From: Jannaschia sp. Os4
GTDB taxonomy: Bacteria; Pseudomonadota; Alphaproteobacteria; Rhodobacterales; Rhodobacteraceae
Length of the DNA: 64,000 nt
NCBI RefSeq assembly: GCF_016820245.1
Contig: NZ_JAFCAR010000003.1
Location: 1 to 64,000, forward strand
Direction of reading: 5' to 3'
The translations under genes and the position numbers were made by a program. This document shows, one piece after another, positions 1 through 64,000 of the stretch. The notes under the pieces were generated by a model. The model was not told the DNA's origin, did not search any database, and saw only the letters and a list, made by a program, of their open reading frames with translations. Every line of letters starts with the position of its first letter. Position 1 is the stretch's first letter.

Positions 1-49
1 GGTTCCTGCGGGGCGGGCGGGGGTGGCTTGTCCTTGGGGGCCGGCCCTT

Positions 50-66
50 CCCCCCCCCCCCCCCCC
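50..66. repeat. 17-base poly-C homopolymer
   Basis: An uninterrupted run of 17 C residues lies upstream of mtgA and runs directly into an intergenic repeat. Such runs are prone to slippage, and also to sequencing or assembly error. No gene is seen before position 196. Confidence 0.9.
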
Positions 67-110
67 GCCGGGGCTCCGCGCCGGACCCCGGGATACTTGG
101 GCCAAGAAAG
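67..110 (+). repeat. Intergenic repeat, copy A
   Basis: A GC-rich element with a core reading CCCCGGGATACTTGGGCCAA followed by GAAAG. A reverse-complement relative lies at 8141-8197 with about three mismatches over the last 26 bases, and a degenerate relative lies near 60588. Function is unknown. It resembles the short dispersed intergenic palindromic elements of Rhodobacterales genomes. Confidence 0.55.
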
Positions 111-195
111 GGGGGGCGGTGCGGGCGAACCATAGGTTCGCCCGGATCGAGCGGGGCGGCTTGACCGTCCGGTCCCCGACGGATCACTGACCCCG

Positions 196-927
196 ATGGC
201 GAAGCGGAGCACCAAGAGGACGACCAAGCGGCGGAAGGCGCCGCCCAAGCCGCCGCCGTGGCGGCGGGCGCTGCGCTGGGCCGCGCGCGGGGTGGTCGCC
301 GTCGTCGCGCTCGTGGTGCTGTGGGTGGCGGCCTATCGGTGGATCGACCCGCCGACGACGCCCTACATCGCCGCCGAGGCGGCGCGGCTGGGGGCGGTCG
401 AGCGGGTCTGGTTGGACATGGACGACATCGATCCGGTGATGATGCGGTCCGCCGTGGCCGCCGAGGACGCGGATTTCTGCAACCATTGGGGCTTCGACCT
501 CGACGCGATCCGGGGGGCCATCGAGGCGGGCGGGTCGCGGGGCGCGTCCACCATCAGCCAGCAGGTCGTGAAGAACGTGTTCCTGTGGCACGGACGGTCG
601 TGGGCGCGGAAGGGTCTGGAGGCCGGGCTGACCCCGCTGATGGAGGCGCTCTGGCCCAAGCGGCGCATCCTCGAGGTCTATCTCAACGTGGCGGAGTTCG
701 ACGAGGGCGTGTTCGGCGTCGAGGCGGGGGCGCGGCGCTACTTCGGGGTGTCGGCGGGCGATCTGACGGCCGAGCAGGCGGCGCGCCTGGCCGCCGTGCT
801 GCCCGCGCCGAAGCGGTGGTCGGCGCGCGCGCCGTCGGACCGGGTGGCGCGGCGCGCGCGGGCCATCGCCGACGGGGCGGCCACGATCCGCCGGGACGGG
901 CGGGCCGATTGCTTCGGCGGGGCTTGA
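196..927 (+). CDS. mtgA: Monofunctional biosynthetic peptidoglycan transglycosylase
   Basis: Polymerises lipid II into glycan strands at the outer face of the inner membrane. The 243-residue product has a very basic N-terminus (Lys/Arg-rich, residues 1-28), one membrane segment at about 30-48, then a GT51 domain. The conserved block EDADFCNHWGFD carries the presumed catalytic Glu90, and the GASTISQQVVKN motif follows near residue 115. There is no transpeptidase domain, and the length is normal for MtgA. It is followed by a GST gene after 19 bases. Identification is secure; the start is the first ATG giving the typical basic leader. Confidence 0.93.
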   Translation: MAKRSTKRTTKRRKAPPKPPPWRRALRWAARGVVAVVALVVLWVAAYRWIDPPTTPYIAAEAARLGAVERVWLDMDDIDPVMMRSAVAAEDADFCNHWGFDLDAIRGAIEAGGSRGASTISQQVVKNVFLWHGRSWARKGLEAGLTPLMEALWPKRRILEVYLNVAEFDEGVFGVEAGARRYFGVSAGDLTAEQAARLAAVLPAPKRWSARAPSDRVARRARAIADGAATIRRDGRADCFGGA

Positions 928-946
928 TGGGACGCGCGGGCGACGT

Positions 947-1624
947 ATGACCGGAGGCATGATCCAGCTCATCCATTTTCCCCTGTCGCCGTTCAGCCGG
1001 AAGGTCCGCCTCTTGCTCGCCGAGAAGGGGCTGCAGGTGGAGCTGGTGGAGGAGCGCTACTGGGAGCGGGAGCCGGAGTTCCTGCGCCGCAACGCCGCCG
1101 GCAAGGTGCCGGTGCTGCGGATCGACGGGCACACGCTGTCGGACAGCGCGGCGATCTGCGAGTATCTCGAGGAGACGCGGCCGGAGCCCGCGCTGCTGCC
1201 GTCCGACCCGAGGGCCCGGGCGGAGGTGCGGCGGCTGGTGGGGTGGTTCGACGACAAGTTCCACCGGGAGGTGACCGAGGGGCTGGTGGGCGAGCGGGTG
1301 ATGAAGAAGGTCATGCGCGCGGGCCACCCGGACGGGACCAAGATCGGGCGGGCGGCGAAGGCGATCAGCTTCCATCTCGACTACATGGACTGGCTCTTGG
1401 ACCGGAACCGCTGGCTCGCGGGGCGGGAGATGTCGCTTGCGGACTTCGCGGCCGCCGCGCACCTGAGCGTGCTCGACTATCAGGCGGACGTGGACTGGGA
1501 GCGGTCGCAGCTGGTGCGGCAGTGGTATTCGGCCATCAAGTCGCGGCCCGCGTTCCGGACGATCCTCGCGGACGTGGTGCCGGGGTTCCGTCCGGCGCCG
1601 CACTACGCGGACCTGGACTTCTGA
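947..1624 (+). CDS. Glutathione S-transferase family protein
   Basis: Cytosolic GST-fold protein of 225 residues. The N-terminal thioredoxin-like domain has the [11 protein letters not shown] active-site region, the cis-Pro segment KVPVLRIDG and the glutathione-binding [11 protein letters not shown] motif. A helical C-terminal domain follows from about residue 95. The substrate cannot be read from the sequence. A second ATG at 959 would remove four residues and begins with the usual MIQL, so the start is uncertain by 12 bases. The stop codon overlaps the start of queG, suggesting translational coupling. Confidence 0.87.
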
Positions 1625-2646
1625 AGGACCGGCTGATCGCGCGGGCGCGGGCCGAGGGGTTCGTCGGCGTCGGCGTGTGCGGGCCGCACGCGATCCCGGA
1701 GGCGCCCGCGCGGCTGGGGCGGTTCCTGTCGGACGGGCATCACGGGCAGATGGGCTGGATGGGCGAGCGGGTGGCGTGGCGGGGCGATCCGCGCGCGCTG
1801 TGGCCCGAATGCCGGTCGGTGGTGATGTTGGCGCACAGCTACGCGCCGGAGCACGATCCGCTGGACGACGTGGGCCGCGCGGGCACGGGCGCGGTGAGCG
1901 TCTACGCGCAGGGGCGGGACTACCACGACGTGGTGAAGAAGGCCCTGAAGCGGGTGGGGCGGTGGCTGGTCGAGGAGGCCGGGTGCGCGATCAAGGTCTT
2001 CGTGGACACGGCGCCGGTGATGGAGAAGCCGTTGGCGCAGGCGGCGGGTCTCGGCTGGCAGGGGAAGCACACGAACCTGCTGTCGCGGGACTGGGGGAAC
2101 TGGGCGTTCCTCGGGGCGATCTTCACCACGCTGGAGTTGGAGCCGGACGCGCCGGAGGGGGAGCATTGCGGGTCGTGCACCAAGTGCCTCGACATCTGCC
2201 CGACGGATGCGTTCCCGGCGCCGTTCCGGCTCGATGCGACGCGCTGCGTCTCGTACCTGACGATCGAGCATCGGGGACCGGTGGACCCCGCGTTGCGGCG
2301 GGGGATCGGCAACCGGGTGTACGGCTGCGACGACTGCCTCGCGGTGTGCCCGTGGAACAAGTTCGCGGTGGCGGCCGCGGACCTGCGGTACCACGGGCCG
2401 CATCGGGCACCGTCGCTGGGGGCGTTGGTCACCTTGGACGACGCGGGGTTCCGGGCGCGGTTCGCGGGCAGCCCGATCAAGCGGATCGGGCGGGACCGGA
2501 TGGTGCGCAACGCGCTCTATGCGATCGGGAACGACCTGCGGGACGGGGGCGACCCGGCGTTGGCAGAGGTGGCGCGGGAGCTAGTGGACGACCCGGACGA
2601 GGGGGTCGCGGACGCGGCGCGGTGGGCTGTGGAGCAGGTGGCATGA
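1621..2646 (+). CDS. queG: Epoxyqueuosine reductase QueG (apparent CTG start)
   Basis: Catalyses the last step of queuosine synthesis, reducing epoxyqueuosine to queuosine in tRNA with cobalamin and iron-sulfur clusters. Two 4Fe-4S motifs are visible: [12 protein letters not shown] starting near residue 183 and [11 protein letters not shown] near residue 236. The protein length (about 341 residues) is normal for the family. Homology begins at [14 protein letters not shown], and no in-frame ATG, GTG or TTG is available there. The best start is CTG at 1621, overlapping the TGA of the GST gene. The functional call is strong; the start codon is unusual or reflects a base error nearby. Confidence 0.9.
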
Positions 2647-2667
2647 GGGGTCGCGTGCCGAGGAGGA

Positions 2668-2686
2668 GATGGGGTGGAACCCCATC
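2668..2686. repeat. Intergenic hairpin, GATGGGGT / ACCCCATC
   Basis: A perfect 8-bp stem with the three-base loop GGA sits in the 115-base gap after queG. A second palindrome, CCCCCGCGCGGGGG, lies at 2741-2754. They may end queG transcription or be dispersed intergenic elements; there is no T tract. Confidence 0.45.
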
Positions 2687-2761
2687 CTACGGGCGACGGG
2701 GCGCGCCGCTCCGGCATGGACGCGCCCGTTCCGAGGGAGGCCCCCGCGCGGGGGCGGGGGC

Positions 2762-3610
2762 GTGAGCGTCCTTCTGTCGTTCGGGCACGGGTATTCGGCG
2801 CGCGCGCTGGTGCCGCTGCTGGACGGGTGGCGCGTGGTGGGGACGACGCGGTCGGTGGAGAAGGCCAAGGCGCTGCGCGCCGAGGGGGTGGAGCCGGTGA
2901 TGTTCGGCGATCCCGTGCCCTTAAGCGAGACGACTCATGTGATGACATCGGCCGCGCCGGACGAGGGCGGCGATCCGGTGCTGCGGACCTACGGGGACGC
3001 CCTGCGCCGCCACCTGCGGCCGGGGCAGTGGGTGGGCTACCTGTCGACCACGGGCGTCTACGGCGACCACGGCGGCGGCTGGGTGGACGAGGAGACGCCG
3101 CTGACCCCCTCGACCAAGCGCGGCGAGATGCGGGTCGCGGCCGAGGCCGAATGGGCCGCGCTCTGCGCCGAGGCGGGGGCGGACCTTCACGTGTTCCGGC
3201 TGGCGGGCATCTACGGGCCGGGGCGGGGGCCGTTCGCCAAGGTGCGCGCGGGCACGGCGCGGCGGATCGTGAAGGACGGCCAAGTGTTCAGCCGCATCCA
3301 CCGCGACGACATCGCGCAGGTGCTGGCCGCGTCGCTGGCGCGGCCGCATCCGGGAGGCCGGGCCTACAACCTGTGCGACGACGACCCCGCGCCGCCGCAG
3401 GACGTGATCGCCCATGCGGCGGAGCTGCTCGGCCTGCCGGTGCCGCCCGCGATTCCCTATGGCGAGGCGGAGATGACGCCGATGGCGCGCAGCTTCTATG
3501 CCGAGTCCAAGCGCGTGCGGAACGACCGCATCAAGGACGAGCTCGGCGTGCGGCTGATCCACCCGACCTATCGGCAGGGACTTGCCTCACTTTTGGACGA
3601 AGGCGCCTGA
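2762..3610 (+). CDS. SDR-family NAD(P)-dependent epimerase/dehydratase, YeeZ-like
   Basis: An atypical or extended SDR protein of 282 residues from a GTG start. The N-terminal Rossmann strand VLLSFGHGYSARAL carries the glycine-rich nucleotide-binding turn. The STTGVYGDHGG segment and a later FRLAGIYGPGRGPF segment match the YeeZ-like group, whose physiological substrate is not known. An upstream ATG in the same frame would add 31 residues of GC-rich intergenic sequence with no similarity to the fold, so the GTG is preferred. It stands alone, 115 bases after queG. Confidence 0.82.
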   Translation: MSVLLSFGHGYSARALVPLLDGWRVVGTTRSVEKAKALRAEGVEPVMFGDPVPLSETTHVMTSAAPDEGGDPVLRTYGDALRRHLRPGQWVGYLSTTGVYGDHGGGWVDEETPLTPSTKRGEMRVAAEAEWAALCAEAGADLHVFRLAGIYGPGRGPFAKVRAGTARRIVKDGQVFSRIHRDDIAQVLAASLARPHPGGRAYNLCDDDPAPPQDVIAHAAELLGLPVPPAIPYGEAEMTPMARSFYAESKRVRNDRIKDELGVRLIHPTYRQGLASLLDEGA

Positions 3611-3692
3611 GGGCGTTTCCCGAACGCGCCGATTCGGTGTAGCCTCCCGTCCGAGCGCCCGGAGAGGCGTGGCGACGAGTGGATGGTGTGCG

Positions 3693-4340
3693 ATGTACGT
3701 GAACCGCAGGCGGGCCTTGGCCCTCGGCGCGGGCGGGTTGATCTTCTCGGTCAGCGCCTGCTCGAAGTTCGTGACCTATGACGGGCCGGAGGTCACCCGC
3801 GTGGTGGTCCAGAAGGAGCCGCGCCGGATGCTGCTGATGCATCACGGGCAGGTTCTGGTGGACCACCGCGTGCAGCTGGGCTTCACGCCCTACGGCCACA
3901 AGGAACGGCAGGGCGACGGACGCACCCCCGAGGGGCGCTACCACGTGGACCGGCGCAACCCGGACTCCTCGTTCTTCCTGTCGGTGGGGATCGACTACCC
4001 CAACGCCGCCGACCGCGCCTATGCGCGGGACATGGGCGTCGATCCGGGCGGGGACATCTTCATCCACGGCTGGGGGCCGCAGCGCCGCCACAAGGACCGC
4101 GACTGGACGGCGGGCTGCATCGCGGTGACGAACCGGCAGATGAAGCTTGTCTACGCGATGGTCCGCACCGGCACCCCGGTCGACATCTTCGGCAAGCCCG
4201 ATCCGGTCGAGGCCGCGCCGCCGACGGCCGCGGTGGAGGGCGAATCGCCCCGTCCGGGCGAGGGCGGGCTGCCCGCGGGGACGGACCCCGCGATCGAGGA
4301 GATCCTCAACGAGGTCTTCCCCGAGGGCGTTCCCACCTGA
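3693..4340 (+). CDS. L,D-transpeptidase (YkuD) lipoprotein
   Basis: A cell-wall enzyme of the YkuD family, which forms 3-3 crosslinks or attaches proteins to meso-diaminopimelate. The 215-residue product starts at MYVNRRRALAL, with a hydrophobic leader and lipobox VSAC (Cys23), so it is probably a periplasm-facing lipoprotein. The catalytic domain shows IHGWG and DWTAGCIAVTN, with Cys142 as the likely nucleophile. A Pro/Gly/Glu-rich tail follows. It is convergent with the CAP-domain lipoprotein gene across a GC-rich hairpin. Exact crosslinking activity is not decidable from sequence. Confidence 0.88.
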   Translation: MYVNRRRALALGAGGLIFSVSACSKFVTYDGPEVTRVVVQKEPRRMLLMHHGQVLVDHRVQLGFTPYGHKERQGDGRTPEGRYHVDRRNPDSSFFLSVGIDYPNAADRAYARDMGVDPGGDIFIHGWGPQRRHKDRDWTAGCIAVTNRQMKLVYAMVRTGTPVDIFGKPDPVEAAPPTAAVEGESPRPGEGGLPAGTDPAIEEILNEVFPEGVPT

Positions 4341-4351
4341 TCGTGCGATTC

Positions 4352-4377
4352 CCGGGGCGGGCCCCGCCGCGCCCCGG
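4352..4377. terminator. GC-rich hairpin between convergent genes
   Basis: The stem CCGGGGCG / CGCCCCGG (8 bp, 10-base loop) sits between the stops of the L,D-transpeptidase and CAP genes. No U tract is present, so it may be only a weak bidirectional terminator. Confidence 0.4.
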
Positions 4378-4385
4378 GGCGGGCG

Positions 4386-4931
4386 TCAGGCCGCGCCGGG
4401 CACCGTGCCCCCGGGCGCGGTGCCGGTGGTGAGCGTCCACCAGATCTTGCCGTTGCCTTCCTGGTAGAAGGCGAAGCCCATCAGCCGCGCCTCCCGGTCG
4501 AGCAGCACGCGGCGGGCGCCCGGCTCCTGCATCCACGCGGCGACCGTCTCGAGCTCGGACTCGTAGGTCTCCGAGATCGCCTCGCCGAGGAGGCGTCCGC
4601 GGAAGCCGGCCCGCCGGGCGCGGTCGATGGGCGAGGAGCCGTCCGAGCCGAAGTGCCACGGGCGGTTCTGGAGCGACATGTCGCGCGAGTGGGTGGCTGC
4701 GGCCGCCGAGAGTTGCGGGTCCAGCGCCAAGGCGGGCGCGCCGGCCCCTTGCCGCAAGGCGTTCACGGCGTCGAGCGCGCGGAAGGGGACGCGCTTCGCG
4801 TCGCGGCTGGAGATGCGGTAGAGCTTCGGCAGCGGCTGTCCGTCCGGCCCCGTGCGCGGGGCCTCGCCCGTGGTGGCGCAGGCCGAAAGCGTGGCGGCGC
4901 CCATGAGGGCGAGCGCGGTGCGGCGGTCCAT
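4386..4931 (-). CDS. CAP (SCP/PR1-like) domain lipoprotein
   Basis: A 181-residue exported protein. MDRRTALAL plus a hydrophobic stretch and lipobox LSAC (Cys18) indicate lipoprotein processing. The CAP domain runs from about residue 50: AVNALRQGAGAPAL, then THSRDMSLQNRPWHFG containing the conserved His, then GEAISETYES, a short helix, and GFAFYQEGNGKIWWTL. Bacterial CAP proteins are widespread and mostly uncharacterised; some bind peptidoglycan or lipids. The neighbouring L,D-transpeptidase hints at a cell-envelope role but the two genes are convergent, not co-transcribed. Confidence 0.83.
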   Translation of the reverse strand: MDRRTALALMGAATLSACATTGEAPRTGPDGQPLPKLYRISSRDAKRVPFRALDAVNALRQGAGAPALALDPQLSAAAATHSRDMSLQNRPWHFGSDGSSPIDRARRAGFRGRLLGEAISETYESELETVAAWMQEPGARRVLLDREARLMGFAFYQEGNGKIWWTLTTGTAPGGTVPGAA

Positions 4932-5306
4932 GATTGTCGTTCCCCGTCCTGTCCGGCGGGCCGGTCGCCCGGCCCCGGTCGGCGGGACTATAGGGGAGCA
5001 TGGCGCGAGGCAAACGCCACGTTTCCGGCATCTGGGCGGAGATTCGCGCGCGCGGCGCGGGCCTCCGCCGGGCGGCGGTCTTTGGAGATAAGGGGTGGAC
5101 GGCGGCCCACGTCCGGGCGACGATCGACGCGACGAGGCCGCACTGTCCCTGCGGGGTGTTGCGTATTTGACGACAGCGTCACGAGGGGGACTCTTGACGT
5201 TGCAATGCCCCCCCCACCCTGCTTAACCCGACTCCAGAGGTCCAGTCTTGGGTGCCACCTGAGTGGCGGCTGTCGCCTCATCGATGGCGTATCTTTGGAG
5301 GAAACC
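4932..5306. promoter_or_regulatory. 375-base intergenic region before the 60-residue protein gene
   Basis: No gene is seen here. Two TTGACG hexamers (5167-5172 and 5194-5199) could be -35 elements, but I see no convincing -10. Two GANTC sites (5189-5193 and 5230-5234) lie within 46 bases, and a TTAACC half-site is at 5223, so the region could respond to CcrM methylation and CtrA. A strong ribosome binding site (GGAGG, 5297-5301) precedes the next ATG. The promoter of the CAP gene on the minus strand should also lie here. Confidence 0.4.
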
Positions 5307-5489
5307 ATGAAGAAAATCGCTCTCGCCGCCGCGCTCGCCGCTGCCGGTTCCACCGCCTTCGCCGGCAACATCGAGCCCGTGGCCGTCGAGCCCGTCGTGA
5401 TCGTCGAGGACACCTCCTCGTCCGCGTCCGGCATCGTCGTTCCGCTGATCGCGCTGATCCTGATCGCCGCGGCCGTCGCCGCCGACTGA
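5307..5489 (+). CDS. Small exported protein with C-terminal membrane segment
   Basis: A 60-residue product: MKKIALAAALAAAGSTAFAG looks like a cleavable signal peptide, followed by an acidic Val/Glu stretch (residues 20-35), a Ser-rich linker and a hydrophobic segment IVVPLIALILIAAAVAA ending in Asp. It has its own strong ribosome binding site, a long upstream region and a textbook terminator, so it is very likely a real, well-expressed gene. Similar tiny proteins are common in Rhodobacterales but I know of no established function. A role as a small membrane peptide is inference only. Confidence 0.78.
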   Translation: MKKIALAAALAAAGSTAFAGNIEPVAVEPVVIVEDTSSSASGIVVPLIALILIAAAVAAD

Positions 5490-5514
5490 TCCACGGTCAC
5501 ACCGCACAGGGAAA

Positions 5515-5539
5515 GGGGCGTCCTTCGGGGCGCCCTTTT
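5515..5539. terminator. Intrinsic terminator with C(UUCG)G tetraloop
   Basis: The arms GGGCGTCC (5516-5523) and GGGCGCCC (5528-5535) enclose TTCG and are followed by TTTT, a classic stable stem-tetraloop terminator for the 60-residue protein gene. It abuts the stop of the convergent Lrp gene. Confidence 0.9.
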
Positions 5540-6004
5540 CTATTCGGGCAACGGTACCACGAGGCCGCGCTTGACCGCGCGCATGGCGACCGAGGTGCGG
5601 AAGCGGCGGACGTTGGCGTCGTCGAAGAACATCCGGCGGCTGAACGCCTCGAAGGCGGCCATGTCGGGCGCTAGGACCACCAGCACGAAATCCGCCTCGC
5701 CGGTGACGTACCAGCACTGCTGGACCATCGGCTCGGCCCGCGCCGCGCGGGCGAAGGCGTCGATGCGGTCGGCCTGCTCGCGCTCCAGCTCCACCTGCAC
5801 GAGGAAGGTCGTCGGCGCCCCCACCGCCGCCGGATCGACCAACGCGACCGTCCGGTCGATCGCGCCGCCGTCCCGCAACCGCCTGAGGCGCCGCTGCACC
5901 GTGGCGGGGCTGAGCCCGGTCTCGGCGGCGAGCGCGTCGAGGCGGCGGTCGGCATCCGCTTGGAGGAGGCGGAGCAGGGTGAGGTCGTGGGGGTCGAGAT
6001 CCAT
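5540..6004 (-). CDS. Lrp/AsnC family transcriptional regulator
   Basis: A 154-residue regulator. It begins MDLDPHDLTLLRLLQ, with the winged helix-turn-helix DALAAETGLSPATVQRRLRRLRDGGAI at residues 20-45, then the RAM (AsnC ligand-binding) domain with YVTGEADFVLVV. Lrp-type proteins bind amino acids as octamers. It is divergent from the PLP lyase/M20 hydrolase pair, 100 bases away, and probably controls it in response to an amino acid. Upstream in-frame codons would extend it by 34 residues, but the family start is at 6004. Confidence 0.9.
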   Translation of the reverse strand: MDLDPHDLTLLRLLQADADRRLDALAAETGLSPATVQRRLRRLRDGGAIDRTVALVDPAAVGAPTTFLVQVELEREQADRIDAFARAARAEPMVQQCWYVTGEADFVLVVLAPDMAAFEAFSRRMFFDDANVRRFRTSVAMRAVKRGLVVPLPE

Positions 6005-6104
6005 GCGGGGATCGGGGCATCCGGCCCGCTCGGATGCAAGGATTTCCCGCGCGGGCCCCTTGGTTCGACCTGATCCCCTCGTGCCCTTGCGGTAGCATGC
6101 GGCC

Positions 6105-7040
6105 ATGTTCGACTTCGACCGCCCCGCGCGCCTTCTGGCGCTCTGCCCCGCCTACCGCGCCACGCCGTTGCACAGGCACGGCCCCCTCTGGATCAAGGAC
6201 GAGGGCGATCGGATGGGCCTCGGCGCGTTCAAGGCGCTGGGCGGGGTCCACGCGGCGGCGATCCTGCTCGCGCGGGCGCGGGGCGTTGCGCCCGCGGAGG
6301 TGCACGGGACCACGGGGCCGGAGGTGCTGGTCTGCGCCAGCGCGGGCAATCACGGCCTGTCGGTCGCCACGGGCGCGCGGCTGTTCGGGGCGCGGGCGCG
6401 GGTGCATCTGGCCGGGAGCGTGCCGGAGGTGTTCGCCGACCGCCTGCGCGCCAAGGGGGCTGATGTGGTGCGGTCGGGGGCGACCTACGAGGCGGCGCTG
6501 GCGGCGGCCCAGGCGGATCCCACGCCGGGGGCGATGCTGCTGGCCGACGGGGCGTGGCCGGGCCACGAGGGGCCGCCGCGCTTGGTGATGGAGGGGTACC
6601 TGACCATCGCCGCCGAACTGGCCGAGCAGATGCCGACGCCGGTGGAGCGGATGTACGTCCAAGCCGGGGTCGGCGGGCTGGCCGCCGCGATGGCGGCGGG
6701 GTCGGCGCGGTGGGACCACCCGCCCGAGATCGTCGTGGTGGAGCCGGAGGCCGCCCCCTGCCTGCGCGACAGCGCCGCCGCCGGGCGGCCCGTGACGGTG
6801 GAGGGACCGGAGAGCGCGATGGGGCGGCTGGACTGCAAGGCTCCCTCGACGCTGGCCTTGGAGGTGCTGGAGGCGCGGGGCGTGCGCTACGAGGTGGTGT
6901 CGGAGGTGGAGGCCGCCGCGGCCGTGGACCATGTCGCCGACTTGGGCCATCGGACGACGCCCTCGGGCGCGGCGGGGCTGGCCTGCTGCCTGCGGGAGGG
7001 GGGCGCGGGGCTCTGCCTGATCACGGAGGGGCCGGCATGA
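6105..7040 (+). CDS. PLP-dependent lyase, diaminopropionate ammonia-lyase-like
   Basis: A fold-type II pyridoxal-phosphate enzyme. GLGAFKALGG places the Schiff-base lysine at Lys43, in the wording typical of diaminopropionate ammonia-lyase (DpaL). ASAGNHGLS is the substrate loop and QAGVGGLAAAM the phosphate-binding glycine loop. At 311 residues it is shorter than DpaL (about 400), so the substrate may differ; threonine/serine dehydratase activity is possible. Its stop overlaps the start of the M20 hydrolase (ATGA), so the two are coupled, and the divergent Lrp gene suggests amino-acid-responsive control. Confidence 0.78.
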   Translation: MFDFDRPARLLALCPAYRATPLHRHGPLWIKDEGDRMGLGAFKALGGVHAAAILLARARGVAPAEVHGTTGPEVLVCASAGNHGLSVATGARLFGARARVHLAGSVPEVFADRLRAKGADVVRSGATYEAALAAAQADPTPGAMLLADGAWPGHEGPPRLVMEGYLTIAAELAEQMPTPVERMYVQAGVGGLAAAMAAGSARWDHPPEIVVVEPEAAPCLRDSAAAGRPVTVEGPESAMGRLDCKAPSTLALEVLEARGVRYEVVSEVEAAAAVDHVADLGHRTTPSGAAGLACCLREGGAGLCLITEGPA

Positions 7041-8134
7041 CCGACCTCGTCGCCTTCCGCCGCGACCTGCACCGGCATCCGGAGGTGGGATCGCACGTGC
7101 CCCGCACCGCCGCCGCCTTGGCCGGCGCGCTGGAGGCCGCCGGGTGGCGGGTGACGCGGGGCGTGGGCGGGCACGGGATCCTCGCGTCGCTCGGCACGGG
7201 CGCCGGTCCGCTCCTGCGGGCGGACATGGACGCCCTGCCGATCACGGAGGCGACGGGGCTGCCCTACGCCTCCGAGGTGCCCGGCGCGTTCCACGGCTGT
7301 GGCCATGACGGGCACACCGCGATGCTGCTCGGCGCGGCGGAGGCGCTGGCCGCCGATCCGCCGCCGCACGCGGTGCACCTGATGGGCCAGCCCGCCGAGG
7401 AGCAAGGGACGGGAGCGCAGGCCATGATCGCGGACGGGCTGTTCGAGCGGGTGGCGGTGACGCGGGCATGGGGCCTGCACTGCTGGCCCGGCGCGCCGGT
7501 CGGCGCGCTGTCCACGCGGGCGGGGCCGATGATGGCGCACGAGGACAACTTCGAGATCGTGGTGGAGGGCGTGGGCGGGCACGCGAGCCAGCCGCACCTG
7601 CAGGCGGACGCGATGGTGGCGGGGGCGGCCATCGTGGCCGCGTTGCAGACGGTGGTGGCGCGGACCTGCGACCCCGCCGACTTCGCGGTGCTGTCGGTGA
7701 CGGGGTTCGAGACGGACGGGGCGCGCAACGTGGTGCCGTCGCGGGTGGCGATCACGGGGGACGCGCGAGGGTATTCGGACGCGGTGCGGGACGTCGTGCG
7801 CGCGGCGTCGCGGCGTGTGGCCCAAGGGGTCGCGGCGTCCCATGGCTGCGAGGCGACGGTAGCGTGGGACCAGTCCTTCGTGCCCCTCGTCAACGACGCG
7901 GACTCAGTGGCGATGGCGACGGAGGCGCTGGACCTCGACGCGGATCAGCCGCGCGTCGGCGGAGCGGAGGATTTCGCCCACGTCCTTGCCCGCGTCCCCG
8001 GTGCGTTCCTCTTCCTCGGCAACGGGACCGAGGGACCAGGCGCGCTGCCCCTGCACAATCCGGGCTTCGTGTTCGACGACCGAGCCGTCCCCCACGGTGT
8101 CGTCGCGTTGACCACGCTCGCCCGCCTCGGCTGA
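7037..8134 (+). CDS. M20D-type metallopeptidase / amidohydrolase
   Basis: A 365-residue di-metal hydrolase of the hippurate/N-acyl-amino-acid type. Seen are FRRDLHRHPEVG near the N-terminus, the metal ligands HGCGHDGHTAML, PAEEQGTGA with the catalytic Glu, the dimerisation insert with GGHASQPHLQADA, and a C-terminal PLHNPGF histidine. It probably releases an amino acid from an N-acylated substrate. Coupling to the upstream PLP lyase suggests that the released amino acid is deaminated by that enzyme. Its motifs fit M20D, not allantoate amidohydrolase. Confidence 0.85.
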   Translation: MTDLVAFRRDLHRHPEVGSHVPRTAAALAGALEAAGWRVTRGVGGHGILASLGTGAGPLLRADMDALPITEATGLPYASEVPGAFHGCGHDGHTAMLLGAAEALAADPPPHAVHLMGQPAEEQGTGAQAMIADGLFERVAVTRAWGLHCWPGAPVGALSTRAGPMMAHEDNFEIVVEGVGGHASQPHLQADAMVAGAAIVAALQTVVARTCDPADFAVLSVTGFETDGARNVVPSRVAITGDARGYSDAVRDVVRAASRRVAQGVAASHGCEATVAWDQSFVPLVNDADSVAMATEALDLDADQPRVGGAEDFAHVLARVPGAFLFLGNGTEGPGALPLHNPGFVFDDRAVPHGVVALTTLARLG

Positions 8135-8140
8135 CCCGTC

Positions 8141-8197
8141 CCTTTCTTGGCCGAAATATCCCGGGGGCGGCCCGCAGGGCCGGGGGCGGAGCCCCCT
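8141..8197 (-). repeat. Intergenic repeat, copy B
   Basis: On the minus strand this reads GGGGGCTCCGCC, a GC-rich palindrome, then CCCGGGATATTTCGGCCAAG, AAAGG. It aligns with copy A at 67-110. It lies between the M20 hydrolase gene and the ccrM terminator. Confidence 0.55.
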
Positions 8198-8202
8198 CGA
8201 CG

Positions 8203-8250
8203 AAAAAAAGGCCCCCGGCTCCCGGAGCGGACTCCGGGCGCACGGGGGCC
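8203..8250 (-). terminator. Intrinsic terminator of ccrM
   Basis: A nested hairpin: outer arms GGCCCCCG (8210-8217) and CGGGGGCC (8243-8250), inner arms CCCGGAG (8221-8227) and CTCCGGG (8232-8238). On the minus strand it is followed by seven Ts (8209-8203), so it should stop transcripts from ccrM. Confidence 0.88.
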
Positions 8251-8302
8251 GTGAAGTTGGCCCGCCGGACATCGGAACGGCAGGCCAGGCGGTAACTGGG
8301 GG

Positions 8303-9508
<1,206 letters not shown>

Positions 9509-10117
9509 CTAGCGACGCAACATGTTGTGGATCGGTGCGAAGGAGCGCCGATGATGTTGTGTGACGCCGTGGCGTTCCAGTCCCAGTCGGTGGGCGGCGG
9601 TGCCGTAGCCCATGTTCGTCTCCCAGCCGTAGCCGGGGTGGCGTTGCGCCAGCGCCACCATGCCCCGATCCCGCCACGTTTTGGCGACGACGCTGGCGGC
9701 GGCGATGGAGAGCGAGACGGAGTCGCCCTTCACCACCGTGCGGACCGCGCAGGGGAGGTCGGGACGGTCGCTCCCGTCCACGAGCGCGAGGTCGGGGCGC
9801 ACCGGCAGGGCGGCGACCGCGCGGGCCATGGCGAGGTGGGTGGCGCGCCGGATGCCCATCCCGTCGATCTCCTCGACGGACGCCTCGCCGATCCCGTGCC
9901 ACGCGACGTCGCGCAGCCACGGCTCCATCGCGCCGCGGACCTTGGCCGAGAGCTTCTTGGAGTCGTCCAGCCCCGGCGGGCAGGGGCCGCGCAGGATCAC
10001 GGCGCAGGCGGTGACGGGCCCGGCCCACGGGCCGCGCCCCACCTCGTCCACGCCGGCGACGCGGAGCGCGCCGCCCGCGCGGGCGGCGCGCTCGAGGGAT
10101 AGGTCGGGTCCGGTCAT
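9509..10117 (-). CDS. rnhB: Ribonuclease HII
   Basis: Removes ribonucleotides from DNA and RNA-DNA hybrids, using Mg or Mn. In the 202-residue product, VAGVDEVGRGPWAGP supplies the first two acidic ligands (Asp24, Glu25), LALVDGSD the third, and SIAAASVVAKTWRD the conserved C-terminal motif. GYGWETNMGYGT follows. Length and motif order are normal for bacterial RNase HII. It precedes ccrM on the same strand, an arrangement I recall from other Rhodobacterales. Confidence 0.95.
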   Translation of the reverse strand: MTGPDLSLERAARAGGALRVAGVDEVGRGPWAGPVTACAVILRGPCPPGLDDSKKLSAKVRGAMEPWLRDVAWHGIGEASVEEIDGMGIRRATHLAMARAVAALPVRPDLALVDGSDRPDLPCAVRTVVKGDSVSLSIAAASVVAKTWRDRGMVALAQRHPGYGWETNMGYGTAAHRLGLERHGVTQHHRRSFAPIHNMLRR

Positions 10118-10132
10118 GGACCCGTGGGTGCC

Positions 10133-10555
10133 TCAGCGGCGCGCGACCTGCCAGCCCTCGTTCCGCAGGCAGCCGGGCCCGTAGTAGTGCAGCCCGGCGC
10201 GGCCCCGCTCGCGGCGCAGGCACCGGGCCTGCATGCAGCGCGCGCCGTAGCCGATCCGATGGCCGTTGCGGGCGCGCACCTCGCGGCGGCACGCGGCGGG
10301 CGCGACCTTGGCGCGGCGCGGCGGCTCGGGCTTCGCCGCGCGCTCGGCGCGCCGCTCGCGGGCGCGCTCCTCCTCGCGGCGCTCGTCCCGCCGCTCCTTG
10401 AGCAGGTAGACGAGCGCCAGCCCTCCGAGGACGGTGGCGATCGCCTCGGGGCTCGGGCCGCGCCGAGGGGCGTCGGCGAGGGCCGGGGCGGCGGGAAGGG
10501 CGAGCGACAGCGCGAGCAGCGCGGCGGCGAGGGTGCGAAGGGGACGTGTGAACAT
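10133..10555 (-). CDS. Small exported protein, Arg/Glu-rich, cysteine-containing
   Basis: A 140-residue product. A signal peptide (residues 1-27, ending ALA) is followed by a short hydrophobic stretch, EAIATVLGGLALVYLL, then a highly charged Arg/Glu helix (ERRDERREEERARERRAERA), then a C-terminal part with four Cys (CRREVRARNG, CMQARCLRRE, GCLRNEGW) that may form disulfides. It could be a periplasmic protein anchored at the inner membrane. It lies 15 bases upstream of rnhB. I do not recognise a family. Confidence 0.7.
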   Translation of the reverse strand: MFTRPLRTLAAALLALSLALPAAPALADAPRRGPSPEAIATVLGGLALVYLLKERRDERREEERARERRAERAAKPEPPRRAKVAPAACRREVRARNGHRIGYGARCMQARCLRRERGRAGLHYYGPGCLRNEGWQVARR

Positions 10556-10695
10556 CGGCGGGCCTCCGGGGTTCGGGTTGCGATGGTCCCGGGGTCGCGC
10601 CGGGGCCGCCGATCCCGCAATGACCCCGCCGGGTCATCGCATGACGCCCCACGCGAGGTTGCATGACACGTCCCGAGCCCCCATCCCTGCGGTCC

Positions 10696-10995
10696 ATGAC
10701 ACGCACGCTTCCCTTCCTCGCGCTCCTCGCGGCGCTGGCGGGCCCGCCGGACCCGGTCGCCGCGCAGGACGCCGCCTGCTACGCCGACTACAAGGCCAGC
10801 CGGTCCGACCCCTTGCGCCTGCACTACGGCGTGGTGGAACTGGAGGGCGACGACTGCACCCGCGAGGCCGCCGAGGCGGCGCTGGCGGCGCGGCTGCCGG
10901 AGGAGTGGAACCTCCTCGAGGTGATGGACGTGTTCGGCCCCGAGGGCCTCGATCGGAGACGCGAGAGTGCCGGCGACTTCTACCTCCTCTACTGA
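10696..10995 (+). CDS. Small secreted protein of unknown function
   Basis: A product of 99 residues from MTRTLPFLALL. It has a signal peptide ending near VAAQD, then a mature domain of about 75 residues with two Cys (CYADYKASR and DDCTREA) that could pair, ending GDFYLLY. Similar secreted proteins, with a CYADYKA start and an FGPEGL motif, occur in Rhodobacterales; the function is unknown to me. An earlier in-frame ATG at 10663 would put 11 polar residues before the signal peptide and is less likely. Its 3' end overlaps the next gene by 29 bases. Confidence 0.72.
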   Translation: MTRTLPFLALLAALAGPPDPVAAQDAACYADYKASRSDPLRLHYGVVELEGDDCTREAAEAALAARLPEEWNLLEVMDVFGPEGLDRRRESAGDFYLLY

Positions 10996-11686
10996 GCCGA
11001 TCATCACCGCCACGCGGACCGCGGGGGCGCGCCTGCTGGGCTGGGGCATCGCCGCCGTGGTGGCGATCCTCGGGCTGGCCGCCGTCCTGCTCTTCGCGAC
11101 GCTGCCGGACGGGGACGCGTTCGACCGCCGGGTCGAGCGGCTCTTCGTCGAGATGGAGACGCTGCCCGGCGGGCAGGAGATCCGCCTGCTGGAGATCCTC
11201 GCGCAGTCGGGCTCGGCCTTCTCGGAGGTGCTGTCGGGCTACCGCACGATCATCTTCGTGCTGATGGTGTTCGCCACCGCGCTGCTGATCGCCTGCGTCG
11301 TGTTCCTCGTGGCGCTCGTGCTGCTGAACCGCCGGATGGGCGAGATCGAGCGCTCGGGCATCCAAGTGACCTCGCTCGTGCTGTCGCGGGCGGAGAACAT
11401 GGTGCTGCTCAACGATCTCGAGCTGAAGCTCACGGACGCGGCGATGGAGACGATGGCCGTGCTGGCGGAGGCGCGGCTGGACGGCGACGTGCTGACGGGC
11501 GCGCAGATCGAGGCGATGATCACCGGGCGCTCGGCGGAGGAGTGCGACGAGGCGTCGGGCGCGACGCGGATCAAGCGGCTCCGCGATGCGCTGGGCAACC
11601 AGTTGGTGACCGCGCTGCTGATCCGGAACATCACGCGGCAGGGCTACGTCCTGACGCTCGATCCCAAGGTCATCCGGATGGAGTGA
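10967..11686 (+). CDS. Two-segment inner-membrane protein of unknown function
   Basis: A 239-residue product. Membrane segments lie at about residues 20-43 and 95-120, separated by a periplasmic loop of about 50 residues, leaving a cytoplasmic C-terminal domain of about 115 residues (RRMGEIERSGIQ to the end). That domain is helical and acidic, with ELKLTDAAMETMAVLAEAR and a basic ending. The only start upstream of the first membrane segment is the ATG at 10967, inside the previous gene, which implies coupling. I do not recognise a family. Confidence 0.65.
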   Translation: MPATSTSSTEPIITATRTAGARLLGWGIAAVVAILGLAAVLLFATLPDGDAFDRRVERLFVEMETLPGGQEIRLLEILAQSGSAFSEVLSGYRTIIFVLMVFATALLIACVVFLVALVLLNRRMGEIERSGIQVTSLVLSRAENMVLLNDLELKLTDAAMETMAVLAEARLDGDVLTGAQIEAMITGRSAEECDEASGATRIKRLRDALGNQLVTALLIRNITRQGYVLTLDPKVIRME

Positions 11687-11712
11687 GGGCGGCGGCGGGC
11701 TAGGTCTGCCCC

Positions 11713-12045
11713 ATGCGCTACCCCGAGACGCCCGACGGGCGCTACTTCGTCGCCAAGGGGCGCCTGTGGCGGAAGTCCGACCCGTCCCTGCCCGAGGATG
11801 CGCGGCAGGCCGCCGTGCGCGACCTCATGGCAGCGCGCCGGGCGGTGCGGGACGCGGACACGCCCGACGCCACGCGCGCCGCGCGCGCGCGGGTGCAGGA
11901 GGCGAAGGTGCGGCTGGGCGAGCGGGGGCCGCCTTGGTGGGAGGACGGCGCGCCCGACGTGACGCGCCGCGCGCCGTGGAACACGGCCTATTCCGGATGG
12001 TGGGACGGATTGCCCGAGGCCGAGCGCGCGCGGGGCCTCGACTAG
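11713..12045 (+). CDS. Conserved hypothetical protein, MRYPETPDGRYF type
   Basis: A 110-residue soluble protein beginning MRYPETPDGRYFVAKGRLWR, followed by a charged helical middle (residues 28-70) and a Trp-rich end (PPWWEDGAPDVTRRAPWNTAYSGWWDGL). Proteins with this start are widespread in Proteobacteria and remain uncharacterised. It is convergent with the TAXI gene, overlapping it by four bases. Confidence 0.75.
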   Translation: MRYPETPDGRYFVAKGRLWRKSDPSLPEDARQAAVRDLMAARRAVRDADTPDATRAARARVQEAKVRLGERGPPWWEDGAPDVTRRAPWNTAYSGWWDGLPEAERARGLD

Positions 12046-12977
12046 TCCATCACGCCGGATTCCTCGTAGAACCGAACCGCGCCGCGATGCAGCGGGACCG
12101 CCACCCCGTCGAGCGCGGTCCCGGGCGTGATCTCGGACCCCTTCGGGTGGCCTGCGGCGAGACGGTCGCGCGTGGCGTCGGAGAAGAGCGCGCGGGTGAT
12201 CTCGTAGATCACGTCCTCGGGCACGTCGGCATGGGTGAACCAATGCGCCCCGACGGAGACGGTCTCGACGCCGGGCACGCCTGCATAGGCGCCGTCGGGC
12301 ACCGTCGAGCGCTCGAGGAAGCCGTGGAGCCAGAGCAGCTCGACGGCCACGTCGCCGTCGATCGGCACGAGGCGGATCGGCGCCCGGGCCGCGAGGTCAG
12401 CGATGGCCGCCGTCGGGTAGCCCGCGACCACCACGAACGCGTCGATGCGCCCCTCGACCAGCGCGTCCGCCGCCTCGCGCCCGCCGAAGGTCTCGACGGC
12501 GTACTGGTCCGAGCGCAGGCCGACCGCCTCGAGGATCAGGCGCCCGTCCACGTGGGTGCCGGACCCCACCTCGTCGAGCGCGATGCGCTTGTTCTGCAGA
12601 TCCTCCAACGTCTCGACCGCGCTCTCGGCGAGGGTCACGACGTGGATGTGCTCGGGATAGAGGGCCGCGATGGTGCGGAGGTCCTCGGCGGGCGGGCGGC
12701 CCGACCAGATGCCGGACCCCTCCGAGGCCCAGAAGCCGATGTCGGACTGGGCGAAGCCGGAGGCGCGGCGCCCGTCCATGATGGCCTCGATGTTGTCGAG
12801 CGAGCCGCGCGTCACGAGGGGCACGAGGGTAAGCCCCGCCTGCGGCCCGACCGCGTCGGCGATGATGCGGGCGACGGGCGCGTAGGTCAGCGTCGCGCTG
12901 CCCGTGCCGATCGTGAACTCCTCGGCCTGCGCGGTGCAGGCCAGCGCCGTCACGAGCGCCATCGCGTGTCTCAACAT
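12042..12977 (-). CDS. TAXI-family TRAP transporter solute-binding protein (orphan)
   Basis: A periplasmic binding protein of 311 residues. The signal peptide ends at AQA near residue 18; the mature protein begins EEFTIGTGSATLTYAPVARIIAD, the typical TAXI opening (glycine/serine-rich ligand loop), then FAQSDIGFWA and a GSGTHVDGR-type region. TAXI proteins normally work with a DctM/DctQ-type permease, but no TRAP permease gene is in this window. It sits divergent from the ureidoglycine aminohydrolase gene with 78 bases between. Glutamate-like or aromatic ligands are known in the family; the ligand here is unknown. Confidence 0.85.
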   Translation of the reverse strand: MLRHAMALVTALACTAQAEEFTIGTGSATLTYAPVARIIADAVGPQAGLTLVPLVTRGSLDNIEAIMDGRRASGFAQSDIGFWASEGSGIWSGRPPAEDLRTIAALYPEHIHVVTLAESAVETLEDLQNKRIALDEVGSGTHVDGRLILEAVGLRSDQYAVETFGGREAADALVEGRIDAFVVVAGYPTAAIADLAARAPIRLVPIDGDVAVELLWLHGFLERSTVPDGAYAGVPGVETVSVGAHWFTHADVPEDVIYEITRALFSDATRDRLAAGHPKGSEITPGTALDGVAVPLHRGAVRFYEESGVMD

Positions 12978-13055
12978 GGATCGATCCCCCCGCCGGGACG
13001 ATTCCCCGCTGCGGCCGGTCTGGCAAGGGGGCGCCGCGCGCGGCTATGGGAGGGC

Positions 13056-13868
13056 ATGACCCGATATGCCTCGCCCGCCGGCGGCCTGCCGCCCCAGACC
13101 CACCTCACCACGGGCCGCGCCGTGCTCACCGACGCCTACGCGGTGATCCCCCGCGGCGTGCAGACGGACATCGTGACGTCGGCCCTGCCGGGATGGGAGG
13201 GGATGCGGATGTGGGTGCTGGCGCGGCCACTGTCCGGCTTCGCCGAGACGTTCTTCCAAGCGGGGGTCGAGCTGGCGCCCGGCGGCGGGTCGGAGCGGCC
13301 CGAGGCGGACCCGGAGGCGCAGTCGGTGGTGTTCGTGACGCGGGGGGCGCTGGTGCTGACCGTCGAGGGGGCGGCGCACGAGATGGCGCCGGGGGGCTAT
13401 GCCTACCTGCCCGCCGGATGCGCTTGGACGATGCGGTCGGAGGACGGCGCCGCGTTCCAGTGGATCCGCAAGCGCTACGTGCCCGCCGAGGGGGTGGACC
13501 GGCCCGAGCCCTTCGTCACCACCGACGACGCCGAGGCGCCGGTCCCGATGCCCGACACGGACAGGGCGTGGGCGACGCGCCGGTTCGTCGATCCGGCGGA
13601 CCTGCGCCACGACATGCACGTCAACGTCGTCACCTTCCAGCCGGGCGGGGCGATCCCGTTCCTCGAGACGCACGTGATGGAGCACGGGCTCTACGTGCTG
13701 GAGGGGAAGGCGGTCTATGCGCTCAACGACGACTGGGTGGAGGTGGAGGCGGGCGACTTCATGTGGCTGCGCGCGTTCTGCCCGCAGGCCTGCTATGCGG
13801 GCGGGCCGGGGCCGTTCCGGTACCTGCTCTACAAGGACGTGAACCGGATGCCGGGCTGGCTGGGGTGA
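13056..13868 (+). CDS. allE: (S)-ureidoglycine aminohydrolase, bicupin
   Basis: Converts (S)-ureidoglycine to ureidoglycolate and ammonia in allantoate breakdown, using a Mn-bound cupin. The 270-residue product has two cupin domains: the N-terminal one carries FVTRGALVLTVEG, and the C-terminal one carries the metal-binding HVMEHGLYVLEGKAVYAL and the ending QACYAGGPGPFRYLLYKDVNR, which is characteristic of the YlbA/AllE group. It faces the allA and puuE-uraD genes, all of one pathway. An upstream ORF extension is out of family and was not used. Confidence 0.9.
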   Translation: MTRYASPAGGLPPQTHLTTGRAVLTDAYAVIPRGVQTDIVTSALPGWEGMRMWVLARPLSGFAETFFQAGVELAPGGGSERPEADPEAQSVVFVTRGALVLTVEGAAHEMAPGGYAYLPAGCAWTMRSEDGAAFQWIRKRYVPAEGVDRPEPFVTTDDAEAPVPMPDTDRAWATRRFVDPADLRHDMHVNVVTFQPGGAIPFLETHVMEHGLYVLEGKAVYALNDDWVEVEAGDFMWLRAFCPQACYAGGPGPFRYLLYKDVNRMPGWLG

Positions 13869-13909
13869 CGGGCGCGGCGCGCGTCCGTCGAGCCCCGGTC
13901 GGGGCGGGT

Positions 13910-14386
13910 TCACCCCGCGGCCACCTCCCACGGCTCGTCGAAGCGGTGCTCCTCGAGGTTCGGTCGATCCCCCGCGTAGTCCACCACGGCGAACAGCCCC
14001 GGCGCGTGCAGCGGCGTGAGGACGCCGTGCCACGTGCCTCGGTGGAACTGGATGCCCATGTGGGGCGCGGTGAGGAACGCCTGCGGCACCGCCTCCGGCC
14101 CGTCCGAGACGATCACGAGGAAGGGGTGGGCGGTCATCGGCAGGAAGGCTTGGGAGCCGATGGGGTGCCGCTCGATGAGGTCGAGCGCGTAGGGCAGGCG
14201 CCGCGCCTCCGCCTCGAAGACCGAGACCGACACCTCCCCGTCCGCCACGTCGGGGCGGCACTGGTCGTGCCAGCGGTGGCAGAGGCCCGCGTTGATGAGG
14301 CGGTCCTCGCCCCGCCCGGCGGCGACGATCGTGCCGTAGGGGGCGAAGGCGGCCTCCGTGAGCGGGCCCGCCGCGATCCGCCTCAC
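13910..14386 (-). CDS. allA: Ureidoglycolate lyase
   Basis: Splits ureidoglycolate to glyoxylate and urea. The product of about 158 residues starts with GTG, overlapping the puuE-uraD stop as GTGA; a second GTG one codon upstream is possible. It shows AFAPYGTIVAAG, SVSVFEAEARRLPYALDLIERHPIGSQAFLP, the conserved PFLVIV, FHRGTWHGVLTPL with the active-site His, and FAVVDYAGDRPNLEEH. Length and motifs are typical of AllA. It is translationally coupled to the upstream fusion gene and convergent with allE. Confidence 0.93.
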   Translation of the reverse strand: MRRIAAGPLTEAAFAPYGTIVAAGRGEDRLINAGLCHRWHDQCRPDVADGEVSVSVFEAEARRLPYALDLIERHPIGSQAFLPMTAHPFLVIVSDGPEAVPQAFLTAPHMGIQFHRGTWHGVLTPLHAPGLFAVVDYAGDRPNLEEHRFDEPWEVAAG

Positions 14387-15816
14387 CACGCCATCGCCTC
14401 CAGCCGCAGGCGCGCGATCCGCTCCACCTGACGCTCCGCCTCGGCCCGCTCGGTGGCAGTGTCGTGGGCCGCGCGCCTCTCCATCGCGGCCATGATCCCC
14501 GCCTTGTCGTGGTCGCGGACGGCGATGATGAAGGGGAAGCCGTGCCGCTCGACGTAGTCCGCGTTGAGCCGCTGGAACGCGGCCCGCTCGTCGTCGGTCA
14601 GCAGGTCCAGCCCCGCGCTCGCCTGCTCGGCCGTCGAGTCCGCCGTCAGCCGCCCGGCGGCCGCGAGCTTGCCCGCGAGGTCGGGGTGGGCTCGGAGCAC
14701 CTCCAGACGGGCTTCGTCGGAGCCGGCGCGGAAGGCCCGGGCCATCGCGGCGTGGAGGCCGGCGGCGGAGTGGTGGGCGGGGCCGAGTTCCGACTCCCAC
14801 GCGCGCTCGGCCACCCAAGGGGAGTGCTCGAAGACGCCGCCGAAGCGGTCGACGAAGGCGGCCCGGTCCATCTCGGGCACGGTCGGGCCGTCGCCGACCT
14901 CCCGGTCGGAGAGGGGGGCCGCGGTGCCGCCGGGACGGGTGGCGTCCCAGTGGCGCGCGATGTCGGCTCGGGTGGCGATCCAGACGTCGTCGTGCCGCGC
15001 CACGTGGTCGAGGAAGCGGCGCAGCGCCTCGGCCCGTCCGGGCCGCCCTGCGAGGCGGCAGTGCAGGCCCACCGTCATCATGCGCCCGCCCTCCCGGTGC
15101 AGGCAGTCGAACGTGTCGCGCAGGTACGTCTCCCACGACGCCCCGTCCGCGTGCCCGGCTTGGATGGCGAAGCGCATGTCGTTGGCGTCCAGCGTGTAGG
15201 GCAGGATCAGCTGCTCCGCGTCGCCGATCCGCACCCGGTAGGGCAGGTCGTCGGCATAGCTGTCCGAGACGTAGAGCGGCGCGGCCTCCTCGTGGGCGAG
15301 GCGCACGGTGCTCATGGAGCAGCGGCCGGTGTACCAGCCCTCGGGCCTCGTCCCCGTGACCGCCTCGTGGAGCGCGAGCGCCTCGCGGATGGCGGCGCGC
15401 TCCTCGGCCTCGGGCATGTCCCTGTGCTCGACCCACTTCAGCCCGTGGGACGCGATCTCCCACTCCGCCGCCCGCATCGCCTCAACCTGCGCGGGGGAGC
15501 GGGCGAGGGCGGTGGCGACGCCGTAGACCGTGACGGGCAGGTGACCCAGCATCCGGTGCAGCCGCCAGAACCCGGCCCGGGCGCCGTACTCGTAGATCGA
15601 TTCCATGTTCCAATGCCGCTGCCCCGCCCACGGCTGCGCGCCCGTGATCTCGGACAGGAACGCCTCGGAGGCGGGGTCGCCGTGCAGGACGTTGTTCTCG
15701 CCCCCCTCCTCGTAGTTGAGGACCAGCGACAGGGCGATGCGCGCGCCGCCCGGCCACGCGGCCTCGGGGGGCGTCGGGCCGTGGCCGAGCAGGTCGCGGG
15801 GGTAGCGTGGCGGCAT
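14383..15816 (-). CDS. puuE-uraD: Fused allantoinase (PuuE) - OHCU decarboxylase (UraD)
   Basis: A bifunctional 477-residue protein. Residues 1 to about 305 are a polysaccharide-deacetylase-like (NodB-fold) allantoinase of the PuuE type, with PPRYPRDLLGHG, LNYEEGGENNVLHGD, SHGLKWVEH and GWYTGRCSMSTVRL. Residues from about 325 are 2-oxo-4-hydroxy-4-carboxy-5-ureidoimidazoline decarboxylase, with EHSPWVAERAW (catalytic His), AHPDLAGKL, STAEQASAGLD and RHGFPFIIAVRDHDK. The fusion joins two steps that follow each other: OHCU to allantoin, then allantoin to allantoate. The arrangement is known in Proteobacteria. It is divergent from puuD. Confidence 0.93.
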   Translation of the reverse strand: MPPRYPRDLLGHGPTPPEAAWPGGARIALSLVLNYEEGGENNVLHGDPASEAFLSEITGAQPWAGQRHWNMESIYEYGARAGFWRLHRMLGHLPVTVYGVATALARSPAQVEAMRAAEWEIASHGLKWVEHRDMPEAEERAAIREALALHEAVTGTRPEGWYTGRCSMSTVRLAHEEAAPLYVSDSYADDLPYRVRIGDAEQLILPYTLDANDMRFAIQAGHADGASWETYLRDTFDCLHREGGRMMTVGLHCRLAGRPGRAEALRRFLDHVARHDDVWIATRADIARHWDATRPGGTAAPLSDREVGDGPTVPEMDRAAFVDRFGGVFEHSPWVAERAWESELGPAHHSAAGLHAAMARAFRAGSDEARLEVLRAHPDLAGKLAAAGRLTADSTAEQASAGLDLLTDDERAAFQRLNADYVERHGFPFIIAVRDHDKAGIMAAMERRAAHDTATERAEAERQVERIARLRLEAMAW

Positions 15817-15931
15817 GGGCGGATCCTCCGTGCGCCGGTCCTACACCGGAGGCGCGGCGCTGCGCCACGGGGCCATTCTACGCGGCGCGCGGAGGTGCTA
15901 GCGGCGGGGCGGAGAGACGGAGGGGCGCGGG

Positions 15932-17164
15932 ATGTACGACTTTGCGGTGCTGTGGGACTTCGTGTCCTTCGCGGTGCGCTGGCTGCACGTGATCACCGCG
16001 ATGGCGTGGATCGGGGCGTCCTTCTACTTCATCGCGCTCGACCTCGGGCTGCGGAGGTCGCCCGACCTGCCCGACGGCGCCTACGGCGAGGAATGGGAGG
16101 TCCACGGCGGGGGCTTCTACAACACGGTGAAGTACACCGTCGCGCCCGACCGGCTGCCCGAGCACCTGACGTGGCACAAGTGGCAGTCCTACATGACGTG
16201 GATCAGCGGCGCGGGCCTCCTCGCCATCGTCTACTGGGCGGGGGCGGAGCTGTTCCTGATCGACCCTGCGAAGTGGGACCTCACGACGTGGCAGGCGATC
16301 GGCCTGTCGGCGGGGTTCATCGCGCTGGGCTGGCTCGGCTACGACGCGCTGTGCCGCTCGCCGCTGCGGTCCAACCCCACGGCGGTGATGCTCGTGCTCT
16401 TCGCGGGGATCGTCGCGTCCTCGTGGCTTCTGCACGAGACGTTCACGGGGCGGGCGGCGCAGCTGCACCTCGGCGCGATGACGGCGACGATCATGACGGG
16501 CAACGTGTTCTTCGTGATCATGCCGAACCAGCGGATCGTGGTGGCCGACCTCAAGGCCGGGCGGGTGCCCGACGCCAAGTACGGGCAGATCGCCAAGCTG
16601 CGCTCGACCCACAACAACTACCTGACGCTGCCGGTGATCTTCCTGATGCTGTCGAACCACTACCCGACCGCCTTCGCGGTACCGGGGGCGTGGCTTATGG
16701 GACCGCTGGTCTTCCTCGTGGGCGTCGCGGTGCGCCACTACTTCAACACCCTGCACGCGACGGGGCGGGGGCCGCTCTGGACGTGGGGGGTGGCGGCGGT
16801 GCTGTTCGTGATCGTCGCATGGCTCGGGGCCGCGCCGATGTGGACCGGGGCCGCCACCGAGGCCGCCGAGGCGCGCGCCCTGTCGGAGGCGGAGATGGCC
16901 TTCGTCGCCTCGCCTCACTTCGAGGCGGCGGCCGACGTCGTGCGGGGCCGCTGCTCCATGTGCCACGCGCGCGAGCCGTTCTGGGACGGCATCCGCTGGG
17001 CGCCGAAGGGGGTCGTCCTCGAGACGGACGGGGACATCGCGCGCCATGCGCGCGAGATCCACCTCCAATCGGCGGCCTCCCACGCGATGCCGCCCGCCAA
17101 CCTCACCGGGATGGAGCCGGCGGAGCGGGCGCTGGTGGCGCGGTGGTACCGCTCCGGGGGCTGA
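15932..17164 (+). CDS. puuD: Membrane urate hydroxylase PuuD with C-terminal cytochrome c
   Basis: Oxidises urate to 5-hydroxyisourate, feeding electrons through its own haem to the respiratory chain instead of making peroxide. In the 410-residue product, about eight hydrophobic segments fill residues 10-315, starting WLHVITAMAWIGASFYFIALD and including HKWQSYMTWISG. A short cytochrome c domain follows with haem motif CSMCH starting at Cys341 and a distal Met in HAMPPANLTGM. The length is typical for PuuD. Its last 62 bases overlap the 3' end of fliI on the other strand. Confidence 0.93.
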   Translation: MYDFAVLWDFVSFAVRWLHVITAMAWIGASFYFIALDLGLRRSPDLPDGAYGEEWEVHGGGFYNTVKYTVAPDRLPEHLTWHKWQSYMTWISGAGLLAIVYWAGAELFLIDPAKWDLTTWQAIGLSAGFIALGWLGYDALCRSPLRSNPTAVMLVLFAGIVASSWLLHETFTGRAAQLHLGAMTATIMTGNVFFVIMPNQRIVVADLKAGRVPDAKYGQIAKLRSTHNNYLTLPVIFLMLSNHYPTAFAVPGAWLMGPLVFLVGVAVRHYFNTLHATGRGPLWTWGVAAVLFVIVAWLGAAPMWTGAATEAAEARALSEAEMAFVASPHFEAAADVVRGRCSMCHAREPFWDGIRWAPKGVVLETDGDIARHAREIHLQSAASHAMPPANLTGMEPAERALVARWYRSGG

Positions 17165-18500
17165 GGCCCGTCCCGATCCCCGCCGCCGCCATCGCGTCGC
17201 GCAGCGCGCCGAACGGCACGGCCCCGCCCGCCTCGTCCGGCGCCTGCCGCAGCAGGTCCGTCAGCGGCCCCTCGAGGGCGAGCGCGCGGTCCACCTCCGG
17301 GTCCGAGCCCTTCGCGTAGGCCCCCATCCGGATCAGGTCCTCCATGTCGGCGTGCCGTGCGTGCGCCCGGCGGGCGGCGGCGACGAGCCCGGCCTCTTCC
17401 GGGGCGTGGCAGCCGGGCATCGCGCGCGAGACGCTCCGCAGCAGGTCCACCGCCGGGAAGCGCCCCCGTTCGGCCACCGCGCGGTCGAGGACGACGTGGC
17501 CGTCGAGCAGGCCCCGCGCCCCGTCCGCGACGGGATCGTCCATGTCGTCCCCGTCCACGAGCACCGTGTAGAGCCCCGTCACGTCGCCCTGTCCCCCGCC
17601 GCCCGGACCGGCCCGCTCCAGCAGTTGCGGCAGTTCCGCGAAGACGGTGGGGGGATAGCCGCGCTGGGCGGGCGGCTCGCCTGCGGCGAGGCCGATCTCG
17701 CGCTGGGCATGGGCGAAGCGGGTGACGCTGTCGATCAGCAGGAGGACCGATCGGCCCGCGTCGCGGAACGCCTCCGCCACGGCGGTGGCGGTCCACGCGG
17801 CCTGCCTGCGCATCAGCGGCGGCTCGTCCCCCGTGGCGACGACGACCACCGCGCGGGCCATGCCGTCGGGGCCGAGGTCGCGCTGGATGAAGTCCTGCAC
17901 CTCGCGCCCCCGCTCGCCCACGAGGCCGAGCACGACGACGTCCGCCTGCGCCCCGCGCGCCAGCATGGCTAGCAGGGTCGACTTGCCGACGCCCGACCCG
18001 GCGAAGACGCCCATGCGCTGCCCGGCGCAGAGCGGCGCGAAGAGGTCGACGGCATGGACGCCGGTGTCGATCCGCGCGCCCATGCGGCGGCGCCCGAAGG
18101 CCGGGGGCGGGGCCGCCCGGGCGGGGAAGGCCGTCCCTCCCTCGGCCGGGGGCGGGCGTCCGTCGAGCGGACGGCCCAGCCCGTCGAGCACCCGGCCCAG
18201 CCAGGCGTCGCAGGGATGGAGCGCATGCTCCCCCGCGAGCGCCTCCACAGGGTCTCCGACCGTGACGCCGCGCCAATGGCCGAAGGGCAGGACGCGCAGG
18301 CCGCCGCCGTCGGCACCGATCACCTCGGCCAAGACCGGCCCGGCCCGGCCCATCACCCGGCACCGCCCCCCGATCCCCAGCGCGCGGTCCAGCCCCCCCA
18401 CGGTGAGCGCGAGCCCGGAGACGGCGCGGACCTCGCCGATCACCCGCATCGCAGGGGTCTCGCGGAGGGCGCGGGCCACAGCGGTAAAGGAGCCGTTCAT
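17103..18500 (-). CDS. fliI: Flagellar export ATPase FliI
   Basis: The ATPase energising the flagellar type III export gate. In the 465-residue product the N-terminal beta domain (VIGEVRAVSGLAL) is followed by the catalytic core with Walker A GVFAGSGVGKST, VVVLGLVGERGREV, Walker B LLLIDSVTRFA and YPPTVFAELPQLLERAG, all diagnostic of FliI. A Pro/Ala/Gly-rich tail of about 25 residues is unusual and overlaps the end of puuD. The gene is divergent from the flgB operon with 79 bases between, so a shared promoter region is likely. Confidence 0.94.
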   Translation of the reverse strand: MNGSFTAVARALRETPAMRVIGEVRAVSGLALTVGGLDRALGIGGRCRVMGRAGPVLAEVIGADGGGLRVLPFGHWRGVTVGDPVEALAGEHALHPCDAWLGRVLDGLGRPLDGRPPPAEGGTAFPARAAPPPAFGRRRMGARIDTGVHAVDLFAPLCAGQRMGVFAGSGVGKSTLLAMLARGAQADVVVLGLVGERGREVQDFIQRDLGPDGMARAVVVVATGDEPPLMRRQAAWTATAVAEAFRDAGRSVLLLIDSVTRFAHAQREIGLAAGEPPAQRGYPPTVFAELPQLLERAGPGGGGQGDVTGLYTVLVDGDDMDDPVADGARGLLDGHVVLDRAVAERGRFPAVDLLRSVSRAMPGCHAPEEAGLVAAARRAHARHADMEDLIRMGAYAKGSDPEVDRALALEGPLTDLLRQAPDEAGGAVPFGALRDAMAAAGIGTGLSPRSGTTAPPAPAPPAPSR

Positions 18501-18579
18501 GTTTTTCCCCTAGGTCGATTCGGGACGCCGGGTGGCCCCACGGGTCTGCCCGGCAATCGTGAAGGGAAAGGAAACGCGC

Positions 18580-18966
18580 ATGGACGTCGCCCTCTTCGAC
18601 CTCGCCTCGCGCCGCATGGAGTGGCTGGCCCAGGACCAGCGCGTCGTGGCCGAGAACGTGGCCAACTCCGACACGCCCGGCTTCAAGGCGCGCCGGATCG
18701 AGGATTTCGCCGCGGTGCTGTCGAACGCCGCGCCCTCGGGGCCGGCGACGACCGACGCGGCCCACATCCCCGGCCTCGGCGGGGCCGGATCGGCCCGCGT
18801 GTCGGAGGACCCGGCGGCGTGGGCGACGACGCTCGACGGCAACTCGGTCGTCCTTGAGCAGCAGGCGATCCGCTCGGCGCAGATCGACGGGGCCTACGGG
18901 CTGGCGGCGACGCTTTACAAGAAGGGGCACGACTTCATCCGCCTCGCGGCGGCGGGCAACCTCTGA
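18580..18966 (+). CDS. flgB: Flagellar proximal rod protein FlgB
   Basis: A 128-residue rod subunit, exported by the flagellar type III system. The conserved rod/hook N-terminal motif appears as VVAENVANSDTPGFKAR, and the C-terminal helix is SAQIDGAYGLAATLYKKGHDFIRLAA. It is the first gene of a 6-kb plus-strand operon (flgB-flgC-fliE-fliQ-SltF-flhA-fliR-flhB) and overlaps flgC by one base. The ATG at 18580 has the purine-rich GAAGGGAAAGGAAA upstream. Confidence 0.93.
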   Translation: MDVALFDLASRRMEWLAQDQRVVAENVANSDTPGFKARRIEDFAAVLSNAAPSGPATTDAAHIPGLGGAGSARVSEDPAAWATTLDGNSVVLEQQAIRSAQIDGAYGLAATLYKKGHDFIRLAAAGNL

Positions 18967-19376
18967 TGGACCCGCTCTCCTCCATCGGCCGCATCGCGGC
19001 CAGCGGGATGCACGCGCAGGGCCGGCGGCTGCAGGTCGTGGCCGAGAACGTGGCCAACGCCGAGTCCACGGGCGCGACGCCCGGCTCGGACCCGTTCCGC
19101 CGCAAGACGATCGCCTTCGCCGAGCGGGTGGACCGCGCGACGGGCGCCTCCATGGTCGAGGTGGACCGCATCGGGCGGGACCGCTCGGACTTCGACCTGC
19201 GCCACGACCCCGCGCATCCGGCGGCGGACGCGGACGGCTACGTGAAGATGCCCAACGTCAGCGCCATCCTCGAGATGTCCGACATGCGCGAGGCGGTCCG
19301 GTCCTACGAGGCCAATCTCGGCGTCTACGAATCCGCGCGCGGGATGCGCCGCCGCCTCGTCGATCTCCTGCGCTGA
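18966..19376 (+). CDS. flgC: Flagellar rod protein FlgC
   Basis: A 136-residue proximal rod protein. It carries the N-terminal ASGMHAQGRRLQVVAENVANAEST motif (split here for readability: ASGMHAQGRR then LQVVAENVANAEST) and the FlgC-typical YVKMPNVSAILEMSDMREA segment near the C-terminus, followed by SYEANLGVYE. One base overlaps flgB; fliE follows after 10 bases. Confidence 0.94.
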   Translation: MDPLSSIGRIAASGMHAQGRRLQVVAENVANAESTGATPGSDPFRRKTIAFAERVDRATGASMVEVDRIGRDRSDFDLRHDPAHPAADADGYVKMPNVSAILEMSDMREAVRSYEANLGVYESARGMRRRLVDLLR

Positions 19377-19386
19377 GGGCTAGGCC

Positions 19387-19701
19387 ATGTCCGATCCCAC
19401 CATCGTCTCCGGCGCCGCCGTCCGCGGGGCCTACGGCGCCGCCCGCGACGTGCGCCCCGCGCCGGCCGCCCGGACGGACGGCCCCGAGAGCTTCTCCGAC
19501 ATGGTGCGCGCGGCCGCCTCCGGCGCGGCGTCCACCGCCCGCGCGGCGGAGTCCGCCGCCGAGGGCGCCCTGCGGGGCGAGGTCGGGACGCAGCAGGTGG
19601 TCGAGGCGACCATGGAGCTCGAGACGACCCTGCGCGTCGCGGTCTCGGTCCGCGACAAGGTCGTGCAGGCCTACCAGGACATCCTGCGGATGCAGATCTG
19701 A
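19387..19701 (+). CDS. fliE: Flagellar hook-basal body protein FliE
   Basis: A 104-residue adaptor thought to join the MS ring to the rod. The variable Ala-rich N-terminal part is followed by the conserved ending TQQVVEATMELETTLRVAVSVRDKVVQAYQDILRM (split: TQQVVEATMELETTLRVAV, then SVRDKVVQAYQDILRM). Its stop overlaps the first base of fliQ, consistent with one operon. Confidence 0.92.
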   Translation: MSDPTIVSGAAVRGAYGAARDVRPAPAARTDGPESFSDMVRAAASGAASTARAAESAAEGALRGEVGTQQVVEATMELETTLRVAVSVRDKVVQAYQDILRMQI

Positions 19702-19970
19702 TGCGCGACGCCGACGCCTACGCCATCTTCACCGAGACGATCTGGGCGATCCTCTTCGCCGCCGGCCCGATCCTCGCCATCGCCACTGGCGTGGGCCTCG
19801 TGATCGCGCTGTTCCAAGCGCTGACCCAAGTGCAGGAGATGACCCTCACCTTCGTGCCGAAGATCGCCGCGATCTTCGTCGGCCTGATCGTGTTCGTGCC
19901 CTTCTGCTACGGGGTCGTCGCGCGGCTCGCCGAGACGGTGTTCGACCTCATCGGCGGGGGCCTGTCGTGA
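19701..19970 (+). CDS. fliQ: Flagellar export gate protein FliQ
   Basis: An 89-residue two-helix inner-membrane component of the FliPQR export gate. Membrane segments fall at about residues 15-38 (IWAILFAAGPILAIATGVGL) and 52-75, with the conserved LFQALTQVQEMTLTFVPK between them. The stop TGA is shared with the GTG of the next gene (GTGA). Confidence 0.94.
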   Translation: MRDADAYAIFTETIWAILFAAGPILAIATGVGLVIALFQALTQVQEMTLTFVPKIAAIFVGLIVFVPFCYGVVARLAETVFDLIGGGLS

Positions 19971-20674
19971 GGGGGTGGGGGGCGGTGGCCGTCCTGCTGC
20001 TGACGGCGACGTCGGCCTCCCCGGCGGGGTGGTCCGGCTTCTATGCCCGCGACGCCGCCCGTGCCGCGGCGACGGCGCCCGAGGCGGTGGCCGTCGCGCC
20101 CGAGGGGGCCTGCCTGCGCGCCATCCTCGACGCGCAGGCGCGGCACGGCATCCCCGACGACCTGCTCCTCGCCATCGGGCTGCAGGAGGCCGGGACGCGG
20201 CGGGACGGGCGTCTCACGGTCTGGCCGTGGTCCGTGAACGCCGCGGGCGAAGGCCGCCGCTTCGACACCCGCGCCGCCGCCGAGGCGTGGGTCCGCGCTC
20301 GCCGCGCCGCCGGGGTGCGGTCGATCGACGTGGGCTGCCTGCAGGTGAACCTCCGCTGGCACCCCGACGCCTTCCCGACGCCCGAGGCCGGGTTCGACCC
20401 CGCGCGCAACGCCGACTATGCCGCCCGCTTCCTGCGCGACCTCCACCGCCGGACGGGCGACTGGACGACGGCGGCGGCCTCCTACCACTCCTTCACCCCC
20501 GGCCCGCGCGCCCGCTACGCCGCCGCGCTCGCCCGGAACCGGCGCCTCGCCGCGACGGAGCGCGACGCCCTGCGCGCCCTCGCCGGATCGCAGCCTCCCT
20601 CCGTCGCCGCCACGGCCCCGCGCCCACCCCGCGCCGGCTGGTCCGGACGCGGCGGCCTCTACGCCCGGAACTGA
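19967..20674 (+). CDS. sltF: Flagellar lytic transglycosylase, SltF-like
   Basis: A periplasmic peptidoglycan lyase that likely opens the wall for the rod. The 235-residue product starts from GTG overlapping fliQ, with a signal peptide (AVLLLTATSASPA), then a lysozyme-like SLT domain: DLLLAIGLQEAG with probable catalytic Glu74, IDVGCLQVNLRWHPDAF, NADYAARFLRDLH and AAASYHSFTPG. In Rhodobacter sphaeroides a dedicated enzyme, SltF, does this job because FlgJ lacks a hydrolase domain; the FlgJ-like protein of this window also lacks one. Position inside the export-gate operon supports the role. Confidence 0.85.
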   Translation: MRGWGAVAVLLLTATSASPAGWSGFYARDAARAAATAPEAVAVAPEGACLRAILDAQARHGIPDDLLLAIGLQEAGTRRDGRLTVWPWSVNAAGEGRRFDTRAAAEAWVRARRAAGVRSIDVGCLQVNLRWHPDAFPTPEAGFDPARNADYAARFLRDLHRRTGDWTTAAASYHSFTPGPRARYAAALARNRRLAATERDALRALAGSQPPSVAATAPRPPRAGWSGRGGLYARN

Positions 20675-20677
20675 CCG

Positions 20678-22762
20678 ATGGCCGCCCCCACGCCCGCGCC
20701 GAAGCTGCTGTTCCTCGACGGGGCCAACCGCGACGTGGCCTTCGCCATCGGCGTGGCGCTCGTCCTCGCGGTGCTGTTCGTGCCGCTGCCGCCGATCCTG
20801 CTGGACGTCGGCCTCGCGCTGTCGCTGTCGGTCTCGGCCCTGATCCTGATGGTCGCGCTCTGGGTGCCGCGCCCGCTGGAGTTCAACTCCTTCCCCACGC
20901 TCCTGCTCGTGGTGACGATGCTGCGCCTCTCGCTGAACGTCGCGTCGACCCGCCTGATCCTGTCCGAGGGCCACACCGGGACCGACGCGGCGGGCGGCGT
21001 GATCGAAGGCTTCTCCCGCTTCATCGCGACCGGCAGCTTCGTGATCGGCGTGATCGTCTTCGCGATCCTCGTGATCATCAACTTCGTCGTCATCTCCAAG
21101 GGGTCGACCCGGATCGCCGAGGTGTCGGCCCGCTTCTCCCTCGACGCCATGCCCGGCAAGCAGATGGCCATCGACGCCGACCTCGGCGCGGGGCTCATCG
21201 ACGAGGCGGAGGCCCGCGCGCGGCGGAAGGACCTCGAGGCCGAGACGGGGTTCTACGGCGCCATGGACGGCGCGTCGAAGTTCGTGCGCGGCGATGCGGT
21301 GGCGGGTCTGATCATCACGGGGATCAACATCGTCGGCGGCATCGTCATCGGCACGCTCCAGCACGGCATGGCGCTCGGCGACGCGGCGGACGTCTACACC
21401 GTGCTGACCATCGGCGACGGGCTGGTCAGCCAGATTCCCTCGCTGCTCGTCTCGCTCGCGGCGGGCATCATCGTGACGAAGGGGGGGACCGAGGGCGCGG
21501 CGAACGAGGCCGTGCTCAAGCAGCTGGGCGGCTACCCCAAGGCCACCTTCATGGCCGCCGCGCTGCTCTTCGGGATCGGCCTGCTGCCGGGCTTCCCCCT
21601 CATCGTCTTCGCGCCCCTCGCCCTCGGCATCGCCACCGTGGGCGAGGCCATGCGGCGCGATGCGCTCGAGGCCGAGCGCGCCGAGGCCGCCCGCCTCCGC
21701 GCCGAGGCCGGGGCGGCCGCCGCGCCCTCCGACGACCCGGCCGACGATCTCGCGCTCGACGACCTGCGCCTGTCGATGGGATCGGGCCTCGCCACGCTCG
21801 TCGGCCGCCCCGGCGCGGCGCTGCCGCCCAAGGTGCGCGGCCTGCGCGGCGTGTTCGCCCGCGACTACGGCTTCGTGCTGCCGAAGGTCAGGATCACCGA
21901 CGACCCCGACCTCCCGCCCGATGCCTACACGGTCTCGATCCGCGGCACCGAGGTCGCGCGCGGCGAGGTGCGCGCGGGCGGGCAGATGGTCATCGCGCCC
22001 GTCGGGTCCGAGGGTGTCCCGCCCGGCGAGGCGGGCCGCGATCCGACCTTCGGGCTGGAGGTGGTCTGGACCGACAGCGCGGGCGCCGAGGCGGCGGAGC
22101 GGGCAGGGCTGACGGTCGTGGATCCGGAGAGCGTGATCGTCACCCACCTGACCGAGATCGTGAAGGACAACATGGTCGATCTGCTCGGCCACGCGGCGAC
22201 GAAGGCGTTGATCGAGGGGCTGGGCCGCGACCACAAGGCGCTCGCCGCCGAGATCGGGGGCGGCCAGCCGATCGTCCTGCTGCAGCAGGTGCTTCAGTCG
22301 CTGCTCGCCGAGCGCGTGTCGATCCGCGACCTCGCCACCATCGTGGAGGCGGTGGCCGAGCGCGCGCGGTCCACCTCCGACGTCGCCGCGCTCGTGGCCC
22401 ATGTCCGCGCCCGCCTGTCCCGCCAGATCTGCCATGGGCTCGCGGACGCCCAAGGCCGCGTCCCGGTGATCGCGCTCGGGGCGGGATGGGAGCGGGAGCT
22501 GGGGGACGCGTCCCGCGACGCGTCCGAAGGGGGGGCGCTGCCCTTGGCGCCGAGCCGGGTGCAGGACTTCGTCCTCGCCGCGCGTGGCGAGATCCAGCGC
22601 TTCGCCGACGGCGACGAGTGGCCCGCGCTGCTCGTGCCCGCGGAACTCCGCCCGGCGATCCGAGCGATGCTCGAACGGGTCAGCCCCACGACCCCCGTCC
22701 TCGCGCACACCGAACTGCACCGGAAGGTCGCCGTGCACACCGTCGCCCGGATCGGCGACTGA
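20678..22762 (+). CDS. flhA: Flagellar export apparatus protein FlhA
   Basis: A 694-residue export gate protein. About eight membrane segments fill residues 15-320, with the conserved LSVSALILMVALWV, FNSFPTLLLVVTMLRLSLNVASTRLIL (as FNSFPTLLLV and RLSLNVASTRLIL) and the FHIPEP-region loop SARFSLDAMPGKQMAIDADL. A cytoplasmic domain follows, with VIVTHLTEIVKDNMVDLLG and DLATIVEAVAERARS. Length and motifs are typical. It starts three bases after the transglycosylase and overlaps fliR by one base. Confidence 0.96.
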   Translation: MAAPTPAPKLLFLDGANRDVAFAIGVALVLAVLFVPLPPILLDVGLALSLSVSALILMVALWVPRPLEFNSFPTLLLVVTMLRLSLNVASTRLILSEGHTGTDAAGGVIEGFSRFIATGSFVIGVIVFAILVIINFVVISKGSTRIAEVSARFSLDAMPGKQMAIDADLGAGLIDEAEARARRKDLEAETGFYGAMDGASKFVRGDAVAGLIITGINIVGGIVIGTLQHGMALGDAADVYTVLTIGDGLVSQIPSLLVSLAAGIIVTKGGTEGAANEAVLKQLGGYPKATFMAAALLFGIGLLPGFPLIVFAPLALGIATVGEAMRRDALEAERAEAARLRAEAGAAAAPSDDPADDLALDDLRLSMGSGLATLVGRPGAALPPKVRGLRGVFARDYGFVLPKVRITDDPDLPPDAYTVSIRGTEVARGEVRAGGQMVIAPVGSEGVPPGEAGRDPTFGLEVVWTDSAGAEAAERAGLTVVDPESVIVTHLTEIVKDNMVDLLGHAATKALIEGLGRDHKALAAEIGGGQPIVLLQQVLQSLLAERVSIRDLATIVEAVAERARSTSDVAALVAHVRARLSRQICHGLADAQGRVPVIALGAGWERELGDASRDASEGGALPLAPSRVQDFVLAARGEIQRFADGDEWPALLVPAELRPAIRAMLERVSPTTPVLAHTELHRKVAVHTVARIGD

Positions 22763-23526
22763 TGACGCTCGAGGACCTGCTCGTCCCCCGCCTCCTCGGC
22801 TACGTGCTCGTCTTCGCGCGGATCGGCGCGGCCATGTCGTTCCTGCCGGGCATCGGCGAGACTGCAGTTCCCGTGCGCGTCAGGCTGGTCTGCGCGCTCG
22901 CCGTCTCGGCCGCGCTGCTGCCCGCGACGCCCTTGGCCGACGGGGCCGGGATCGCCCGCGTCGCCACCCTTGCCTTGCTGATCGCATCCGAGGCGATGAT
23001 CGGCCTCTGGATCGGCCTGAGCGCCCGCATCCTCCTCTCGGCGCTCCAGTTCGCTGGCTTTCAGATCGGGACGGCGATCGGGCTGTCGAACGCCTTCGCG
23101 CCCGGCCTCGGGTCGTTCGAGGGATCGACGATGGTCGCCTCCGGCCTGCTCATTGCGGGCGTCGCGCTGATCTTCGCGACCGACCTCCACCACCTGATCG
23201 TCGCTGCCCTCCTGCGGAGCTACGTCGCGTTCCCGCCGGGCCATCTTCCCGCGGGGGACCTCGCGGCGGGCATCGCGGGCACGGCCGCCGCCAGCTTCCG
23301 GATCGGGCTCTCGATCACCGCGCCGTTCTACGTGATGGGACTGCTGCTCAACCTCGGGCTTGGACTCGCGAACCGGGCGATGCCCACGCTGCCCGTGTTC
23401 TTCGTGGCGGTCCCGCTTCTGATGGCCGCCGGCCTCGTCGTCCTCGCGGTGAGCGGGCCGACGCTGTTCGACGGCTTCCTCGGCGGGCTCGCCCGCTGGC
23501 TGGGCACCTTCGAGGTCGAGGCATGA
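22762..23526 (+). CDS. fliR: Flagellar export gate protein FliR
   Basis: A 254-residue inner-membrane export-gate subunit with about six hydrophobic segments. Conserved pieces include FARIGAAMSFLPGIGETAVPVRVR near the start (split: FARIGAAMSFLPGIG, ETAVPVRVR), QFAGFQIGTAIGLSNAFAPG in the middle and LLLNLGLGLANRAMPTLPVFF later. ATG overlaps the flhA stop; flhB starts four bases before the end (ATGA). Confidence 0.95.
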   Translation: MTLEDLLVPRLLGYVLVFARIGAAMSFLPGIGETAVPVRVRLVCALAVSAALLPATPLADGAGIARVATLALLIASEAMIGLWIGLSARILLSALQFAGFQIGTAIGLSNAFAPGLGSFEGSTMVASGLLIAGVALIFATDLHHLIVAALLRSYVAFPPGHLPAGDLAAGIAGTAAASFRIGLSITAPFYVMGLLLNLGLGLANRAMPTLPVFFVAVPLLMAAGLVVLAVSGPTLFDGFLGGLARWLGTFEVEA

Positions 23527-24644
23527 GCGAGCAGGACCGCGCCTCGAAGACCGAGGAGCCGACCGAGAAGAAGCTCCGCGACGCGCGCAGGAAGGGCGAC
23601 ACCCCGGCCTCGCGCGAGCCCGCGGCCGTGGCCGGCCTCGTCGCGCTCGCCGTGATCGCCGGCCCTCTCGCGCCCGGCCTGCTCTCCGACCTCGCCCGCG
23701 CCTTCGCGGGGGCGATGCACCTCGCGGGCAGCGTGCGGTTCGGCGTGCACGCGCCGGGCCTCGCGGATGCCGGCGACGTCCTGCGACCGTTCGCGCGGGC
23801 GGTGGCGGGGACGCTCGCCGCGCCGTTCGCCGTCCTGAGCGCGGCCGCCCTCGTGGGCATCGCGGCGCAAGGCGGCGTCGTCGTCGCCCCGAGCCGGCTG
23901 GCACCGCGCTGGTCGAAGCTCTCGCCGATCGGCGGCCTCAAGCGGCTTGGCTCGCCCGATGCGCTGATGGAGTTCGCGAAGAACATCGCGAAGGTCGCGC
24001 TGGTCGCTGCCCTCTCCATCGGCCTCGGCTGGCCGGCGGTGGAGGCGACATGGGGCCGGGGCGGCCTCGATCCCCGCGCGGTGCTGGACCGGACGGGCGG
24101 GACGGCGGCCGGCATGATCGCGACGGTGGCCCTGCTCATGGCGGGGATCGCCGGAGCCGACGTCGCGTGGAAGCGGCGGCGGTGGCGCGCCAAGCAGCGC
24201 ATGACCCACAAGGAGATCCGGGACGAGCACAAGGATTCCGAGGGAGATCCCGTGCTGCGGGCGCGCCGGGACGGGGTGCGGCGGGCGCGGGCGCGGCAGA
24301 GGATGGCGACCGCCGTGCCGCAGGCGACCGTGGTCATCACGAACCCCACCCACTTTGCCGTCGCGTTGCGCTACGTTGCGGGGCGCGATGCGGCACCCGT
24401 CTGCGTGGCGAAGGGCACGGACCTCCGCGCGGCGCGGATCCGCGAACTCGCGGTGGAGGCCGGGGTGCCCTTGGTCGAGAACCGCCCCCTCGCCCGCGCG
24501 CTGCACGCCACCGTCGAGCTCGAGGCGCAGGTCCCACCGGAGCATTGGCAGGCGGTCGCCGAGATCGTGGGCTACGTCGAGGACCTGCGCCTTGGCCGCT
24601 GGCGGCGCCCTCCGACGGGCGCCGCGCTCCGCCACGACGCGTGA
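23523..24644 (+). CDS. flhB: Flagellar export switch protein FlhB
   Basis: Switches export from rod/hook to filament substrates by self-cleavage. The 373-residue product starts MSEQDRASKTEEPTEKKLRDARRKGD, the standard FlhB opening (split here: MSEQDRASKTEEPTEKK, LRDARRKGD), has four membrane segments, then the cytoplasmic domain with MTHKEIRDEHKDSEGDP and the autocleavage motif NPTH at residues 274-277. It closes the plus-strand operon; 189 bases without a gene separate it from the convergent minus-strand motE-like gene. A short CGCCGG/CCGGCG hairpin lies at its end. Confidence 0.96.
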   Translation: MSEQDRASKTEEPTEKKLRDARRKGDTPASREPAAVAGLVALAVIAGPLAPGLLSDLARAFAGAMHLAGSVRFGVHAPGLADAGDVLRPFARAVAGTLAAPFAVLSAAALVGIAAQGGVVVAPSRLAPRWSKLSPIGGLKRLGSPDALMEFAKNIAKVALVAALSIGLGWPAVEATWGRGGLDPRAVLDRTGGTAAGMIATVALLMAGIAGADVAWKRRRWRAKQRMTHKEIRDEHKDSEGDPVLRARRDGVRRARARQRMATAVPQATVVITNPTHFAVALRYVAGRDAAPVCVAKGTDLRAARIRELAVEAGVPLVENRPLARALHATVELEAQVPPEHWQAVAEIVGYVEDLRLGRWRRPPTGAALRHDA

Positions 24645-24833
24645 CGCCGGGGCCGTCCGGCGATCGCGCGCTCCGGCTTATTCCCAGGGCGCGAGATGCG
24701 CCTCGCGGCGACCTGACAGCCTTTCGGGACGGGGACCTCGAAGGTGCGACGCGCCGGCGCCATGCGCCATGCGTGCTCCGACCCCACCGAACGGAAGGTC
24801 CCGTCGGCGAACGAGGCTAGCCCAGGCCTCGGC

Positions 24834-25496
24834 TCATCGCAGCCGCAGGCCGGACAGGTCGCGGTCGGCCGGCAGCTTTCCCCGTTCCAACAGGACGCGC
24901 GATATCGCGCCCGCGCGGATCGGGTCCAGCCGGGCGAGGATGGGGGCGGCGTCCCGCTCGGCCATTGCGCCGAGGATCGAGATGGTCACGCCCATGTCCA
25001 TGTCGGCCACGATCGCCGCGGCCTGAGCGGGCTTCATCCCACGGTACAGGTTCACGAGTCGCTCCAAGTCCTCGCTCTGGCGGCGCTCGACGCCGTCGAC
25101 GAGGACCTGAAGCTCGTCGCGCATCCGCGACAGGGCGGCGAGGTCGGCATCCACCTGGAGGCGGAGCGCCTCGATCGCGGCCCGCTCGACATCGAGCGCC
25201 GCGACCTGCTCGGCGAGATCGGCCCGCTCGTCCGCGATGAGGGCGAGGACCGCCTCCGGCGCGGTGCACTCGTTGCCGGTGTGGCGAGCGTCGCTCGAGG
25301 TGTCCGGTTCCGCGTCGCCCGGATCGGACGGCGTTGCCTCCGCATCGGCCGCGCGTGCGGGCATCGCGAGGGATCCGACCACCGCGGACGCGAGCGGCGC
25401 CGCGAGCTGCGGCGGGAGAGGCACGACGCTCGCGAGCTTGGCCCCCGTCGCGAGGGCGAGGCCGCAGAGCGCCACCGGGAGGGGTCGCACCCTCAC
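24834..25496 (-). CDS. MotE-like / MgtE-N-domain flagellar protein
   Basis: A 220-residue product from a GTG overlapping the upstream stop (GTGA). A hydrophobic leader (residues 5-40) is followed by an acidic linker, a coiled coil at about 85-150 (ERADLAEQVAALDVERAAIEA onward, cut here) and a C-terminal MgtE-N-like domain: GMKPAQAAAIVADMD, ISILGAMAERDAAPILARLD and AISRVLLERGKLP. Proteins of this build in alphaproteobacterial motility clusters (MotE) chaperone periplasmic motor proteins. It is last in the fliL-fliM-DUF6468-motE operon. The specific partner here is not known. Confidence 0.72.
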   Translation of the reverse strand: MRVRPLPVALCGLALATGAKLASVVPLPPQLAAPLASAVVGSLAMPARAADAEATPSDPGDAEPDTSSDARHTGNECTAPEAVLALIADERADLAEQVAALDVERAAIEALRLQVDADLAALSRMRDELQVLVDGVERRQSEDLERLVNLYRGMKPAQAAAIVADMDMGVTISILGAMAERDAAPILARLDPIRAGAISRVLLERGKLPADRDLSGLRLR

Positions 25497-25858
25497 CGTC
25501 CGGACCCGGCGCCGTTGGACGGCGCCGCATCGAAGAAGCGGCGGATCAGGTCCGCCTTGGCGGTCGTCTCGACGACGGGGTGGTCGGATGGCCCGCGCTG
25601 CCCCGGCCGTCGATCGCGATCCGCCTGCCGCGTGGTGCGGAAGGGCTCGTGGGCATGGGCGGCGACCGGGGGGTCCGTCCGCAGCCGCATCACCGTGTCT
25701 TCGGTCCTGTCCGCGGCCTGCGCGAAGGCCCGGACCGCAGGTTCGAGACCTTGCAAGGCGGCCATCAACGCCCGGACCCGACGGTCCAAGAGGAAAGCAT
25801 ATCCGACCGTCCCGATGAGCAGGGCGGTGATCGTCGCGTCGACGAGGTCGATCGTCAT
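25493..25858 (-). CDS. DUF6468-like bitopic protein of the flagellar operon
   Basis: A 121-residue protein with one N-terminal membrane segment (DATITALLIGTVGYAFLLD), a short helical stretch RVRALMAALQGLEPAVRAFAQA (split as RVRALMAALQG, LEPAVRAFAQA), and a polar, basic cytoplasmic tail ending KADLIRRFFDAAPS. Its place between fliM and the motE-like gene matches proteins annotated DUF6468; Caulobacter PflI, a flagellum-positioning protein, has a comparable build and neighbourhood. The family link is from memory and the role is inferred. Confidence 0.55.
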   Translation of the reverse strand: MTIDLVDATITALLIGTVGYAFLLDRRVRALMAALQGLEPAVRAFAQAADRTEDTVMRLRTDPPVAAHAHEPFRTTRQADRDRRPGQRGPSDHPVVETTAKADLIRRFFDAAPSNGAGSGR

Positions 25859-26706
25859 GGTGTCTCCTTGGGGTCGTCGGAGTCGTCGTGGGAAAGGAGG
25901 CGGAGGCCGAGGGCGTCGCCGCGGCCGCGTCCGAGCAGCCCACGGAAGAGGGCCGCATCCCCGCACCGGACGTCGAGGGGCGCGGCCGGGTCGCCGGGAA
26001 GGTCGAGCGTCGCCCCGGGATCCCATCCCATCGCGTCTCCGACGAGGAGGGATACCTCCATGACGGCGGCCACGCGAATCTCGGCCTCGAGCAAGCTCGT
26101 GGGTACCTTTCGGCGGGGCCGATCTCCGGCATCGCCGCGGATCGGCGCGGTCCGGTCGGCCCGCAACGGCACGAGCGCGGCGAGGTCGGCCTCTCCGCCG
26201 CCGAGGACGATCCGAATGCGGACGGCATCGCCGCAAAGCGGCCTGCGAGCCCTCCGCGCGGTCGGCCGGGCGGGACCGTCCGAGCGGCGGCGCCCTGGAT
26301 GCAGCGCGTCTCCCAACGCGTCTCCCAACGCGTCCGAGAGCCGTTTCAAGATTCGACGCGCGACGGCGGACTGAAGGTCGGGCGGCGGGTCGTCCGGGTC
26401 GGCGCGCAGGATGCCGGTCAGCAGCGCCTCTGCGGCGGCGTCCGATAGGTGGAGGTATGCGGCTCGATCTCCCTCGCGAGGTTCGAGCCACGTCCCCGGG
26501 CCCGATGGCTCGAGGTCCTGCCAACTTCCGTAGCGGAGGTCGAACGACAGCGGGGGAGCCACCGGACCGCAGCGCTCGGCGCAGATCGCCGCGACCGCAC
26601 GATGGAACGCCCGGAGCTGGTCCTCCAACTCCGGATCGCGCCGTCGGCGGTCCGTCGCGGCGTCGACATACGCGGCCTCTACGGGCAGGGCGGGCGCGGC
26701 GTTCAT
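25855..26706 (-). CDS. fliM: Divergent flagellar motor switch protein FliM
   Basis: A C-ring protein expected between FliG and FliN. The 283-residue product is short for FliM (about 330). The usual N-terminal CheY-binding box (EIDALL type) is absent; it starts MNAAPALPVEAAYVDAATDR. The middle domain is weakly conserved, while the C-terminal SpoA-like domain is clear: TSLLEAEIRVAAVMEVSLLVG, then DLPGDPAAPLDVRCGDAALFRG (both truncated in part here). A GDALGDAL repeat at about residues 125-135 is encoded by a 12-base tandem repeat. The call rests on the SpoA domain plus position after fliL. Confidence 0.68.
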   Translation of the reverse strand: MNAAPALPVEAAYVDAATDRRRRDPELEDQLRAFHRAVAAICAERCGPVAPPLSFDLRYGSWQDLEPSGPGTWLEPREGDRAAYLHLSDAAAEALLTGILRADPDDPPPDLQSAVARRILKRLSDALGDALGDALHPGRRRSDGPARPTARRARRPLCGDAVRIRIVLGGGEADLAALVPLRADRTAPIRGDAGDRPRRKVPTSLLEAEIRVAAVMEVSLLVGDAMGWDPGATLDLPGDPAAPLDVRCGDAALFRGLLGRGRGDALGLRLLSHDDSDDPKETP

Positions 26707-27206
26707 TGCAGCACCAAATCGGCGATGAGGATCTCCACCGCGAGGTCCGGACCGAGGATGGCCCGGGCACGAAGCAGGAGGTCCGCGCGAATCTGCGCCA
26801 TCCCGTCCGACCCGACGAGGTCCGGCTCTCGCAGCAGTCGCGTGTAGTCCACGAAAGCGTCGCGGACGTAGGGGCGCATGCCGTCCAAGTGTGCGTCGAC
26901 CTCGGGCGTCGTGGGATGGACGATGGCGTAGTCCGCCTTGAGGAAGCGGTGGATCGGCGTCCCGGACGTGCTCCGACCGGGAATGTCGACGACGATCTCC
27001 TCGAGTTCGAGCACCGTCAGCGGCGCATCGGGCGCGGGCACCGGCACGCTGCTAGGCGGTCCGTCCGCCACCTCGGCATGGGCGTCGCCCCGAGGGTCCA
27101 AGACCGCGTAGGCCCCGCCCGCGATCGAGAGCAGGACGACGACCGCCGCGAGTGAGAGCAGCAGACGACGGCGGGGCAGCGGGAAAGTCTTAGGCGGTGC
27201 GGGCAT
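26703..27206 (-). CDS. fliL: Flagellar basal body-associated protein FliL
   Basis: A 167-residue protein with one membrane segment (RRRLLLSLAAVVVLLSIAG, residues 11-30) and a periplasmic stomatin-like domain containing LELEEIVVDIP, FLKADYAIVHP, VRDAFVDYTRLLRE and AEILIADLVLQ-type ending (EILIADLVLQ). FliL surrounds the stator and modulates torque. The start at 27206 is preceded by GGAAGGAGG, an excellent ribosome binding site; an upstream ATG adds 16 residues and is not needed. It heads a minus-strand operon and is divergent from fliF. Confidence 0.87.
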   Translation of the reverse strand: MPAPPKTFPLPRRRLLLSLAAVVVLLSIAGGAYAVLDPRGDAHAEVADGPPSSVPVPAPDAPLTVLELEEIVVDIPGRSTSGTPIHRFLKADYAIVHPTTPEVDAHLDGMRPYVRDAFVDYTRLLREPDLVGSDGMAQIRADLLLRARAILGPDLAVEILIADLVLQ

Positions 27207-27284
27207 TGCGGCCTCCTTCCCCGCAAGGTGGCGCGCCCTCCGGCGGTCGGGCAAGAACGTAATGAGAACAATTCGCCGCTTCGA

Positions 27285-27299
27285 TTAAGCGCCGCTTAA
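27285..27299. promoter_or_regulatory. CtrA box between fliL and fliF
   Basis: TTAA-GCGCCGC-TTAA is an exact match to the CtrA consensus TTAA-N7-TTAA. It is palindromic enough to serve both fliL (minus) and fliF (plus, start 27342). It indicates cell-cycle-type control of the flagellar basal body genes. Confidence 0.78.
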
Positions 27300-27341
27300 G
27301 CATTGGGACGCATGGTCCATCCGACGACAGGCCGGAGACCC

Positions 27342-28943
27342 ATGCCCCCGATTCTCGAACGCATCGCCCGATTGGGGCGCACCCGCCTCCTCGCGTTGGG
27401 AGGGACCGCGATCGTGCTCGTGACCCTGATGGCGATCGCGGTCGGCGCGGTGCTCGCCCCGACCTACGCGCCGCTGTACAGCGGCCTCTCCCCGGCGGCG
27501 GCGGGCGGAATGGTCAGCGCCCTCGAGCAGGCGGGGTTCGACGTCGAGGTGTCCGGGGACGGCGGCACGCTCTCCGTCCCCCGTGAGGACGTCGCGCGGG
27601 CGCGGATGACGCTCGCGACGGCCGGGCTCCTCGCCGAGGGGGCCCCGGGATGGGAACTCTTCGACGACGCCGACGGGTTGGGGATGAACACCTTCCTCCA
27701 GCGGGTGAACCGCCTCCGCGCCTTGGAGGGGGAGCTCGCGCGGTCGATCCAGACGATCGACGGGATCACCGCGGCCCGCGTCCATCTCGTGCTGCCGGAG
27801 CGGGAGGCGTTCTCCCGTGAGCGGCCGGAGGCGACCGCGTCGGTGATCGTCCGGAGCCGCCCCGGCGCGACCGTCTCGGAGCGCCAGGCCATCGCGATCC
27901 GGGCCCTCGTCGCCTCGGCGGTGCCCGACCTCGCGCCGGGGCGGATCACGGTGCTCTCCGGGGCGGGCGAGACGATCCTCGGCCCCGGTGACGAAGCGGT
28001 CGCGGGCGCGGGCGGCGCCCTGCAGGGGCGGAAGAGCGCCTTGGAGGAACGGCTGAGGGCCAACGTCCAACGCCTCTTGGCGGCCCGCGTCGGCGCGGGG
28101 AGCGCGCGCGTGGAGGTCAACGTCGACCTCAGTTCCGTGCGCCAGATCACCCAGTCGGAGGCGTTCGACCCCGACGGCCGGGTGGTCCGCTCGACGGAGA
28201 CCCGGGCGGAGACGAGCCGGGATCAGGACGGCGCGCGCGACGAGGTGGGCGTCGCCGGGAACCTGCCCGCGCCGCTCGGCGCGCCGGGCGGCGGAGGGGG
28301 CGCGACCAGCGAGCGGGACCGCTCCGACGAGGTCGTCAACTACGAGATCGGGTCGACCCGGACCGAGACCGTGTCGGAGCCCGGCGCGGTGGCCCGCATC
28401 TCCGTCGCCGTGCTGGTCGACGAGATGGGCGAGCCTGACGGTGCGGGCGGTATGGCCTATACGCCGCGGACGACAGAGGAGATGGAGCGCCTCGCCGCGC
28501 TCGTGCGCGCGGCGATCGGGTTCGACGCGGAGCGCGGGGACAGGGTGTCGGTCGAGACGATGCGGTTCGCGCCGGCGGACCCCGTCCCCGGGCTGGAGGG
28601 CGGTTCGGACCTGGTGCGGCTGATGGTCGGCCTCGTCCCGTCCGCCCTGCGCGGCCTCTTCGCGGTGGCCGTGGTCGCCTTGGTCCTTCGCCTCGGCCTC
28701 AGGCCCGCCCTCGCGGCCTTGGCGCCGCCCCCGCCCGAGGCGGTCGATCCGGGATCCGCGGCCCCGGCCGCACCCGACCTGCCGGACCGTCCTGCGGACG
28801 AGCCGGTGCCCTCCCGCGTCGACGTGCCTGGGGTCGCGGGACCGGTGGAACGCACGGCGCTGGAGCGGGCGCGCGACCTCGCCCTCGAGCGGCCCGACGA
28901 GGCCACCCGCGCGATCCGAGGCTGGCTGGCGGCGGGGACCTGA
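27342..28943 (+). CDS. fliF: Flagellar MS-ring protein FliF
   Basis: A 533-residue protein forming the MS ring in the inner membrane. The first membrane segment (residues 18-40) is followed by the YscJ-like ring domain with YAPLYSGLSPAAAGGMVSAL, PREDVARARMTLA, NTFLQRVNRLRALEGELARSI (split: NTFLQRVNR, LRALEGELARSI) and VHLVLPEREAFSRE, then the second ring domain, then a second membrane segment near 435-460. The C-terminus should bind FliG. In-frame starts at 27303 and 27312 exist; ATG 27342 is preferred because GGAGA lies just upstream. Confidence 0.94.
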   Translation: MPPILERIARLGRTRLLALGGTAIVLVTLMAIAVGAVLAPTYAPLYSGLSPAAAGGMVSALEQAGFDVEVSGDGGTLSVPREDVARARMTLATAGLLAEGAPGWELFDDADGLGMNTFLQRVNRLRALEGELARSIQTIDGITAARVHLVLPEREAFSRERPEATASVIVRSRPGATVSERQAIAIRALVASAVPDLAPGRITVLSGAGETILGPGDEAVAGAGGALQGRKSALEERLRANVQRLLAARVGAGSARVEVNVDLSSVRQITQSEAFDPDGRVVRSTETRAETSRDQDGARDEVGVAGNLPAPLGAPGGGGGATSERDRSDEVVNYEIGSTRTETVSEPGAVARISVAVLVDEMGEPDGAGGMAYTPRTTEEMERLAALVRAAIGFDAERGDRVSVETMRFAPADPVPGLEGGSDLVRLMVGLVPSALRGLFAVAVVALVLRLGLRPALAALAPPPPEAVDPGSAAPAAPDLPDRPADEPVPSRVDVPGVAGPVERTALERARDLALERPDEATRAIRGWLAAGT

Positions 28944-28944
28944 C

Positions 28945-29568
28945 GTGACGGGCGCACGATACCGGATCGACCGCGATTTGCGGATCGTCCCACGCGTCGC
29001 GGCGGCTCCGCCGCCGCCGCAGGGGCCGACCATGGCCGACGTCGAAGCCGCACGAGCGGAGGGCCGGGAAGAGGGCCGCCGCCACGCGGGGGCCGAGGCG
29101 ACGGCGGCGCTGGACGCCATCGGCGCCGCGCTCGCGGACAGGGTCGCGGACCGGGCTCGCGACCTCGGGGAGGCGGAGCGCGGGGCGACGCGCCTCGTGC
29201 GGGACGTGCTCGCGCGGCTCGTGCCGTCCGTGCGCCGGGCCGGCATCGAACGGGTCGCCGATCTGGTCCGCGACGCGCTCCCGCTGGCCATCGGGAGCCC
29301 GCATCTGCGGATCGCGCTGGCCGGTGCCGCAGCCGACCGTCACGGGTCCGCGCTCGCGGAACTCGCCGAGACGATCGATCCCACGATCACCGTCGACGTG
29401 ATCGTCGATCCCGGCCTCGCCGCGGGCGCCGCGCGCGTCGAATGGCGGGGCGGGCATGCGGAGATGGATCCCGCGCAGGCGCTGGAGCGGCTGGGCGCCG
29501 CGCTCGACCATGCGCTCTTTGGAGAGGAGGCCGACGCCGATGGACGTGGCGACGAAGGACGACCGTGA
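28945..29568 (+). CDS. fliH: Flagellar export ATPase regulator FliH
   Basis: A 207-residue product from GTG two bases after fliF. The N-terminal part has Gly-spaced helical repeats (EGREEGRRHAGAEATAAL), the middle is charged and helical, and the C-terminal domain shows LVRDVLARLVPSVRRAG, HLRIALAG and ITVDVIVDPGLAAGAARVEW, the FliH/SctL pattern. It holds FliI dimers at the C-ring. The C-terminus overlaps fliN by 29 bases. FliH is poorly conserved, so the call leans partly on its position between fliF and fliN. Confidence 0.78.
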   Translation: MTGARYRIDRDLRIVPRVAAAPPPPQGPTMADVEAARAEGREEGRRHAGAEATAALDAIGAALADRVADRARDLGEAERGATRLVRDVLARLVPSVRRAGIERVADLVRDALPLAIGSPHLRIALAGAAADRHGSALAELAETIDPTITVDVIVDPGLAAGAARVEWRGGHAEMDPAQALERLGAALDHALFGEEADADGRGDEGRP

Positions 29569-29878
29569 TGCCCCCTTGGAGCCGGCGGAAGGGGCCTCGA
29601 CCCCGCGGCGGAGGGGCGACGGCGTGGAGATGCGGGCGATGATGGGCGTCCGGTTGCACGTGCAGATCGTGCTCGGCGAGACACGGATGACCCTCGCGGA
29701 GGTGATGGCCCTCCGCGCCGGGGCGGTCGTGGATCTCGACCGTCGGGTCGGGGATCCCGTCGATCTCGTGGTCGGGGGCCGGTTGGTGGCGCGGGGCGAC
29801 CTCGTGCGGACCGAGGGCGGGCCCGTGGGCCTCCGCCTCACGGAGGTCCTGATGGACCCGGGCGCGGCCCGCGCGTGA
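29540..29878 (+). CDS. fliN: Flagellar motor switch protein FliN
   Basis: A 112-residue C-ring subunit. After a polar N-terminal 30 residues comes the SpoA domain: MMGVRLHVQIVLGETRMTLAE (M to E, cut), LRAGAVVDLDRRVGDPVDLVV (cut) and GRLVARGDLVRTEGGPVGLRL (cut), matching FliN. The ATG at 29540 has GGAGAGGAGG upstream at 29521-29530. It overlaps the end of fliH and the start of fliP (GTGA), so the fliF-fliG operon is tightly coupled. Confidence 0.9.
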   Translation: MDVATKDDRDAPLEPAEGASTPRRRGDGVEMRAMMGVRLHVQIVLGETRMTLAEVMALRAGAVVDLDRRVGDPVDLVVGGRLVARGDLVRTEGGPVGLRLTEVLMDPGAARA

Positions 29879-30699
29879 TCGTGCCCGCCCGCCCCCTTCG
29901 TTATGCGACCCCCTTCGCCGCGCTCCTGCTCGCCGCCGGGGCGGGCGCCGCGTCCGCCCAGGATCTCGGAGGGCTCCTCCAGGACGTCTCGTCCGCGATC
30001 GAGGGCGGGGGTCCGAAGAGCGCGGGGGACGACGGTGCCACGCTCAGCGGTCGCCTGCTGCAGGTCCTCGCGTTGACCACGGTCCTGAGCGTGGCGCCTG
30101 GCCTTCTCGTCATGATGACGAGCTTCACCCGCTTCGTGATCGTCCTCTCGATCCTGCGCTCCGCCTTGGGCCTCGCCCAGACGCCGCCCAACGTCGTCCT
30201 CACGAGCATGGCGCTCTTCCTGACGTTCTTCGTCATGCAGCCGGTCTTCGAGGACGCGTGGGAGGACGGGCTGCGCCCCCTGCTCGACGACGCCATCACC
30301 GAGGAGCAGGCGGTCGCGCGGATCGCGGCGCCGTTCCACGCCTTCATGGAGGCCAACACCCGCCCCGAGGACCTCGCGCTCTTCGAGGGGATCGCGGCGC
30401 GGACGGCGGACGCCTCCCCGCCGCGCGGGGCGACGAACGGGCCGGGCTGGCGGGAGCTCGTTCCCGCCTTCGCGATCTCCGAACTGCGCCAAGCGTTCAC
30501 CATCGGGTTCCTGCTGTTCCTGCCGTTCCTCGCGATCGACCTGATCGTCGCATCCATCCTCATGAGCGCGGGCATGATGATGCTCCCGCCCGTCCTGATC
30601 TCGCTGCCGTTCAAGATCGTCTTCTTCGTCCTGATCGACGGGTGGGCGATGCTCGCGGGGAGCTTGATCGAGAGCTACCTTCCCGCCGCCCCGATTTGA
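29875..30699 (+). CDS. fliP: Flagellar export gate protein FliP
   Basis: A 274-residue export-gate subunit starting from GTG. A signal-like leader ends at ASAQ near residue 30, followed by four hydrophobic segments. Diagnostic pieces are VLSVAPGLLVMMTSFTRFVIVLS (split: VLSVAPGLLVMMT, SFTRFVIVLS), RSALGLAQTPPNVVL and the C-terminal FTIGFLLFLPFLAIDLIVAS, ILMSAGMMMLPP, ISLPFKIVFFVLIDGWAML. No fliO gene is visible beside it. Confidence 0.95.
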   Translation: MIVPARPLRYATPFAALLLAAGAGAASAQDLGGLLQDVSSAIEGGGPKSAGDDGATLSGRLLQVLALTTVLSVAPGLLVMMTSFTRFVIVLSILRSALGLAQTPPNVVLTSMALFLTFFVMQPVFEDAWEDGLRPLLDDAITEEQAVARIAAPFHAFMEANTRPEDLALFEGIAARTADASPPRGATNGPGWRELVPAFAISELRQAFTIGFLLFLPFLAIDLIVASILMSAGMMMLPPVLISLPFKIVFFVLIDGWAMLAGSLIESYLPAAPI

Positions 30700-30721
30700 C
30701 CCGCCCGGACCCGGTGAACCC

Positions 30722-31768
30722 ATGACCTCGATCCTTCCCTCCGACGGCCCCGCGACCGATCCGCCCTCCGGCGGCGCCGCGTCCGACACGGCGACGCTCA
30801 CCGGGGCCGAGAAGGCCGCGCTGGTTCTGGTCTCCCTCGGGGAGGAGACGGGCGGTGCCCTCATGCGCAGCTTGGAGGAAGCGGACCTCCGGCGGATTGG
30901 GACCGCCCTGTCCACCCTCCGACGTGTACCCGCCGCGCTGGTCGAGGCCAGCTTGGCAGAGTTCGCCGATGCCGTCGCGGGGGGCGGGTCGTCCATCGGA
31001 GGGCGCGACGTGGCGCGTCGCCTCCTCGCCGGGATCCTGCCCGACGCCGAGGTCGAGGCGATCCTGGACGGGCGCGGCACCCCGCGGCGGGAGCGCGCCG
31101 CATGGCGGCGCTTGGCCGCCATGGAGCCGGCCCGCATCGCCGCCTGCCTCGCACCGGAGCCCCCGCAGGCCGTCGCGACGATCCTCGCGCATCTCCCCCC
31201 GCGGACCGCCGCCGCCGTCTATCCCCTGCTCGCCACGGATCGGCGCGCCGACGTGATCGAGCGGATGACGGCGCTCGGCACGTATCCAGATCATCTGATC
31301 GACGACATCGAGGCCGCGGTGCACGACGATCTCGTGGCGCGAGCTTCCGACGATGCGGAGGGATCCGCGCGGGACGTCGTGGCCGAGATGCTCAGCGCGC
31401 TCGGACCCGACGAGCGCGCCGAGGCGATCGAGGCGCTGGATCGGACGGACCCTGCCGTCGGGGCGGACGTGCGCGACCGAATGTTCACCTTCGACGACAT
31501 GATCCGCATCGATCCGCGCGGGCTCGCGCGCCTGATGCGGGAGGTCGAGGGCACCCTCGTCCCGACCGCGCTAGCCGGAACCCACGAGACCATGCGGGAG
31601 CATTTCCTGTCGGCCCTCCCGGCCCGGAGCCGCGGGATGCTCGAGCGCGAGATCGAGCAGCGGGGCCACCCCGAGGCGGAGGAAGCGCAGGCCGCGCAGC
31701 TCAAGCTGGTCGATGCGGCGAAGGGTCTCCTCCGGGCCGACGACATCGCCTTGACGAAGCGGCGTTGA
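30722..31768 (+). CDS. fliG: Flagellar motor switch protein FliG
   Basis: A 348-residue C-ring protein that contacts FliF, FliM and MotA. The N-terminal domain starts TLTGAEKAALVLVSLGEE; the middle repeats include EPPQAVATILAHLPPRTAA; the C-terminal torque domain includes MFTFDDMIRIDPRGLARLMRE (cut) with charged residues, then MREHFLSALPARSRGMLEREI (cut). Length is normal. It closes the plus-strand fliF operon and is convergent with the DUF1217 gene. Confidence 0.92.
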   Translation: MTSILPSDGPATDPPSGGAASDTATLTGAEKAALVLVSLGEETGGALMRSLEEADLRRIGTALSTLRRVPAALVEASLAEFADAVAGGGSSIGGRDVARRLLAGILPDAEVEAILDGRGTPRRERAAWRRLAAMEPARIAACLAPEPPQAVATILAHLPPRTAAAVYPLLATDRRADVIERMTALGTYPDHLIDDIEAAVHDDLVARASDDAEGSARDVVAEMLSALGPDERAEAIEALDRTDPAVGADVRDRMFTFDDMIRIDPRGLARLMREVEGTLVPTALAGTHETMREHFLSALPARSRGMLEREIEQRGHPEAEEAQAAQLKLVDAAKGLLRADDIALTKRR

Positions 31769-31849
31769 CGGGCCTGGCCAACTGGGAGCGGGCGACCGGC
31801 CACCCGTCCGGTGCCGACGGGCTCGGCCGAGGGCGGAGGACGACCTGCC

Positions 31850-32650
31850 TCAGCCGGTGTATCGCCCCCGACCGGACGCGAACACGGCGGCGATCTCGAC
31901 CAAGCCTCGGGACTGGGAACCCGAGAGCACCGTGAGCGCGCCCGACGCGGCGCCGACGGGCCGCGTCGCCGCGTCGGACAGGACGAGGTATTTCCGCACC
32001 AGACGATCGACGGATGTCGGGTCGTCCAGCGATGACAGGTCCAGCCGCCGTTCGATCATCTGTGCTTGGCGATCGATGTCGAGTCCCGCGGTCGCGGGTG
32101 GGATGCCGAGGGCGGTGCGGACCACCGTGCTGAGTTCGGCATCCGCGAGGATGTCGTAGGCGGACCCAATCCCCGGGGCGGCCGCACGGAACGCGAGCGC
32201 CGCCCCGACGGCCGCGTTCCCATCCGTCACCGCATCGGTGAACTGCCGGTCGACGTAACGGTCCACCAGCGCCTCGCGTGCGGGCTCGGAACCTAGTCGG
32301 GGGGCGTCCCCTGTGCCGAAACCCAAGGCGGCGTGCATCTCCGAGAAGCGGGGGTCGGAGAGGCGATTCACGAGGGATGCCGGATCGGAGGCGTCCGAGG
32401 CGAGGACCCTCCGCATCATTCCCTTGCCGAAGATGCGGTCCCCGAGACCGAAGGCGCGCATCGCGAACGCGTAGACCTCGTTGTCCTCTACGAAGGCGTC
32501 CGCCGTAGCCGGCCCGCCCGCGCGCGCGCGGAACGTCTCGATGCCGCGGGCATGCCCGGAACGTTCCCGCAGCGCGGTGGTCTGCTCGCCACGGGTCGCA
32601 TCGACCAACTTGAGCGCAAGCAACGACGGAAGGCCGGTGATCGGGATCAT
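31850..32650 (-). CDS. DUF1217 flagellar-cluster protein
   Basis: A 266-residue protein starting MIPITGLPSLLALKLVD. The DUF1217 signature is seen as VEDNEVYAFAMRAFGLGDRIFGKGMMRRVLASD (in pieces: EVYAFAMRAFGLGD, GKGMMRRVL), NRLSDPRFSEMHAALGFG, and a second half with FRAAAPGIGSAYDILAD and VVRTALGIP. DUF1217 proteins occur in alphaproteobacterial flagellar loci; their role is not established. It overlaps flbT by four bases and ends the fliC-flaF-flbT series. Confidence 0.82.
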   Translation of the reverse strand: MIPITGLPSLLALKLVDATRGEQTTALRERSGHARGIETFRARAGGPATADAFVEDNEVYAFAMRAFGLGDRIFGKGMMRRVLASDASDPASLVNRLSDPRFSEMHAALGFGTGDAPRLGSEPAREALVDRYVDRQFTDAVTDGNAAVGAALAFRAAAPGIGSAYDILADAELSTVVRTALGIPPATAGLDIDRQAQMIERRLDLSSLDDPTSVDRLVRKYLVLSDAATRPVGAASGALTVLSGSQSRGLVEIAAVFASGRGRYTG

Positions 32651-33075
32651 CGGATCGGCCCGTCCTCGCAAGCCGACGGGGCGCTCGCATGCCGGGCTCG
32701 TGACGGGTCCGGGTCGCGCGCGACCAAGGGGCGGAGCGCACGGAGGACGCCGTAGAAGTCGGAGGTGCTGGCCCGGTTCGCCGCCGTCAGGACGTCGACC
32801 GGGCTTGGCGACGGTTCGACTGCGAGCCCGGCAAGCGTGCGTTGAAGGTCCCGCACGCTCTCGTCGCGTGCCCCGGGATCCAGCAACGCGGCCTGCGCGA
32901 GCGCGTAGGCGCGCCGCACCGGTGTCTTGGCTTCGCGTGGGTCCATGAGGTCGCTCCCCCGCATCACGTCGGCTCGCGTTTCGATCCAGAACGACTGCCG
33001 CCTCGTCCCGTTTCGGATGACGCAACCGTTGATCACGACGATCTCGCCCGCCTTGAGGGTAATCTTCAAGGACAC
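32647..33075 (-). CDS. flbT: Flagellin translational repressor FlbT
   Basis: In Caulobacter FlbT binds the flagellin mRNA leader and destabilises it until the hook is complete. The 142-residue product starts at GTG with VSLKITLKAGEIVVINGCVI, the normal FlbT opening, and continues RRQSFWIETRADVMRG, AYALAQAALLDP and ANRASTSDFYGVLRALRPLV (cut). An ATG nine codons upstream is possible but does not fit the family. It overlaps flaF by 10 bases; co-location with fliC supports joint control of flagellin synthesis. Confidence 0.92.
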   Translation of the reverse strand: MSLKITLKAGEIVVINGCVIRNGTRRQSFWIETRADVMRGSDLMDPREAKTPVRRAYALAQAALLDPGARDESVRDLQRTLAGLAVEPSPSPVDVLTAANRASTSDFYGVLRALRPLVARDPDPSRARHASAPSACEDGPIR

Positions 33076-33488
33076 GGGATGTCCTTCGACCCGGCTTCGC
33101 ATGACGCTTCCGACCGGCCGAGACCGGCCGAGACGATGCGGTTGACCTCGACGAGCGGCGCCACCGTCCCCCTTCCGCGCAGGAGATCCGTGGTCCGCGC
33201 ATCGACCCAGAGGGATAGCGAGATGAGCCCGGCACGGAGCGCGGGATGCAGGGCGTTCCGCTCGTCGGAGACATCGCGTCGGAGCGCGCGCCAGAAGGCT
33301 TGGTTCTCGTTCGCCGCCGTTCCCAGCCCGTATGCCAGGATCTCGAGGCGGGCTTGCGGATCCTCCGTGGCGTCGTAGGCGGCGCGATGCGCGTCCAAGC
33401 CCGCCGAGTTCGCCGCGAGGATGCGCCGTTCGAGTTCGCGCGGCGCTTCGAGACGGCGAAGCGCGGTCTTGTAGGCGTGGATGCTCAC
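33066..33488 (-). CDS. flaF: Flagellin biosynthesis regulator FlaF
   Basis: Required for flagellin synthesis or secretion in Alphaproteobacteria, working against FlbT. The 140-residue product starts at GTG with VSIHAYKTALRRLEAPRELE, then ILAYGLGTAANENQAFWRAL and the conserved ALRAGLISLSLWVDARTTDLL (cut) plus EVNRIVSAGL. A tail of about 12 residues past the family end overlaps flbT. An upstream ATG would add 12 residues. Confidence 0.88.
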   Translation of the reverse strand: MSIHAYKTALRRLEAPRELERRILAANSAGLDAHRAAYDATEDPQARLEILAYGLGTAANENQAFWRALRRDVSDERNALHPALRAGLISLSLWVDARTTDLLRGRGTVAPLVEVNRIVSAGLGRSEASCEAGSKDIPCP

Positions 33489-33541
33489 GGCATGTTGCTC
33501 CGATACGGCAGAGTCGGGTCGCACCCGGAACCGAAGATGCT

Positions 33542-33568
33542 CGGGCGCGCCTGTCCGTGGCGCGCCCG
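33542..33568 (-). terminator. Hairpin downstream of fliC
   Basis: A perfect 10-bp stem, CGGGCGCGCC / GGCGCGCCCG, with loop TGTCCGT, 14 bases after the fliC stop. No U tract is visible, so it may stabilise the flagellin mRNA 3' end or terminate partially before flaF. Confidence 0.6.
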
Positions 33569-33582
33569 GATGGTTGCGTGCG

Positions 33583-34413
33583 TCAGCGGAACAGGCTGAG
33601 GATGTTCTGCGGCGCTTGGTTCGCGATCGATAGGGATTGCGTCGCCAACTGCTGCTGGACCTGCAGGGACTGCAGGCGCGCCGCCTCCTCCTCCATGTCG
33701 GCGTCGACCATCGCGCCGATTCCGCTGTCGAGCCGGTCGCTCAGCGAGGAGAGGAACTCCTGCTGCGTCTCGATGCTGTTCTCCGCGACGCCGAGCGAGG
33801 TGGCCCCTTCAATCGCGTTCGCCAGTTGCGCCTCGGCCGCCGTGAGCGCCGCAGCCATGGTCGCCGCGTCGTCTCCGTTGGCGATGGCGATGCCGTCGAG
33901 GGCGGTGTGGATCGCTGTGAGGTCGACGGGCGTGATGGTCATCGTCGACGTCGCGAAGGTGCCGCCGTCGCGCGTGACGCCGGTCACCACGGTCACCGCG
34001 GTCGTGCTGTCGACCATCGACTGGCCGTTGAAAGAGGACTGCTTGATCGTCGTGTCGATCTGCGCGACGAGCCCGTCGAGCTCGGCTTGGACCTTCTCCC
34101 GATCGACCCCCTCCTGCTGCGCGAAGGCGAGGCGGTCGACGAACTGCTGCGCCAGTCCCACCACCGTCTCGGCGCCGAGACGGCCCGTCGAGACGGAGTT
34201 CTTGGTGAGCGTCAGGCTCTCGTCGATCGCGCGGTACATCCCGCTGTCGCTGCGCATGGTCTCGGAGATCGAGAAGTAGGCGGCGTTGTCCTTCGCGGAT
34301 TGGACCTTGAGGCCGCTCGAGACGCGGCCTTGTGTATCGGTCAGGGAGGAATTGATCATGCGCAGGGTCGACAGCGCGTTCATCGCAGAGGCGTTGGTGT
34401 TGATCGACGACAT
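33583..34413 (-). CDS. fliC: Flagellin
   Basis: The filament subunit, 276 residues, short as in many Rhodobacterales. The N-terminal domain shows INTNASAMNALSTLRMINSSL (cut) with the coiled-coil region GLKVQSAKDNAAYFSISETMR (cut); the central domain is small and Thr/Val-rich (residues 135-180); the C-terminal domain ends ARLQSLQVQQQLATQSLSIA (cut) NQAPQNILSLFR. It has a separate AT-richer upstream region and is followed by flaF and flbT. It is the only flagellin gene in the window. Confidence 0.96.
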   Translation of the reverse strand: MSSINTNASAMNALSTLRMINSSLTDTQGRVSSGLKVQSAKDNAAYFSISETMRSDSGMYRAIDESLTLTKNSVSTGRLGAETVVGLAQQFVDRLAFAQQEGVDREKVQAELDGLVAQIDTTIKQSSFNGQSMVDSTTAVTVVTGVTRDGGTFATSTMTITPVDLTAIHTALDGIAIANGDDAATMAAALTAAEAQLANAIEGATSLGVAENSIETQQEFLSSLSDRLDSGIGAMVDADMEEEAARLQSLQVQQQLATQSLSIANQAPQNILSLFR

Positions 34414-34516
34414 CGGGATTCTCCGGTTCTGGTGTTCGAACCCGTCCTTCTGACAGGAGGCACACGATTGGCCTGGATACCGTATGCTCCTCGAAATGGC
34501 CGAGAATATGTTTACG
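34414..34516 (-). promoter_or_regulatory. fliC upstream region
   Basis: A 103-base gap, noticeably AT-richer than its surroundings from about 34490 into the end of the flgN-like gene. GGAG before the ATG is the ribosome binding site. A loose sigma-54-like pair, GG-N10-GC, reads on the minus strand at 34459-34474 but matches the consensus poorly. No TTAA-N7-TTAA box is present. This leader is the expected FlbT target. Confidence 0.4.
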
Positions 34517-34915
34517 TTACAATAAGTTGTATAAAGTTCTCTTGGTTCGTTGGGGCGCGCGGATCCGACCGTCCGTCGTGTAGGTCGCCGTACCCTCCAT
34601 GGGCGAGACCAGTCGGGTCAGTTCGTCCGAGAGAAGTTCCAGCGCGTCGCCGATGCATTCGAGGCGGGACGCGTTTCGCGCGAAGCTCTCTCGAACCTCT
34701 TGGAGACGTCGATGCGTCGCAGCCGAAGCAGCTTCCGGATCCGCGTTCGAGGACCGTTCCGCGACCAGGGTCTCCAGGATCGAGATTGCCTCCGTCTTCC
34801 GCGGGAGGAGATCGGAGAGGGCCGAGAGATCCCCGTCGCGCAGTGCGGCCTCCTCGTCTCGAGCGATCGCCTCCAGCAACCCCACGATCGCCCCGCGGTG
34901 CGACAGCGCGGTCAT
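34517..34915 (-). CDS. FlgN-like flagellar export chaperone
   Basis: A 132-residue helical protein (MTALSHRGAIVGLLEAIARD onward) with long amphipathic helices containing LSALSDLLPRKTEAISILETL (cut) and LQEVRESFARNASRLECIGD. Length and pattern resemble FlgN, the chaperone of the hook-filament junction proteins FlgK and FlgL, both encoded just upstream. The start overlaps the flgJ-like stop (ATGA). FlgN is weakly conserved, so this is a pattern- and context-based call. Confidence 0.62.
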   Translation of the reverse strand: MTALSHRGAIVGLLEAIARDEEAALRDGDLSALSDLLPRKTEAISILETLVAERSSNADPEAASAATHRRLQEVRESFARNASRLECIGDALELLSDELTRLVSPMEGTATYTTDGRIRAPQRTKRTLYNLL

Positions 34916-35196
34916 CGGTCCGCGCCTCCCGGTCGTCCGTATGCCTCGATCGCGCGCTCGACTTGAACCGCCAAGCCTATCCCCGTCCCATGCGCCATCT
35001 GGCTTCCGATCGCCTGCGCGAGGAACCCCCGCCATATCGAGGAACCGGTGCTCTCGTCCGCGGGCGATGCGGTGGAGAGCATGTCCTCGAATGCCTGCGA
35101 CAGCAGGGTCGCCTCGAACTCGCGCGCCGGTCCCTTCGCGGGCGACGGCATGTCGAGGGACGGCGAGGACGGGGCCGCGAGGGGTCGAATGTCCAT
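34912..35196 (-). CDS. flgJ: Rod-binding protein, FlgJ N-domain / CheL-like
   Basis: A 94-residue protein equal to the N-terminal rod-capping domain of FlgJ: AREFEATLLSQAFEDMLSTA, then SIWRGFLAQAIGSQMAHGTGIGLA (split: SIWRGFLAQAIG, SQMAHGTGIGLA) and VERAIEAYG. There is no glycosidase domain; the SltF-like enzyme at 19967 would supply that activity. Such stand-alone domains are called CheL in Caulobacter relatives. It overlaps the flgN-like gene and lies two bases after flgI. Confidence 0.82.
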   Translation of the reverse strand: MDIRPLAAPSSPSLDMPSPAKGPAREFEATLLSQAFEDMLSTASPADESTGSSIWRGFLAQAIGSQMAHGTGIGLAVQVERAIEAYGRPGGADR

Positions 35197-35198
35197 GA

Positions 35199-36347
35199 TC
35201 AGATGATCTCCAAGTCTGCATGGAGGGCGCCGGCGGCCTTGATCGCTTGCAGGATCGCGATGGTCTCGGTAGCGCCGACGCCGATCGCGTTCAGCCCGTC
35301 CACGAGCTGCTGCAAGCTGACGTCTCCCGGAAGGACGGTGAAGCGCGCGTCCCGCTCCCTGACCTCGATCTCCATCTGGGGCACGACGACGGTCTCCCCG
35401 AGCGAGAAGGGCGCGGGCTGGCTGACCTCTACGTTCTCGCGGACCGACACGGTCAGCCCGCCTTGGCTCACCGCGACCTGCGCGATGCGGACATCGGCGC
35501 CCATGACGATGGTGCCCGACCGCGCGTCGATCACCACACGGGCTGCGACGTCCGGCATCACGCGGATGCTCTCGATCCGCGCGATCAGCCCGGTCAGGTC
35601 GGTCTTCTCGGGCGGCCATATCTCGACGGTCGTCGGATCGATCGCATCGGCCGTGCCCGGGCCGATCGTCGAGTTGATCGCATCCTCCACCCTCTGGGCC
35701 GTGGTGAAGTCAGGCGTCCGCAGCGTGATCCGAAGGGTATCCATGCTGTCGAACCGAAACTCCACCTCGCGTTCGACGGTCGCGCCATTCTCGATCCGGG
35801 CGACGGTCGGGACCCCCTCGACCAAAGCGGCATTCGCGCCCTGCGCAGCCCAGCCGGCGACCGCGATAGGACCTTGGGCCACCGCGTAGACCTGACCATC
35901 CGCGCCGGAGAGCGGGGACACCACGAGCGTCCCGCCGCGCAGGCTGCTCGCGTCGCCGATGGAGCTGACGACCACGTCGATCGTCTGGCCCATCCGCGCG
36001 AACGGGGGCAGCATGGCGGTCACCATGACGGCGGCGGTGTTGGTCGTCTTGATGTCCTCGCCGCCGAGGTTCCCGACCCCGAGACGGTCGAGCATCCCCT
36101 CGATCGACCGCCCCGTGAACGGAACATTCCTGAGCCGGTCGCCCGTCCCCTCCAACCCGACCACGAGGCCGTATCCCACGAGCTGGTTCTCCCGGACGCC
36201 CTCGACATGCGCGATGTCCTTGATGCGCACCTGGGCGGAGGCGGGGACCGCGAAGCCGAGGATCAGAAGCGAGGAAGCGACGAGCACGGCGAAGCGGAAG
36301 GGGGCCACGAAGGTGCCTCCCGGATGTGGGACGCGCGGGGTCGGCAT
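35199..36347 (-). CDS. flgI: Flagellar P-ring protein FlgI
   Basis: A 382-residue periplasmic ring protein. The signal peptide ends AVPASAQ near residue 36. The mature protein begins VRIKDIAHVEGVRENQLVGYG (cut) then GLVVGLEGTGD, the standard FlgI opening, followed by NTAAVMVTAMLPPFARMGQ, IDVVVSSIGDASSLRGGTL and the ending LQQLVDGLNAIGVGATETIA. The start overlaps the flgL stop (ATGA). All conserved blocks are intact. Confidence 0.95.
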   Translation of the reverse strand: MPTPRVPHPGGTFVAPFRFAVLVASSLLILGFAVPASAQVRIKDIAHVEGVRENQLVGYGLVVGLEGTGDRLRNVPFTGRSIEGMLDRLGVGNLGGEDIKTTNTAAVMVTAMLPPFARMGQTIDVVVSSIGDASSLRGGTLVVSPLSGADGQVYAVAQGPIAVAGWAAQGANAALVEGVPTVARIENGATVEREVEFRFDSMDTLRITLRTPDFTTAQRVEDAINSTIGPGTADAIDPTTVEIWPPEKTDLTGLIARIESIRVMPDVAARVVIDARSGTIVMGADVRIAQVAVSQGGLTVSVRENVEVSQPAPFSLGETVVVPQMEIEVRERDARFTVLPGDVSLQQLVDGLNAIGVGATETIAILQAIKAAGALHADLEII

Positions 36348-37417
36348 CAGCGCAGGAAGTCGAGGTAGGTGAGGTTCGAGATCATGGACGTCGCGGCGTA
36401 GCTCGCCTCCAAGGTGGAGGTGAGCTGCACGACGCGGTTCGCGGCCTCGTAGGGATCGATGCCCTCGAGCTCGATCGTCTGGTTCTCGTAGATCCCCACC
36501 AAGACGGCCTGGCGGTCCATGTGGTCCTCGAGCCGGGCCTGTTGCGCGCCCAAGCGGGTCTCGTCCTGCCGTATCGTCGACAGGCCTCCCTCGATCGCGG
36601 TCATGGCCGCCCCCATCCACGTGGCGTAGGCGTCCGGATCGTCGATCTCCGACGGGGGAGCCGCGATGAGCATCGCGAGCCCCTCCAGCGCGGCCACGAA
36701 CCCGGGATCGTTCGCCTGCACCCCGTAGGCCAGCGTCGCACCTCCCCCGATCGATGCCGCGACGCGGGGCAACGGCTGCGCGCCGGCATCCCGGCGGGGC
36801 GTTCCGTCGTAGAGGGTCTGCTCGAACGCACCCGATCCGCCGTCGATGTCGAAGATCGCGCGCACCCCCGCGACCGCCGAGGCCGCCGTAGTCCCGTCTC
36901 CCGGTGGTCCGCCCACGGCGGCGGCGACGATCGCCTCCGGGGAGGTTCCGCTCCGGGGGCTGGCATCGGACCAAGCGCGAAGCGGGGCTGCCCCGCTCGC
37001 GGTCCCTGCGAAGAGATGGGCCTCGCCGTAGCCGACGTTCATCTGCAGGACAATCGCGTCGTAGGCGGCGCGGGCCGCCTGCCCGACCGCGGACACGGTC
37101 GGGCCCGGCTCGGACCGGTTGGGCGTCGCGACCTGAAGGAACGTCCCCAGCGTGTCCCGAACGCCCGAGAGGACGTCGGCCATGACCTCCATGCGTCCCG
37201 AGAGGAGTTCGTTCGAGACGATCTGGCCACGCTCGCGCTCGGCGCTCGCGCGGAGGGACAAGGCCTGCGCGGCGCGTCCTCGCAGGTCCGCGTGGGGGTC
37301 GGCGCGCAGGCCCGTCGCCAGTTCCCGGTTCGCCGTCTCGAGCCGTGCGCGGATCTGGGCCAGACCCTTCCGGTCGGTGTCGAACAGTCCGAATGTCGAG
37401 GTCGCGGAGGAGATCAT
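36347..37417 (-). CDS. flgL: Flagellar hook-filament junction protein FlgL
   Basis: A 356-residue flagellin-like junction protein. N-terminal residues 10-60 have the helical flagellin pattern (RARLETANRELATGLRADPH), and the C-terminus ends VVQLTSTLEASYAATSMISNLTYLDFL (split: VVQLTSTLEASYA, ATSMISNLTYLDFL). The middle is variable. It follows flgK with seven bases between and overlaps flgI. The identity is supported by the order flgE-flgK-flgL-flgI. Confidence 0.9.
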   Translation of the reverse strand: MISSATSTFGLFDTDRKGLAQIRARLETANRELATGLRADPHADLRGRAAQALSLRASAERERGQIVSNELLSGRMEVMADVLSGVRDTLGTFLQVATPNRSEPGPTVSAVGQAARAAYDAIVLQMNVGYGEAHLFAGTASGAAPLRAWSDASPRSGTSPEAIVAAAVGGPPGDGTTAASAVAGVRAIFDIDGGSGAFEQTLYDGTPRRDAGAQPLPRVAASIGGGATLAYGVQANDPGFVAALEGLAMLIAAPPSEIDDPDAYATWMGAAMTAIEGGLSTIRQDETRLGAQQARLEDHMDRQAVLVGIYENQTIELEGIDPYEAANRVVQLTSTLEASYAATSMISNLTYLDFLR

Positions 37418-37424
37418 GACGGAC

Positions 37425-38843
37425 TCATACGGCGGCGAGCAACGTGTCGAGCATGTCGCTGATGGCGCGGATCGCTTCGCTGTTCGCGCGATAGCTCTGC
37501 TGAAGGCGGGACAGGGCGTGCAGTTCGGCATCGACGTCCACGCCGGTGGCGGACCTCCGCGCGGTCCCGATGGCCGTCGCTCCGGCGGCGATGGACTCGC
37601 TTCTGTCCTCCGCCGTGACCCGTGCCGCATGATGAGCGGTCACGAGCGCAGCGGCATGACCGCCGAGGGTGGCGGCGGTGGGCAGACCTTCGGCGGTCGA
37701 GAACGCGCGACGGTCCGTCAAGGCATCGACATAGGCGAGGACGAGCGTCGGATCGCCGGCGGGTCCTTCCGCCGATGCGCCGAATCCGTCGCGCAGGCGC
37801 CATGTCTGTCCCGATCCGTCCGGCTGCACCACGTCGTTCACGGACAGACGCGAGGCCAACCCGTCGTAGGGGGCCGTCGGAGAGGCGCCCGAGTCGGTGA
37901 ACAGCCCCGGCTGGCCGGCCGCGCGGGTCGTGTCCGCGCCTTCGAACGCGTGCACGAGGCCCGCTGCGAAGGCGTCGATCTGGCTTCGCATGCGCGGCAC
38001 GTCGTCCAGCAGCACCGCGAACTCGCCGGAGAGGCGCCCTTGGGCCGGCCCCCGGGCGCCGGCGACCGTCGGAGTGACGTCGACTTCCGTCATCCCCACG
38101 ACAGCCGTGAGCGTGCCCGCGGTCGCGTCGAAGGCGACCTCCTCCGCGCGGCTTCCTGACACGAGCACGGTGCCCGTGGACGTGAAAGCGACCGTTCCGC
38201 CGCCGGCTCCGCGCGTGGTCCTGATGTCGCCGAGCCGCGCCAAGCGGTCGGCGACCCCTGCCAGCTCATCCTCGAAGGAGGCCCGCTGCGGGGCGTCGAG
38301 GGTTCCGCGGGAAAGATGCGCGTTGATCTGCGCGATCCTCTGGAGGTCGCGGTTCATCTGCACGACGGACTGATCGATGCGGTTGATCGCGACCGCCTCG
38401 ACCTCGTCGAGGCTCCCGGCGATGGCGTTGACCGTCTCCGCGAGGGTGACCGCGGCGTCGACCACCGCGGAGCGGCTGGCCGCGTCCTCCGGGGCGGTGG
38501 ACATCTGGATCATCGAGGTCTCGAGCGCGGACAGGCGGGCGGTGAGCCCGCTCGCGTCCCCGGGTTGGCCGAGGCGGGCGGTATGGAGGGAGAGGAGTTC
38601 GGCCACAGCTTGCTGACGGCCCAGCCGTCCGATCTCGAGCCGATGAATGCGTTCGACCGTCGCATCGCGTTCCGTCGAGATCACGGCCTCGGTCACCCCG
38701 CCGAGGCCGGTGGTGTTGGTGACCGAACGACGGGCGTATCCAGGACGATCCACGTTGGCGATGTTGGTCGCCGTGGCATCGGCCCACGTGGCGACGGCGG
38801 CGAGGCCGCCGATGCTGCTGGCGTAGGCTGCGGCGAGGGTCAT
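37425..38843 (-). CDS. flgK: Flagellar hook-associated protein FlgK
   Basis: A 472-residue hook-filament junction protein. The N-terminal rod/hook motif reads TNIANVDRPGYARRSV; the C-terminus has the matching helix ELHALSRLQQSYRANSEAIRA (cut) ending ISDMLDTLL. The central region has VNAIAGSLDEVEAVAINRID and QIDAFAAGLVHAFE, as in other FlgK proteins. It lies 20 bases downstream of flgE on the minus strand. Confidence 0.93.
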   Translation of the reverse strand: MTLAAAYASSIGGLAAVATWADATATNIANVDRPGYARRSVTNTTGLGGVTEAVISTERDATVERIHRLEIGRLGRQQAVAELLSLHTARLGQPGDASGLTARLSALETSMIQMSTAPEDAASRSAVVDAAVTLAETVNAIAGSLDEVEAVAINRIDQSVVQMNRDLQRIAQINAHLSRGTLDAPQRASFEDELAGVADRLARLGDIRTTRGAGGGTVAFTSTGTVLVSGSRAEEVAFDATAGTLTAVVGMTEVDVTPTVAGARGPAQGRLSGEFAVLLDDVPRMRSQIDAFAAGLVHAFEGADTTRAAGQPGLFTDSGASPTAPYDGLASRLSVNDVVQPDGSGQTWRLRDGFGASAEGPAGDPTLVLAYVDALTDRRAFSTAEGLPTAATLGGHAAALVTAHHAARVTAEDRSESIAAGATAIGTARRSATGVDVDAELHALSRLQQSYRANSEAIRAISDMLDTLLAAV

Positions 38844-38862
38844 CGGATCGGCCCGCCCGGGA

Positions 38863-40173
38863 TCAGCGCTTGATGCGGACGGTCTCGTCCAGCATCTCGT
38901 CGACGGTCGTCACGATCTTCGCGTTGGACGAGTATGCCCGCTGTATCTGGATGAGGCGGGTCAGTTCCTCGGCGAGTTCGACGGTCGACCCTTCGAGCGC
39001 ACCGGACGTGATGCTTCCCGCCGCCCCCGTCCCGGCCGTCGAGAGCGTGACGTCCCCGCTAGACCGGGACAGGAAGTATGCGTTCCCGTCGGCCGGACGG
39101 AGCCCGTTCGCGTTCGGGACCGTCGCCAGGGGCACCTCGTAGAGCGCCCGCCGCAGCCCGTTGTCGAAGACGCCGTAGAGCGTTCCGTCGTCACCGAACT
39201 CCGTCCGGGACAGCGCGCCGCTGGACGTGCCGTCGGCTTCGACGGAAAGGGGCGTATAGCTGCCGGCGAACTGGGTGATCCCGTCGAGCGTCCCCGGCGC
39301 GCCGAGCGTGACCGCCAGGGTCTGGGGTGCGGCACCGTTGTCGATGCCGAGGGTCGCCTCGCCCGTGGTGCCGTCGAACGCGAAGGATGCCGGTGCCGGG
39401 GCCGTGGACACGACGTTGGAGTAGGTCATCGGAGTCCCGGCCATCGGTCCGCTGTCGTGGAACGCGACGTCCACCGATCCGTAGGCCACCCCGGCCTCGT
39501 CTCCGAACGACAGGGTCCATTCGTTCGCCGCGGTCCCCGGCTGCCACGAGAAGTTGAGCCGATGCGTCGCCCCGAGCGGATCGAAGATGGACGCGGTGGT
39601 GAGGTACGGGTCGCCGGGCACCGCGTGCCCCGTGTCCTGTGACGGGAGGTTCCCGGCGAGGCCCACGGTGGCGGTGGGCGATCCGGGCGTCGACTGACTG
39701 CCGATGTTGACGGTGGCGAGGTCGCCGAAGCCGTTGCGGTCCACGACGCCGAGGCCCTTCCCCCCGTCATGGCGGAAGCCGGCGAGGTAGAGGCCCGCGG
39801 CATTCCGCAGGTTGCCGTCCGAATCCACGCGGAACGAGCCCGCGCGCGTAAGCTGATAGCCGGACAGGTCCGGGTCATCGGGGTTCTCCGACACCACGAA
39901 GAAGCCGGGTCCGCTTATTCCGAGGTCCGTCGCCCGCTGGGTCGCACGCAACTGGCCGTCGACGTCGACGTCCGCGGTCTGGACCGCGCGCACGCCGCCT
40001 GGGGGAACCTGCGCGAAGCCGCTCACGGAGACGGTGGACGTGACGAACTGGGAGAACGTCCTGCGATAGCCGTCGGTGTTCGCGTTCGCGATGTTGGAGG
40101 AGACGTTCCCCGCCGCCGCGGCATTCGCCCGGAGCCCGCTCACGCTGGCCTGCATCGCGTTCGAGATCGACAT
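38863..40173 (-). CDS. flgE: Flagellar hook protein FlgE
   Basis: A 436-residue hook subunit. The N-terminal SNAMQASVSGLRANAAAAGN and VSSNIANANTDGYRRTFSQF motifs and the C-terminal STVELAEELTRLIQIQRAYS plus ANAKIVTTVDEMLDE-like ending (SSNAKIVTTVDEMLDE) are diagnostic. The middle contains the F/G/E domain DLGISGPGFFVVSENPD and the beta-rich hook domain. It is the first gene of the flgE-flgK-flgL-flgI-flgJ-flgN run, with an inverted repeat and a weak CtrA-like box upstream. Confidence 0.95.
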   Translation of the reverse strand: MSISNAMQASVSGLRANAAAAGNVSSNIANANTDGYRRTFSQFVTSTVSVSGFAQVPPGGVRAVQTADVDVDGQLRATQRATDLGISGPGFFVVSENPDDPDLSGYQLTRAGSFRVDSDGNLRNAAGLYLAGFRHDGGKGLGVVDRNGFGDLATVNIGSQSTPGSPTATVGLAGNLPSQDTGHAVPGDPYLTTASIFDPLGATHRLNFSWQPGTAANEWTLSFGDEAGVAYGSVDVAFHDSGPMAGTPMTYSNVVSTAPAPASFAFDGTTGEATLGIDNGAAPQTLAVTLGAPGTLDGITQFAGSYTPLSVEADGTSSGALSRTEFGDDGTLYGVFDNGLRRALYEVPLATVPNANGLRPADGNAYFLSRSSGDVTLSTAGTGAAGSITSGALEGSTVELAEELTRLIQIQRAYSSNAKIVTTVDEMLDETVRIKR

Positions 40174-40222
40174 CGTGGGTTCCTCCGAGGAATCGGTCTG
40201 CTCGTTCGCTAGGGGCCGGATC

Positions 40223-40243
40223 CTAACGAAGGGTTACCCTTCG
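40223..40243. promoter_or_regulatory. Inverted repeat and weak CtrA-like box before flgE
   Basis: CTAA-N7-TTAC at 40223-40237 is a two-mismatch version of the CtrA box. It overlaps a perfect inverted repeat, CGAAGGG-TTA-CCCTTCG (40227-40243). The element sits between the stop of the 426-residue protein gene and the flgE start, so it could be a terminator, an operator, or both. Confidence 0.45.
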
Positions 40244-40251
40244 AATTCTCG

Positions 40252-41532
40252 CTATTCGTCCGGTTCGGGAACCGATCGCGCGAGCGCGTCGCGGACCGTG
40301 CCGAGGCCGAGGGAACCGTGCTGCGATGGCTCGTATGGATCCGGCACGAGAGGCGTCCGATCCATCGCCGCCGCTCCGTCGGCACCCGCACCCTCGGCGC
40401 CGGGCCTTCGAGCGGGCGACGAGTTCCACAGCCCGAGTTCGTGTCCGATCCGAATGGTCTCATCCAGGTCGCGGCGCTCCTCCGACGCGGCATACCCCGC
40501 CCCCGATCGCTCGAGGAAGTCGACGTAGCGCGTCCAGGCGTCGGCATAGCCGGGGATGAACCGTGCCAGCGCAAGGATCCGCTCGTGACCATCCACGACC
40601 GTGGGGAGGTCGGTCCGACCTGCCTCCGCCGAAGCGTAGAACGTCATCGCGATCCGCGAGATCCGCGCGGCGCTGCTCGGATGATCGGCGGGCCCGCGCC
40701 CGTCGAGCGCGACCAACGCGCGGATCGCGGCGATCGGGCGACCCGTCCGAAGCGACAGCGCCGCGATCCGTCGCGTCGTCTCCTCCTCGTCACGCCACGA
40801 CGCATGCAGCATCCGCAACGCGGCAAGGGTCGATTCCGCGTCTTCGCGCCGCGCCCGGAAGGCGGCGTCGATCTCCTCCAACCGCGTTCGATGGGCCCAC
40901 CACGATCGTACCGCGGTGGGTCCGGAAGGCCCGGCCACTTCGCCTCGGCGGGCACGGAGCAGATCGCGCATGTGCGCGTTGCCCGGCAGGTCGGCGAGCG
41001 CCTCGAGCGCGGCGTCCGCGCCCCGTTGCACGGCCAGCCTGCCCAACCGATCCGCGACGAGGGACCGCAGCGGGGCGGGAAGCCGATGCAAGGAGCGGAT
41101 GGCCACGTCGAGATCCGCACCGACGGCGCCAACCGCACGGAACGGCGCGACGAACGCATCCTCCTGCCACCCAGCCAGCGCCAAGGGTTCGGGCGTCCGC
41201 TCCGGCGTGGTCCCCCGAGCGACCGCCGTGAGCGCCGTCAGCCGGCGGAGCCGAGCCCTCGCGCGGGGCGTGCTCGGGGGAGGGACCGCGGCGAGAAGGC
41301 TGTCCGCCTCGCGAAGGAATCCGCGCGCCAAGTGGAAGGAGGCCGCGTCCAGCGCGTCGTCCACCGCGCCCGAACGCCATCCACCGGCCATGGTCCGGCG
41401 GGCCGCGACGAACGGGCCGTCCGCGAACCGTCCGAGGTGAAGGGACGCGGGGACGTACGCGCTCGGCGGGTCCGCGACCGCGACACCCGCGAGGCAGGCC
41501 CACAGGAGGTATATGCCTACAATTGCTCGCAT
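40252..41532 (-). CDS. Exported helical protein of the flagellar locus (MotC-like candidate)
   Basis: A 426-residue product. Residues 1-20 (MRAIVGIYLLWACLAGVAVA) form a signal peptide; the rest is soluble and almost wholly helical, in repeated helix-turn-helix units resembling TPR/solenoid proteins (SFHLARGFLREADSLLAAVP, RRIAALSLRTGRPIAAIRAL), with a disordered Pro/Gly/Ala tail from about residue 380. Size, signal peptide and position in a motility locus resemble the rhizobial periplasmic motor protein MotC (about 430 residues), but I cannot show sequence homology. It is divergent from flgF, 64 bases away. No other family recognised. Confidence 0.5.
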   Translation of the reverse strand: MRAIVGIYLLWACLAGVAVADPPSAYVPASLHLGRFADGPFVAARRTMAGGWRSGAVDDALDAASFHLARGFLREADSLLAAVPPPSTPRARARLRRLTALTAVARGTTPERTPEPLALAGWQEDAFVAPFRAVGAVGADLDVAIRSLHRLPAPLRSLVADRLGRLAVQRGADAALEALADLPGNAHMRDLLRARRGEVAGPSGPTAVRSWWAHRTRLEEIDAAFRARREDAESTLAALRMLHASWRDEEETTRRIAALSLRTGRPIAAIRALVALDGRGPADHPSSAARISRIAMTFYASAEAGRTDLPTVVDGHERILALARFIPGYADAWTRYVDFLERSGAGYAASEERRDLDETIRIGHELGLWNSSPARRPGAEGAGADGAAAMDRTPLVPDPYEPSQHGSLGLGTVRDALARSVPEPDE

Positions 41533-41596
41533 TGTTTCCTTGATCGGGATGGGCGCCTGCCGCAAACGAAGCAAGAACAAAACGCGGGGCATTCTC

Positions 41597-42337
41597 ATGG
41601 ACGGCATCACGCACGTCGCGCTTTCCTCGGCCACGGCGATGGAACGGGCGCTCGGCGTGACCGCGAACAACGTCGCGAACGCGAACACCGACGGATACCG
41701 GGCCGAACGCGTGAGCTTCGCGTCGCACGTCGCGGCCGCGCGTGCGCAGGACGGCACCCCGACGGCCTACGTCCTCGATACGGGTTCGTGGGTCGATGAG
41801 CGCTCGGGCCCGCTCGTCCGGACTGGGAACCCGCTCGACGTCGCGCTCTCGGGCCCGGCCGCGTTCGCCTATTCCCTGCCGGACGGACAGGTCGCCTACG
41901 GACGCGACGGGCGCCTCACGATCGGACCCGACGGTACCCTTTCGACCGCCGCCGGGATCCCGGTCCTCGACGACGGCGGCGGGCGGATCGAGGTGCCGGG
42001 CGAGGGCGGGTCCGTGTCCATCTCCGGCGACGGCACGATCAGCATGGACGGGCTGGGCGAGATCGCCCGGTTGGGCCTTCACGACATGTCGGATCTGCAG
42101 TCCTACGTCCGGGTCGGCGACGGCATGTTCGTCCCTCCCGACGGACGGGCGCCCCCTCCGAGCGAGCAGGGGACCACGATCGTCCAAGGTTCGGTCGAGG
42201 GATCGAACGTCGCGCCCGTCCTCGAGATGACGAGGCTCGTGGAGATCCAGCGGGCCTACGAGCGCGCGTCGACCGTCATGACGACGCACGACGATCTTTC
42301 GCGCGACGCGGTCCGCCGCCTCGCGCGCCCGACATGA
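41597..42337 (+). CDS. flgF: Flagellar proximal rod protein FlgF
   Basis: A 246-residue rod protein. It carries the N-terminal VTANNVANANTDGYRAERVSF motif (cut), the central GNPLDVALSGPAAFAYSLPD block and the C-terminal PVLEMTRLVEIQRAYERAST. It begins the plus-strand operon flgF-flgG-flgA-flgH-fliL2. The ATG at 41597 is the only start before the motif that fits the family. Confidence 0.92.
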   Translation: MDGITHVALSSATAMERALGVTANNVANANTDGYRAERVSFASHVAAARAQDGTPTAYVLDTGSWVDERSGPLVRTGNPLDVALSGPAAFAYSLPDGQVAYGRDGRLTIGPDGTLSTAAGIPVLDDGGGRIEVPGEGGSVSISGDGTISMDGLGEIARLGLHDMSDLQSYVRVGDGMFVPPDGRAPPPSEQGTTIVQGSVEGSNVAPVLEMTRLVEIQRAYERASTVMTTHDDLSRDAVRRLARPT

Positions 42338-42359
42338 CCAACGTGATGGGAGAGCAGGC

Positions 42360-43145
42360 ATGAAGGCCTTGGCGACCGCGGCGACCGGGATGCACGCCCA
42401 ACAGATGGCGGTGGACGTCATCTCCAACAACATCGCGAACGCGAACACGACCGCGTTCAAGTCGTCGCGCGTCGCTTTCCGCGACCTCATGTACCAGTCC
42501 CTGCAGCGCGAGGGCGCCGCGACGTCCCAAGCGGGCACGGCCGCGCCCGTCGGGATCGACGTGGGTCTCGGGGTCGAGGGCGCGGGAACGGCGAGGCTCC
42601 ATTCGCAGGGGGGGCTGACGCGGACGGAGGCCGATCTGGACGTCGCCATCGACGGCGCAGGCTACTTCGTCGTCGCTGCCCCGGACGGGACCGAGACCTA
42701 CACCCGGGATGGCTCCTTCGGGCTGTCCTCCGAGGGGCAGGTGGTGACGCTGCTCGGCCACGAGGTCGGGCCGGGTATCGTCGTTCCGGAACGGACGCAG
42801 TCCATCGAGATCGGCGAGGACGGCGAGGTCCTCGCATATGTCGAGGACGATCCGGAGCCGGTACGGATCGGGCGGCTGACCATGGCGACCTTCGTGAACC
42901 AAGCGGGGCTCCGCCCGATCGGGAACAACCTCTTCGAGGCGACGGCCGCCTCGGGGGATCCGATCCAAGGCGTTCCCGGGGATCCCGGGTTCGGCGCGCT
43001 CCGACAAGGGTATCTCGAGAACTCGAACGTGGACGTGATCCAGCAGATCACTGACCTCATCAAGGCGCAGCGGGCCTACGAGCTCAACTCCAAGACGATC
43101 GAGACGGCGGACCAGATGATGTCGACCGCGACGCGGGCGCGCTGA
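42360..43145 (+). CDS. flgG: Flagellar distal rod protein FlgG
   Basis: A 261-residue distal rod protein. It begins MKALATAATGMHAQQMAVDVI (cut) then SNNIANANTTAFKSSRVAF, with DLDVAIDGAGYFVVAAPDG and the diagnostic ending VDVIQQITDLIKAQRAYELN (cut) SKTIETADQMMSTATR. Conservation is high over the whole length. A ribosome binding site GGGAGAG lies upstream, and flgA follows after one base. Confidence 0.96.
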   Translation: MKALATAATGMHAQQMAVDVISNNIANANTTAFKSSRVAFRDLMYQSLQREGAATSQAGTAAPVGIDVGLGVEGAGTARLHSQGGLTRTEADLDVAIDGAGYFVVAAPDGTETYTRDGSFGLSSEGQVVTLLGHEVGPGIVVPERTQSIEIGEDGEVLAYVEDDPEPVRIGRLTMATFVNQAGLRPIGNNLFEATAASGDPIQGVPGDPGFGALRQGYLENSNVDVIQQITDLIKAQRAYELNSKTIETADQMMSTATRAR

Positions 43146-43146
43146 C

Positions 43147-43788
43147 ATGCTCCTCCGCCTCGGCCTCCTCCTCATGATCGCCACGCCATCGTCGGGCGCA
43201 TCGGTCGAGCGGCTCGTCTCGGAGCAGGCGTCCGCTTGGTCCGGCGCCGCGGGCGACGCGGACTGGCAGGTGCTCTACGCCCCCGAGGTGTCCGATCCGG
43301 TGGCGGTGATCGGTTTCTGGCGCGACGATCGATCAGGCCGGTTCGCGGCGGACCTCGCGTTGCCCGACGGGGAGGTGCGGCGGGTCGAGGGGGTCGCCCT
43401 CCGGATGCAGGACGTGCCCGTGCCCCGCCGACATCTGATGCCCGGAGAGATCATCTCCGAGGGCGATCTGGACCTGAAGGCCATGCCGGCGCGGCGCGTG
43501 CCCGCCTTCGCGCTGACGGCGATGGACGCCCTCGTCGGCCAGCAGGTGCACCGTATGCTCGCGGAGGGACGCCCAATCGCGGGACGCTCCGTCCGCGCGC
43601 CTCTCGCCATACGCAAGGGCGATCGCGTCGAGATCCGGTTCGCCGAAGGTGGTCTCGTCGTCGCAGCTCCGGGCAAGGCCCTGTCCGATGCCGCATCGGG
43701 CGGCGCGGTGCGGATCGTCAACCTCGCGTCGAACAGGTCGCTGAACGGCGTCGCGCGCCCGAACGGCATCGTGGAGGTCGTCCGATGA
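43147..43788 (+). CDS. flgA: Flagellar P-ring assembly chaperone FlgA
   Basis: A 213-residue periplasmic chaperone for FlgI. The signal peptide ends near SSGA (residue 18). The SAF-like region shows VPVPRRHLMPGEIISEGDLDL (cut), RRVPAFALTAMDALVGQQVHR (cut) and PLAIRKGDRVEIRFAEGGLVV (cut), ending NLASNRSLNGVARPNGIVEVV (cut). Length is typical. It is coupled to flgH by a four-base overlap. Confidence 0.9.
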   Translation: MLLRLGLLLMIATPSSGASVERLVSEQASAWSGAAGDADWQVLYAPEVSDPVAVIGFWRDDRSGRFAADLALPDGEVRRVEGVALRMQDVPVPRRHLMPGEIISEGDLDLKAMPARRVPAFALTAMDALVGQQVHRMLAEGRPIAGRSVRAPLAIRKGDRVEIRFAEGGLVVAAPGKALSDAASGGAVRIVNLASNRSLNGVARPNGIVEVVR

Positions 43789-44516
43789 GAAGATGCACGA
43801 CCTTCGTCCTCGTTCTTCAGCTATCCGCCTGCGGGGGGCAGGCCGCCAAGGACCGCGCGCCCGAGGTGTCGGATATCCGCGTCGACCCCGTGGCTCTGCC
43901 GGAGGTGGCGAGCGTTTCCGTTCCGATGCCTCCCGAACTGCCGGCCCGGCTTCCCGTCCGCGCGGAGGCCGCGTCCCTCTGGGGCTCCGCCACCCCCGGG
44001 TTCTTCGACGATCGCCGCGCCCGCGAGGTGGGCGACATCCTCACGATCACGATCGAGATCGACGACCAGGCGAGCCTGTCGAACGAATCGGACCGCCAGC
44101 GCAGCGGCGGAGCCTCGATCGGGACGCCCCGCATGCTCGGGCTGGAACGCATCCTCGCGCAGCTCGCCGGTGAAGGCGACGGGCTCGTCGATCTCGACGC
44201 GCAGACCCGCAGCGGCGGCGAAGGGAGTATCGACCGGGCCGAATCCATCGACCTGACGGTGGCGGCCACCGTCGTGCAGGCGCTTCCGAACGGGAACCTC
44301 GTGATCGCCGGACGTCAGGAGGTGATGGTCAACGCGGAACTGCGCGAGCTGCGGATCGCAGGCATCATCCGCCCGGAGGACATCCTGCATGGGAACACCA
44401 TACCCTACGACAGGATCGCCGAGGCCCGGATCACATATGGCGGACATGGTCAGCTCTCGCGTCAGGTCCGGACCGGGTATGGGGAGACGGCGCTCGACGT
44501 CGTCCTTCCCTACTGA
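43785..44516 (+). CDS. flgH: Flagellar L-ring lipoprotein FlgH
   Basis: A 243-residue outer-membrane ring protein. The lipobox LSAC at Cys16 is followed by a Pro-rich linker, then SLWGSATPGFFDDRRAREVGD (cut), ILTITIEIDDQASLSNESDR and the conserved LTVAATVVQALPNGNLVIAG and GIIRPEDILHGNTIPYDRIAE (cut) motifs. All FlgH hallmarks are present. ATG overlaps the flgA stop; the FliL-like gene follows after 10 bases. Confidence 0.95.
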   Translation: MRRCTTFVLVLQLSACGGQAAKDRAPEVSDIRVDPVALPEVASVSVPMPPELPARLPVRAEAASLWGSATPGFFDDRRAREVGDILTITIEIDDQASLSNESDRQRSGGASIGTPRMLGLERILAQLAGEGDGLVDLDAQTRSGGEGSIDRAESIDLTVAATVVQALPNGNLVIAGRQEVMVNAELRELRIAGIIRPEDILHGNTIPYDRIAEARITYGGHGQLSRQVRTGYGETALDVVLPY

Positions 44517-44526
44517 CGCGACCGCC

Positions 44527-44964
44527 ATGGGCTTCAGCCGATCGAGCCGAGACAGGACCCGGCGTCGGATCCTCGGCGGCGCGCTCGCGCTTTCGTCGTC
44601 CGGGTGGTGGACGGCACGGGGCGCGGCGCGGGAACGAACGGCGCCCAATTCGATCGACCTCGGCGCGTTCCTCGTGACGGTCGACACGTCCCGCGCGCGG
44701 GTCCGGCTCGTGATGGGGGTCATCGTGGCGTTCGAGGACGAGGCCGCGGCGTCGCGCGCCCGATCGGCACTGGTGTCCGCGCGGTTGCGCGATGCCGTCG
44801 GATCGGCGCTGCGCGACGTGCGAGGCCGTTCGGGCGGCACAGACTCGGTCGTCGACGCCGACCGGGTCCGGGATCGCCTGCTGCCGAGGATCCAAGCCGT
44901 CGCACCGGACGCGGCGGGGTTGACGGTCGAGGTGCTCGGGGAGACCGCGGTCCTGCGGGACTAG
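44527..44964 (+). CDS. Second FliL-like protein
   Basis: A 145-residue product. An Arg-rich start (SSRDRTRRRILGGALALSSS) leads to a weak membrane or signal segment, then a domain with IDLGAFLVTVDTSRARVRLVM (cut), GVIVAFEDEAAASRARSAL, VSARLRDAVGSALRDVRG and a C-terminal LTVEVLGETAVL, a pattern of strand-helix-strand like the periplasmic part of FliL. A fliL gene after flgH is usual in Alphaproteobacteria, so this may be the counterpart of that gene, with the copy at 26703 a paralogue. Moderate confidence. Confidence 0.6.
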   Translation: MGFSRSSRDRTRRRILGGALALSSSGWWTARGAARERTAPNSIDLGAFLVTVDTSRARVRLVMGVIVAFEDEAAASRARSALVSARLRDAVGSALRDVRGRSGGTDSVVDADRVRDRLLPRIQAVAPDAAGLTVEVLGETAVLRD

Positions 44965-45059
44965 CGACCGTGCGCCGCGGAGACCGTGCGCCGCGTGATC
45001 GGACGTCAGGACGATGCCCCCTTAAACAGCGGATGTCGCCCGTCCGCCATTCACGGACC

Positions 45060-45713
45060 CTAGCCGATCCGCAGCACGTCGCCCGGGCCGACTTCCTCGC
45101 CCGTGTCGAGGACGAGCCGCGTTCCTTGTGGACCGATCACGACACCTTCGACGGTCGCCCGCAAGCGGGTGGAGTACGGCACCGCCGCGCCCGCCGCATC
45201 CGAGGCGACCACCTCGAGGATGAACGGGCCCTCCCCGGCAGGGGCCCCCTGCGCGTCCAGCCCGTCCCACTCGACCTCGGACCATTCGTCGGCCATCGCG
45301 GCGCCGCCGGGCAGCTCGCGGACGACGAGCCCATCGGGGTCGATCAACCGGATCGTGTGCGCGGGCACCGCGGCGTCGAAGCGGATGCCGATCGGGGTTC
45401 CGTCGGGGCGCGGCGCGAACGCCTCGAGCGAAAGATCCACCTCCCGACCGATCAGCCCGACCTCGGCGTAGGAGCCGGCGACCGCCAGCCGGCTGGAGAT
45501 CTCCGAGAGGCGTTCGTTGGTCTGGACCGCCTGCTCGACTTGGCTCAGCTGGGCGAGTTGCGTCACGTAGGTCGAGCTGTCCATCGGCGCGAGGGGATCC
45601 TGGTTGGCCACCTGCGCCGTGAGCAACTGGAGGAACGCCTCGTAGTCGGCGCTCAACTTCGTGCGCGAATCCCCGTGGGGCTCGGCGGTGCCGCGGATGC
45701 CGGCGACGTCCAT
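45060..45713 (-). CDS. flgD: Flagellar hook assembly scaffold FlgD
   Basis: A 217-residue hook cap. The conserved N-terminal part reads LSADYEAFLQLLTAQVANQD (cut) PLAPMDSSTYVTQLAQLSQV (cut) EQAVQTNERL, followed by a Tudor/FnIII-like C-terminal region with GREVDLSLEAF and VEWDGLDAQGAPAGEGPFILE (cut). It follows fliK after 12 bases and is convergent with the FliL-like gene across 95 bases containing a 14-base direct repeat (44966-44979 and 44982-44995). Confidence 0.93.
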   Translation of the reverse strand: MDVAGIRGTAEPHGDSRTKLSADYEAFLQLLTAQVANQDPLAPMDSSTYVTQLAQLSQVEQAVQTNERLSEISSRLAVAGSYAEVGLIGREVDLSLEAFAPRPDGTPIGIRFDAAVPAHTIRLIDPDGLVVRELPGGAAMADEWSEVEWDGLDAQGAPAGEGPFILEVVASDAAGAAVPYSTRLRATVEGVVIGPQGTRLVLDTGEEVGPGDVLRIG

Positions 45714-45725
45714 GGGCCGTCCTCC

Positions 45726-46937
45726 TCAGGTGAAGATGTCCAGGTTCGCGACGAGGGCCGCCGTTCGGGGCGGTCGCGGATCGGACGGAATGGGGTCCGG
45801 CGCACCGGACGGGGGTCGCCCGACCGGTGCCTGCCGTTCCCCCCAGGCGTCTCGGGCGGCGTGATGGCCGCCGAACGACTCGAACGACAGGTCGGACAGG
45901 TCCACGCTCACCCCGCCCTCGCGGAGCGTGGCGAGCAAGGCGTCGCGGTCGCCGCGCATCGCGGAGAGCACCGCCGGATTCTCGACCCGCAGGACGACGG
46001 TCAGGCGACCCGAGGGATCGTGCCGGAGGTCGATCTGGAGATCCCCGAGCTCGCGGGGCGACAACTCTATGCGCGTCCGGCCCTCGGCCAAGCGGACCCG
46101 GCGCAGTCCCTCGGTCACGGACGCGAACGCCGGCCGTGGTGCCTCCGCGGCGGAACGCGGCGCGGTCGGTTCGCTTCCGGGGACGTCGACGCCCTCGGGC
46201 AAGGGTTCGGGCCCCGGATGGTCCACCATGGGACCGGGGACCGCGGTGGACGAATCTCGCAGGGCGTGCGGGCTCGACGTTCGGGGCGGGGACACTGGTC
46301 CGAAGGTCGTGCTTCTGCCGGCGGGCGTCGCGGTCACGTCGGTCCGCTCGACCCCCGGCGACGCGAACCCGAGCGGGTGCGCATCGCTGAAGGCATGCGT
46401 TTCGGATGCTCCCGCGCGGGGGGCATGACCGGGAGGACCGGCATGCGCCGGGTCGACCGCCCCCGTCGGCGGCGGGGACGGGCGCGCGCTGGGCCGCGAG
46501 CCGAGCGGTTCGGCCCGCGCCGACCGTTCAGGGCTGGCGAGAGGATCGCGATGGGCCCCGGAGGGTTCCGGTTCGACCGATCCGTTCGTCGACCCAGAGG
46601 CGGGGTCGGCGTTCGAGGGGACGGTCAGGGGGACGCCTTGGGCAACGTTGGCGATCGAAGCCTCTCCGATCTCGTTCGGTTCCGCGCGTGCCATCGGCGC
46701 ACGCGAGAGGATCGGTCCGACCGCAAGGCCCGGTCCGGATGGCGGGACCGGTGACCCCGCGCCGATCAGCATCGACGCGAAACCGGCATCCGGCAGCGTC
46801 GGCTCGGTCCCTTCGCTCGTCGTGCCCTCGCCCTGGATCGATCCTCGGCCCGGTGGGGCGGCGAGCGCCGTCGTCGCGTGGCCGCCCAATCCCGCGGCGG
46901 GGGAGGGCAGGGCTTGCATCGGAACGGGCAGGTCCAT
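45726..46937 (-). CDS. fliK: Flagellar hook-length control protein FliK
   Basis: A 403-residue molecular ruler. The first 270 residues are disordered, rich in Pro, Ser, Gly and Ala, as usual. The C-terminal domain (about 280-365) has the Flg_hook pattern: TRIELSPRELGDLQIDLRHD, RLTVVLRVENPAVLSAMRGD and ALLATLREGGVSVDLSDLSF. It binds FlhB to trigger the export switch. It heads the fliK-flgD pair and has a CtrA-like box about 47 bases before its start. Confidence 0.9.
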   Translation of the reverse strand: MDLPVPMQALPSPAAGLGGHATTALAAPPGRGSIQGEGTTSEGTEPTLPDAGFASMLIGAGSPVPPSGPGLAVGPILSRAPMARAEPNEIGEASIANVAQGVPLTVPSNADPASGSTNGSVEPEPSGAHRDPLASPERSARAEPLGSRPSARPSPPPTGAVDPAHAGPPGHAPRAGASETHAFSDAHPLGFASPGVERTDVTATPAGRSTTFGPVSPPRTSSPHALRDSSTAVPGPMVDHPGPEPLPEGVDVPGSEPTAPRSAAEAPRPAFASVTEGLRRVRLAEGRTRIELSPRELGDLQIDLRHDPSGRLTVVLRVENPAVLSAMRGDRDALLATLREGGVSVDLSDLSFESFGGHHAARDAWGERQAPVGRPPSGAPDPIPSDPRPPRTAALVANLDIFT

Positions 46938-46983
46938 GCGCGGACTCCTCGGGACGTCGATCCACAGCCGTAGGCACCGCGTC

Positions 46984-46998
46984 CTAAGGCCGGGTTAA
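46984..46998 (-). promoter_or_regulatory. CtrA-like box upstream of fliK
   Basis: On the minus strand it reads TTAA-CCCGGCC-TTAG, one mismatch from TTAA-N7-TTAA, 47 bases before the fliK start. It overlaps the stop codon of motB, so fliK-flgD may have their own CtrA-dependent promoter. Confidence 0.62.
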
Positions 46999-47936
46999 CG
47001 CGGCGCGTCCATGTCCGGCGTCCGGAGCAGAAGCACGATCCGCCGGTTCGGCGCGGCCTCCGGGGCGAGGCCGGGCAGGGGGCGCGTCGCGGCGTGACCG
47101 GCGACGTGGAGGATGCGCTCCGGTCCCACGCCCGCTGCGACGAGCGCCCGGCGGGCCGCGTTCGCCCGGTCCGTCGAGAGCTCCCAGTTGCCGTAGTCCG
47201 TCCCGCTCCGGAACGGGCGCGCGTCCGTGTGGCCGGACACCGCGATCTCCCCCGCCTCCACGGCGAGGGCGCGCGCCACGGCCCCGACCAAGGCGGCCGG
47301 GCGCCCGGTCAGGGCGGCGTCCCCCACCGCGAACATCGAGCGGTCCTCGTCGTCCACGATCTGGACCACGAGGCCTTCGGGCGTCGGCTCGATTCGGAGG
47401 TTGTCGCGCAGCTCCTCCAACCCCTCCTCGGCCGCCACGGTCGCCTCGATCCGCGCCCGCGCGGCCAAGGCCGCGTCGGTGCCCTCGCCCCCCTTGGACA
47501 GGTCCTCGACCGGTTCGAAGGGCCAGCCATAGGGATCCTCCACCTCTGGCACGGCAGGCGGGCTCGCGAGCGCCTCCTCGGCATCGCCCGTACCCTCGGG
47601 CCGCGGCTCCGGCGGCGAGGGCACCTCGTCGGGGGCGGTGGGGGTGGCGTCCAGGTCGTGCTCCCCGTCCGCGCCCGCGAGGATGCCGTCGGGGGACACG
47701 ACCCGCCCCGCGAGCACGCCCTGCCCGCGCCCGCCGCTCTCCGAGACGCTTGGCGTGAAGTAGTCGGCGAGGCCGCGCAACTGCTCCTCCTCGGCGGCCC
47801 CGAGCAGCCAAAGCAGCAGGAAGAACGCCATCATCGCCGTCATGAAGTCGGCATAGGCCACCTTCCACGCCCCCCCATGATGACCCTCGTGGTCGTCGTG
47901 CACGACCTTGCGGATGATGATGGGCTGGGCGGTCAT
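46995..47936 (-). CDS. motB: Flagellar motor stator protein MotB
   Basis: A 313-residue peptidoglycan-anchored stator subunit. The N-terminal membrane helix contains WKVAYADFMTAMMAFFLLLWL (cut) with the proton-binding Asp30. An acidic Pro-rich linker spans about residues 55-140. The C-terminal OmpA-like domain has IAVSGHTDARPF, WELSTDRANAARRALVAAGV (cut) and PNRRIVLLL. The Asp without a polar sodium-type signature suggests proton drive. It is separated from motA by about 720 bases and lies on the opposite strand, unlike the usual motAB operon. Confidence 0.95.
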   Translation of the reverse strand: MTAQPIIIRKVVHDDHEGHHGGAWKVAYADFMTAMMAFFLLLWLLGAAEEEQLRGLADYFTPSVSESGGRGQGVLAGRVVSPDGILAGADGEHDLDATPTAPDEVPSPPEPRPEGTGDAEEALASPPAVPEVEDPYGWPFEPVEDLSKGGEGTDAALAARARIEATVAAEEGLEELRDNLRIEPTPEGLVVQIVDDEDRSMFAVGDAALTGRPAALVGAVARALAVEAGEIAVSGHTDARPFRSGTDYGNWELSTDRANAARRALVAAGVGPERILHVAGHAATRPLPGLAPEAAPNRRIVLLLRTPDMDAPR

Positions 47937-48070
47937 GGCGGCGTGTCCTGCATGGCGGATGCGCCACGGACGGCGCGGTCCGATGCCTCGGGGGGGATTG
48001 TGGCGGGTCCGGGGCGGGGTCCGGTCCCCCTCCCGGGAGCCCGGACGGGTTCGAGGGAAGCGCCCCATCC

Positions 48071-48088
48071 CCGCCCGAATTCGGGCGG
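48071..48088. repeat. 18-bp perfect palindrome
   Basis: CCGCCCGAATTCGGGCGG is a gapless perfect palindrome in the 188-base gap upstream of motB, downstream of the 139-residue protein gene. It could be a dimeric-regulator operator or part of a terminator; nothing else is seen in this gap. Confidence 0.5.
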
Positions 48089-48124
48089 CGCGGCGCAGGA
48101 CGGGCGCCGGCCCCGCGGTCCCCG

Positions 48125-48544
48125 TCAGCCGGTCCGCACGATGCCCGTGAGGCGCGGCGCGCGGCGGGCGGGCGCCGGGGCGGGCGGGCGCGCGACCCGC
48201 GTCGCCTCGCGCCATGCCCGCGCCGCGTCGACGAGGCCGTGCTCCGCCTCGATGGCCGCCAAGAGGGCCTGCTCGTCCGCGAAGGAGAGGTCGCGGGTCC
48301 CGTGCCCGTCGCGGCGCGGCACGACGAGGAAGTCGTCCAGCGGCACGCGGAGATGCCGCGAGATCCACGGGAGGGGATCCGGCTCGTCCGCGTGGAAGAA
48401 CACGAACGCCGCGGAGCCGTCTGCGGAGAGGCCGTAGGCCGCGCCGACGCGCGGCGGCCATCCGGGCTGCAGGTCCGGCAGCACGTCGAGGTCGGGAAGG
48501 TAGATCACGGTGGTCCGGTCGGAGGGGGCGGGGCAGGGCGGCAT
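48125..48544 (-). CDS. Hypothetical protein between motB and motA
   Basis: A 139-residue soluble protein starting MPPCPAPSDRTTVIYLPDLD. It has a mixed sheet/helix centre (AAFVFFHADEPDPLPWISRHL, cut; VPLDDFLVVPRRDGHGTRDLS, cut), one helix with SFADEQALLAAIEAEHGLVDA (cut), and a Pro/Ala/Arg-rich end. No family is recognised. It is on the same strand as motB, 188 bases upstream, and divergent from motA by 112 bases, so it may belong to the motility regulon. Confidence 0.6.
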   Translation of the reverse strand: MPPCPAPSDRTTVIYLPDLDVLPDLQPGWPPRVGAAYGLSADGSAAFVFFHADEPDPLPWISRHLRVPLDDFLVVPRRDGHGTRDLSFADEQALLAAIEAEHGLVDAARAWREATRVARPPAPAPARRAPRLTGIVRTG

Positions 48545-48588
48545 CGCGTCGAATCCTAGCTATCGCCCCTCATTCTGGCCGCCACGTC

Positions 48589-48603
48589 TCAACCGTTCCT
48601 TAA
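48589..48603 (+). promoter_or_regulatory. CtrA-like box upstream of motA
   Basis: TCAA-CCGTTCC-TTAA is one mismatch from the CtrA consensus and lies 53 bases before the motA GTG start. It is placed to control motA and possibly the divergent 139-residue protein gene. Confidence 0.62.
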
Positions 48604-48656
48604 TGCCCACCGGGTCCATGTGCCCCGACGCGCCGCCGCGCGGAATGGAGACGCAC

Positions 48657-49526
48657 GTGACCCTCGCCCTCGGCCTCATCCTCGTGTTCGCGCTCGTCTT
48701 CGGGGGGTTCATGCTGTCGGGCGGCAAGATGGACATCGTCCTCCACGCCCTCCCCTACGAGGGGATGATGATCGGCGGCGGGGCGCTGGGGGCGTTCGTC
48801 ATCGCGAACTCCTTCCCCGTGATCCGCCGGTCGTTCGCGGGGGTGCTCAAGGTGCTCAAGGGCGCGAAGTGGAAGCGGTCCGACTACATGGACCTGCTCA
48901 TGCTCCTGTTCGAGCTGACGCGCCTCTACAAGGCGAAGGGGATCGTGGCGCTCGACGCGCATGTCGAGGCGCCAGGCGAGAGCGAGATCTTCGCGCGCTA
49001 TCCCAAGATACAGAAGGACAAGTTCGCCGTCGGCCTCATCGTCGACAGCTTCCGGATGCTGGCGATGAACTTCGACGACCGCCACCAGACCGAGGACCTG
49101 ATCGACCGGAAGATCCGCCAGCATCACCACGAGGTGCTGGCGCCCGCCAAGGCGATCCAGGTCGTCGCCGACGGGCTTCCGGCGATCGGGATCGTGGCGG
49201 CGGTGCTGGGGGTGATCAAGACGATGGCCTCGGTGGACAAGCCGCCGGAGGTGCTCGGTAAGATGATCGCGGGCGCCCTGGTGGGCACCTTCCTCGGGGT
49301 GTTCCTCGCCTACTGCATGGTCGCGCCGGTCTCCGGGCGCCTGTCCCAGATCGAGGAGGAGGACGGCGCCTTCTACGGCATCATCCGGGACGTGTTCGTC
49401 GCGATGGTCGCGGGCCATCCCCCCGAGGTCTGCATCGAGATCGGGCGCGCCGCCGTGCCGGGGCACATGAAGCCCGCCTTCGACGATATCGAGCAGGCGC
49501 AGACCGCGCTGGCGGCGCCCGCATGA
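48657..49526 (+). CDS. motA: Flagellar motor stator protein MotA
   Basis: A 289-residue four-helix stator protein. It starts VTLALGLILVFALVFGGFMLS (cut), with helix 2 at about residues 30-50, a large cytoplasmic loop with the charged residues that meet FliG (KRSDYMDLLMLLFELTRLYKA, cut), and helices 3 and 4 with LPAIGIVAAVLGVIKTMASVD (cut) and GALVGTFLGVFLAYCMVAPV (cut). GTG at 48657 is preferred because GGAG lies seven bases upstream; the ATG at 48645 would add four residues. Overlaps the FliJ-like gene (ATGA). Confidence 0.95.
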   Translation: MTLALGLILVFALVFGGFMLSGGKMDIVLHALPYEGMMIGGGALGAFVIANSFPVIRRSFAGVLKVLKGAKWKRSDYMDLLMLLFELTRLYKAKGIVALDAHVEAPGESEIFARYPKIQKDKFAVGLIVDSFRMLAMNFDDRHQTEDLIDRKIRQHHHEVLAPAKAIQVVADGLPAIGIVAAVLGVIKTMASVDKPPEVLGKMIAGALVGTFLGVFLAYCMVAPVSGRLSQIEEEDGAFYGIIRDVFVAMVAGHPPEVCIEIGRAAVPGHMKPAFDDIEQAQTALAAPA

Positions 49527-49960
49527 CCGGCGCGCGCCTGCGGCGGAGGGCACGGGGCCTCGCCCTGCTGGCGCGCCGCGCGCGGCTCCGCTCGGCGGGG
49601 ACCGCGCGCGCGTGCCGGGCCGCCGCCGACGCGGCCGGTCGCGCGTCGGCGGCGGCCGAGGCCCTGCGTCGGGCCGCCTCGACGGAGCGCGCGGCCTGCG
49701 CGGGGGACGCCGGCGTCGGCGCGGCCCATCTCGCGGCCTACGTCGCCCAGACGGCGGAGCGGGAGGCGGCGCTCCGGCGCGACGCCGAGACCCATGAGGG
49801 CGAGGCCGCGCGGCTGGGCGTCGCGCTGCGCCACGATCTCGCGGAGGCGCGCGGGCACGGCGCGGCGGCCGATCGTCTTTGGCGGGCCGACGCGCGCGCC
49901 CGGGCCGCCGTCGCGGCGGCGGAGGATCTCGACCGGATGCTTCGCGGGTCCGCCCCCTAG
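49523..49960 (+). CDS. FliJ-like coiled-coil protein
   Basis: A 145-residue, wholly helical protein made mostly of Ala, Arg, Glu and Asp (RRRARGLALLARRARLRSAG, EREAALRRDAETHEGEAARLG cut), with heptad-like spacing along its length and no membrane segment. FliJ, the coiled-coil stalk of the export ATPase, has this size and form, and no other fliJ candidate is visible. Coupling to motA by ATGA supports a flagellar role. Sequence alone cannot prove FliJ because the family is extremely variable. Confidence 0.5.
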   Translation: MTGARLRRRARGLALLARRARLRSAGTARACRAAADAAGRASAAAEALRRAASTERAACAGDAGVGAAHLAAYVAQTAEREAALRRDAETHEGEAARLGVALRHDLAEARGHGAAADRLWRADARARAAVAAAEDLDRMLRGSAP

Positions 49961-50045
49961 GGGCGCGGCGCCCCTGGGGGGCATGCCCGTCGCGACCCGG
50001 TCCCTCCCCCGCGCGGGGCGGGAGGCGAGCGGCGCGACGGGAGGC

Positions 50046-50070
50046 GTGGAGGCCCGGCGCGGGCCTCCAC
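50046..50070 (-). terminator. Hairpin between the FliJ-like and binding-protein genes
   Basis: A perfect 10-bp stem, GTGGAGGCCC / GGGCCTCCAC, with loop GGCGC, 26 bases past the stop of the ABC binding-protein gene. No U tract. A second GC-rich hairpin follows the fliJ-like stop near 49958-49974. This marks the boundary of the flagellar locus. Confidence 0.55.
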
Positions 50071-50095
50071 GGTCAGTCCGCTAGGACCGGTCGGC

Positions 50096-51715
50096 TCAGG
50101 AGAACCACCAGCGCTCGTGCACCTTGTTGCCGTCGCTGATCCAATTGGCCGCGACCGCGTCCTCGTGGGCCAGAGTGTTGGCATGGGCGTGGATGTAGTT
50201 GGCGAACATCGCGATCAACGCGCCGCCGTCGCTCTGCAGGAGGCGCTGCGCCTCGGAGTAGAGCGCGCCGCGCGACGCGTCGTCCGTCTCGGCCCGCGCC
50301 TGCACAACCACCTCGTTGAAGCGTTCGGCGGCCTCGCCGGTGCGCCAGTCGGTGTCGTTCCACTCCTGATCGGCGGTGTAGGCCGACGAGTACATCCAGT
50401 CCTGCGTCGGGCGCCCGCCCCAGTAGCAGGCGCACCACGGCTCCTTGTTCCAGACGTTTGACCAGTAGCCGTCCGAGGGGACGCGCTCGACCTGGATCTC
50501 GATGCCCGCCGCCGCCGCCGAGGCCGCGACCAGCTGCGCGGCGTCCACCGCGCCGGGGAAGGCCGCGTCGGCGGCGCGCAGCACGATGGGGCCGGAATGG
50601 CCGGACTTCTCGTAGTGCTCGCGCGCGCGCTCCGGGTCGTAGGAGTGGACCGGCAGGTCGGCGTCGAAGAACGGCATGGAGGCGTTGACGGGCACGTCGT
50701 TGCCCACCGTGCCCGCGCCCAGCAGGATCTTGTCGACCAGCTCTTGGCGGTTGATCGCGAACTTGAGGGCCATGCGCAGGTCGAAGCTCGAGAACGGCTC
50801 CGAGGTGACGCGCATCGGGAAGGTGTAGTGCTGCGTGCCGGTCGTCTGCAGGACGGTCAGGTTCGGCACCCGCTCCATCAGCGCGAGCGTGTTCGGCGTG
50901 ACGTTGTCGATGAAATCGACCTCGCCCGACATCAGCGCCTGCTGGCGCGCGGGCGCGTCGAGGATCGAGAGCAGGTGATACTCGTCGAAATGGGCGCGCC
51001 CCGCCTTCCAGTAGTTCGGGTTGCGCGTGTGGATGGCGCGGACGCCCGGCTCGAACTCCTGCACGACGTAGCCGCCGGTGCCGCCGGTCGAGGTCGGATC
51101 GACGTTGCCGTCGCCGTCCGACTCCATGATCAGCAGGTGGTAGTCGCTGACGATGAAGGGGAAGTCCGCGTTGGCCGCCGCTAAGGTGAAGACGACCGCA
51201 TCGCCGTCGATCGCGATGTCCTCGACCTGGGTCAGCAGGCCCTTGGCCGCCGAGGTGCTGGCCTCGCCGCGGTGGTAGTTGAAGGTCGCGACCACGTCCT
51301 CGGGCGTCAGCGTCTTGCCGGAATGGAATTCCACGCCCTGCCGGATGTTGAAGCGCCACGTGCGGGCGTCCTCGGTCTCGTAGGATTCGGCCAGTTCCGG
51401 GATCAGCTCGCCGGTGTTCGACACCTCGGTGAGGTGGTTGCCCCGCGTGTAGCACATGGAGGTCATGAAGCTGTTCTCGGCGGTGCCGGGATCGAGGCTG
51501 TCGGTCGTCGAGCCGTAGCCCGTGCCATGGCGGAACACGCCGCCCGACTGGGGGGTCTGCGCCATCGCGCGGCCCGACATCGAAAGGGCGGCGGGCACCG
51601 CGAGGCCGGCGGCGAGCGCGCGGGTCATGAACGTGCGGCGATCGATCCCGCGCGCCGTCAGCAGCTTGGCCTGCTCCGCGAGGTAGCGGGCCTTCTCGAA
51701 CTCTTTCGGATGCAT
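50096..51715 (-). CDS. ABC transporter substrate-binding protein, peptide/opine family (SBP_bac_5)
   Basis: A 539-residue periplasmic binding protein. Near residue 26 DRRTFMTRALAAGLAVPAA has a Tat-like twin-arginine leader, preceded by about 25 cytosolic-type residues. Family 5 features follow: FRHGTGYGSTTDSLDPGTAE, LIPELAESYETEDARTWRFN, EFHSGKTLTPEDVVATFNYH, DLRMALKFAINRQELVDKIL and the Trp-rich end. Such proteins bind peptides, opines, sugars or betaines. It is divergent from the permease genes by 168 bases and faces the carnitine-type catabolic genes, so a quaternary amine ligand is plausible. Confidence 0.9.
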   Translation of the reverse strand: MHPKEFEKARYLAEQAKLLTARGIDRRTFMTRALAAGLAVPAALSMSGRAMAQTPQSGGVFRHGTGYGSTTDSLDPGTAENSFMTSMCYTRGNHLTEVSNTGELIPELAESYETEDARTWRFNIRQGVEFHSGKTLTPEDVVATFNYHRGEASTSAAKGLLTQVEDIAIDGDAVVFTLAAANADFPFIVSDYHLLIMESDGDGNVDPTSTGGTGGYVVQEFEPGVRAIHTRNPNYWKAGRAHFDEYHLLSILDAPARQQALMSGEVDFIDNVTPNTLALMERVPNLTVLQTTGTQHYTFPMRVTSEPFSSFDLRMALKFAINRQELVDKILLGAGTVGNDVPVNASMPFFDADLPVHSYDPERAREHYEKSGHSGPIVLRAADAAFPGAVDAAQLVAASAAAAGIEIQVERVPSDGYWSNVWNKEPWCACYWGGRPTQDWMYSSAYTADQEWNDTDWRTGEAAERFNEVVVQARAETDDASRGALYSEAQRLLQSDGGALIAMFANYIHAHANTLAHEDAVAANWISDGNKVHERWWFS

Positions 51716-51883
51716 TCGTCTCTCCCTGTGCGCGCCCTCCCTCGTCTGGAGCGCGTCCCGGTCAGTAGACGTCACGTTTCCGCGCAGGTCAAAGGGCAAC
51801 GCCCCGGCCCCCGCGGCGGCGCGGGGGCACAAGCCCCTTGCGCCACCGCCGCGTTCCCCCATGCTGCGGGCGGGGGGAGAGAC

Positions 51884-52864
51884 ATGCATCCAGTGCTCAA
51901 GACGGTCCTGCAGCGGCTCGGCCTCGGCCTCGTGACGCTGTTCCTCGTCTCGGCCATCATCTTCGCCTCGATCGAGCTGCTGCCCGGCGACTTCGGCGAG
52001 GCGGTGCTGGGCCAGGCCGCGACGGAGGAGACGGTCGCCGCCTTCCGCGCGGAGCTGGGCCTCGATACGCCCGCGCCGCTGCGCTACGTGGAATGGATCG
52101 GCGCGGTCCTCCAAGGCGACCTCGGCACCTCCTTCTCGGGGCGCAACGCCAGCGGCGTGGACCGCTCCCGCCCGGTGGCCGACCTGATCGGGCCGCGGCT
52201 GGGCAACACGCTGTTCCTCGCGGCCTTCGCGGCGGTCATCTCCGTGCCCCTCGCGCTGATCCTCGGGATCACGGCGGCGCTGTGGCGCAACTCCCTCTAC
52301 GACCGCGCGGTCAACGCCGCGACGCTGACGACGATCTCCCTGCCCGAGTTCTTCGTGGCCTACCTGCTGATCCTGCTGCTCGGAACGCTCTTCCCGATCC
52401 TGCCGTCGCTCGCCAACGTCACGCCGGACATGCCGCTGCTGGAGCGGATCGAGCGCACCGCCCTGCCGGCCCTCACGCTTACGCTGGTGATCGTCGCGCA
52501 CATGATGCGCATGACGCGCGCCGCGATCATCAACCTGCTCGCCCAGCCCTACATCGAGATGGCGATCCTCAAGGGCGCCTCGCCTCGCACCGTGATCCTG
52601 AAGCACGCCCTGCCCAACGCATGGGCACCCATCGCGACCGTGATCGCCTTCAACCTCGCCTACCTCGTGGTGGGCGTGGTCGTCGTGGAGGTGGTGTTCG
52701 TCTATCCCGGCGTGGGCCAGTTGATGGTCGACGCGGTGACCACCCGCGACATCCCCGTGGTGCAGGCCTGCGCCCTGATCTTCGCGGCCACCTACATCCT
52801 GCTGAACCTGATCGCGGACATTGTGGGCATCGTGACCAACCCGAGGCTCCTGCACCCCCGATGA
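51884..52864 (+). CDS. ABC transporter permease, DppB-type
   Basis: A 326-residue inner-membrane protein with about six hydrophobic segments. It begins VLQRLGLGLVTLFLVSAIIF; the large periplasmic loop contains LLPGDFGEAVLGQAATEETV and a Gly-rich stretch; the EAA-like cytoplasmic loop reads MAILKGASPRTVILKHALPN. A start at ATG 51884 is preceded by GGGGGGAGAGAC. It overlaps the second permease by four bases. An 8-bp GC hairpin (51808-51827) lies in the upstream divergent region. Confidence 0.92.
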   Translation: MHPVLKTVLQRLGLGLVTLFLVSAIIFASIELLPGDFGEAVLGQAATEETVAAFRAELGLDTPAPLRYVEWIGAVLQGDLGTSFSGRNASGVDRSRPVADLIGPRLGNTLFLAAFAAVISVPLALILGITAALWRNSLYDRAVNAATLTTISLPEFFVAYLLILLLGTLFPILPSLANVTPDMPLLERIERTALPALTLTLVIVAHMMRMTRAAIINLLAQPYIEMAILKGASPRTVILKHALPNAWAPIATVIAFNLAYLVVGVVVVEVVFVYPGVGQLMVDAVTTRDIPVVQACALIFAATYILLNLIADIVGIVTNPRLLHPR

Positions 52865-53799
52865 CCGACCGCATCGCCCCCACCCCCGAGGCCGCCGCCC
52901 TCTCCGACCCCGCCGTCTCGGTCGTGGGCGACGCCCGCGTCCCGAAGACGTGGCGTGGGCGGGCATGGACGACGCTGCGCTCCGCCCCGCCCACGGCGGT
53001 CTTCGGGATGCTCGTGATCGCGGTCTACGTCGTGACGGCCGTCTTCGCGCCCCTGCTCGCCCCCTACGGCGAGGCGGCGGTGTTCCCGACGCCCTTCGAC
53101 GCATGGTCGTCCGAGCATCCGCTGGGGACGGACCAGATCGGGCGCGACGTCATGTCCCGCCTGATCTACGGCGCGCGCAACACGATGGGCATCGCCTTGG
53201 CCACCACGGTCCTGAGCTTCCTCATCGGCGGGGGGCTCGGCCTCTGGGCGGTGATCGCCCAAGGCTGGACGGACCAGATCCTCTCCCGCGTCGTCGACGT
53301 CCTGATGGCCATCCCCGCGCTGATCTTCGCGCTGATGCTCCTGTCGATCTTCGGCTCCTCGGTCCTCTCGCTCATCCTCATCATCGCCGTCCTCGACAGC
53401 ACGCGCGTCTTCCGCCTGACCCGCGCGGTCGGCATGGGCGTGGTCGTCATGGACTACGTCGAGGCCGCCCGCCTGCGCGGCGAGGGCCTCGGCTGGATCA
53501 TGCGCCGCGAGATCCTGCCCAACATCGCGCCGCCGCTGGTGGCGGAGTTCGGCCTGCGCTTCTCCTTCGTGTTCCTGACCATCGCGGCGCTCAGCTTCCT
53601 CGGCCTCGGCATCCAGCCCCCCCTCGCCGACTGGGGCTCCATGGTCCGCGACGGCGCCTCGATGATCCAGTTCGCGCCCTACGACCTCCGCATGGGCCTG
53701 ACGCCGTTCGTGCCCGCCGGCGCCATCGCGCTGCTGACCGTCGCGGTGAACTTCGTCGTCGACTGGCTCCTGCACCGTGCCTCCGGCCTGAAGGAGTAG
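52861..53799 (+). CDS. ABC transporter permease, DppC-type
   Basis: A 312-residue permease. After a polar 40-residue N-terminus the first membrane segment is followed by the DppC hallmark EHPLGTDQIGRDVMSRLIYG, with later segments and the cytoplasmic coupling loop EAARLRGEGLGWIMRREILPN (cut). IAALSFLGLGIQPPLADWGSM (cut) is also typical. It forms the channel with the DppB-type protein. The ATPase gene follows after four bases. Confidence 0.93.
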   Translation: MTDRIAPTPEAAALSDPAVSVVGDARVPKTWRGRAWTTLRSAPPTAVFGMLVIAVYVVTAVFAPLLAPYGEAAVFPTPFDAWSSEHPLGTDQIGRDVMSRLIYGARNTMGIALATTVLSFLIGGGLGLWAVIAQGWTDQILSRVVDVLMAIPALIFALMLLSIFGSSVLSLILIIAVLDSTRVFRLTRAVGMGVVVMDYVEAARLRGEGLGWIMRREILPNIAPPLVAEFGLRFSFVFLTIAALSFLGLGIQPPLADWGSMVRDGASMIQFAPYDLRMGLTPFVPAGAIALLTVAVNFVVDWLLHRASGLKE

Positions 53800-53803
53800 A
53801 GCG

Positions 53804-55396
53804 ATGGCCTCCCCCCTGCTGGAGATGAAGGACGTCCGCGTCGAGGGCCGCACCGGCGAGGCGTGGACCGAGATCGTGCACGGCGTCGACCTCACGCTGC
53901 ACCGCGGCGAGGTGCTGGGGCTGATCGGCGAATCCGGCGCGGGCAAGTCGACCCTCGGCCTGGCGGCGATGGGCTACGCCCGCCCCGGCTGCCGCATCTC
54001 GGGCGGGGCGATCACCTTCGACGGCATCGACCTGCGCGCGGCCTCCGACGCCACGCTGCGCGGCCTGTGGGGCGGGCGCATGGCCTATGTCGCGCAATCC
54101 GCCGCCGCCGCGTTCAACCCCGCCCACAGGCTCATCGACCAGACCGTCGAGGCCGCCGTGGCGCACGGCGCCCACGGGGGCGCGTCGGCCCGCGAGGACG
54201 CGGTGGCGCTCTACGAGGCGCTGCGCCTGCCGGACCCCGGCGAGATCGGCTTCCGCTACCCGCACCAGGTCTCGGGCGGTCAGCTCCAGCGCGTGATGAC
54301 CGCGATGGCGATGGCCGGGCGCCCCGACCTGATCGTCTTCGACGAGCCCACGACCGCGCTCGACGTCACCACCCAGGTCGGCGTGCTCAAGGCCATGCGC
54401 GACGCCGTGGAGCGGTTCGACACGGCGGCGATCTACATCACCCACGACCTCGCCGTCGTCGCCCAGATGGCGGACCGGATCAAGGTCCTGCGCTACGGCG
54501 ACGAGGTGGAGGAGGCCGAGACCCGGGCCATGCTCGACGCCCCCCGCGAGGACTACACCCGGTCGCTCTGGGCCGTGCGGTCCATCCGCAAGCCCGAGGT
54601 CACGGGCGGCGCGGTGCAGCTGGCGATCAAGGGCGTCGACGCGGCCTACGGCACCGCGAAGGTGCTGCACGACGTCTCCATCGCCGTGCCGAAGGGGCGC
54701 ACCGTCGCGGTGGTGGGCGAGTCCGGGTCCGGCAAGTCCACCGCCGCCCGGGTCGTCACCGGCCTCCTGCCGCCGACCTCCGGCACCGTCGAGTTCGACG
54801 GCGAGGCCCTGCCCCCCACGCTCAAGGCCCGCTCCAAGGAGCAGAAGCGCCGCCTGCAGATGATCTACCAGATGGCCGACACGGCCATGAACCCGAAGCA
54901 GACCATCGGCGAGATCATCGGTCGGCCCCTGTCCTTCTACCACGGCCTGTCCGGGGCCGAGCGCCGCGCCCGCGTGGCCGACCTGCTGGAGATGATCGAA
55001 CTTCCGCCCGACTACGCCGACCGCCTGCCGGGCGAGCTGTCGGGCGGCCAGAAGCAGCGCGTCTGCATCGCCCGCGCCTTGGCCGCCGAGCCGGACCTCA
55101 TCATCTGCGACGAGGTCACGAGCGCGCTCGACCAGATCGTGCAGGAGGGCATCCTGAAGCTGCTGATGCGGCTCCAGAAGGAGTTCGGCATCGCCTACCT
55201 CTTCATCACCCACGACATCGCCACCGTGGAGGCCATCGCCGACGAGATCGTCGTCATGAACCAAGGCCGCGTCGTGGAGCAGGGGCCGAAATCCGAGATC
55301 CTGTCGCCCCCGCACCCCGAGTACACCGAGCTGCTGCTGGCCTCCGTGCCCGAGATGGATCCCGACTGGCTGACCCGCCAGACCGAGGGGGCCTGA
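53804..55396 (+). CDS. ABC transporter ATPase with two fused nucleotide-binding domains
   Basis: A 530-residue protein joining DppD- and DppF-type ATPases. Domain 1: Walker A GESGAGKST, signature VSGGQLQR, Walker B LIVFDEPTTALD. Domain 2 (from about residue 270): Walker A GESGSGKST, signature LSGGQKQR, Walker B LIICDEVTSALD. Both sets of motifs look intact, though position 2 of the second D-loop region has V in place of P (DEVTSALD). It powers the importer formed with the two permeases. Its stop is one base before the convergent regulator gene. Confidence 0.94.
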   Translation: MASPLLEMKDVRVEGRTGEAWTEIVHGVDLTLHRGEVLGLIGESGAGKSTLGLAAMGYARPGCRISGGAITFDGIDLRAASDATLRGLWGGRMAYVAQSAAAAFNPAHRLIDQTVEAAVAHGAHGGASAREDAVALYEALRLPDPGEIGFRYPHQVSGGQLQRVMTAMAMAGRPDLIVFDEPTTALDVTTQVGVLKAMRDAVERFDTAAIYITHDLAVVAQMADRIKVLRYGDEVEEAETRAMLDAPREDYTRSLWAVRSIRKPEVTGGAVQLAIKGVDAAYGTAKVLHDVSIAVPKGRTVAVVGESGSGKSTAARVVTGLLPPTSGTVEFDGEALPPTLKARSKEQKRRLQMIYQMADTAMNPKQTIGEIIGRPLSFYHGLSGAERRARVADLLEMIELPPDYADRLPGELSGGQKQRVCIARALAAEPDLIICDEVTSALDQIVQEGILKLLMRLQKEFGIAYLFITHDIATVEAIADEIVVMNQGRVVEQGPKSEILSPPHPEYTELLLASVPEMDPDWLTRQTEGA

Positions 55397-55397
55397 C

Positions 55398-56288
55398 CTA
55401 CCGGAACGCCGACGGCGGCGCCCCCAGCGTGCGGCGCATCGCGCGGGCGAAGGCGCTGGCGTCCGCGTAGCCCGCCCGCTGCGCCGAGTCCGCCACCGAG
55501 GCCCCCGCCTCCAGCGCCCGCCGCCCCGCCTCCAGCCGCAGGCGCAAGTAGACCGCGCCGGGCGTCTCCCCGAGCGTCCGGGCGAACCGCCGCGCCAGCG
55601 CGCGCGGCGTCGCGCCCGCCCGCTGCGCCACCTCGCCCAAGGGCAGGGGCGCCTCGACGTTCGCCTCCATCACGGCCAGCGCTCGCGCCACCCTCCGGTC
55701 GGACGGCCCCGCCTGCGGCCCCGCCATGAACAGCGCCGCCACCGCCTGCGCCAGCGCCGCCCCGTGGCGGCGCCGGATCAGGTGGAGCACCAAGTCGAAC
55801 GCCGTCGTCGCGCCCCCGGCCGTCAGGCGCGGCCCGTCCTCGATCCACCGCTCCGGGCGCAGCTCGACCTCCGGGAACGCCTCCGCGAAGTCCCGCCGCA
55901 GGTCCGTGTGGATCGTCGCCGCCCGCCCCTTCAGCAGCCCCGCCTGCGCCATCAGCCACGCGCCTGCGTCCAGCCCCGCGACCGCGCCGTAGCGCACCGC
56001 CGCCCGCCGCAGGTCGGCGCCGTAGGCCCCCAGCGCGACGTGCCCGTAGCTCGGCACCAGCATCAGAAGGTCGCCCCCCGGCGCGTCGGCCAGCCGCCCC
56101 TCCGGCGAGACCGGCAGCCCCGAAGACGACGCCACCGCCCGCCCGTCCGGCGTCAGCAGGTGCCAGCGGTAGAGCGTCCGCCCCGACAGGTCGTTCGCCG
56201 CCCGTAGCGGCTCCAGCGCATTGGCGAGGCAGTGGTTCGAGAACCGCGGATATAGGCAGAGGCCGACGATTTCGGGACGAGGCTGCAT
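55398..56288 (-). CDS. GlxA-type transcriptional regulator, CdhR-like
   Basis: A 296-residue activator with an N-terminal DJ-1/PfpI amidotransferase-like domain (EIVGLCLYPRFSNHCLANALE, cut; LMLVPSYGH; LDAGAWLMAQAGLLKGRAAT, cut) and a C-terminal AraC DNA-binding domain (VARALAVMEANVEAPLPLGEV cut, AQRAGATPRALARRFART). The same build is found in CdhR, the carnitine-catabolism regulator of Pseudomonas, and GbdR. It is divergent from the BKACE gene by 73 bases. A GTG six bases upstream would add two residues. Confidence 0.85.
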   Translation of the reverse strand: MQPRPEIVGLCLYPRFSNHCLANALEPLRAANDLSGRTLYRWHLLTPDGRAVASSSGLPVSPEGRLADAPGGDLLMLVPSYGHVALGAYGADLRRAAVRYGAVAGLDAGAWLMAQAGLLKGRAATIHTDLRRDFAEAFPEVELRPERWIEDGPRLTAGGATTAFDLVLHLIRRRHGAALAQAVAALFMAGPQAGPSDRRVARALAVMEANVEAPLPLGEVAQRAGATPRALARRFARTLGETPGAVYLRLRLEAGRRALEAGASVADSAQRAGYADASAFARAMRRTLGAPPSAFR

Positions 56289-56361
56289 GATCACGGCAGT
56301 TTCGGCACGGCGCGCCGCGATGCAAGCGGCCTATCCTCCGCCCGCGCCACAGGAGGTCCCG

Positions 56362-57270
56362 ATGCCGCTCCAGATGTCCCGCGAGGTCTTTGTCACCTGC
56401 GCCGTCACCGGCTCCGGCTCGACGCAGGACCGCAGCCCGCACGTCCCGCGCTCGCCCGAGCAGATCGCCCACAGCGCCATCGCGGCCGCCCGCGCGGGCG
56501 CCGCCATCGTGCACTGCCACGTCCGCGACCCGGAGACCGGCGCGCCGTCGCGCGATCTGCGCCTCTACCGCGAGGTCACCGACCGCATCCGCGACGCGGA
56601 GGTGGACGTGGTGCTGAACCTTACCGCGGGCATGGGCGGCGACATCGTGTTCGGCGGCACCGACGCGCCGCTGCCGGTCGCGGAGGGCACCGACATGGTC
56701 GGCGCGGAGGAGCGGGTGGCCCACGTGGCCGAATGCCTGCCCGAGATCTGCACCCTCGACTGCGGCACCATGAACTTCGCCGAGGCCGACTACGTGATGA
56801 CGAACACGCCCGGCATGCTGCGGGCGATGGGGCGCATGATGACCGACCTCGGGGTGAAGCCCGAGATCGAGGCGTTCGACACCGGCCACCTCTGGTACGC
56901 CAAGCAACTGGTGGCCGACGGCATCCTCGACGCCCCCGCCCTCGTGCAGCTCTGCATGGGGGTCCCGTGGGGGGCGCCGAACGACCTCAACACCTTCATG
57001 GCGATGGTGAACGCCGTGCCGGACGACTGGACCTTCTCCGCCTTCTCGCTGGGCCGGGACCAGATGGCCTATGCCGCCGCCGCCGTGCTGGCGGGAGGGC
57101 ACGTGCGGGTGGGGCTGGAGGACAACCTGATGCTCGACCGCGGCGTGCTGGCGACGAACGCGCAACTGGTCGAGCGGGCCGTCGAGATCGTCGAGCGGAT
57201 GGGCGCCCGTGTGATGACGCCCGCGCAGGTGCGCGACAAGCTGGGCCTGACCAAGCGGGCGCCGTCGTGA
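56362..57270 (+). CDS. Beta-keto acid cleavage enzyme (BKACE), probably 3-dehydrocarnitine
   Basis: A 302-residue zinc enzyme of the BKACE (formerly DUF849) family, which cleaves beta-keto acids with acetyl-CoA to give acetoacetate and a new acyl-CoA. Seen are VTCAVTGSG, SPHVPRSPEQIAHSAIAAAR, the metal motif AIVHCHVRDPETGAPS, LTAGMGG, LDCGTMNFA and EIEAFDTGHL. The ribosome binding site AGGAGGT is strong. Fused carnitine dehydrogenase two genes on suggests 3-dehydrocarnitine as substrate, giving betainyl-CoA and acetoacetate. The family is sure; the substrate is inferred. Confidence 0.88.
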   Translation: MPLQMSREVFVTCAVTGSGSTQDRSPHVPRSPEQIAHSAIAAARAGAAIVHCHVRDPETGAPSRDLRLYREVTDRIRDAEVDVVLNLTAGMGGDIVFGGTDAPLPVAEGTDMVGAEERVAHVAECLPEICTLDCGTMNFAEADYVMTNTPGMLRAMGRMMTDLGVKPEIEAFDTGHLWYAKQLVADGILDAPALVQLCMGVPWGAPNDLNTFMAMVNAVPDDWTFSAFSLGRDQMAYAAAAVLAGGHVRVGLEDNLMLDRGVLATNAQLVERAVEIVERMGARVMTPAQVRDKLGLTKRAPS

Positions 57271-58010
57271 CACGGCGCGTCGTCGTCACGGCGGGCGGCG
57301 CGGGGATCGGGGCGGCGCTGGTCCGGCGCTTCGCGGCGGACGGCGCGCGGGTCGCTTATTGCGACCTCGCCCCCGGCGACGCGCCGGACGGCGTGCTGGG
57401 CGTGGAGGCCGACGTGGCGGACGAGGCGTCGATGGATGGCTTCCTCGCCCGTGCCCATGACCACCTCGGCGGAGTCGACGTCCTCTGCGCCAACGCGGGC
57501 ACCGGCGGGCCGGCAGCCCCGATCGAGGACATGGCCTACGGCGACTGGCGCGCCTGCCTCGACGTGAACCTCGGCGGCGCGTTCCTCGCCTGCCGGTGGG
57601 CCGCCCGCGCGATGAAGGGGCAGGGGTCGGGCTGCATCCTCCTCACCTCCTCCACGGCGGGCCAATGGGGCATCCCCTCGCGGTCGCCCTACGTGGCCGC
57701 GAAGTGGGGCGTGCTCGGCCTGACGAAGACCCTCGCCGCCGAACTCGGCCCCCACGGCATCCGGGTGAACGCGATCTGCCCCGGCGCGGTGGAGGGCGAG
57801 CGGATGGAGCGCGTCGTGGCGATGGAGGCGGCGGCGCGGGGCGCGGACCCCGAGGCGATCCGCGCCCTCTACGCCGAGGGGACGTCGATGCGCCGCTGGG
57901 TCACGGCGGAGGACATCGCCGCCACGGCGGCCTTCCTCGCCTCGGACGCGGCGCGGACGATCAGCGGACAGGCCCTCGCGGTCGACGGCAACACGGAGCG
58001 GGTGACATGA
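57267..58010 (+). CDS. Short-chain dehydrogenase, possible D-carnitine dehydrogenase
   Basis: A 247-residue classical SDR from GTG overlapping the BKACE stop. Nucleotide-binding TAGGAGIGAALVRRF, then CANAGTGGP (NAG motif), catalytic Ser in LLTSSTAGQWG, YVAAKWG (Tyr-x-x-x-Lys) and GIRVNAICPGAVEG. SDR-type D-carnitine dehydrogenases have been described in Rhizobiales, and this gene sits between BKACE and the L-carnitine dehydrogenase fusion, so oxidising the other enantiomer is a reasonable hypothesis. Other beta-hydroxy acids are possible. Confidence 0.85.
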   Translation: MTRRVVVTAGGAGIGAALVRRFAADGARVAYCDLAPGDAPDGVLGVEADVADEASMDGFLARAHDHLGGVDVLCANAGTGGPAAPIEDMAYGDWRACLDVNLGGAFLACRWAARAMKGQGSGCILLTSSTAGQWGIPSRSPYVAAKWGVLGLTKTLAAELGPHGIRVNAICPGAVEGERMERVVAMEAAARGADPEAIRALYAEGTSMRRWVTAEDIAATAAFLASDAARTISGQALAVDGNTERVT

Positions 58011-59395
58011 AGGCGGCGGTGATCGGTGGCGGCGTGATCGGCGGCGGCTGGGCCGCGCGCTTCCTGCTCAACGGGTGGGAAGTGGCGGTGCACGACCCCG
58101 ACCCCGAGGCGGCGCGCAAGATCGGCGCGGTGCTCGACGGGGCGCGGCGCGCGCTGCCCATGCTCTACGACGTGGCCCTGCCGCCGGAGGGGGCGCTGAC
58201 CTTCCATGAGCGGCTGGAGGACGCGGTGGCGGGCGCCGATTGGGTGCAGGAGAGCGTGCCCGAGCGCCTCGACCTCAAGCACCGCGTCCTCGCTGCGGTG
58301 CAGCATGCGACGGACGCCCCCATCGGCTCCTCCACCTCCGGCTTCACGCCGACCGAGCTGTCCGAGGGGGCGCCCGACCCGTCGCGCATCGTCGTCGCCC
58401 ACCCGTTCAACCCGGTCTACCTGCTGCCCCTCGTCGAACTCGTCGGCCATGCGGGCACCGACCCGTCCGCGCTGGACGACGCCGAGGCCAAGCTGCGCGG
58501 CGTGGGCATGTACCCCCTCCGCGTCCGCGCCGAGCTTCCCGCCCACATCGCCGACCGCTTCCTCGAGGCCGTCTGGCGCGAGGCGCTGTGGATGGTCCGC
58601 GACGGGCAGGCCACGACCTCCGAGATCGACGAGGCGATCCGCATGGGCTTCGGCCTCCGCTGGGCGCAGATGGGCCTGTTCGAGACCTACCGCATCGCGG
58701 GCGGCGAGGCGGGGATGGCCCACTTCATCGGCCAGTTCGGCCCCGCGCTGGCATGGCCGTGGACCAAGCTGACGGACGTGCCGGACCTGACGCCGGACCT
58801 GATCGAGACGATCGCCGTCCAGTCCGACGCCCAGTCCGGGGACCGCACGATCCGCGAGTTGGAGCGCGAGCGCGACGACAACCTCGTGGGCATCCTCCGG
58901 GGGCTGAAGGCGCGGGGCCGCGCGGCGGGCGCGGTGATCGCCGCGCACGAGGCGGCGCTGATGCCGCCCGTCCCCGCGGGGCGCGTGCTGCGCACGCAGG
59001 ACCGCACCGTCCCCGTCGACTGGACCGACTACAACGGCCACATGAACGAAGGCCGCTATGGGCAGGTCATGTCCGACGCCTCCGAGGGCGTGCTGCGCGC
59101 CATCGGCACCCCGCCCGAGGAGACGGACGCCACCGGCCTCACGTGGTTCACCGTCGAGACGCGCATCTCCTACCGCCACGAGACCCACGCGGGCGAGCGC
59201 TTCACCGTCGACACGCGCGTCGTGGAGGGCGGCGGCAAGAAGCTGCGGCTCGCCCACGAGATGACGCGCGCCGACGGCACGCTCCTGGCCGAGGGCGAGC
59301 AGCTCCTCCTCCATGTCGATCTCGCCACCCGCCGCTCCGCCCCCCCGCCCGATCACGTGGCGCGGGCCATCGCCGACCTGCTGGAGGCCCCATGA
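58007..59395 (+). CDS. Carnitine 3-dehydrogenase fused to betainyl-CoA-type thioesterase
   Basis: A 462-residue fusion. Residues 1 to about 315 are a 3-hydroxyacyl-CoA-dehydrogenase-like Rossmann protein: AVIGGGVIGGGWAARFL, SSTSGFTPTEL, VVAHPFNPVYLLPLVELVG with the active-site His, and GFGLRWAQMGLFETYRIAGG (cut), as in carnitine 3-dehydrogenase. Residues from about 328 are a hot-dog thioesterase: VPVDWTDYNGHMNEGRYGQV (cut) with VETRISYRHETHAGE. In Pseudomonas these are separate genes (cdhA, cdhB). Together they oxidise carnitine and hydrolyse betainyl-CoA to glycine betaine, with BKACE acting between. Overlaps its neighbours by four bases on both sides. Confidence 0.88.
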   Translation: MKAAVIGGGVIGGGWAARFLLNGWEVAVHDPDPEAARKIGAVLDGARRALPMLYDVALPPEGALTFHERLEDAVAGADWVQESVPERLDLKHRVLAAVQHATDAPIGSSTSGFTPTELSEGAPDPSRIVVAHPFNPVYLLPLVELVGHAGTDPSALDDAEAKLRGVGMYPLRVRAELPAHIADRFLEAVWREALWMVRDGQATTSEIDEAIRMGFGLRWAQMGLFETYRIAGGEAGMAHFIGQFGPALAWPWTKLTDVPDLTPDLIETIAVQSDAQSGDRTIRELERERDDNLVGILRGLKARGRAAGAVIAAHEAALMPPVPAGRVLRTQDRTVPVDWTDYNGHMNEGRYGQVMSDASEGVLRAIGTPPEETDATGLTWFTVETRISYRHETHAGERFTVDTRVVEGGGKKLRLAHEMTRADGTLLAEGEQLLLHVDLATRRSAPPPDHVARAIADLLEAP

Positions 59396-60552
59396 ACTTC
59401 GCCCTCACCCCCGAGCAGCAGATGATCGTCGACACGGTCCGCGACTTCGTGGAGCGCGAGATCTACCCCCACGAGGCGGAGGTGGAGCGGACCGGGACGG
59501 TGCCCGACGACCTCGCCCGCGCCATCATGGACAAGACGCGGTCCCTCGGGTTCTGGGCCGCCAACTTCCCCGAGGAGGTGGGCGGCGCGGGCCTGTCGCA
59601 CCTCGAGTTCGCCTTGCTGGAGCGCGAACTCGGGCGCGGGTCGATGGCGCTGACGCACTTCTTCGGACGCCCCCAGAACATCCTCATGGCCTGCGAGGGC
59701 GAGCAGCGGGAGCGCTACCTCCTGCCCGCCGTGCGCGGCGAGCGGCTCGACGCGCTGGCCATGACCGAGCCCGACGCAGGCTCCGACGTGCGCGGCATGA
59801 AGTGCAGCGCCGTGCGCGACGGCTCGGACTGGATCGTCAACGGCTCCAAGCACTTCATCTCGGGCGCGGCGCATGCCGACTTCTTCATCGTCTTCGTGGC
59901 CACCGGCGAGGACGACACGCCCGCCGGGCCGAAGAAGCGCATCACCTGCTTCCTCGTGGACCGCGGCCATCCCGGCTTCGAGGAGCGGCCCGGCTACAAC
60001 TCGGTCAGCCACCGGGGCTACCCCAACTCGATCCTCACCTTCGACGACTGCCGACTGCCCGCCGGGGCCGTGCTGGGCGAGGTCGACGGCGGCTTCGCGG
60101 TGATGAACGAATGGCTCTACGCCACGCGCATCACCGTCGCCGCGATGGCCGTGGGCCGGGCGCGCCGGGCCTTCGACCTCGCCGTGGACCACGCCGCGCA
60201 GCGCAGGCAGTTCGGCCAGCCCATCGCGCGGTTCCAAGGCGTCAGCTTCCAGATCGCGGACATGATCACCGAGATCGACGCCGCCGACTGGCTGACCCTC
60301 GCGGCGGCGTGGCGGCTGGACGAGGGGCTGCCCGCCAACCGCGAGATCGCGAGCGCGAAGCTCTACGCCTCCGAGATGCTGGCGCGGGTCACGGACGCCG
60401 CGCTGCAGGTCCACGGCGGGATGGGCCTCATGGACGACCTGCCGCTGGAGCGGTTCTGGCGCGACGCGCGGGTCGAGCGCATCTGGGACGGGACGAGCGA
60501 GATCCAGCGTCACATCGTCGGGCGGGAGATCTTCCGGCCCCTCGGTGCCTGA
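59392..60552 (+). CDS. Acyl-CoA dehydrogenase, possibly gamma-butyrobetainyl-CoA
   Basis: A 386-residue flavoprotein of the acyl-CoA dehydrogenase family. Conserved pieces: LTPEQQMIVDTVRDFVEREI, AMTEPDAGSD (FAD motif), WIVNGSKHFISGA, RRQFGQPIARFQGVSFQIAD (cut), QVHGGMGLMDDLPLERFWRDA (cut) and the C-terminal catalytic base in RIWDGTSEIQRHIVGREIF. In the context of a carnitine gene set it would dehydrogenate gamma-butyrobetainyl-CoA to crotonobetainyl-CoA, as CaiA-type enzymes do. The substrate is inferred from neighbours only. Confidence 0.87.
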   Translation: MNFALTPEQQMIVDTVRDFVEREIYPHEAEVERTGTVPDDLARAIMDKTRSLGFWAANFPEEVGGAGLSHLEFALLERELGRGSMALTHFFGRPQNILMACEGEQRERYLLPAVRGERLDALAMTEPDAGSDVRGMKCSAVRDGSDWIVNGSKHFISGAAHADFFIVFVATGEDDTPAGPKKRITCFLVDRGHPGFEERPGYNSVSHRGYPNSILTFDDCRLPAGAVLGEVDGGFAVMNEWLYATRITVAAMAVGRARRAFDLAVDHAAQRRQFGQPIARFQGVSFQIADMITEIDAADWLTLAAAWRLDEGLPANREIASAKLYASEMLARVTDAALQVHGGMGLMDDLPLERFWRDARVERIWDGTSEIQRHIVGREIFRPLGA

Positions 60553-62572
60553 GGGGGCGCGCGTGGTCGGACGGGCGGGAGCACTGCCCCCGGACCCCCG
60601 GAGCATTTCCGGAACATCGAAGGGGTTGTCGCGTCTTCTGGCGCCCCGGACGCTCGCGGTCCTTGGGGGGCGGTGGGCCGAGGCCGTCGTCGCCAAGGCC
60701 ACCGCTGCCGGCATGACCGTCTGGCCCGTCCATCCGACGCGGCGGGAGATGGGCGGCGTCCCGTGCGTCCCCGCCCTCGCCGACCTCCCCGCCGCGCCGG
60801 ACGCCGTCTTCCTCGGCGTGAACCGCGACGCGACCGTCCCGCTCGTGGCCGACCTCACCGCGATGGGCGCGGGCGGGGCGGTGGTGTTCGCCTCGGGCTG
60901 GGCCGAGACGGGGGACGTGGCCCGCCAAGACGCGCTCGTCGCGGCGGCGGGCGGCATGCCGATCCTCGGGCCGAACTGCTACGGGCTGCTGAACTACCTC
61001 GACGGCGCGGCGGTCTGGCCGGACGAGCACGGGGGGATGCCCGTGGCGCGGGGCGTGGGGCTGATCGTCCAGTCCTCCAACCTCGGGATCAACCTCACCA
61101 TGCAGGCGCGCGCCCTGCCGCTGGGGCGCCTCGCCTGCCTCGGGAACGCGGCGCAGGTGGGGGTGGCCGACCTCGGCCACGCTATGCTGGACGACCCGCG
61201 GGTCACGGCGCTGGGGCTCCATCTGGAAGGCATGGACCCCGCCCTCGCCGATCTGTGCGAGCGCGCGCAGGCGACCGGGCGCGGCGTCGTGGTCCTCGCC
61301 GGCGGGCGCAGCGAAGGGGGGCGGGCGGCGGCGGTCTCCCACACCGCCGCGCTGACCGGCGACGGGACCGCGACGGCGGCCTTCCTGCGCAGGATCGGCG
61401 CGGTGCAGGTGCGCAGCCCCTCCGAGTTCCTCGAAGCCCTCAAGGTCGCCCACGCCCTCGGCCCCGTCCGGCCCCGGCGCGTCGCCGTCATGGCCTGCTC
61501 CGGCGGGGAGGCGGGGCTGGCCGCCGACCTCGCGCAGGATCTCGGCCTCGACCTGCCTCCGCCGGACGCCGCGACCGCCGCCGCCTTGGCGGACGAGCTG
61601 GGGCCGATGGTCCGTCCCGCCAACCCGCTGGACTACCACACCTTCGTCTGGGGCGACCGCGCCCGCATGGCCCGCACCTTCCGCACGATGGCGCGGGGCT
61701 ACGACGCCGCGCTGGTGGTCATCGACCCGCCCGACCGCACGGAGGCCAGCGGCTTCGAGCCCGCGCTCGACGCCATCGCGGACGGGGCGGACCTGCCGCT
61801 GATCCCCGTGGCCTCCATCCCCGAGGCCATGTCCGAGGCCCGCGCCGCGTCGCTCATGGACCGGGGCCTCTGCCCCTTGTCCGGGCTGGAGACCGCGCTG
61901 TCGGTCATGGCCGCCCACGCCCGCGCGGGCACGCCTGGCCCGTGGCGGCCCGTCCCGCCGCAGCCGCCCCGCGCGACCCGCCTCGTCCCCGAGGATGCTG
62001 CTAAGCGGGCCGTCGCGGACGCCGTCCCCGTCCCGAGGGGCGTCACCGCCCCCGACCTCGCCACCCTCGCCGACCGTGCCCGCCCCCTCGCCGCTCCCTT
62101 CGCTCTCAAGGCCCTCGGCCACGCCCACAAGACCGAGGCCGGGGCCGTCCGCCTCCACGTCCGCGACCTCGCCGCCGCCGCGCCGATGGATGGGACCGGC
62201 TACCTCGCCGAGGAGATGGCCGAGGGGGTCGAGATGCTCGTGGGCCTGCGCCGCGACGCGATCCTCGGCGCGACCCTCACCCTCGGCTGGGGCGGGACGC
62301 GGACCGAACTGATCGGCGACACCGCCACCCTGATCCTTCCCGCGACGCCCGACGAGATCGGCGCCGCCCTCGCCGGTTGCCGCGTCGACGCCCTGCTGCG
62401 CGGCTATCGCGGGGCGCCCCCGGCGGACCGCCCCGCCGCCATCGCCGCCATCCACGCGCTCTGCGACCTGTTCCTCGCCCGCCCCGCGTGGGAGGAACTC
62501 GAGATCAACCCCCTGATGGCCGGCCCCGCGCGCGCCGTGGCCGTCGACGTCCTGCTGCGGGAGGCCCCATGA
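60545..62572 (+). CDS. NDP-forming acyl-CoA ligase (acetate-CoA ligase family)
   Basis: A single-chain NDP-forming acyl-CoA synthetase of up to 675 residues. Order: CoA-binding domain (LLAPRTLAVLGG, then VWPVHPTRREMGG, PDAVFLGVNRD), succinyl-CoA-ligase-like domains with GPNCYGLLN and the phosphohistidine motif VSHTAALTGD, then an ATP-grasp domain from about residue 470 with APFALKALGHAHKTEAGAV and EELEINPLM. It would activate the betaine acid, the job done by AMP-forming CaiC in enteric bacteria. The GTG at 60545 overlaps the previous stop; family similarity starts at TTG 60626, so the first 27 codons may be untranslated repeat-like sequence. Confidence 0.86.
   Translation: MPEGARVVGRAGALPPDPRSISGTSKGLSRLLAPRTLAVLGGRWAEAVVAKATAAGMTVWPVHPTRREMGGVPCVPALADLPAAPDAVFLGVNRDATVPLVADLTAMGAGGAVVFASGWAETGDVARQDALVAAAGGMPILGPNCYGLLNYLDGAAVWPDEHGGMPVARGVGLIVQSSNLGINLTMQARALPLGRLACLGNAAQVGVADLGHAMLDDPRVTALGLHLEGMDPALADLCERAQATGRGVVVLAGGRSEGGRAAAVSHTAALTGDGTATAAFLRRIGAVQVRSPSEFLEALKVAHALGPVRPRRVAVMACSGGEAGLAADLAQDLGLDLPPPDAATAAALADELGPMVRPANPLDYHTFVWGDRARMARTFRTMARGYDAALVVIDPPDRTEASGFEPALDAIADGADLPLIPVASIPEAMSEARAASLMDRGLCPLSGLETALSVMAAHARAGTPGPWRPVPPQPPRATRLVPEDAAKRAVADAVPVPRGVTAPDLATLADRARPLAAPFALKALGHAHKTEAGAVRLHVRDLAAAAPMDGTGYLAEEMAEGVEMLVGLRRDAILGATLTLGWGGTRTELIGDTATLILPATPDEIGAALAGCRVDALLRGYRGAPPADRPAAIAAIHALCDLFLARPAWEELEINPLMAGPARAVAVDVLLREAP
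60588..60622 (+). repeat. Possible degenerate copy C of the intergenic repeat
   Basis: CCCCGGACCCCCGGAGCATT followed by TCCGGAACATCGAAGG resembles copy A (67-110). It lies exactly in the non-homologous first codons of the acyl-CoA ligase gene, favouring a later start there. Confidence 0.35.
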
Positions 62573-63345
62573 GCGTCACCATCGAAGGCACCGGCCCCGT
62601 CCGCGAGGTCGTGCTCGACCGCCCCCCCGCCAACGCGATCGACCTCGCCACCTCGCGCGAGCTGGGCGAGGCGTTCCGGCGCGTGCGCGACGACGACGCC
62701 TGCCGCGTCGTCCTGCTCCGCACCGGGGGCGCGAAGTTCTTCTGCCCCGGCTGGGACCTCAAGGCCGCCGCGGGCGGCGACGCGGTGGACGGCGACTACG
62801 GCGTGGGCGGGTTCGGCGGGCTGCAGCAGCTGCCGTTCATGGAGAAGCCCGTCATCGCCGCCGTGCAGGGCATCTGCTGCGGGGGCGGCCTCGAACTGGC
62901 GTTGTCGTGCGACCTGATCGTCGCGTCCGAGACCGCGACCTTCGCCCTGCCGGAGATCCGCTCCGGCACCGTGGCCGACGCCGCCTCCATCGCGCTGCCC
63001 AAGCGCATCCCCTACCACGTCGCGATGGACCTGCTGCTCACGGGCCGCTGGTTCGACGCCGCCGAGGCTCACCGCTGGGGCCTGCTGCGCGAGGTGACCG
63101 CGCCCGAGGCCCTGCTCCCCACCGCCCGCGCCTTGGCCGACCACCTCGCCAGCGGCCCGCCCCTCGTCTACGCTGCGATCAAGGAGATCGTGCGCGAGGC
63201 CGAGGCGGAGCGCTTCGGCGACATGCTGAACCGCGTCACCCGGCGGCAGGTGCGGACCGTCGACCGGCTCTACGCCTCCGAGGACCAGCGCGAAGGGGCG
63301 CGCGCCTTCGCCGAGAAGCGCGACCCCGTGTGGAAGGGACGATGA
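62569..63345 (+). CDS. Enoyl-CoA hydratase/isomerase, CaiD-like candidate
   Basis: A 258-residue crotonase-fold enzyme. Near the N-terminus VREVVLDRPPANAIDLAT; the CoA-binding/oxyanion region VQGICCGGGLELALSCDLIV (cut); then ASETATFALPEIRSGTVADAA with the expected acidic residues, and LTGRWFDAAEAHRWGLL. In this operon it would hydrate crotonobetainyl-CoA to L-carnitinyl-CoA, as CaiD does. General enoyl-CoA hydratase activity is the alternative. It overlaps the ligase gene by four bases and is followed one base later by the aldolase gene. Confidence 0.87.
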   Translation: MSVTIEGTGPVREVVLDRPPANAIDLATSRELGEAFRRVRDDDACRVVLLRTGGAKFFCPGWDLKAAAGGDAVDGDYGVGGFGGLQQLPFMEKPVIAAVQGICCGGGLELALSCDLIVASETATFALPEIRSGTVADAASIALPKRIPYHVAMDLLLTGRWFDAAEAHRWGLLREVTAPEALLPTARALADHLASGPPLVYAAIKEIVREAEAERFGDMLNRVTRRQVRTVDRLYASEDQREGARAFAEKRDPVWKGR

Positions 63346-63346
63346 C

Positions 63347-64000
63347 ATGAAGGACACGCTTGCCGCCGACATGACCGAGGCCGAGATCGCCGAGGCCCGC
63401 CGCGACCTCGCCGCCACGCTGCGCTGGGCCGCCCGCGAGGAGCTGCACGAGGCGGTGGCCAACCACTTCAGCCTCGCCGTCGACGCCGCGGGCCGGCGCT
63501 TCCTGATGAACCCGAACCAGCGCCACTTCGCCCGCGTGCGCGCCTCGGACCTCCTGCTGATCGACGCGGACGACCCGGCCACGATGGACCGGCCCGACGC
63601 GCCCGACCCCACCGCGTGGGGCCTGCACGGCGCGATCCACCGGGCCGTGCCGCACGCGCGCTGCGTGATGCACCTGCACCCGCCCTACGCCACCGTGCTG
63701 GCGTCGCTGCAGGACAGCCGCCTGCCCGCGATCGACCAGAACACCGCGATCTTCCACGACCGCGTGGTGATCGACGAGGGCTACGGCGGCATGGCCTTCG
63801 AGGCCGAGGGCGCGCGCTGCGCCGCGCTGCTGGCGGACCCGAGGCACAAGACGATGGTGATGGGGTCGCACGGCGTCCTGACGCTGGGCGACACGGTGGC
63901 CGACTGCTGGAACCGCATGTGGTATCTGGAACGGGCCTGCCGCACCTACGTGATGGCGCTCCAAACCGGCCGGCCCATCCGCCGCCTCTCCGACGCCGTG
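63347..64000 (+). CDS. Class II aldolase/adducin family protein (cut by window end)
   Basis: The first 218 residues of a class II aldolase-fold protein; the gene continues beyond the window. The zinc ligands appear as CVMHLHPPYATVL (two His) and MVMGSHGVLTLG (third His), with VANHFSLAV and a conserved acidic residue in the middle. Members cleave or decarboxylate sugar phosphates or hydroxy acids; many are called only aldolase/adducin-like. Its role in a betaine pathway is not obvious. Start ATG 63347 follows the hydratase stop by one base, so it belongs to the operon. Confidence 0.85.
   Translation, partial: MKDTLAADMTEAEIAEARRDLAATLRWAAREELHEAVANHFSLAVDAAGRRFLMNPNQRHFARVRASDLLLIDADDPATMDRPDAPDPTAWGLHGAIHRAVPHARCVMHLHPPYATVLASLQDSRLPAIDQNTAIFHDRVVIDEGYGGMAFEAEGARCAALLADPRHKTMVMGSHGVLTLGDTVADCWNRMWYLERACRTYVMALQTGRPIRRLSDAV

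Follow-up and report, generated by a model that had tools for sequence, protein, structure and literature searches.

Bazire et al. (2019, J Bacteriol 201:e00772-18) reportedly described a gamma-butyrobetaine/L-carnitine pathway of S. meliloti that ends in glycine betaine and acetoacetate. For SM2011_c01638 of this organism both the oxidation of carnitine and the conversion of betainyl-CoA to glycine betaine are reported in the available part of PMC12482172, and BcoAB has been used as gamma-butyrobetaine:CoA ligase (PMC8364193, excerpt). P. aeruginosa, like the locus analysed here, combines a carnitine dehydrogenase with a BKACE, but the last step is carried out there by DhcAB and here by a fused thioesterase (PMC12482172, same part). 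In an Arctic SAR11 island CDH, BKACE, class II aldolase and ABC transporter genes are likewise found together; in difference to our locus, the thioesterase is separate, two gamma-butyrobetaine dioxygenases are present, and the genes listed in the accessible part of the paper are without acyl-CoA activation genes (PMC12421898).

The sequence analysed, called the window in the following, comprises positions 1-64,000 of contig NZ_JAFCAR010000003.1 of Jannaschia sp. Os4. The island reaches from 50096 to contig position 64108 and contains the following genes:

50096..51715, minus strand: substrate-binding protein, family 5 (Dpp/Opp type); PF00496, 235 bits
51884..52864, plus strand: ABC permease, DppB type; PF00528 (110 bits), PF19300
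52861..53799, plus strand: ABC permease, DppC type; PF00528 (102 bits), PF12911
53804..55396, plus strand: fused double ATPase, DppDF type; two ABC_tran domains, oligo_HPY
55398..56294, minus strand: GlxA/AraC-family regulator (CdhR/GbdR-like); HTH_18, 70 bits
56356..57270, plus strand: BKACE, putative 3-dehydrocarnitine cleavage enzyme; PF05853
57267..58010, plus strand: short-chain dehydrogenase (SDR); SDR domains
58007..59395, plus strand: fusion of carnitine 3-dehydrogenase and 4HBT thioesterase (CDH-TE); NF005716, 3HCDH_N, 3HCDH, 4HBT_2
59392..60552, plus strand: acyl-CoA dehydrogenase (ACAD), putative gamma-butyrobetainyl-CoA dehydrogenase; PF00441, PF02770, PF02771
60545..62572, plus strand: ADP-forming acyl-CoA ligase, putative gamma-butyrobetaine:CoA ligase; CoA_binding_2, Succ_CoA_lig, ATP-grasp_5
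62569..63345, plus strand: enoyl-CoA hydratase, putative crotonobetainyl-CoA hydratase by its top NCBIfam match
63347..contig 64108, plus strand: class II aldolase-like protein ALD2; NF005689 (PRK07490), PF00596

The original prediction had named twelve adjacent genes, and domain and profile matches located all of them. As also predicted, the seven enzyme genes overlap or lie 1 base apart throughout: with the start codons chosen here, BKACE, SDR, CDH-TE, ACAD, ligase and hydratase overlap by 4, 4, 4, 8 and 4 bases in this order, and a single base separates the hydratase stop from the ALD2 start. Because the enzyme genes overlap, they presumably form one transcription unit. ALD2 ends 108 bases beyond the window and is followed by an aminotransferase gene in convergent orientation, a CocE/NonD hydrolase (contig 65342-67318) and an M81 peptidase; the island coordinates understate this neighbourhood. 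With S. meliloti, at the level of gene sets, the operon has the ligase, ACAD, hydratase, dehydrogenase-thioesterase and BKACE in common. In contrast to S. meliloti, it has an internal SDR and ALD2 and is flanked by the Dpp-type importer and the CocE/NonD hydrolase.

CDH-TE scores 648.9 bits against NF005716 (carnitine 3-dehydrogenase) and clears the curated cut-off of 592, in agreement with the dehydrogenase subfamily that had been predicted. BKACE matches PF05853 over profile positions 2-274 of 274 (342 bits, E 3e-102). Since both matches are of this strength, chance is no explanation for the island, judging from the profiles. For comparison the best 80 of at least 592 confirmed CDH-TE loci were used, some of them shortened by contig ends. 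In 79 of these 80 best loci the best BKACE match is 74.7-87.4% identical to the island BKACE, which shares 31 and 35% identity with its two paralogues in the same genome. By identity and neighbourhood it sides with the carnitine-linked BKACEs (75-87% versus 31/35%), as expected from the original prediction. Its top NCBIfam match is the 3-keto-5-aminohexanoate cleavage enzyme NF052387, with a score of 236.5 bits, under the cut-off of 382. Relatives of CDH-TE, the core gene of the island, are widespread in our sample of Rhodobacteraceae (113/149 genomes, one per genus).

From gene content, order, family membership and shared neighbourhoods the following reactions would be expected. The ADP-forming ligase would convert gamma-butyrobetaine to gamma-butyrobetainyl-CoA, ACAD would oxidize this to crotonobetainyl-CoA, and the hydratase would yield L-carnitinyl-CoA, from which the thioesterase domain of CDH-TE would release L-carnitine. 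The dehydrogenase domain of CDH-TE would then form 3-dehydrocarnitine, which BKACE would convert with acetyl-CoA to betainyl-CoA and acetoacetate, and the CDH-TE thioesterase would finally hydrolyse betainyl-CoA to glycine betaine. By domain and profile matches, all five enzymes of the S. meliloti reference set, which lead from gamma-butyrobetaine to glycine betaine, are present, and the predicted route is probably right, though already known. The original prediction called the complete set with this transporter and the aldolase less familiar. The five-enzyme set is not rare: all five core enzymes occur in 28 of the best 80 of at least 592 loci, in the same order and strand in 22 of those 28; of the 64 among these best 80 that span 15 kb or more, 24 have all five. 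We regard it as likely that the operon encodes an aerobic gamma-butyrobetaine/carnitine route of the S. meliloti kind, together with the importer/CocE and ALD2 readings given below.

The activation enzymes were compared with the Cai models. ACAD reaches 178 bits against the CaiA model NF002885 (cut-off 540); its top NCBIfam match is acryloyl-CoA reductase, with a score of 304 bits, which is under the cut-off of 640 and above the CaiA score. The top match of the hydratase is crotonobetainyl-CoA hydratase (CaiD, NF002936), with 264 bits at a cut-off of 500. Both are far under the cut-offs, so that CaiA and CaiD membership was not supported, and an anaerobic Cai-type pathway was rejected. Among the best 80 of at least 592 CDH-TE loci an ACAD match is found in 30, a ligase match in 28 and a hydratase match in 28. 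Of the core enzymes the ligase varies most (36-62% identity in these 80 best loci), and therefore its substrate is the least sure.

These scores would also suit activation genes that act on another short betaine or acyl substrate, with only BKACE and CDH-TE as a carnitine pair. This pair often occurs without activation genes, as seen from the five-enzyme counts among the best 80 of at least 592 loci (28/80, and 24/64 of those of at least 15 kb), and in the same genus activation genes lie near none of the six other CDH-TE loci. However, where they are present, they mostly stand behind BKACE and CDH-TE, with order and strand unchanged (22/28 of these best loci), the hydratase has a crotonobetainyl-CoA hydratase as its top match, and S. 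meliloti provides a precedent (PMC12482172, PMC8364193). We consider another substrate quite improbable and keep to the gamma-butyrobetaine route.

The SDR passes none of the cut-offs of the 25 NCBIfam models shown; its best solved chains are 3-ketoacyl-ACP reductase and quinuclidinone reductase, with many other reductases besides, and a match is present in 38 of the best 80 of at least 592 loci. D-carnitine dehydrogenase and 3-hydroxybutyrate dehydrogenase are candidate functions. The gene of the GlxA-type regulator is divergent from the enzyme operon, which it probably controls. It scores 160 bits against the GbdR model NF052371, under the cut-off of 480; the CdhR of P. aeruginosa is an AraC-family regulator as well. 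A regulator match (at least 35% identity, more than half its length) was obtained in 51 of the best 80 of at least 592 loci. Searches for acetoacetyl-CoA synthetase in the own genome gave eight matches, none above the cut-off, and the 14 control genomes likewise gave none. The homocysteine methyltransferase family is found above the cut-off at two places, which is compatible with the use of glycine betaine, though not specific for it.

The importer had been proposed to serve carnitine uptake, which cannot be assigned. The fused ATPase lies above the nickel-importer cut-offs (TIGR02769, 405.6 vs 332.6 bits; TIGR02770, 355.9 vs 318.7 bits), in whole-protein scores that are raised by its two ATPase domains. 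Against the nickel-importer models the binding protein reaches 133 bits (cut-off 600) and 87 bits (cut-off 393), and the permeases reach at best 238 bits (cut-off 350) and 189 bits (cut-off 300); both are under every cut-off shown. Among the matches listed, the binding protein lies less than 25 kb from CocE in 48 of the 68 genomes that carry both (1.8 expected) and from CDH-TE in 13 of 100 (1.7 expected), and pairs more regularly with CocE/NonD; these expected values assume 4.0 Mb genomes and random placement, with one genome per genus and kinship ignored. The importer is present in 4 of the best 80 of at least 592 CDH-TE loci, in two of which (L103, L108) CocE is absent from the retrieved stretch. 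The enzyme operon sits between the importer and the hydrolase, a pair that is usually together elsewhere. Likely, the two would import a conjugate, perhaps a carnitine or choline ester, and hydrolyse it in the cell.

The original prediction included the class II aldolase in the route, where ALD2 has no place. It scores 374 bits against NF005689 (cut-off 260; a Sulfitobacter relative, 332), a family model named only "hypothetical protein". His94, His98, His109, His111, His175 and Ala90 are invariant in 43 of 43 alignment rows. In alignments to solved sequences His109, His111 and His175 correspond to the three metal-ligand histidines of FucA-type aldolases, an assignment that also draws on the motif of these enzymes. 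By the same motif and not by a FucA alignment, we take Ala90 to be the position of the catalytic glutamate (Glu73 in E. coli FucA). This glutamate of FucA-type sugar aldolases appears to be absent from ALD2, with Ala90 in all 43 rows. Glu73 is named as the catalytic residue of E. coli FucA in the accessible part of PMC5216522, where pyruvic oxime dioxygenase, an Fe(II) enzyme of the ALD2 superfamily, is described as having the three histidines without Glu73; by this description it resembles ALD2. Ten distinct solved sequences match ALD2 at E 1e-10 or better, among them NovR (2e-17) and TqaM (6e-13), which share its superfamily at a distant similarity. ALD2 recurs near betaine genes, and we suggest that it is probably a metal-dependent enzyme that cleaves a C-C bond of, or decarboxylates, a trimethylammonium acid.

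ALD2 relatives were found in 95 of the 149 genomes, of which 90 also carry the carnitine gene (Fisher test 1.4e-12, kinship uncorrected). When 4.0 Mb genomes and random placement are assumed, with one genome per genus, kinship ignored and the own genome included in each count, ALD2 lies less than 25 kb from CDH-TE in 9 of the 90 genomes that carry both (1.26 expected; not so close in the other 81), from CocE in 11 of 58 (1.16 expected) and, among the matches listed, from the importer binding protein in 10 of 86 (1.48 expected). In locus L185 of another genus BKACE, SDR, CDH-TE, ACAD, ligase and hydratase are followed by ALD2, all on one strand. A gamma-butyrobetaine-type dioxygenase adjoins ALD2 in 13 regions, a set that includes selected ones: regions L185-L204 were chosen partly for ALD2 near CDH-TE, and of 25 ALD2-bearing plasmid records 8 were examined, some chosen for a carnitine dehydrogenase on the same record, which biases the rates. 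Among 20 regions taken by similarity, out of 22 matches in other genomes, activation genes are present in 1 and an adjoining dioxygenase in 3. In the own genome no dioxygenase partner was found, in searches without a positive control. The dioxygenase label takes two changes on the ALD2 tree, and well-supported branches alone force one; the label may have had a single origin. Trimethyllysine dioxygenase was rejected as the partner: the dioxygenases of L147 and L177 score better as TmpA/gamma-butyrobetaine type, with TmpA as top match and all under cut-off.

ALD2 might stand behind the hydratase gene as a passenger, by chance. It is missing from three sets of other CDH-TE loci (0/80 of the best 80 of at least 592, 0/9 in L168-L176 and 0/14 in L210-L223), and 19 other genomes of the genus gave no match above 55% identity. 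However, the 1-base spacing, the recurrence behind the same gene set in L185, the excess of close pairs across the 149 genomes and the class II aldolase in the SAR11 island (PMC12421898, accessible part) speak against chance, and we find a passenger rather doubtful. The likeness of the SAR11 aldolase to ALD2 lies in its class II aldolase name. This island was the only case that our literature search returned for a class II aldolase beside carnitine genes (PMC12421898); searches for hydroxytrimethyllysine aldolase, beta-alanine betaine and CocE with carnitine found nothing decisive in the partly accessible sources.

Somewhat unlikely, too, is a metal-dependent beta-keto acid decarboxylase that works beside an HIBDH-like (3-hydroxyisobutyrate-dehydrogenase-like) enzyme, for instance from 3-dehydrocarnitine to trimethylaminoacetone. 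HIBDH-like genes lie near ALD2 in L147, L158, L159, L179 and L188 and in the SAR11 gene list (PMC12421898, same part), and decarboxylases belong to the superfamily (weak matches to PhtC and OxoTetrPhDc). However, the window has no HIBDH-like dehydrogenase beside ALD2, 3-dehydrocarnitine would already be used by BKACE, and ALD2 stays far under the cut-offs of the decarboxylase models.

More specifically, PRK07490 proteins could be betaine-specific metal oxygenases or decarboxylases, which we propose as an unlikely but concrete form of the C-C cleaving activity suggested above. Together with a gamma-butyrobetaine-type dioxygenase they would turn trimethylammonium carboxylic acids into the shorter glycine betaine, by hydroxylation adjoining the carboxylate and subsequent loss of CO2. 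For carboxylates this would correspond to the TmpA/TmpB route for phosphonates. TqaM, which converts 3-amino-2-hydroxy-3-methylbutanoate to 2-aminoisobutyrate (PMC11880133, excerpt), could serve as chemical model for a like step from 2-hydroxy-3-trimethylaminopropionate to glycine betaine. In Jannaschia sp. Os4, where the dioxygenase was not found, ALD2 would draw its acid from elsewhere.

Least probable is a role of ALD2 as aldolase for a hydroxylated betaine, e.g., 3-hydroxy-trimethyllysine, that would supply gamma-butyrobetaine: dioxygenase-ALD2 gene pairs and a nearby aldehyde dehydrogenase in L147 and L179 would fit, but the L147 and L177 dioxygenases are better matched by the TmpA/gamma-butyrobetaine type (all under cut-off), the FucA-type glutamate is apparently absent, and the hydroxytrimethyllysine aldolases known so far are PLP enzymes.

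The probable carnitine route of this operon is known already, and the unfamiliar part is the presence of ALD2 near such genes. Once the reaction of ALD2 is found, the degradation of quaternary amines in Rhodobacteraceae-type bacteria, and perhaps in SAR11, could gain a further step or a new route.

All twelve genes of the original prediction are present as described, both on reading of the window and by matches to family profiles. The window covers the first 64 kb of contig C3 (total assembly 3.54 Mb) and has a G+C of 72.7%.

Gene content of the island
Upstream part, minus strand: substrate-binding protein of the Dpp/Opp type
Upstream part, plus strand: two permeases
Upstream part, plus strand: fused double ATPase
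Between importer and enzyme genes, minus strand: regulator of the GlxA/AraC family
Plus strand, seven enzyme genes, in this order: BKACE, SDR, carnitine 3-dehydrogenase fused to a 4HBT thioesterase (CDH-TE), acyl-CoA dehydrogenase (ACAD), ADP-forming acyl-CoA ligase, enoyl-CoA hydratase, class II aldolase-like protein (ALD2)

With the chosen start codons, successive enzyme genes overlap by 4, 4, 4, 8 and 4 bases, and ALD2 starts one base after the hydratase stop. ALD2 ends beyond the window, at contig position 64108, and its end is overlapped over 13 bases by a convergent aminotransferase gene on the minus strand (L004:16097-17452, contig C3 64096-65451 at most), for which the top NCBIfam match is GntC, a PLP cyclodehydratase, below cut-off. 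Upstream of the island, at 46995-49526 of the window, open frames on the minus and plus strands resemble by eye MotB and MotA, respectively, of the flagellar motor.

CDH-TE carries 3HCDH and 4HBT domains and scores 648.9 bits against the carnitine 3-dehydrogenase model (curated cut-off 592). BKACE is a full-length member of PF05853, and its top NCBIfam match, a lysine-fermentation enzyme, lies below cut-off. For comparison, the best 80 of at least 592 confirmed loci were retrieved through CDH-TE. In 79 of these 80 the closest BKACE match is 74.7-87.4% identical to the operon protein, against 31 and 35% for its two paralogues in the own genome. On these identities a grouping of BKACE with non-carnitine subfamilies, which the original prediction had named as a refuting outcome, appears disfavored. 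Counting a gene as present at 35% identity or more over more than half its length, ACAD was found in 30, the ligase in 28 and the hydratase in 28 of the same best 80 loci. All five core enzymes (these three, BKACE and CDH-TE) occur together in 28; order and strand are conserved in 22 of them, and 11 of the 22 also have the SDR within the set. Two further CDH-TE relatives were noted: a second, short match near the full gene in one genome (G022:C1:2243561-2243863; 65%, residues 6-105), perhaps a partial duplication, and a locus in a record titled Nocardioides marinus (L088), possibly a mislabelled or mixed assembly, where BKACE is 82% and CDH-TE 60% identical to those of the window.

By curated cut-off, ACAD and the hydratase fall outside the anaerobic Cai families with which a comparison had been proposed. 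The top match of ACAD is acryloyl-CoA reductase, below cut-off, a score that favors a reading in which ACAD, ligase and hydratase serve another short betaine or acyl substrate and only BKACE and CDH-TE form a carnitine pair; we consider this unlikely. The carnitine reading of the core enzymes, drawn from their sequences, is probably right. A route from gamma-butyrobetaine to glycine betaine, with five enzymes and seven steps, was reportedly characterized in Sinorhizobium meliloti by Bazire and co-workers (J Bacteriol, 2019). That enzyme set is matched by the five core genes of the window, and the predicted route itself is therefore not new but already known from another bacterium. For S. meliloti SM2011_c01638, a 2025 paper that cites this study gives conversion of carnitine to 3-dehydrocarnitine and of betainyl-CoA to glycine betaine (PMC12482172), and another describes the use of S. 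meliloti BcoAB as gamma-butyrobetaine:CoA ligase (PMC8364193).

In the family sample (149 genomes, one per genus) a relative of CDH-TE occurs in 113 genomes, a few matches being partial, and within the genus it occurs in 7 of 20, the own genome included. The stretches fetched around the six other CDH-TE loci of the genus (19.0-19.5 kb) showed no ACAD, ligase or hydratase, and a search for ALD2 in 19 other genomes of the genus gave no match above 55% identity. The complete island is thus patchy within the genus, which would suit horizontal gain.

The importer had been assigned to the same route, and this is doubtful. The fused ATPase exceeds the cut-offs of two nickel-importer ATPase models but binding protein and permeases stay below every NCBIfam cut-off shown. 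Just past the window lies a CocE/NonD hydrolase (CocE; L004:17343-19319, contig C3 65342-67318), followed by an M81 (MlrC-like) peptidase (L005:286-1812); in L185, from another genus, the two also adjoin the carnitine operon. CocE scores 222 bits against TIGR00976 (cut-off 66) and has no obvious signal peptide by eye. Among the matches listed for the family sample, binding protein and CocE are at most 25 kb apart in 48 of 68 genomes with both (1.8 expected for random placement in 4.0 Mb genomes), mostly about 2 kb. Within the same distance of CDH-TE are the binding protein in 13 of 100 genomes (1.7 expected, among the matches listed) and CocE in 7 of 65 (1.2 expected). The carnitine operon of the own genome stands between importer and CocE. 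This importer occurs in 4 of the best 80 of at least 592 CDH-TE loci, with CocE in the fetched stretch of two of the four, and carnitine genes, importer and CocE are all present at one locus from another family of the class (L217). We infer that the importer may take up a conjugate, which CocE would hydrolyze inside the cell; the putative conjugate could be a carnitine or choline ester.

ALD2 exceeds the cut-off of NF005689/PRK07490 (374 versus 260 bits), a model named only "hypothetical protein". Its nearest solved relatives are 3ocr, NovR, 4xxf (labelled fuculose-1-phosphate aldolase) and beta-adducin, followed by TqaM. We aligned the protein with 42 relatives from the fetched loci. In these 43 rows His94, His98, His109, His111, His175, Glu154 and Asp143 are invariant, and Ala90 is present in 43 of 43. 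By a motif match, with FucA itself outside the alignment, we take Ala90 to be at the position that the catalytic residue Glu73 has in E. coli FucA. Together with pyruvic oxime dioxygenase, an Fe(II) enzyme of the same superfamily without the catalytic residues of FucA (PMC5216522), this suggests that "aldolase" in the name should not be read as a function.

The family sample holds ALD2 in 95 genomes, CDH-TE in 113 and both in 90. At most 25 kb separates the two in 9 of the 90 (1.26 expected; 8 if the own genome is left aside), but not in the other 81. Within the same distance ALD2 has CocE in 11 of 58 genomes (1.16 expected) and the binding protein in 10 of 86 (1.48 expected, among the matches listed). 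In L185, BKACE, SDR, CDH-TE, ACAD, ligase, hydratase and ALD2 follow on one strand, with a 349-residue frame on the opposite strand ahead of ALD2, and CocE and an M81 peptidase beyond BKACE. In L144 ALD2 is followed by ACAD, ligase and hydratase, and three genomes (L191-L196) have larger islands with a choline-dehydrogenase-like gene, importer, CocE and carnitine operon. ALD2 was found in none of the best 80 of at least 592 CDH-TE loci, nor in 9 (L168-L176) and 14 (L210-L223) further ones. Among 20 regions chosen by similarity to ALD2 (of 22 matches outside the own genome), activation genes occur in one and a dioxygenase in three.

A gamma-butyrobetaine-type dioxygenase adjoins ALD2 in 13 regions (L147, L158, L159, L177, L178, L179, L181, L184, L186, L187, L188, L200 and L201); in the own genome, searches run without a positive control found no relative of it. 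A tree built from the 43 rows puts the dioxygenase-linked proteins in two places and the window's ALD2 inside a well-supported set of 21; the link could still have arisen once. Genes listed for a published Arctic SAR11 island (PMC12421898) are CDH, BKACE, class II aldolase, 3-hydroxyisobutyrate dehydrogenase, aldehyde dehydrogenase, choline dehydrogenase and two gamma-butyrobetaine dioxygenases; a gene named class II aldolase is thus found there with CDH and BKACE, as in the window. Three plasmids carry related genes. One of Palleronia (L178:22861-23595) carries a class II aldolase-like gene of the ALD2 kind adjoining the dioxygenase and a second, different one, 30% identical to ALD2, directly behind carnitine dehydrogenase. 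On one of Pseudomonas aeruginosa (L180:8010-8738) an ALD2 relative stands among aldehyde dehydrogenase, GlxA regulator, choline dehydrogenase and a dioxygenase of the aromatic-ring-hydroxylating type. The Shinella cluster (L182:848-16513: hydratase, ligase, two hydroxyacyl-CoA dehydrogenases, GcvT, ALD2 relative, BKACE and Dpp-type importer) may encode another betaine route, related to this one but distinct.

In the family sample the link between ALD2 and carnitine genes is significant but loose, which fits a wider role in quaternary-amine metabolism than this operon. Of the mechanisms considered for ALD2, the most likely would be decarboxylation, oxidative or plain, of a hydroxy- or oxo-acid bearing a trimethylammonium group. 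Next we rank decarboxylation of 3-dehydrocarnitine or a relative, with an enzyme like 3-hydroxyisobutyrate dehydrogenase; third, ALD2 might be a passenger, and retro-aldol cleavage of a hydroxylated betaine is placed last. ALD2 is the part of the island worth following.
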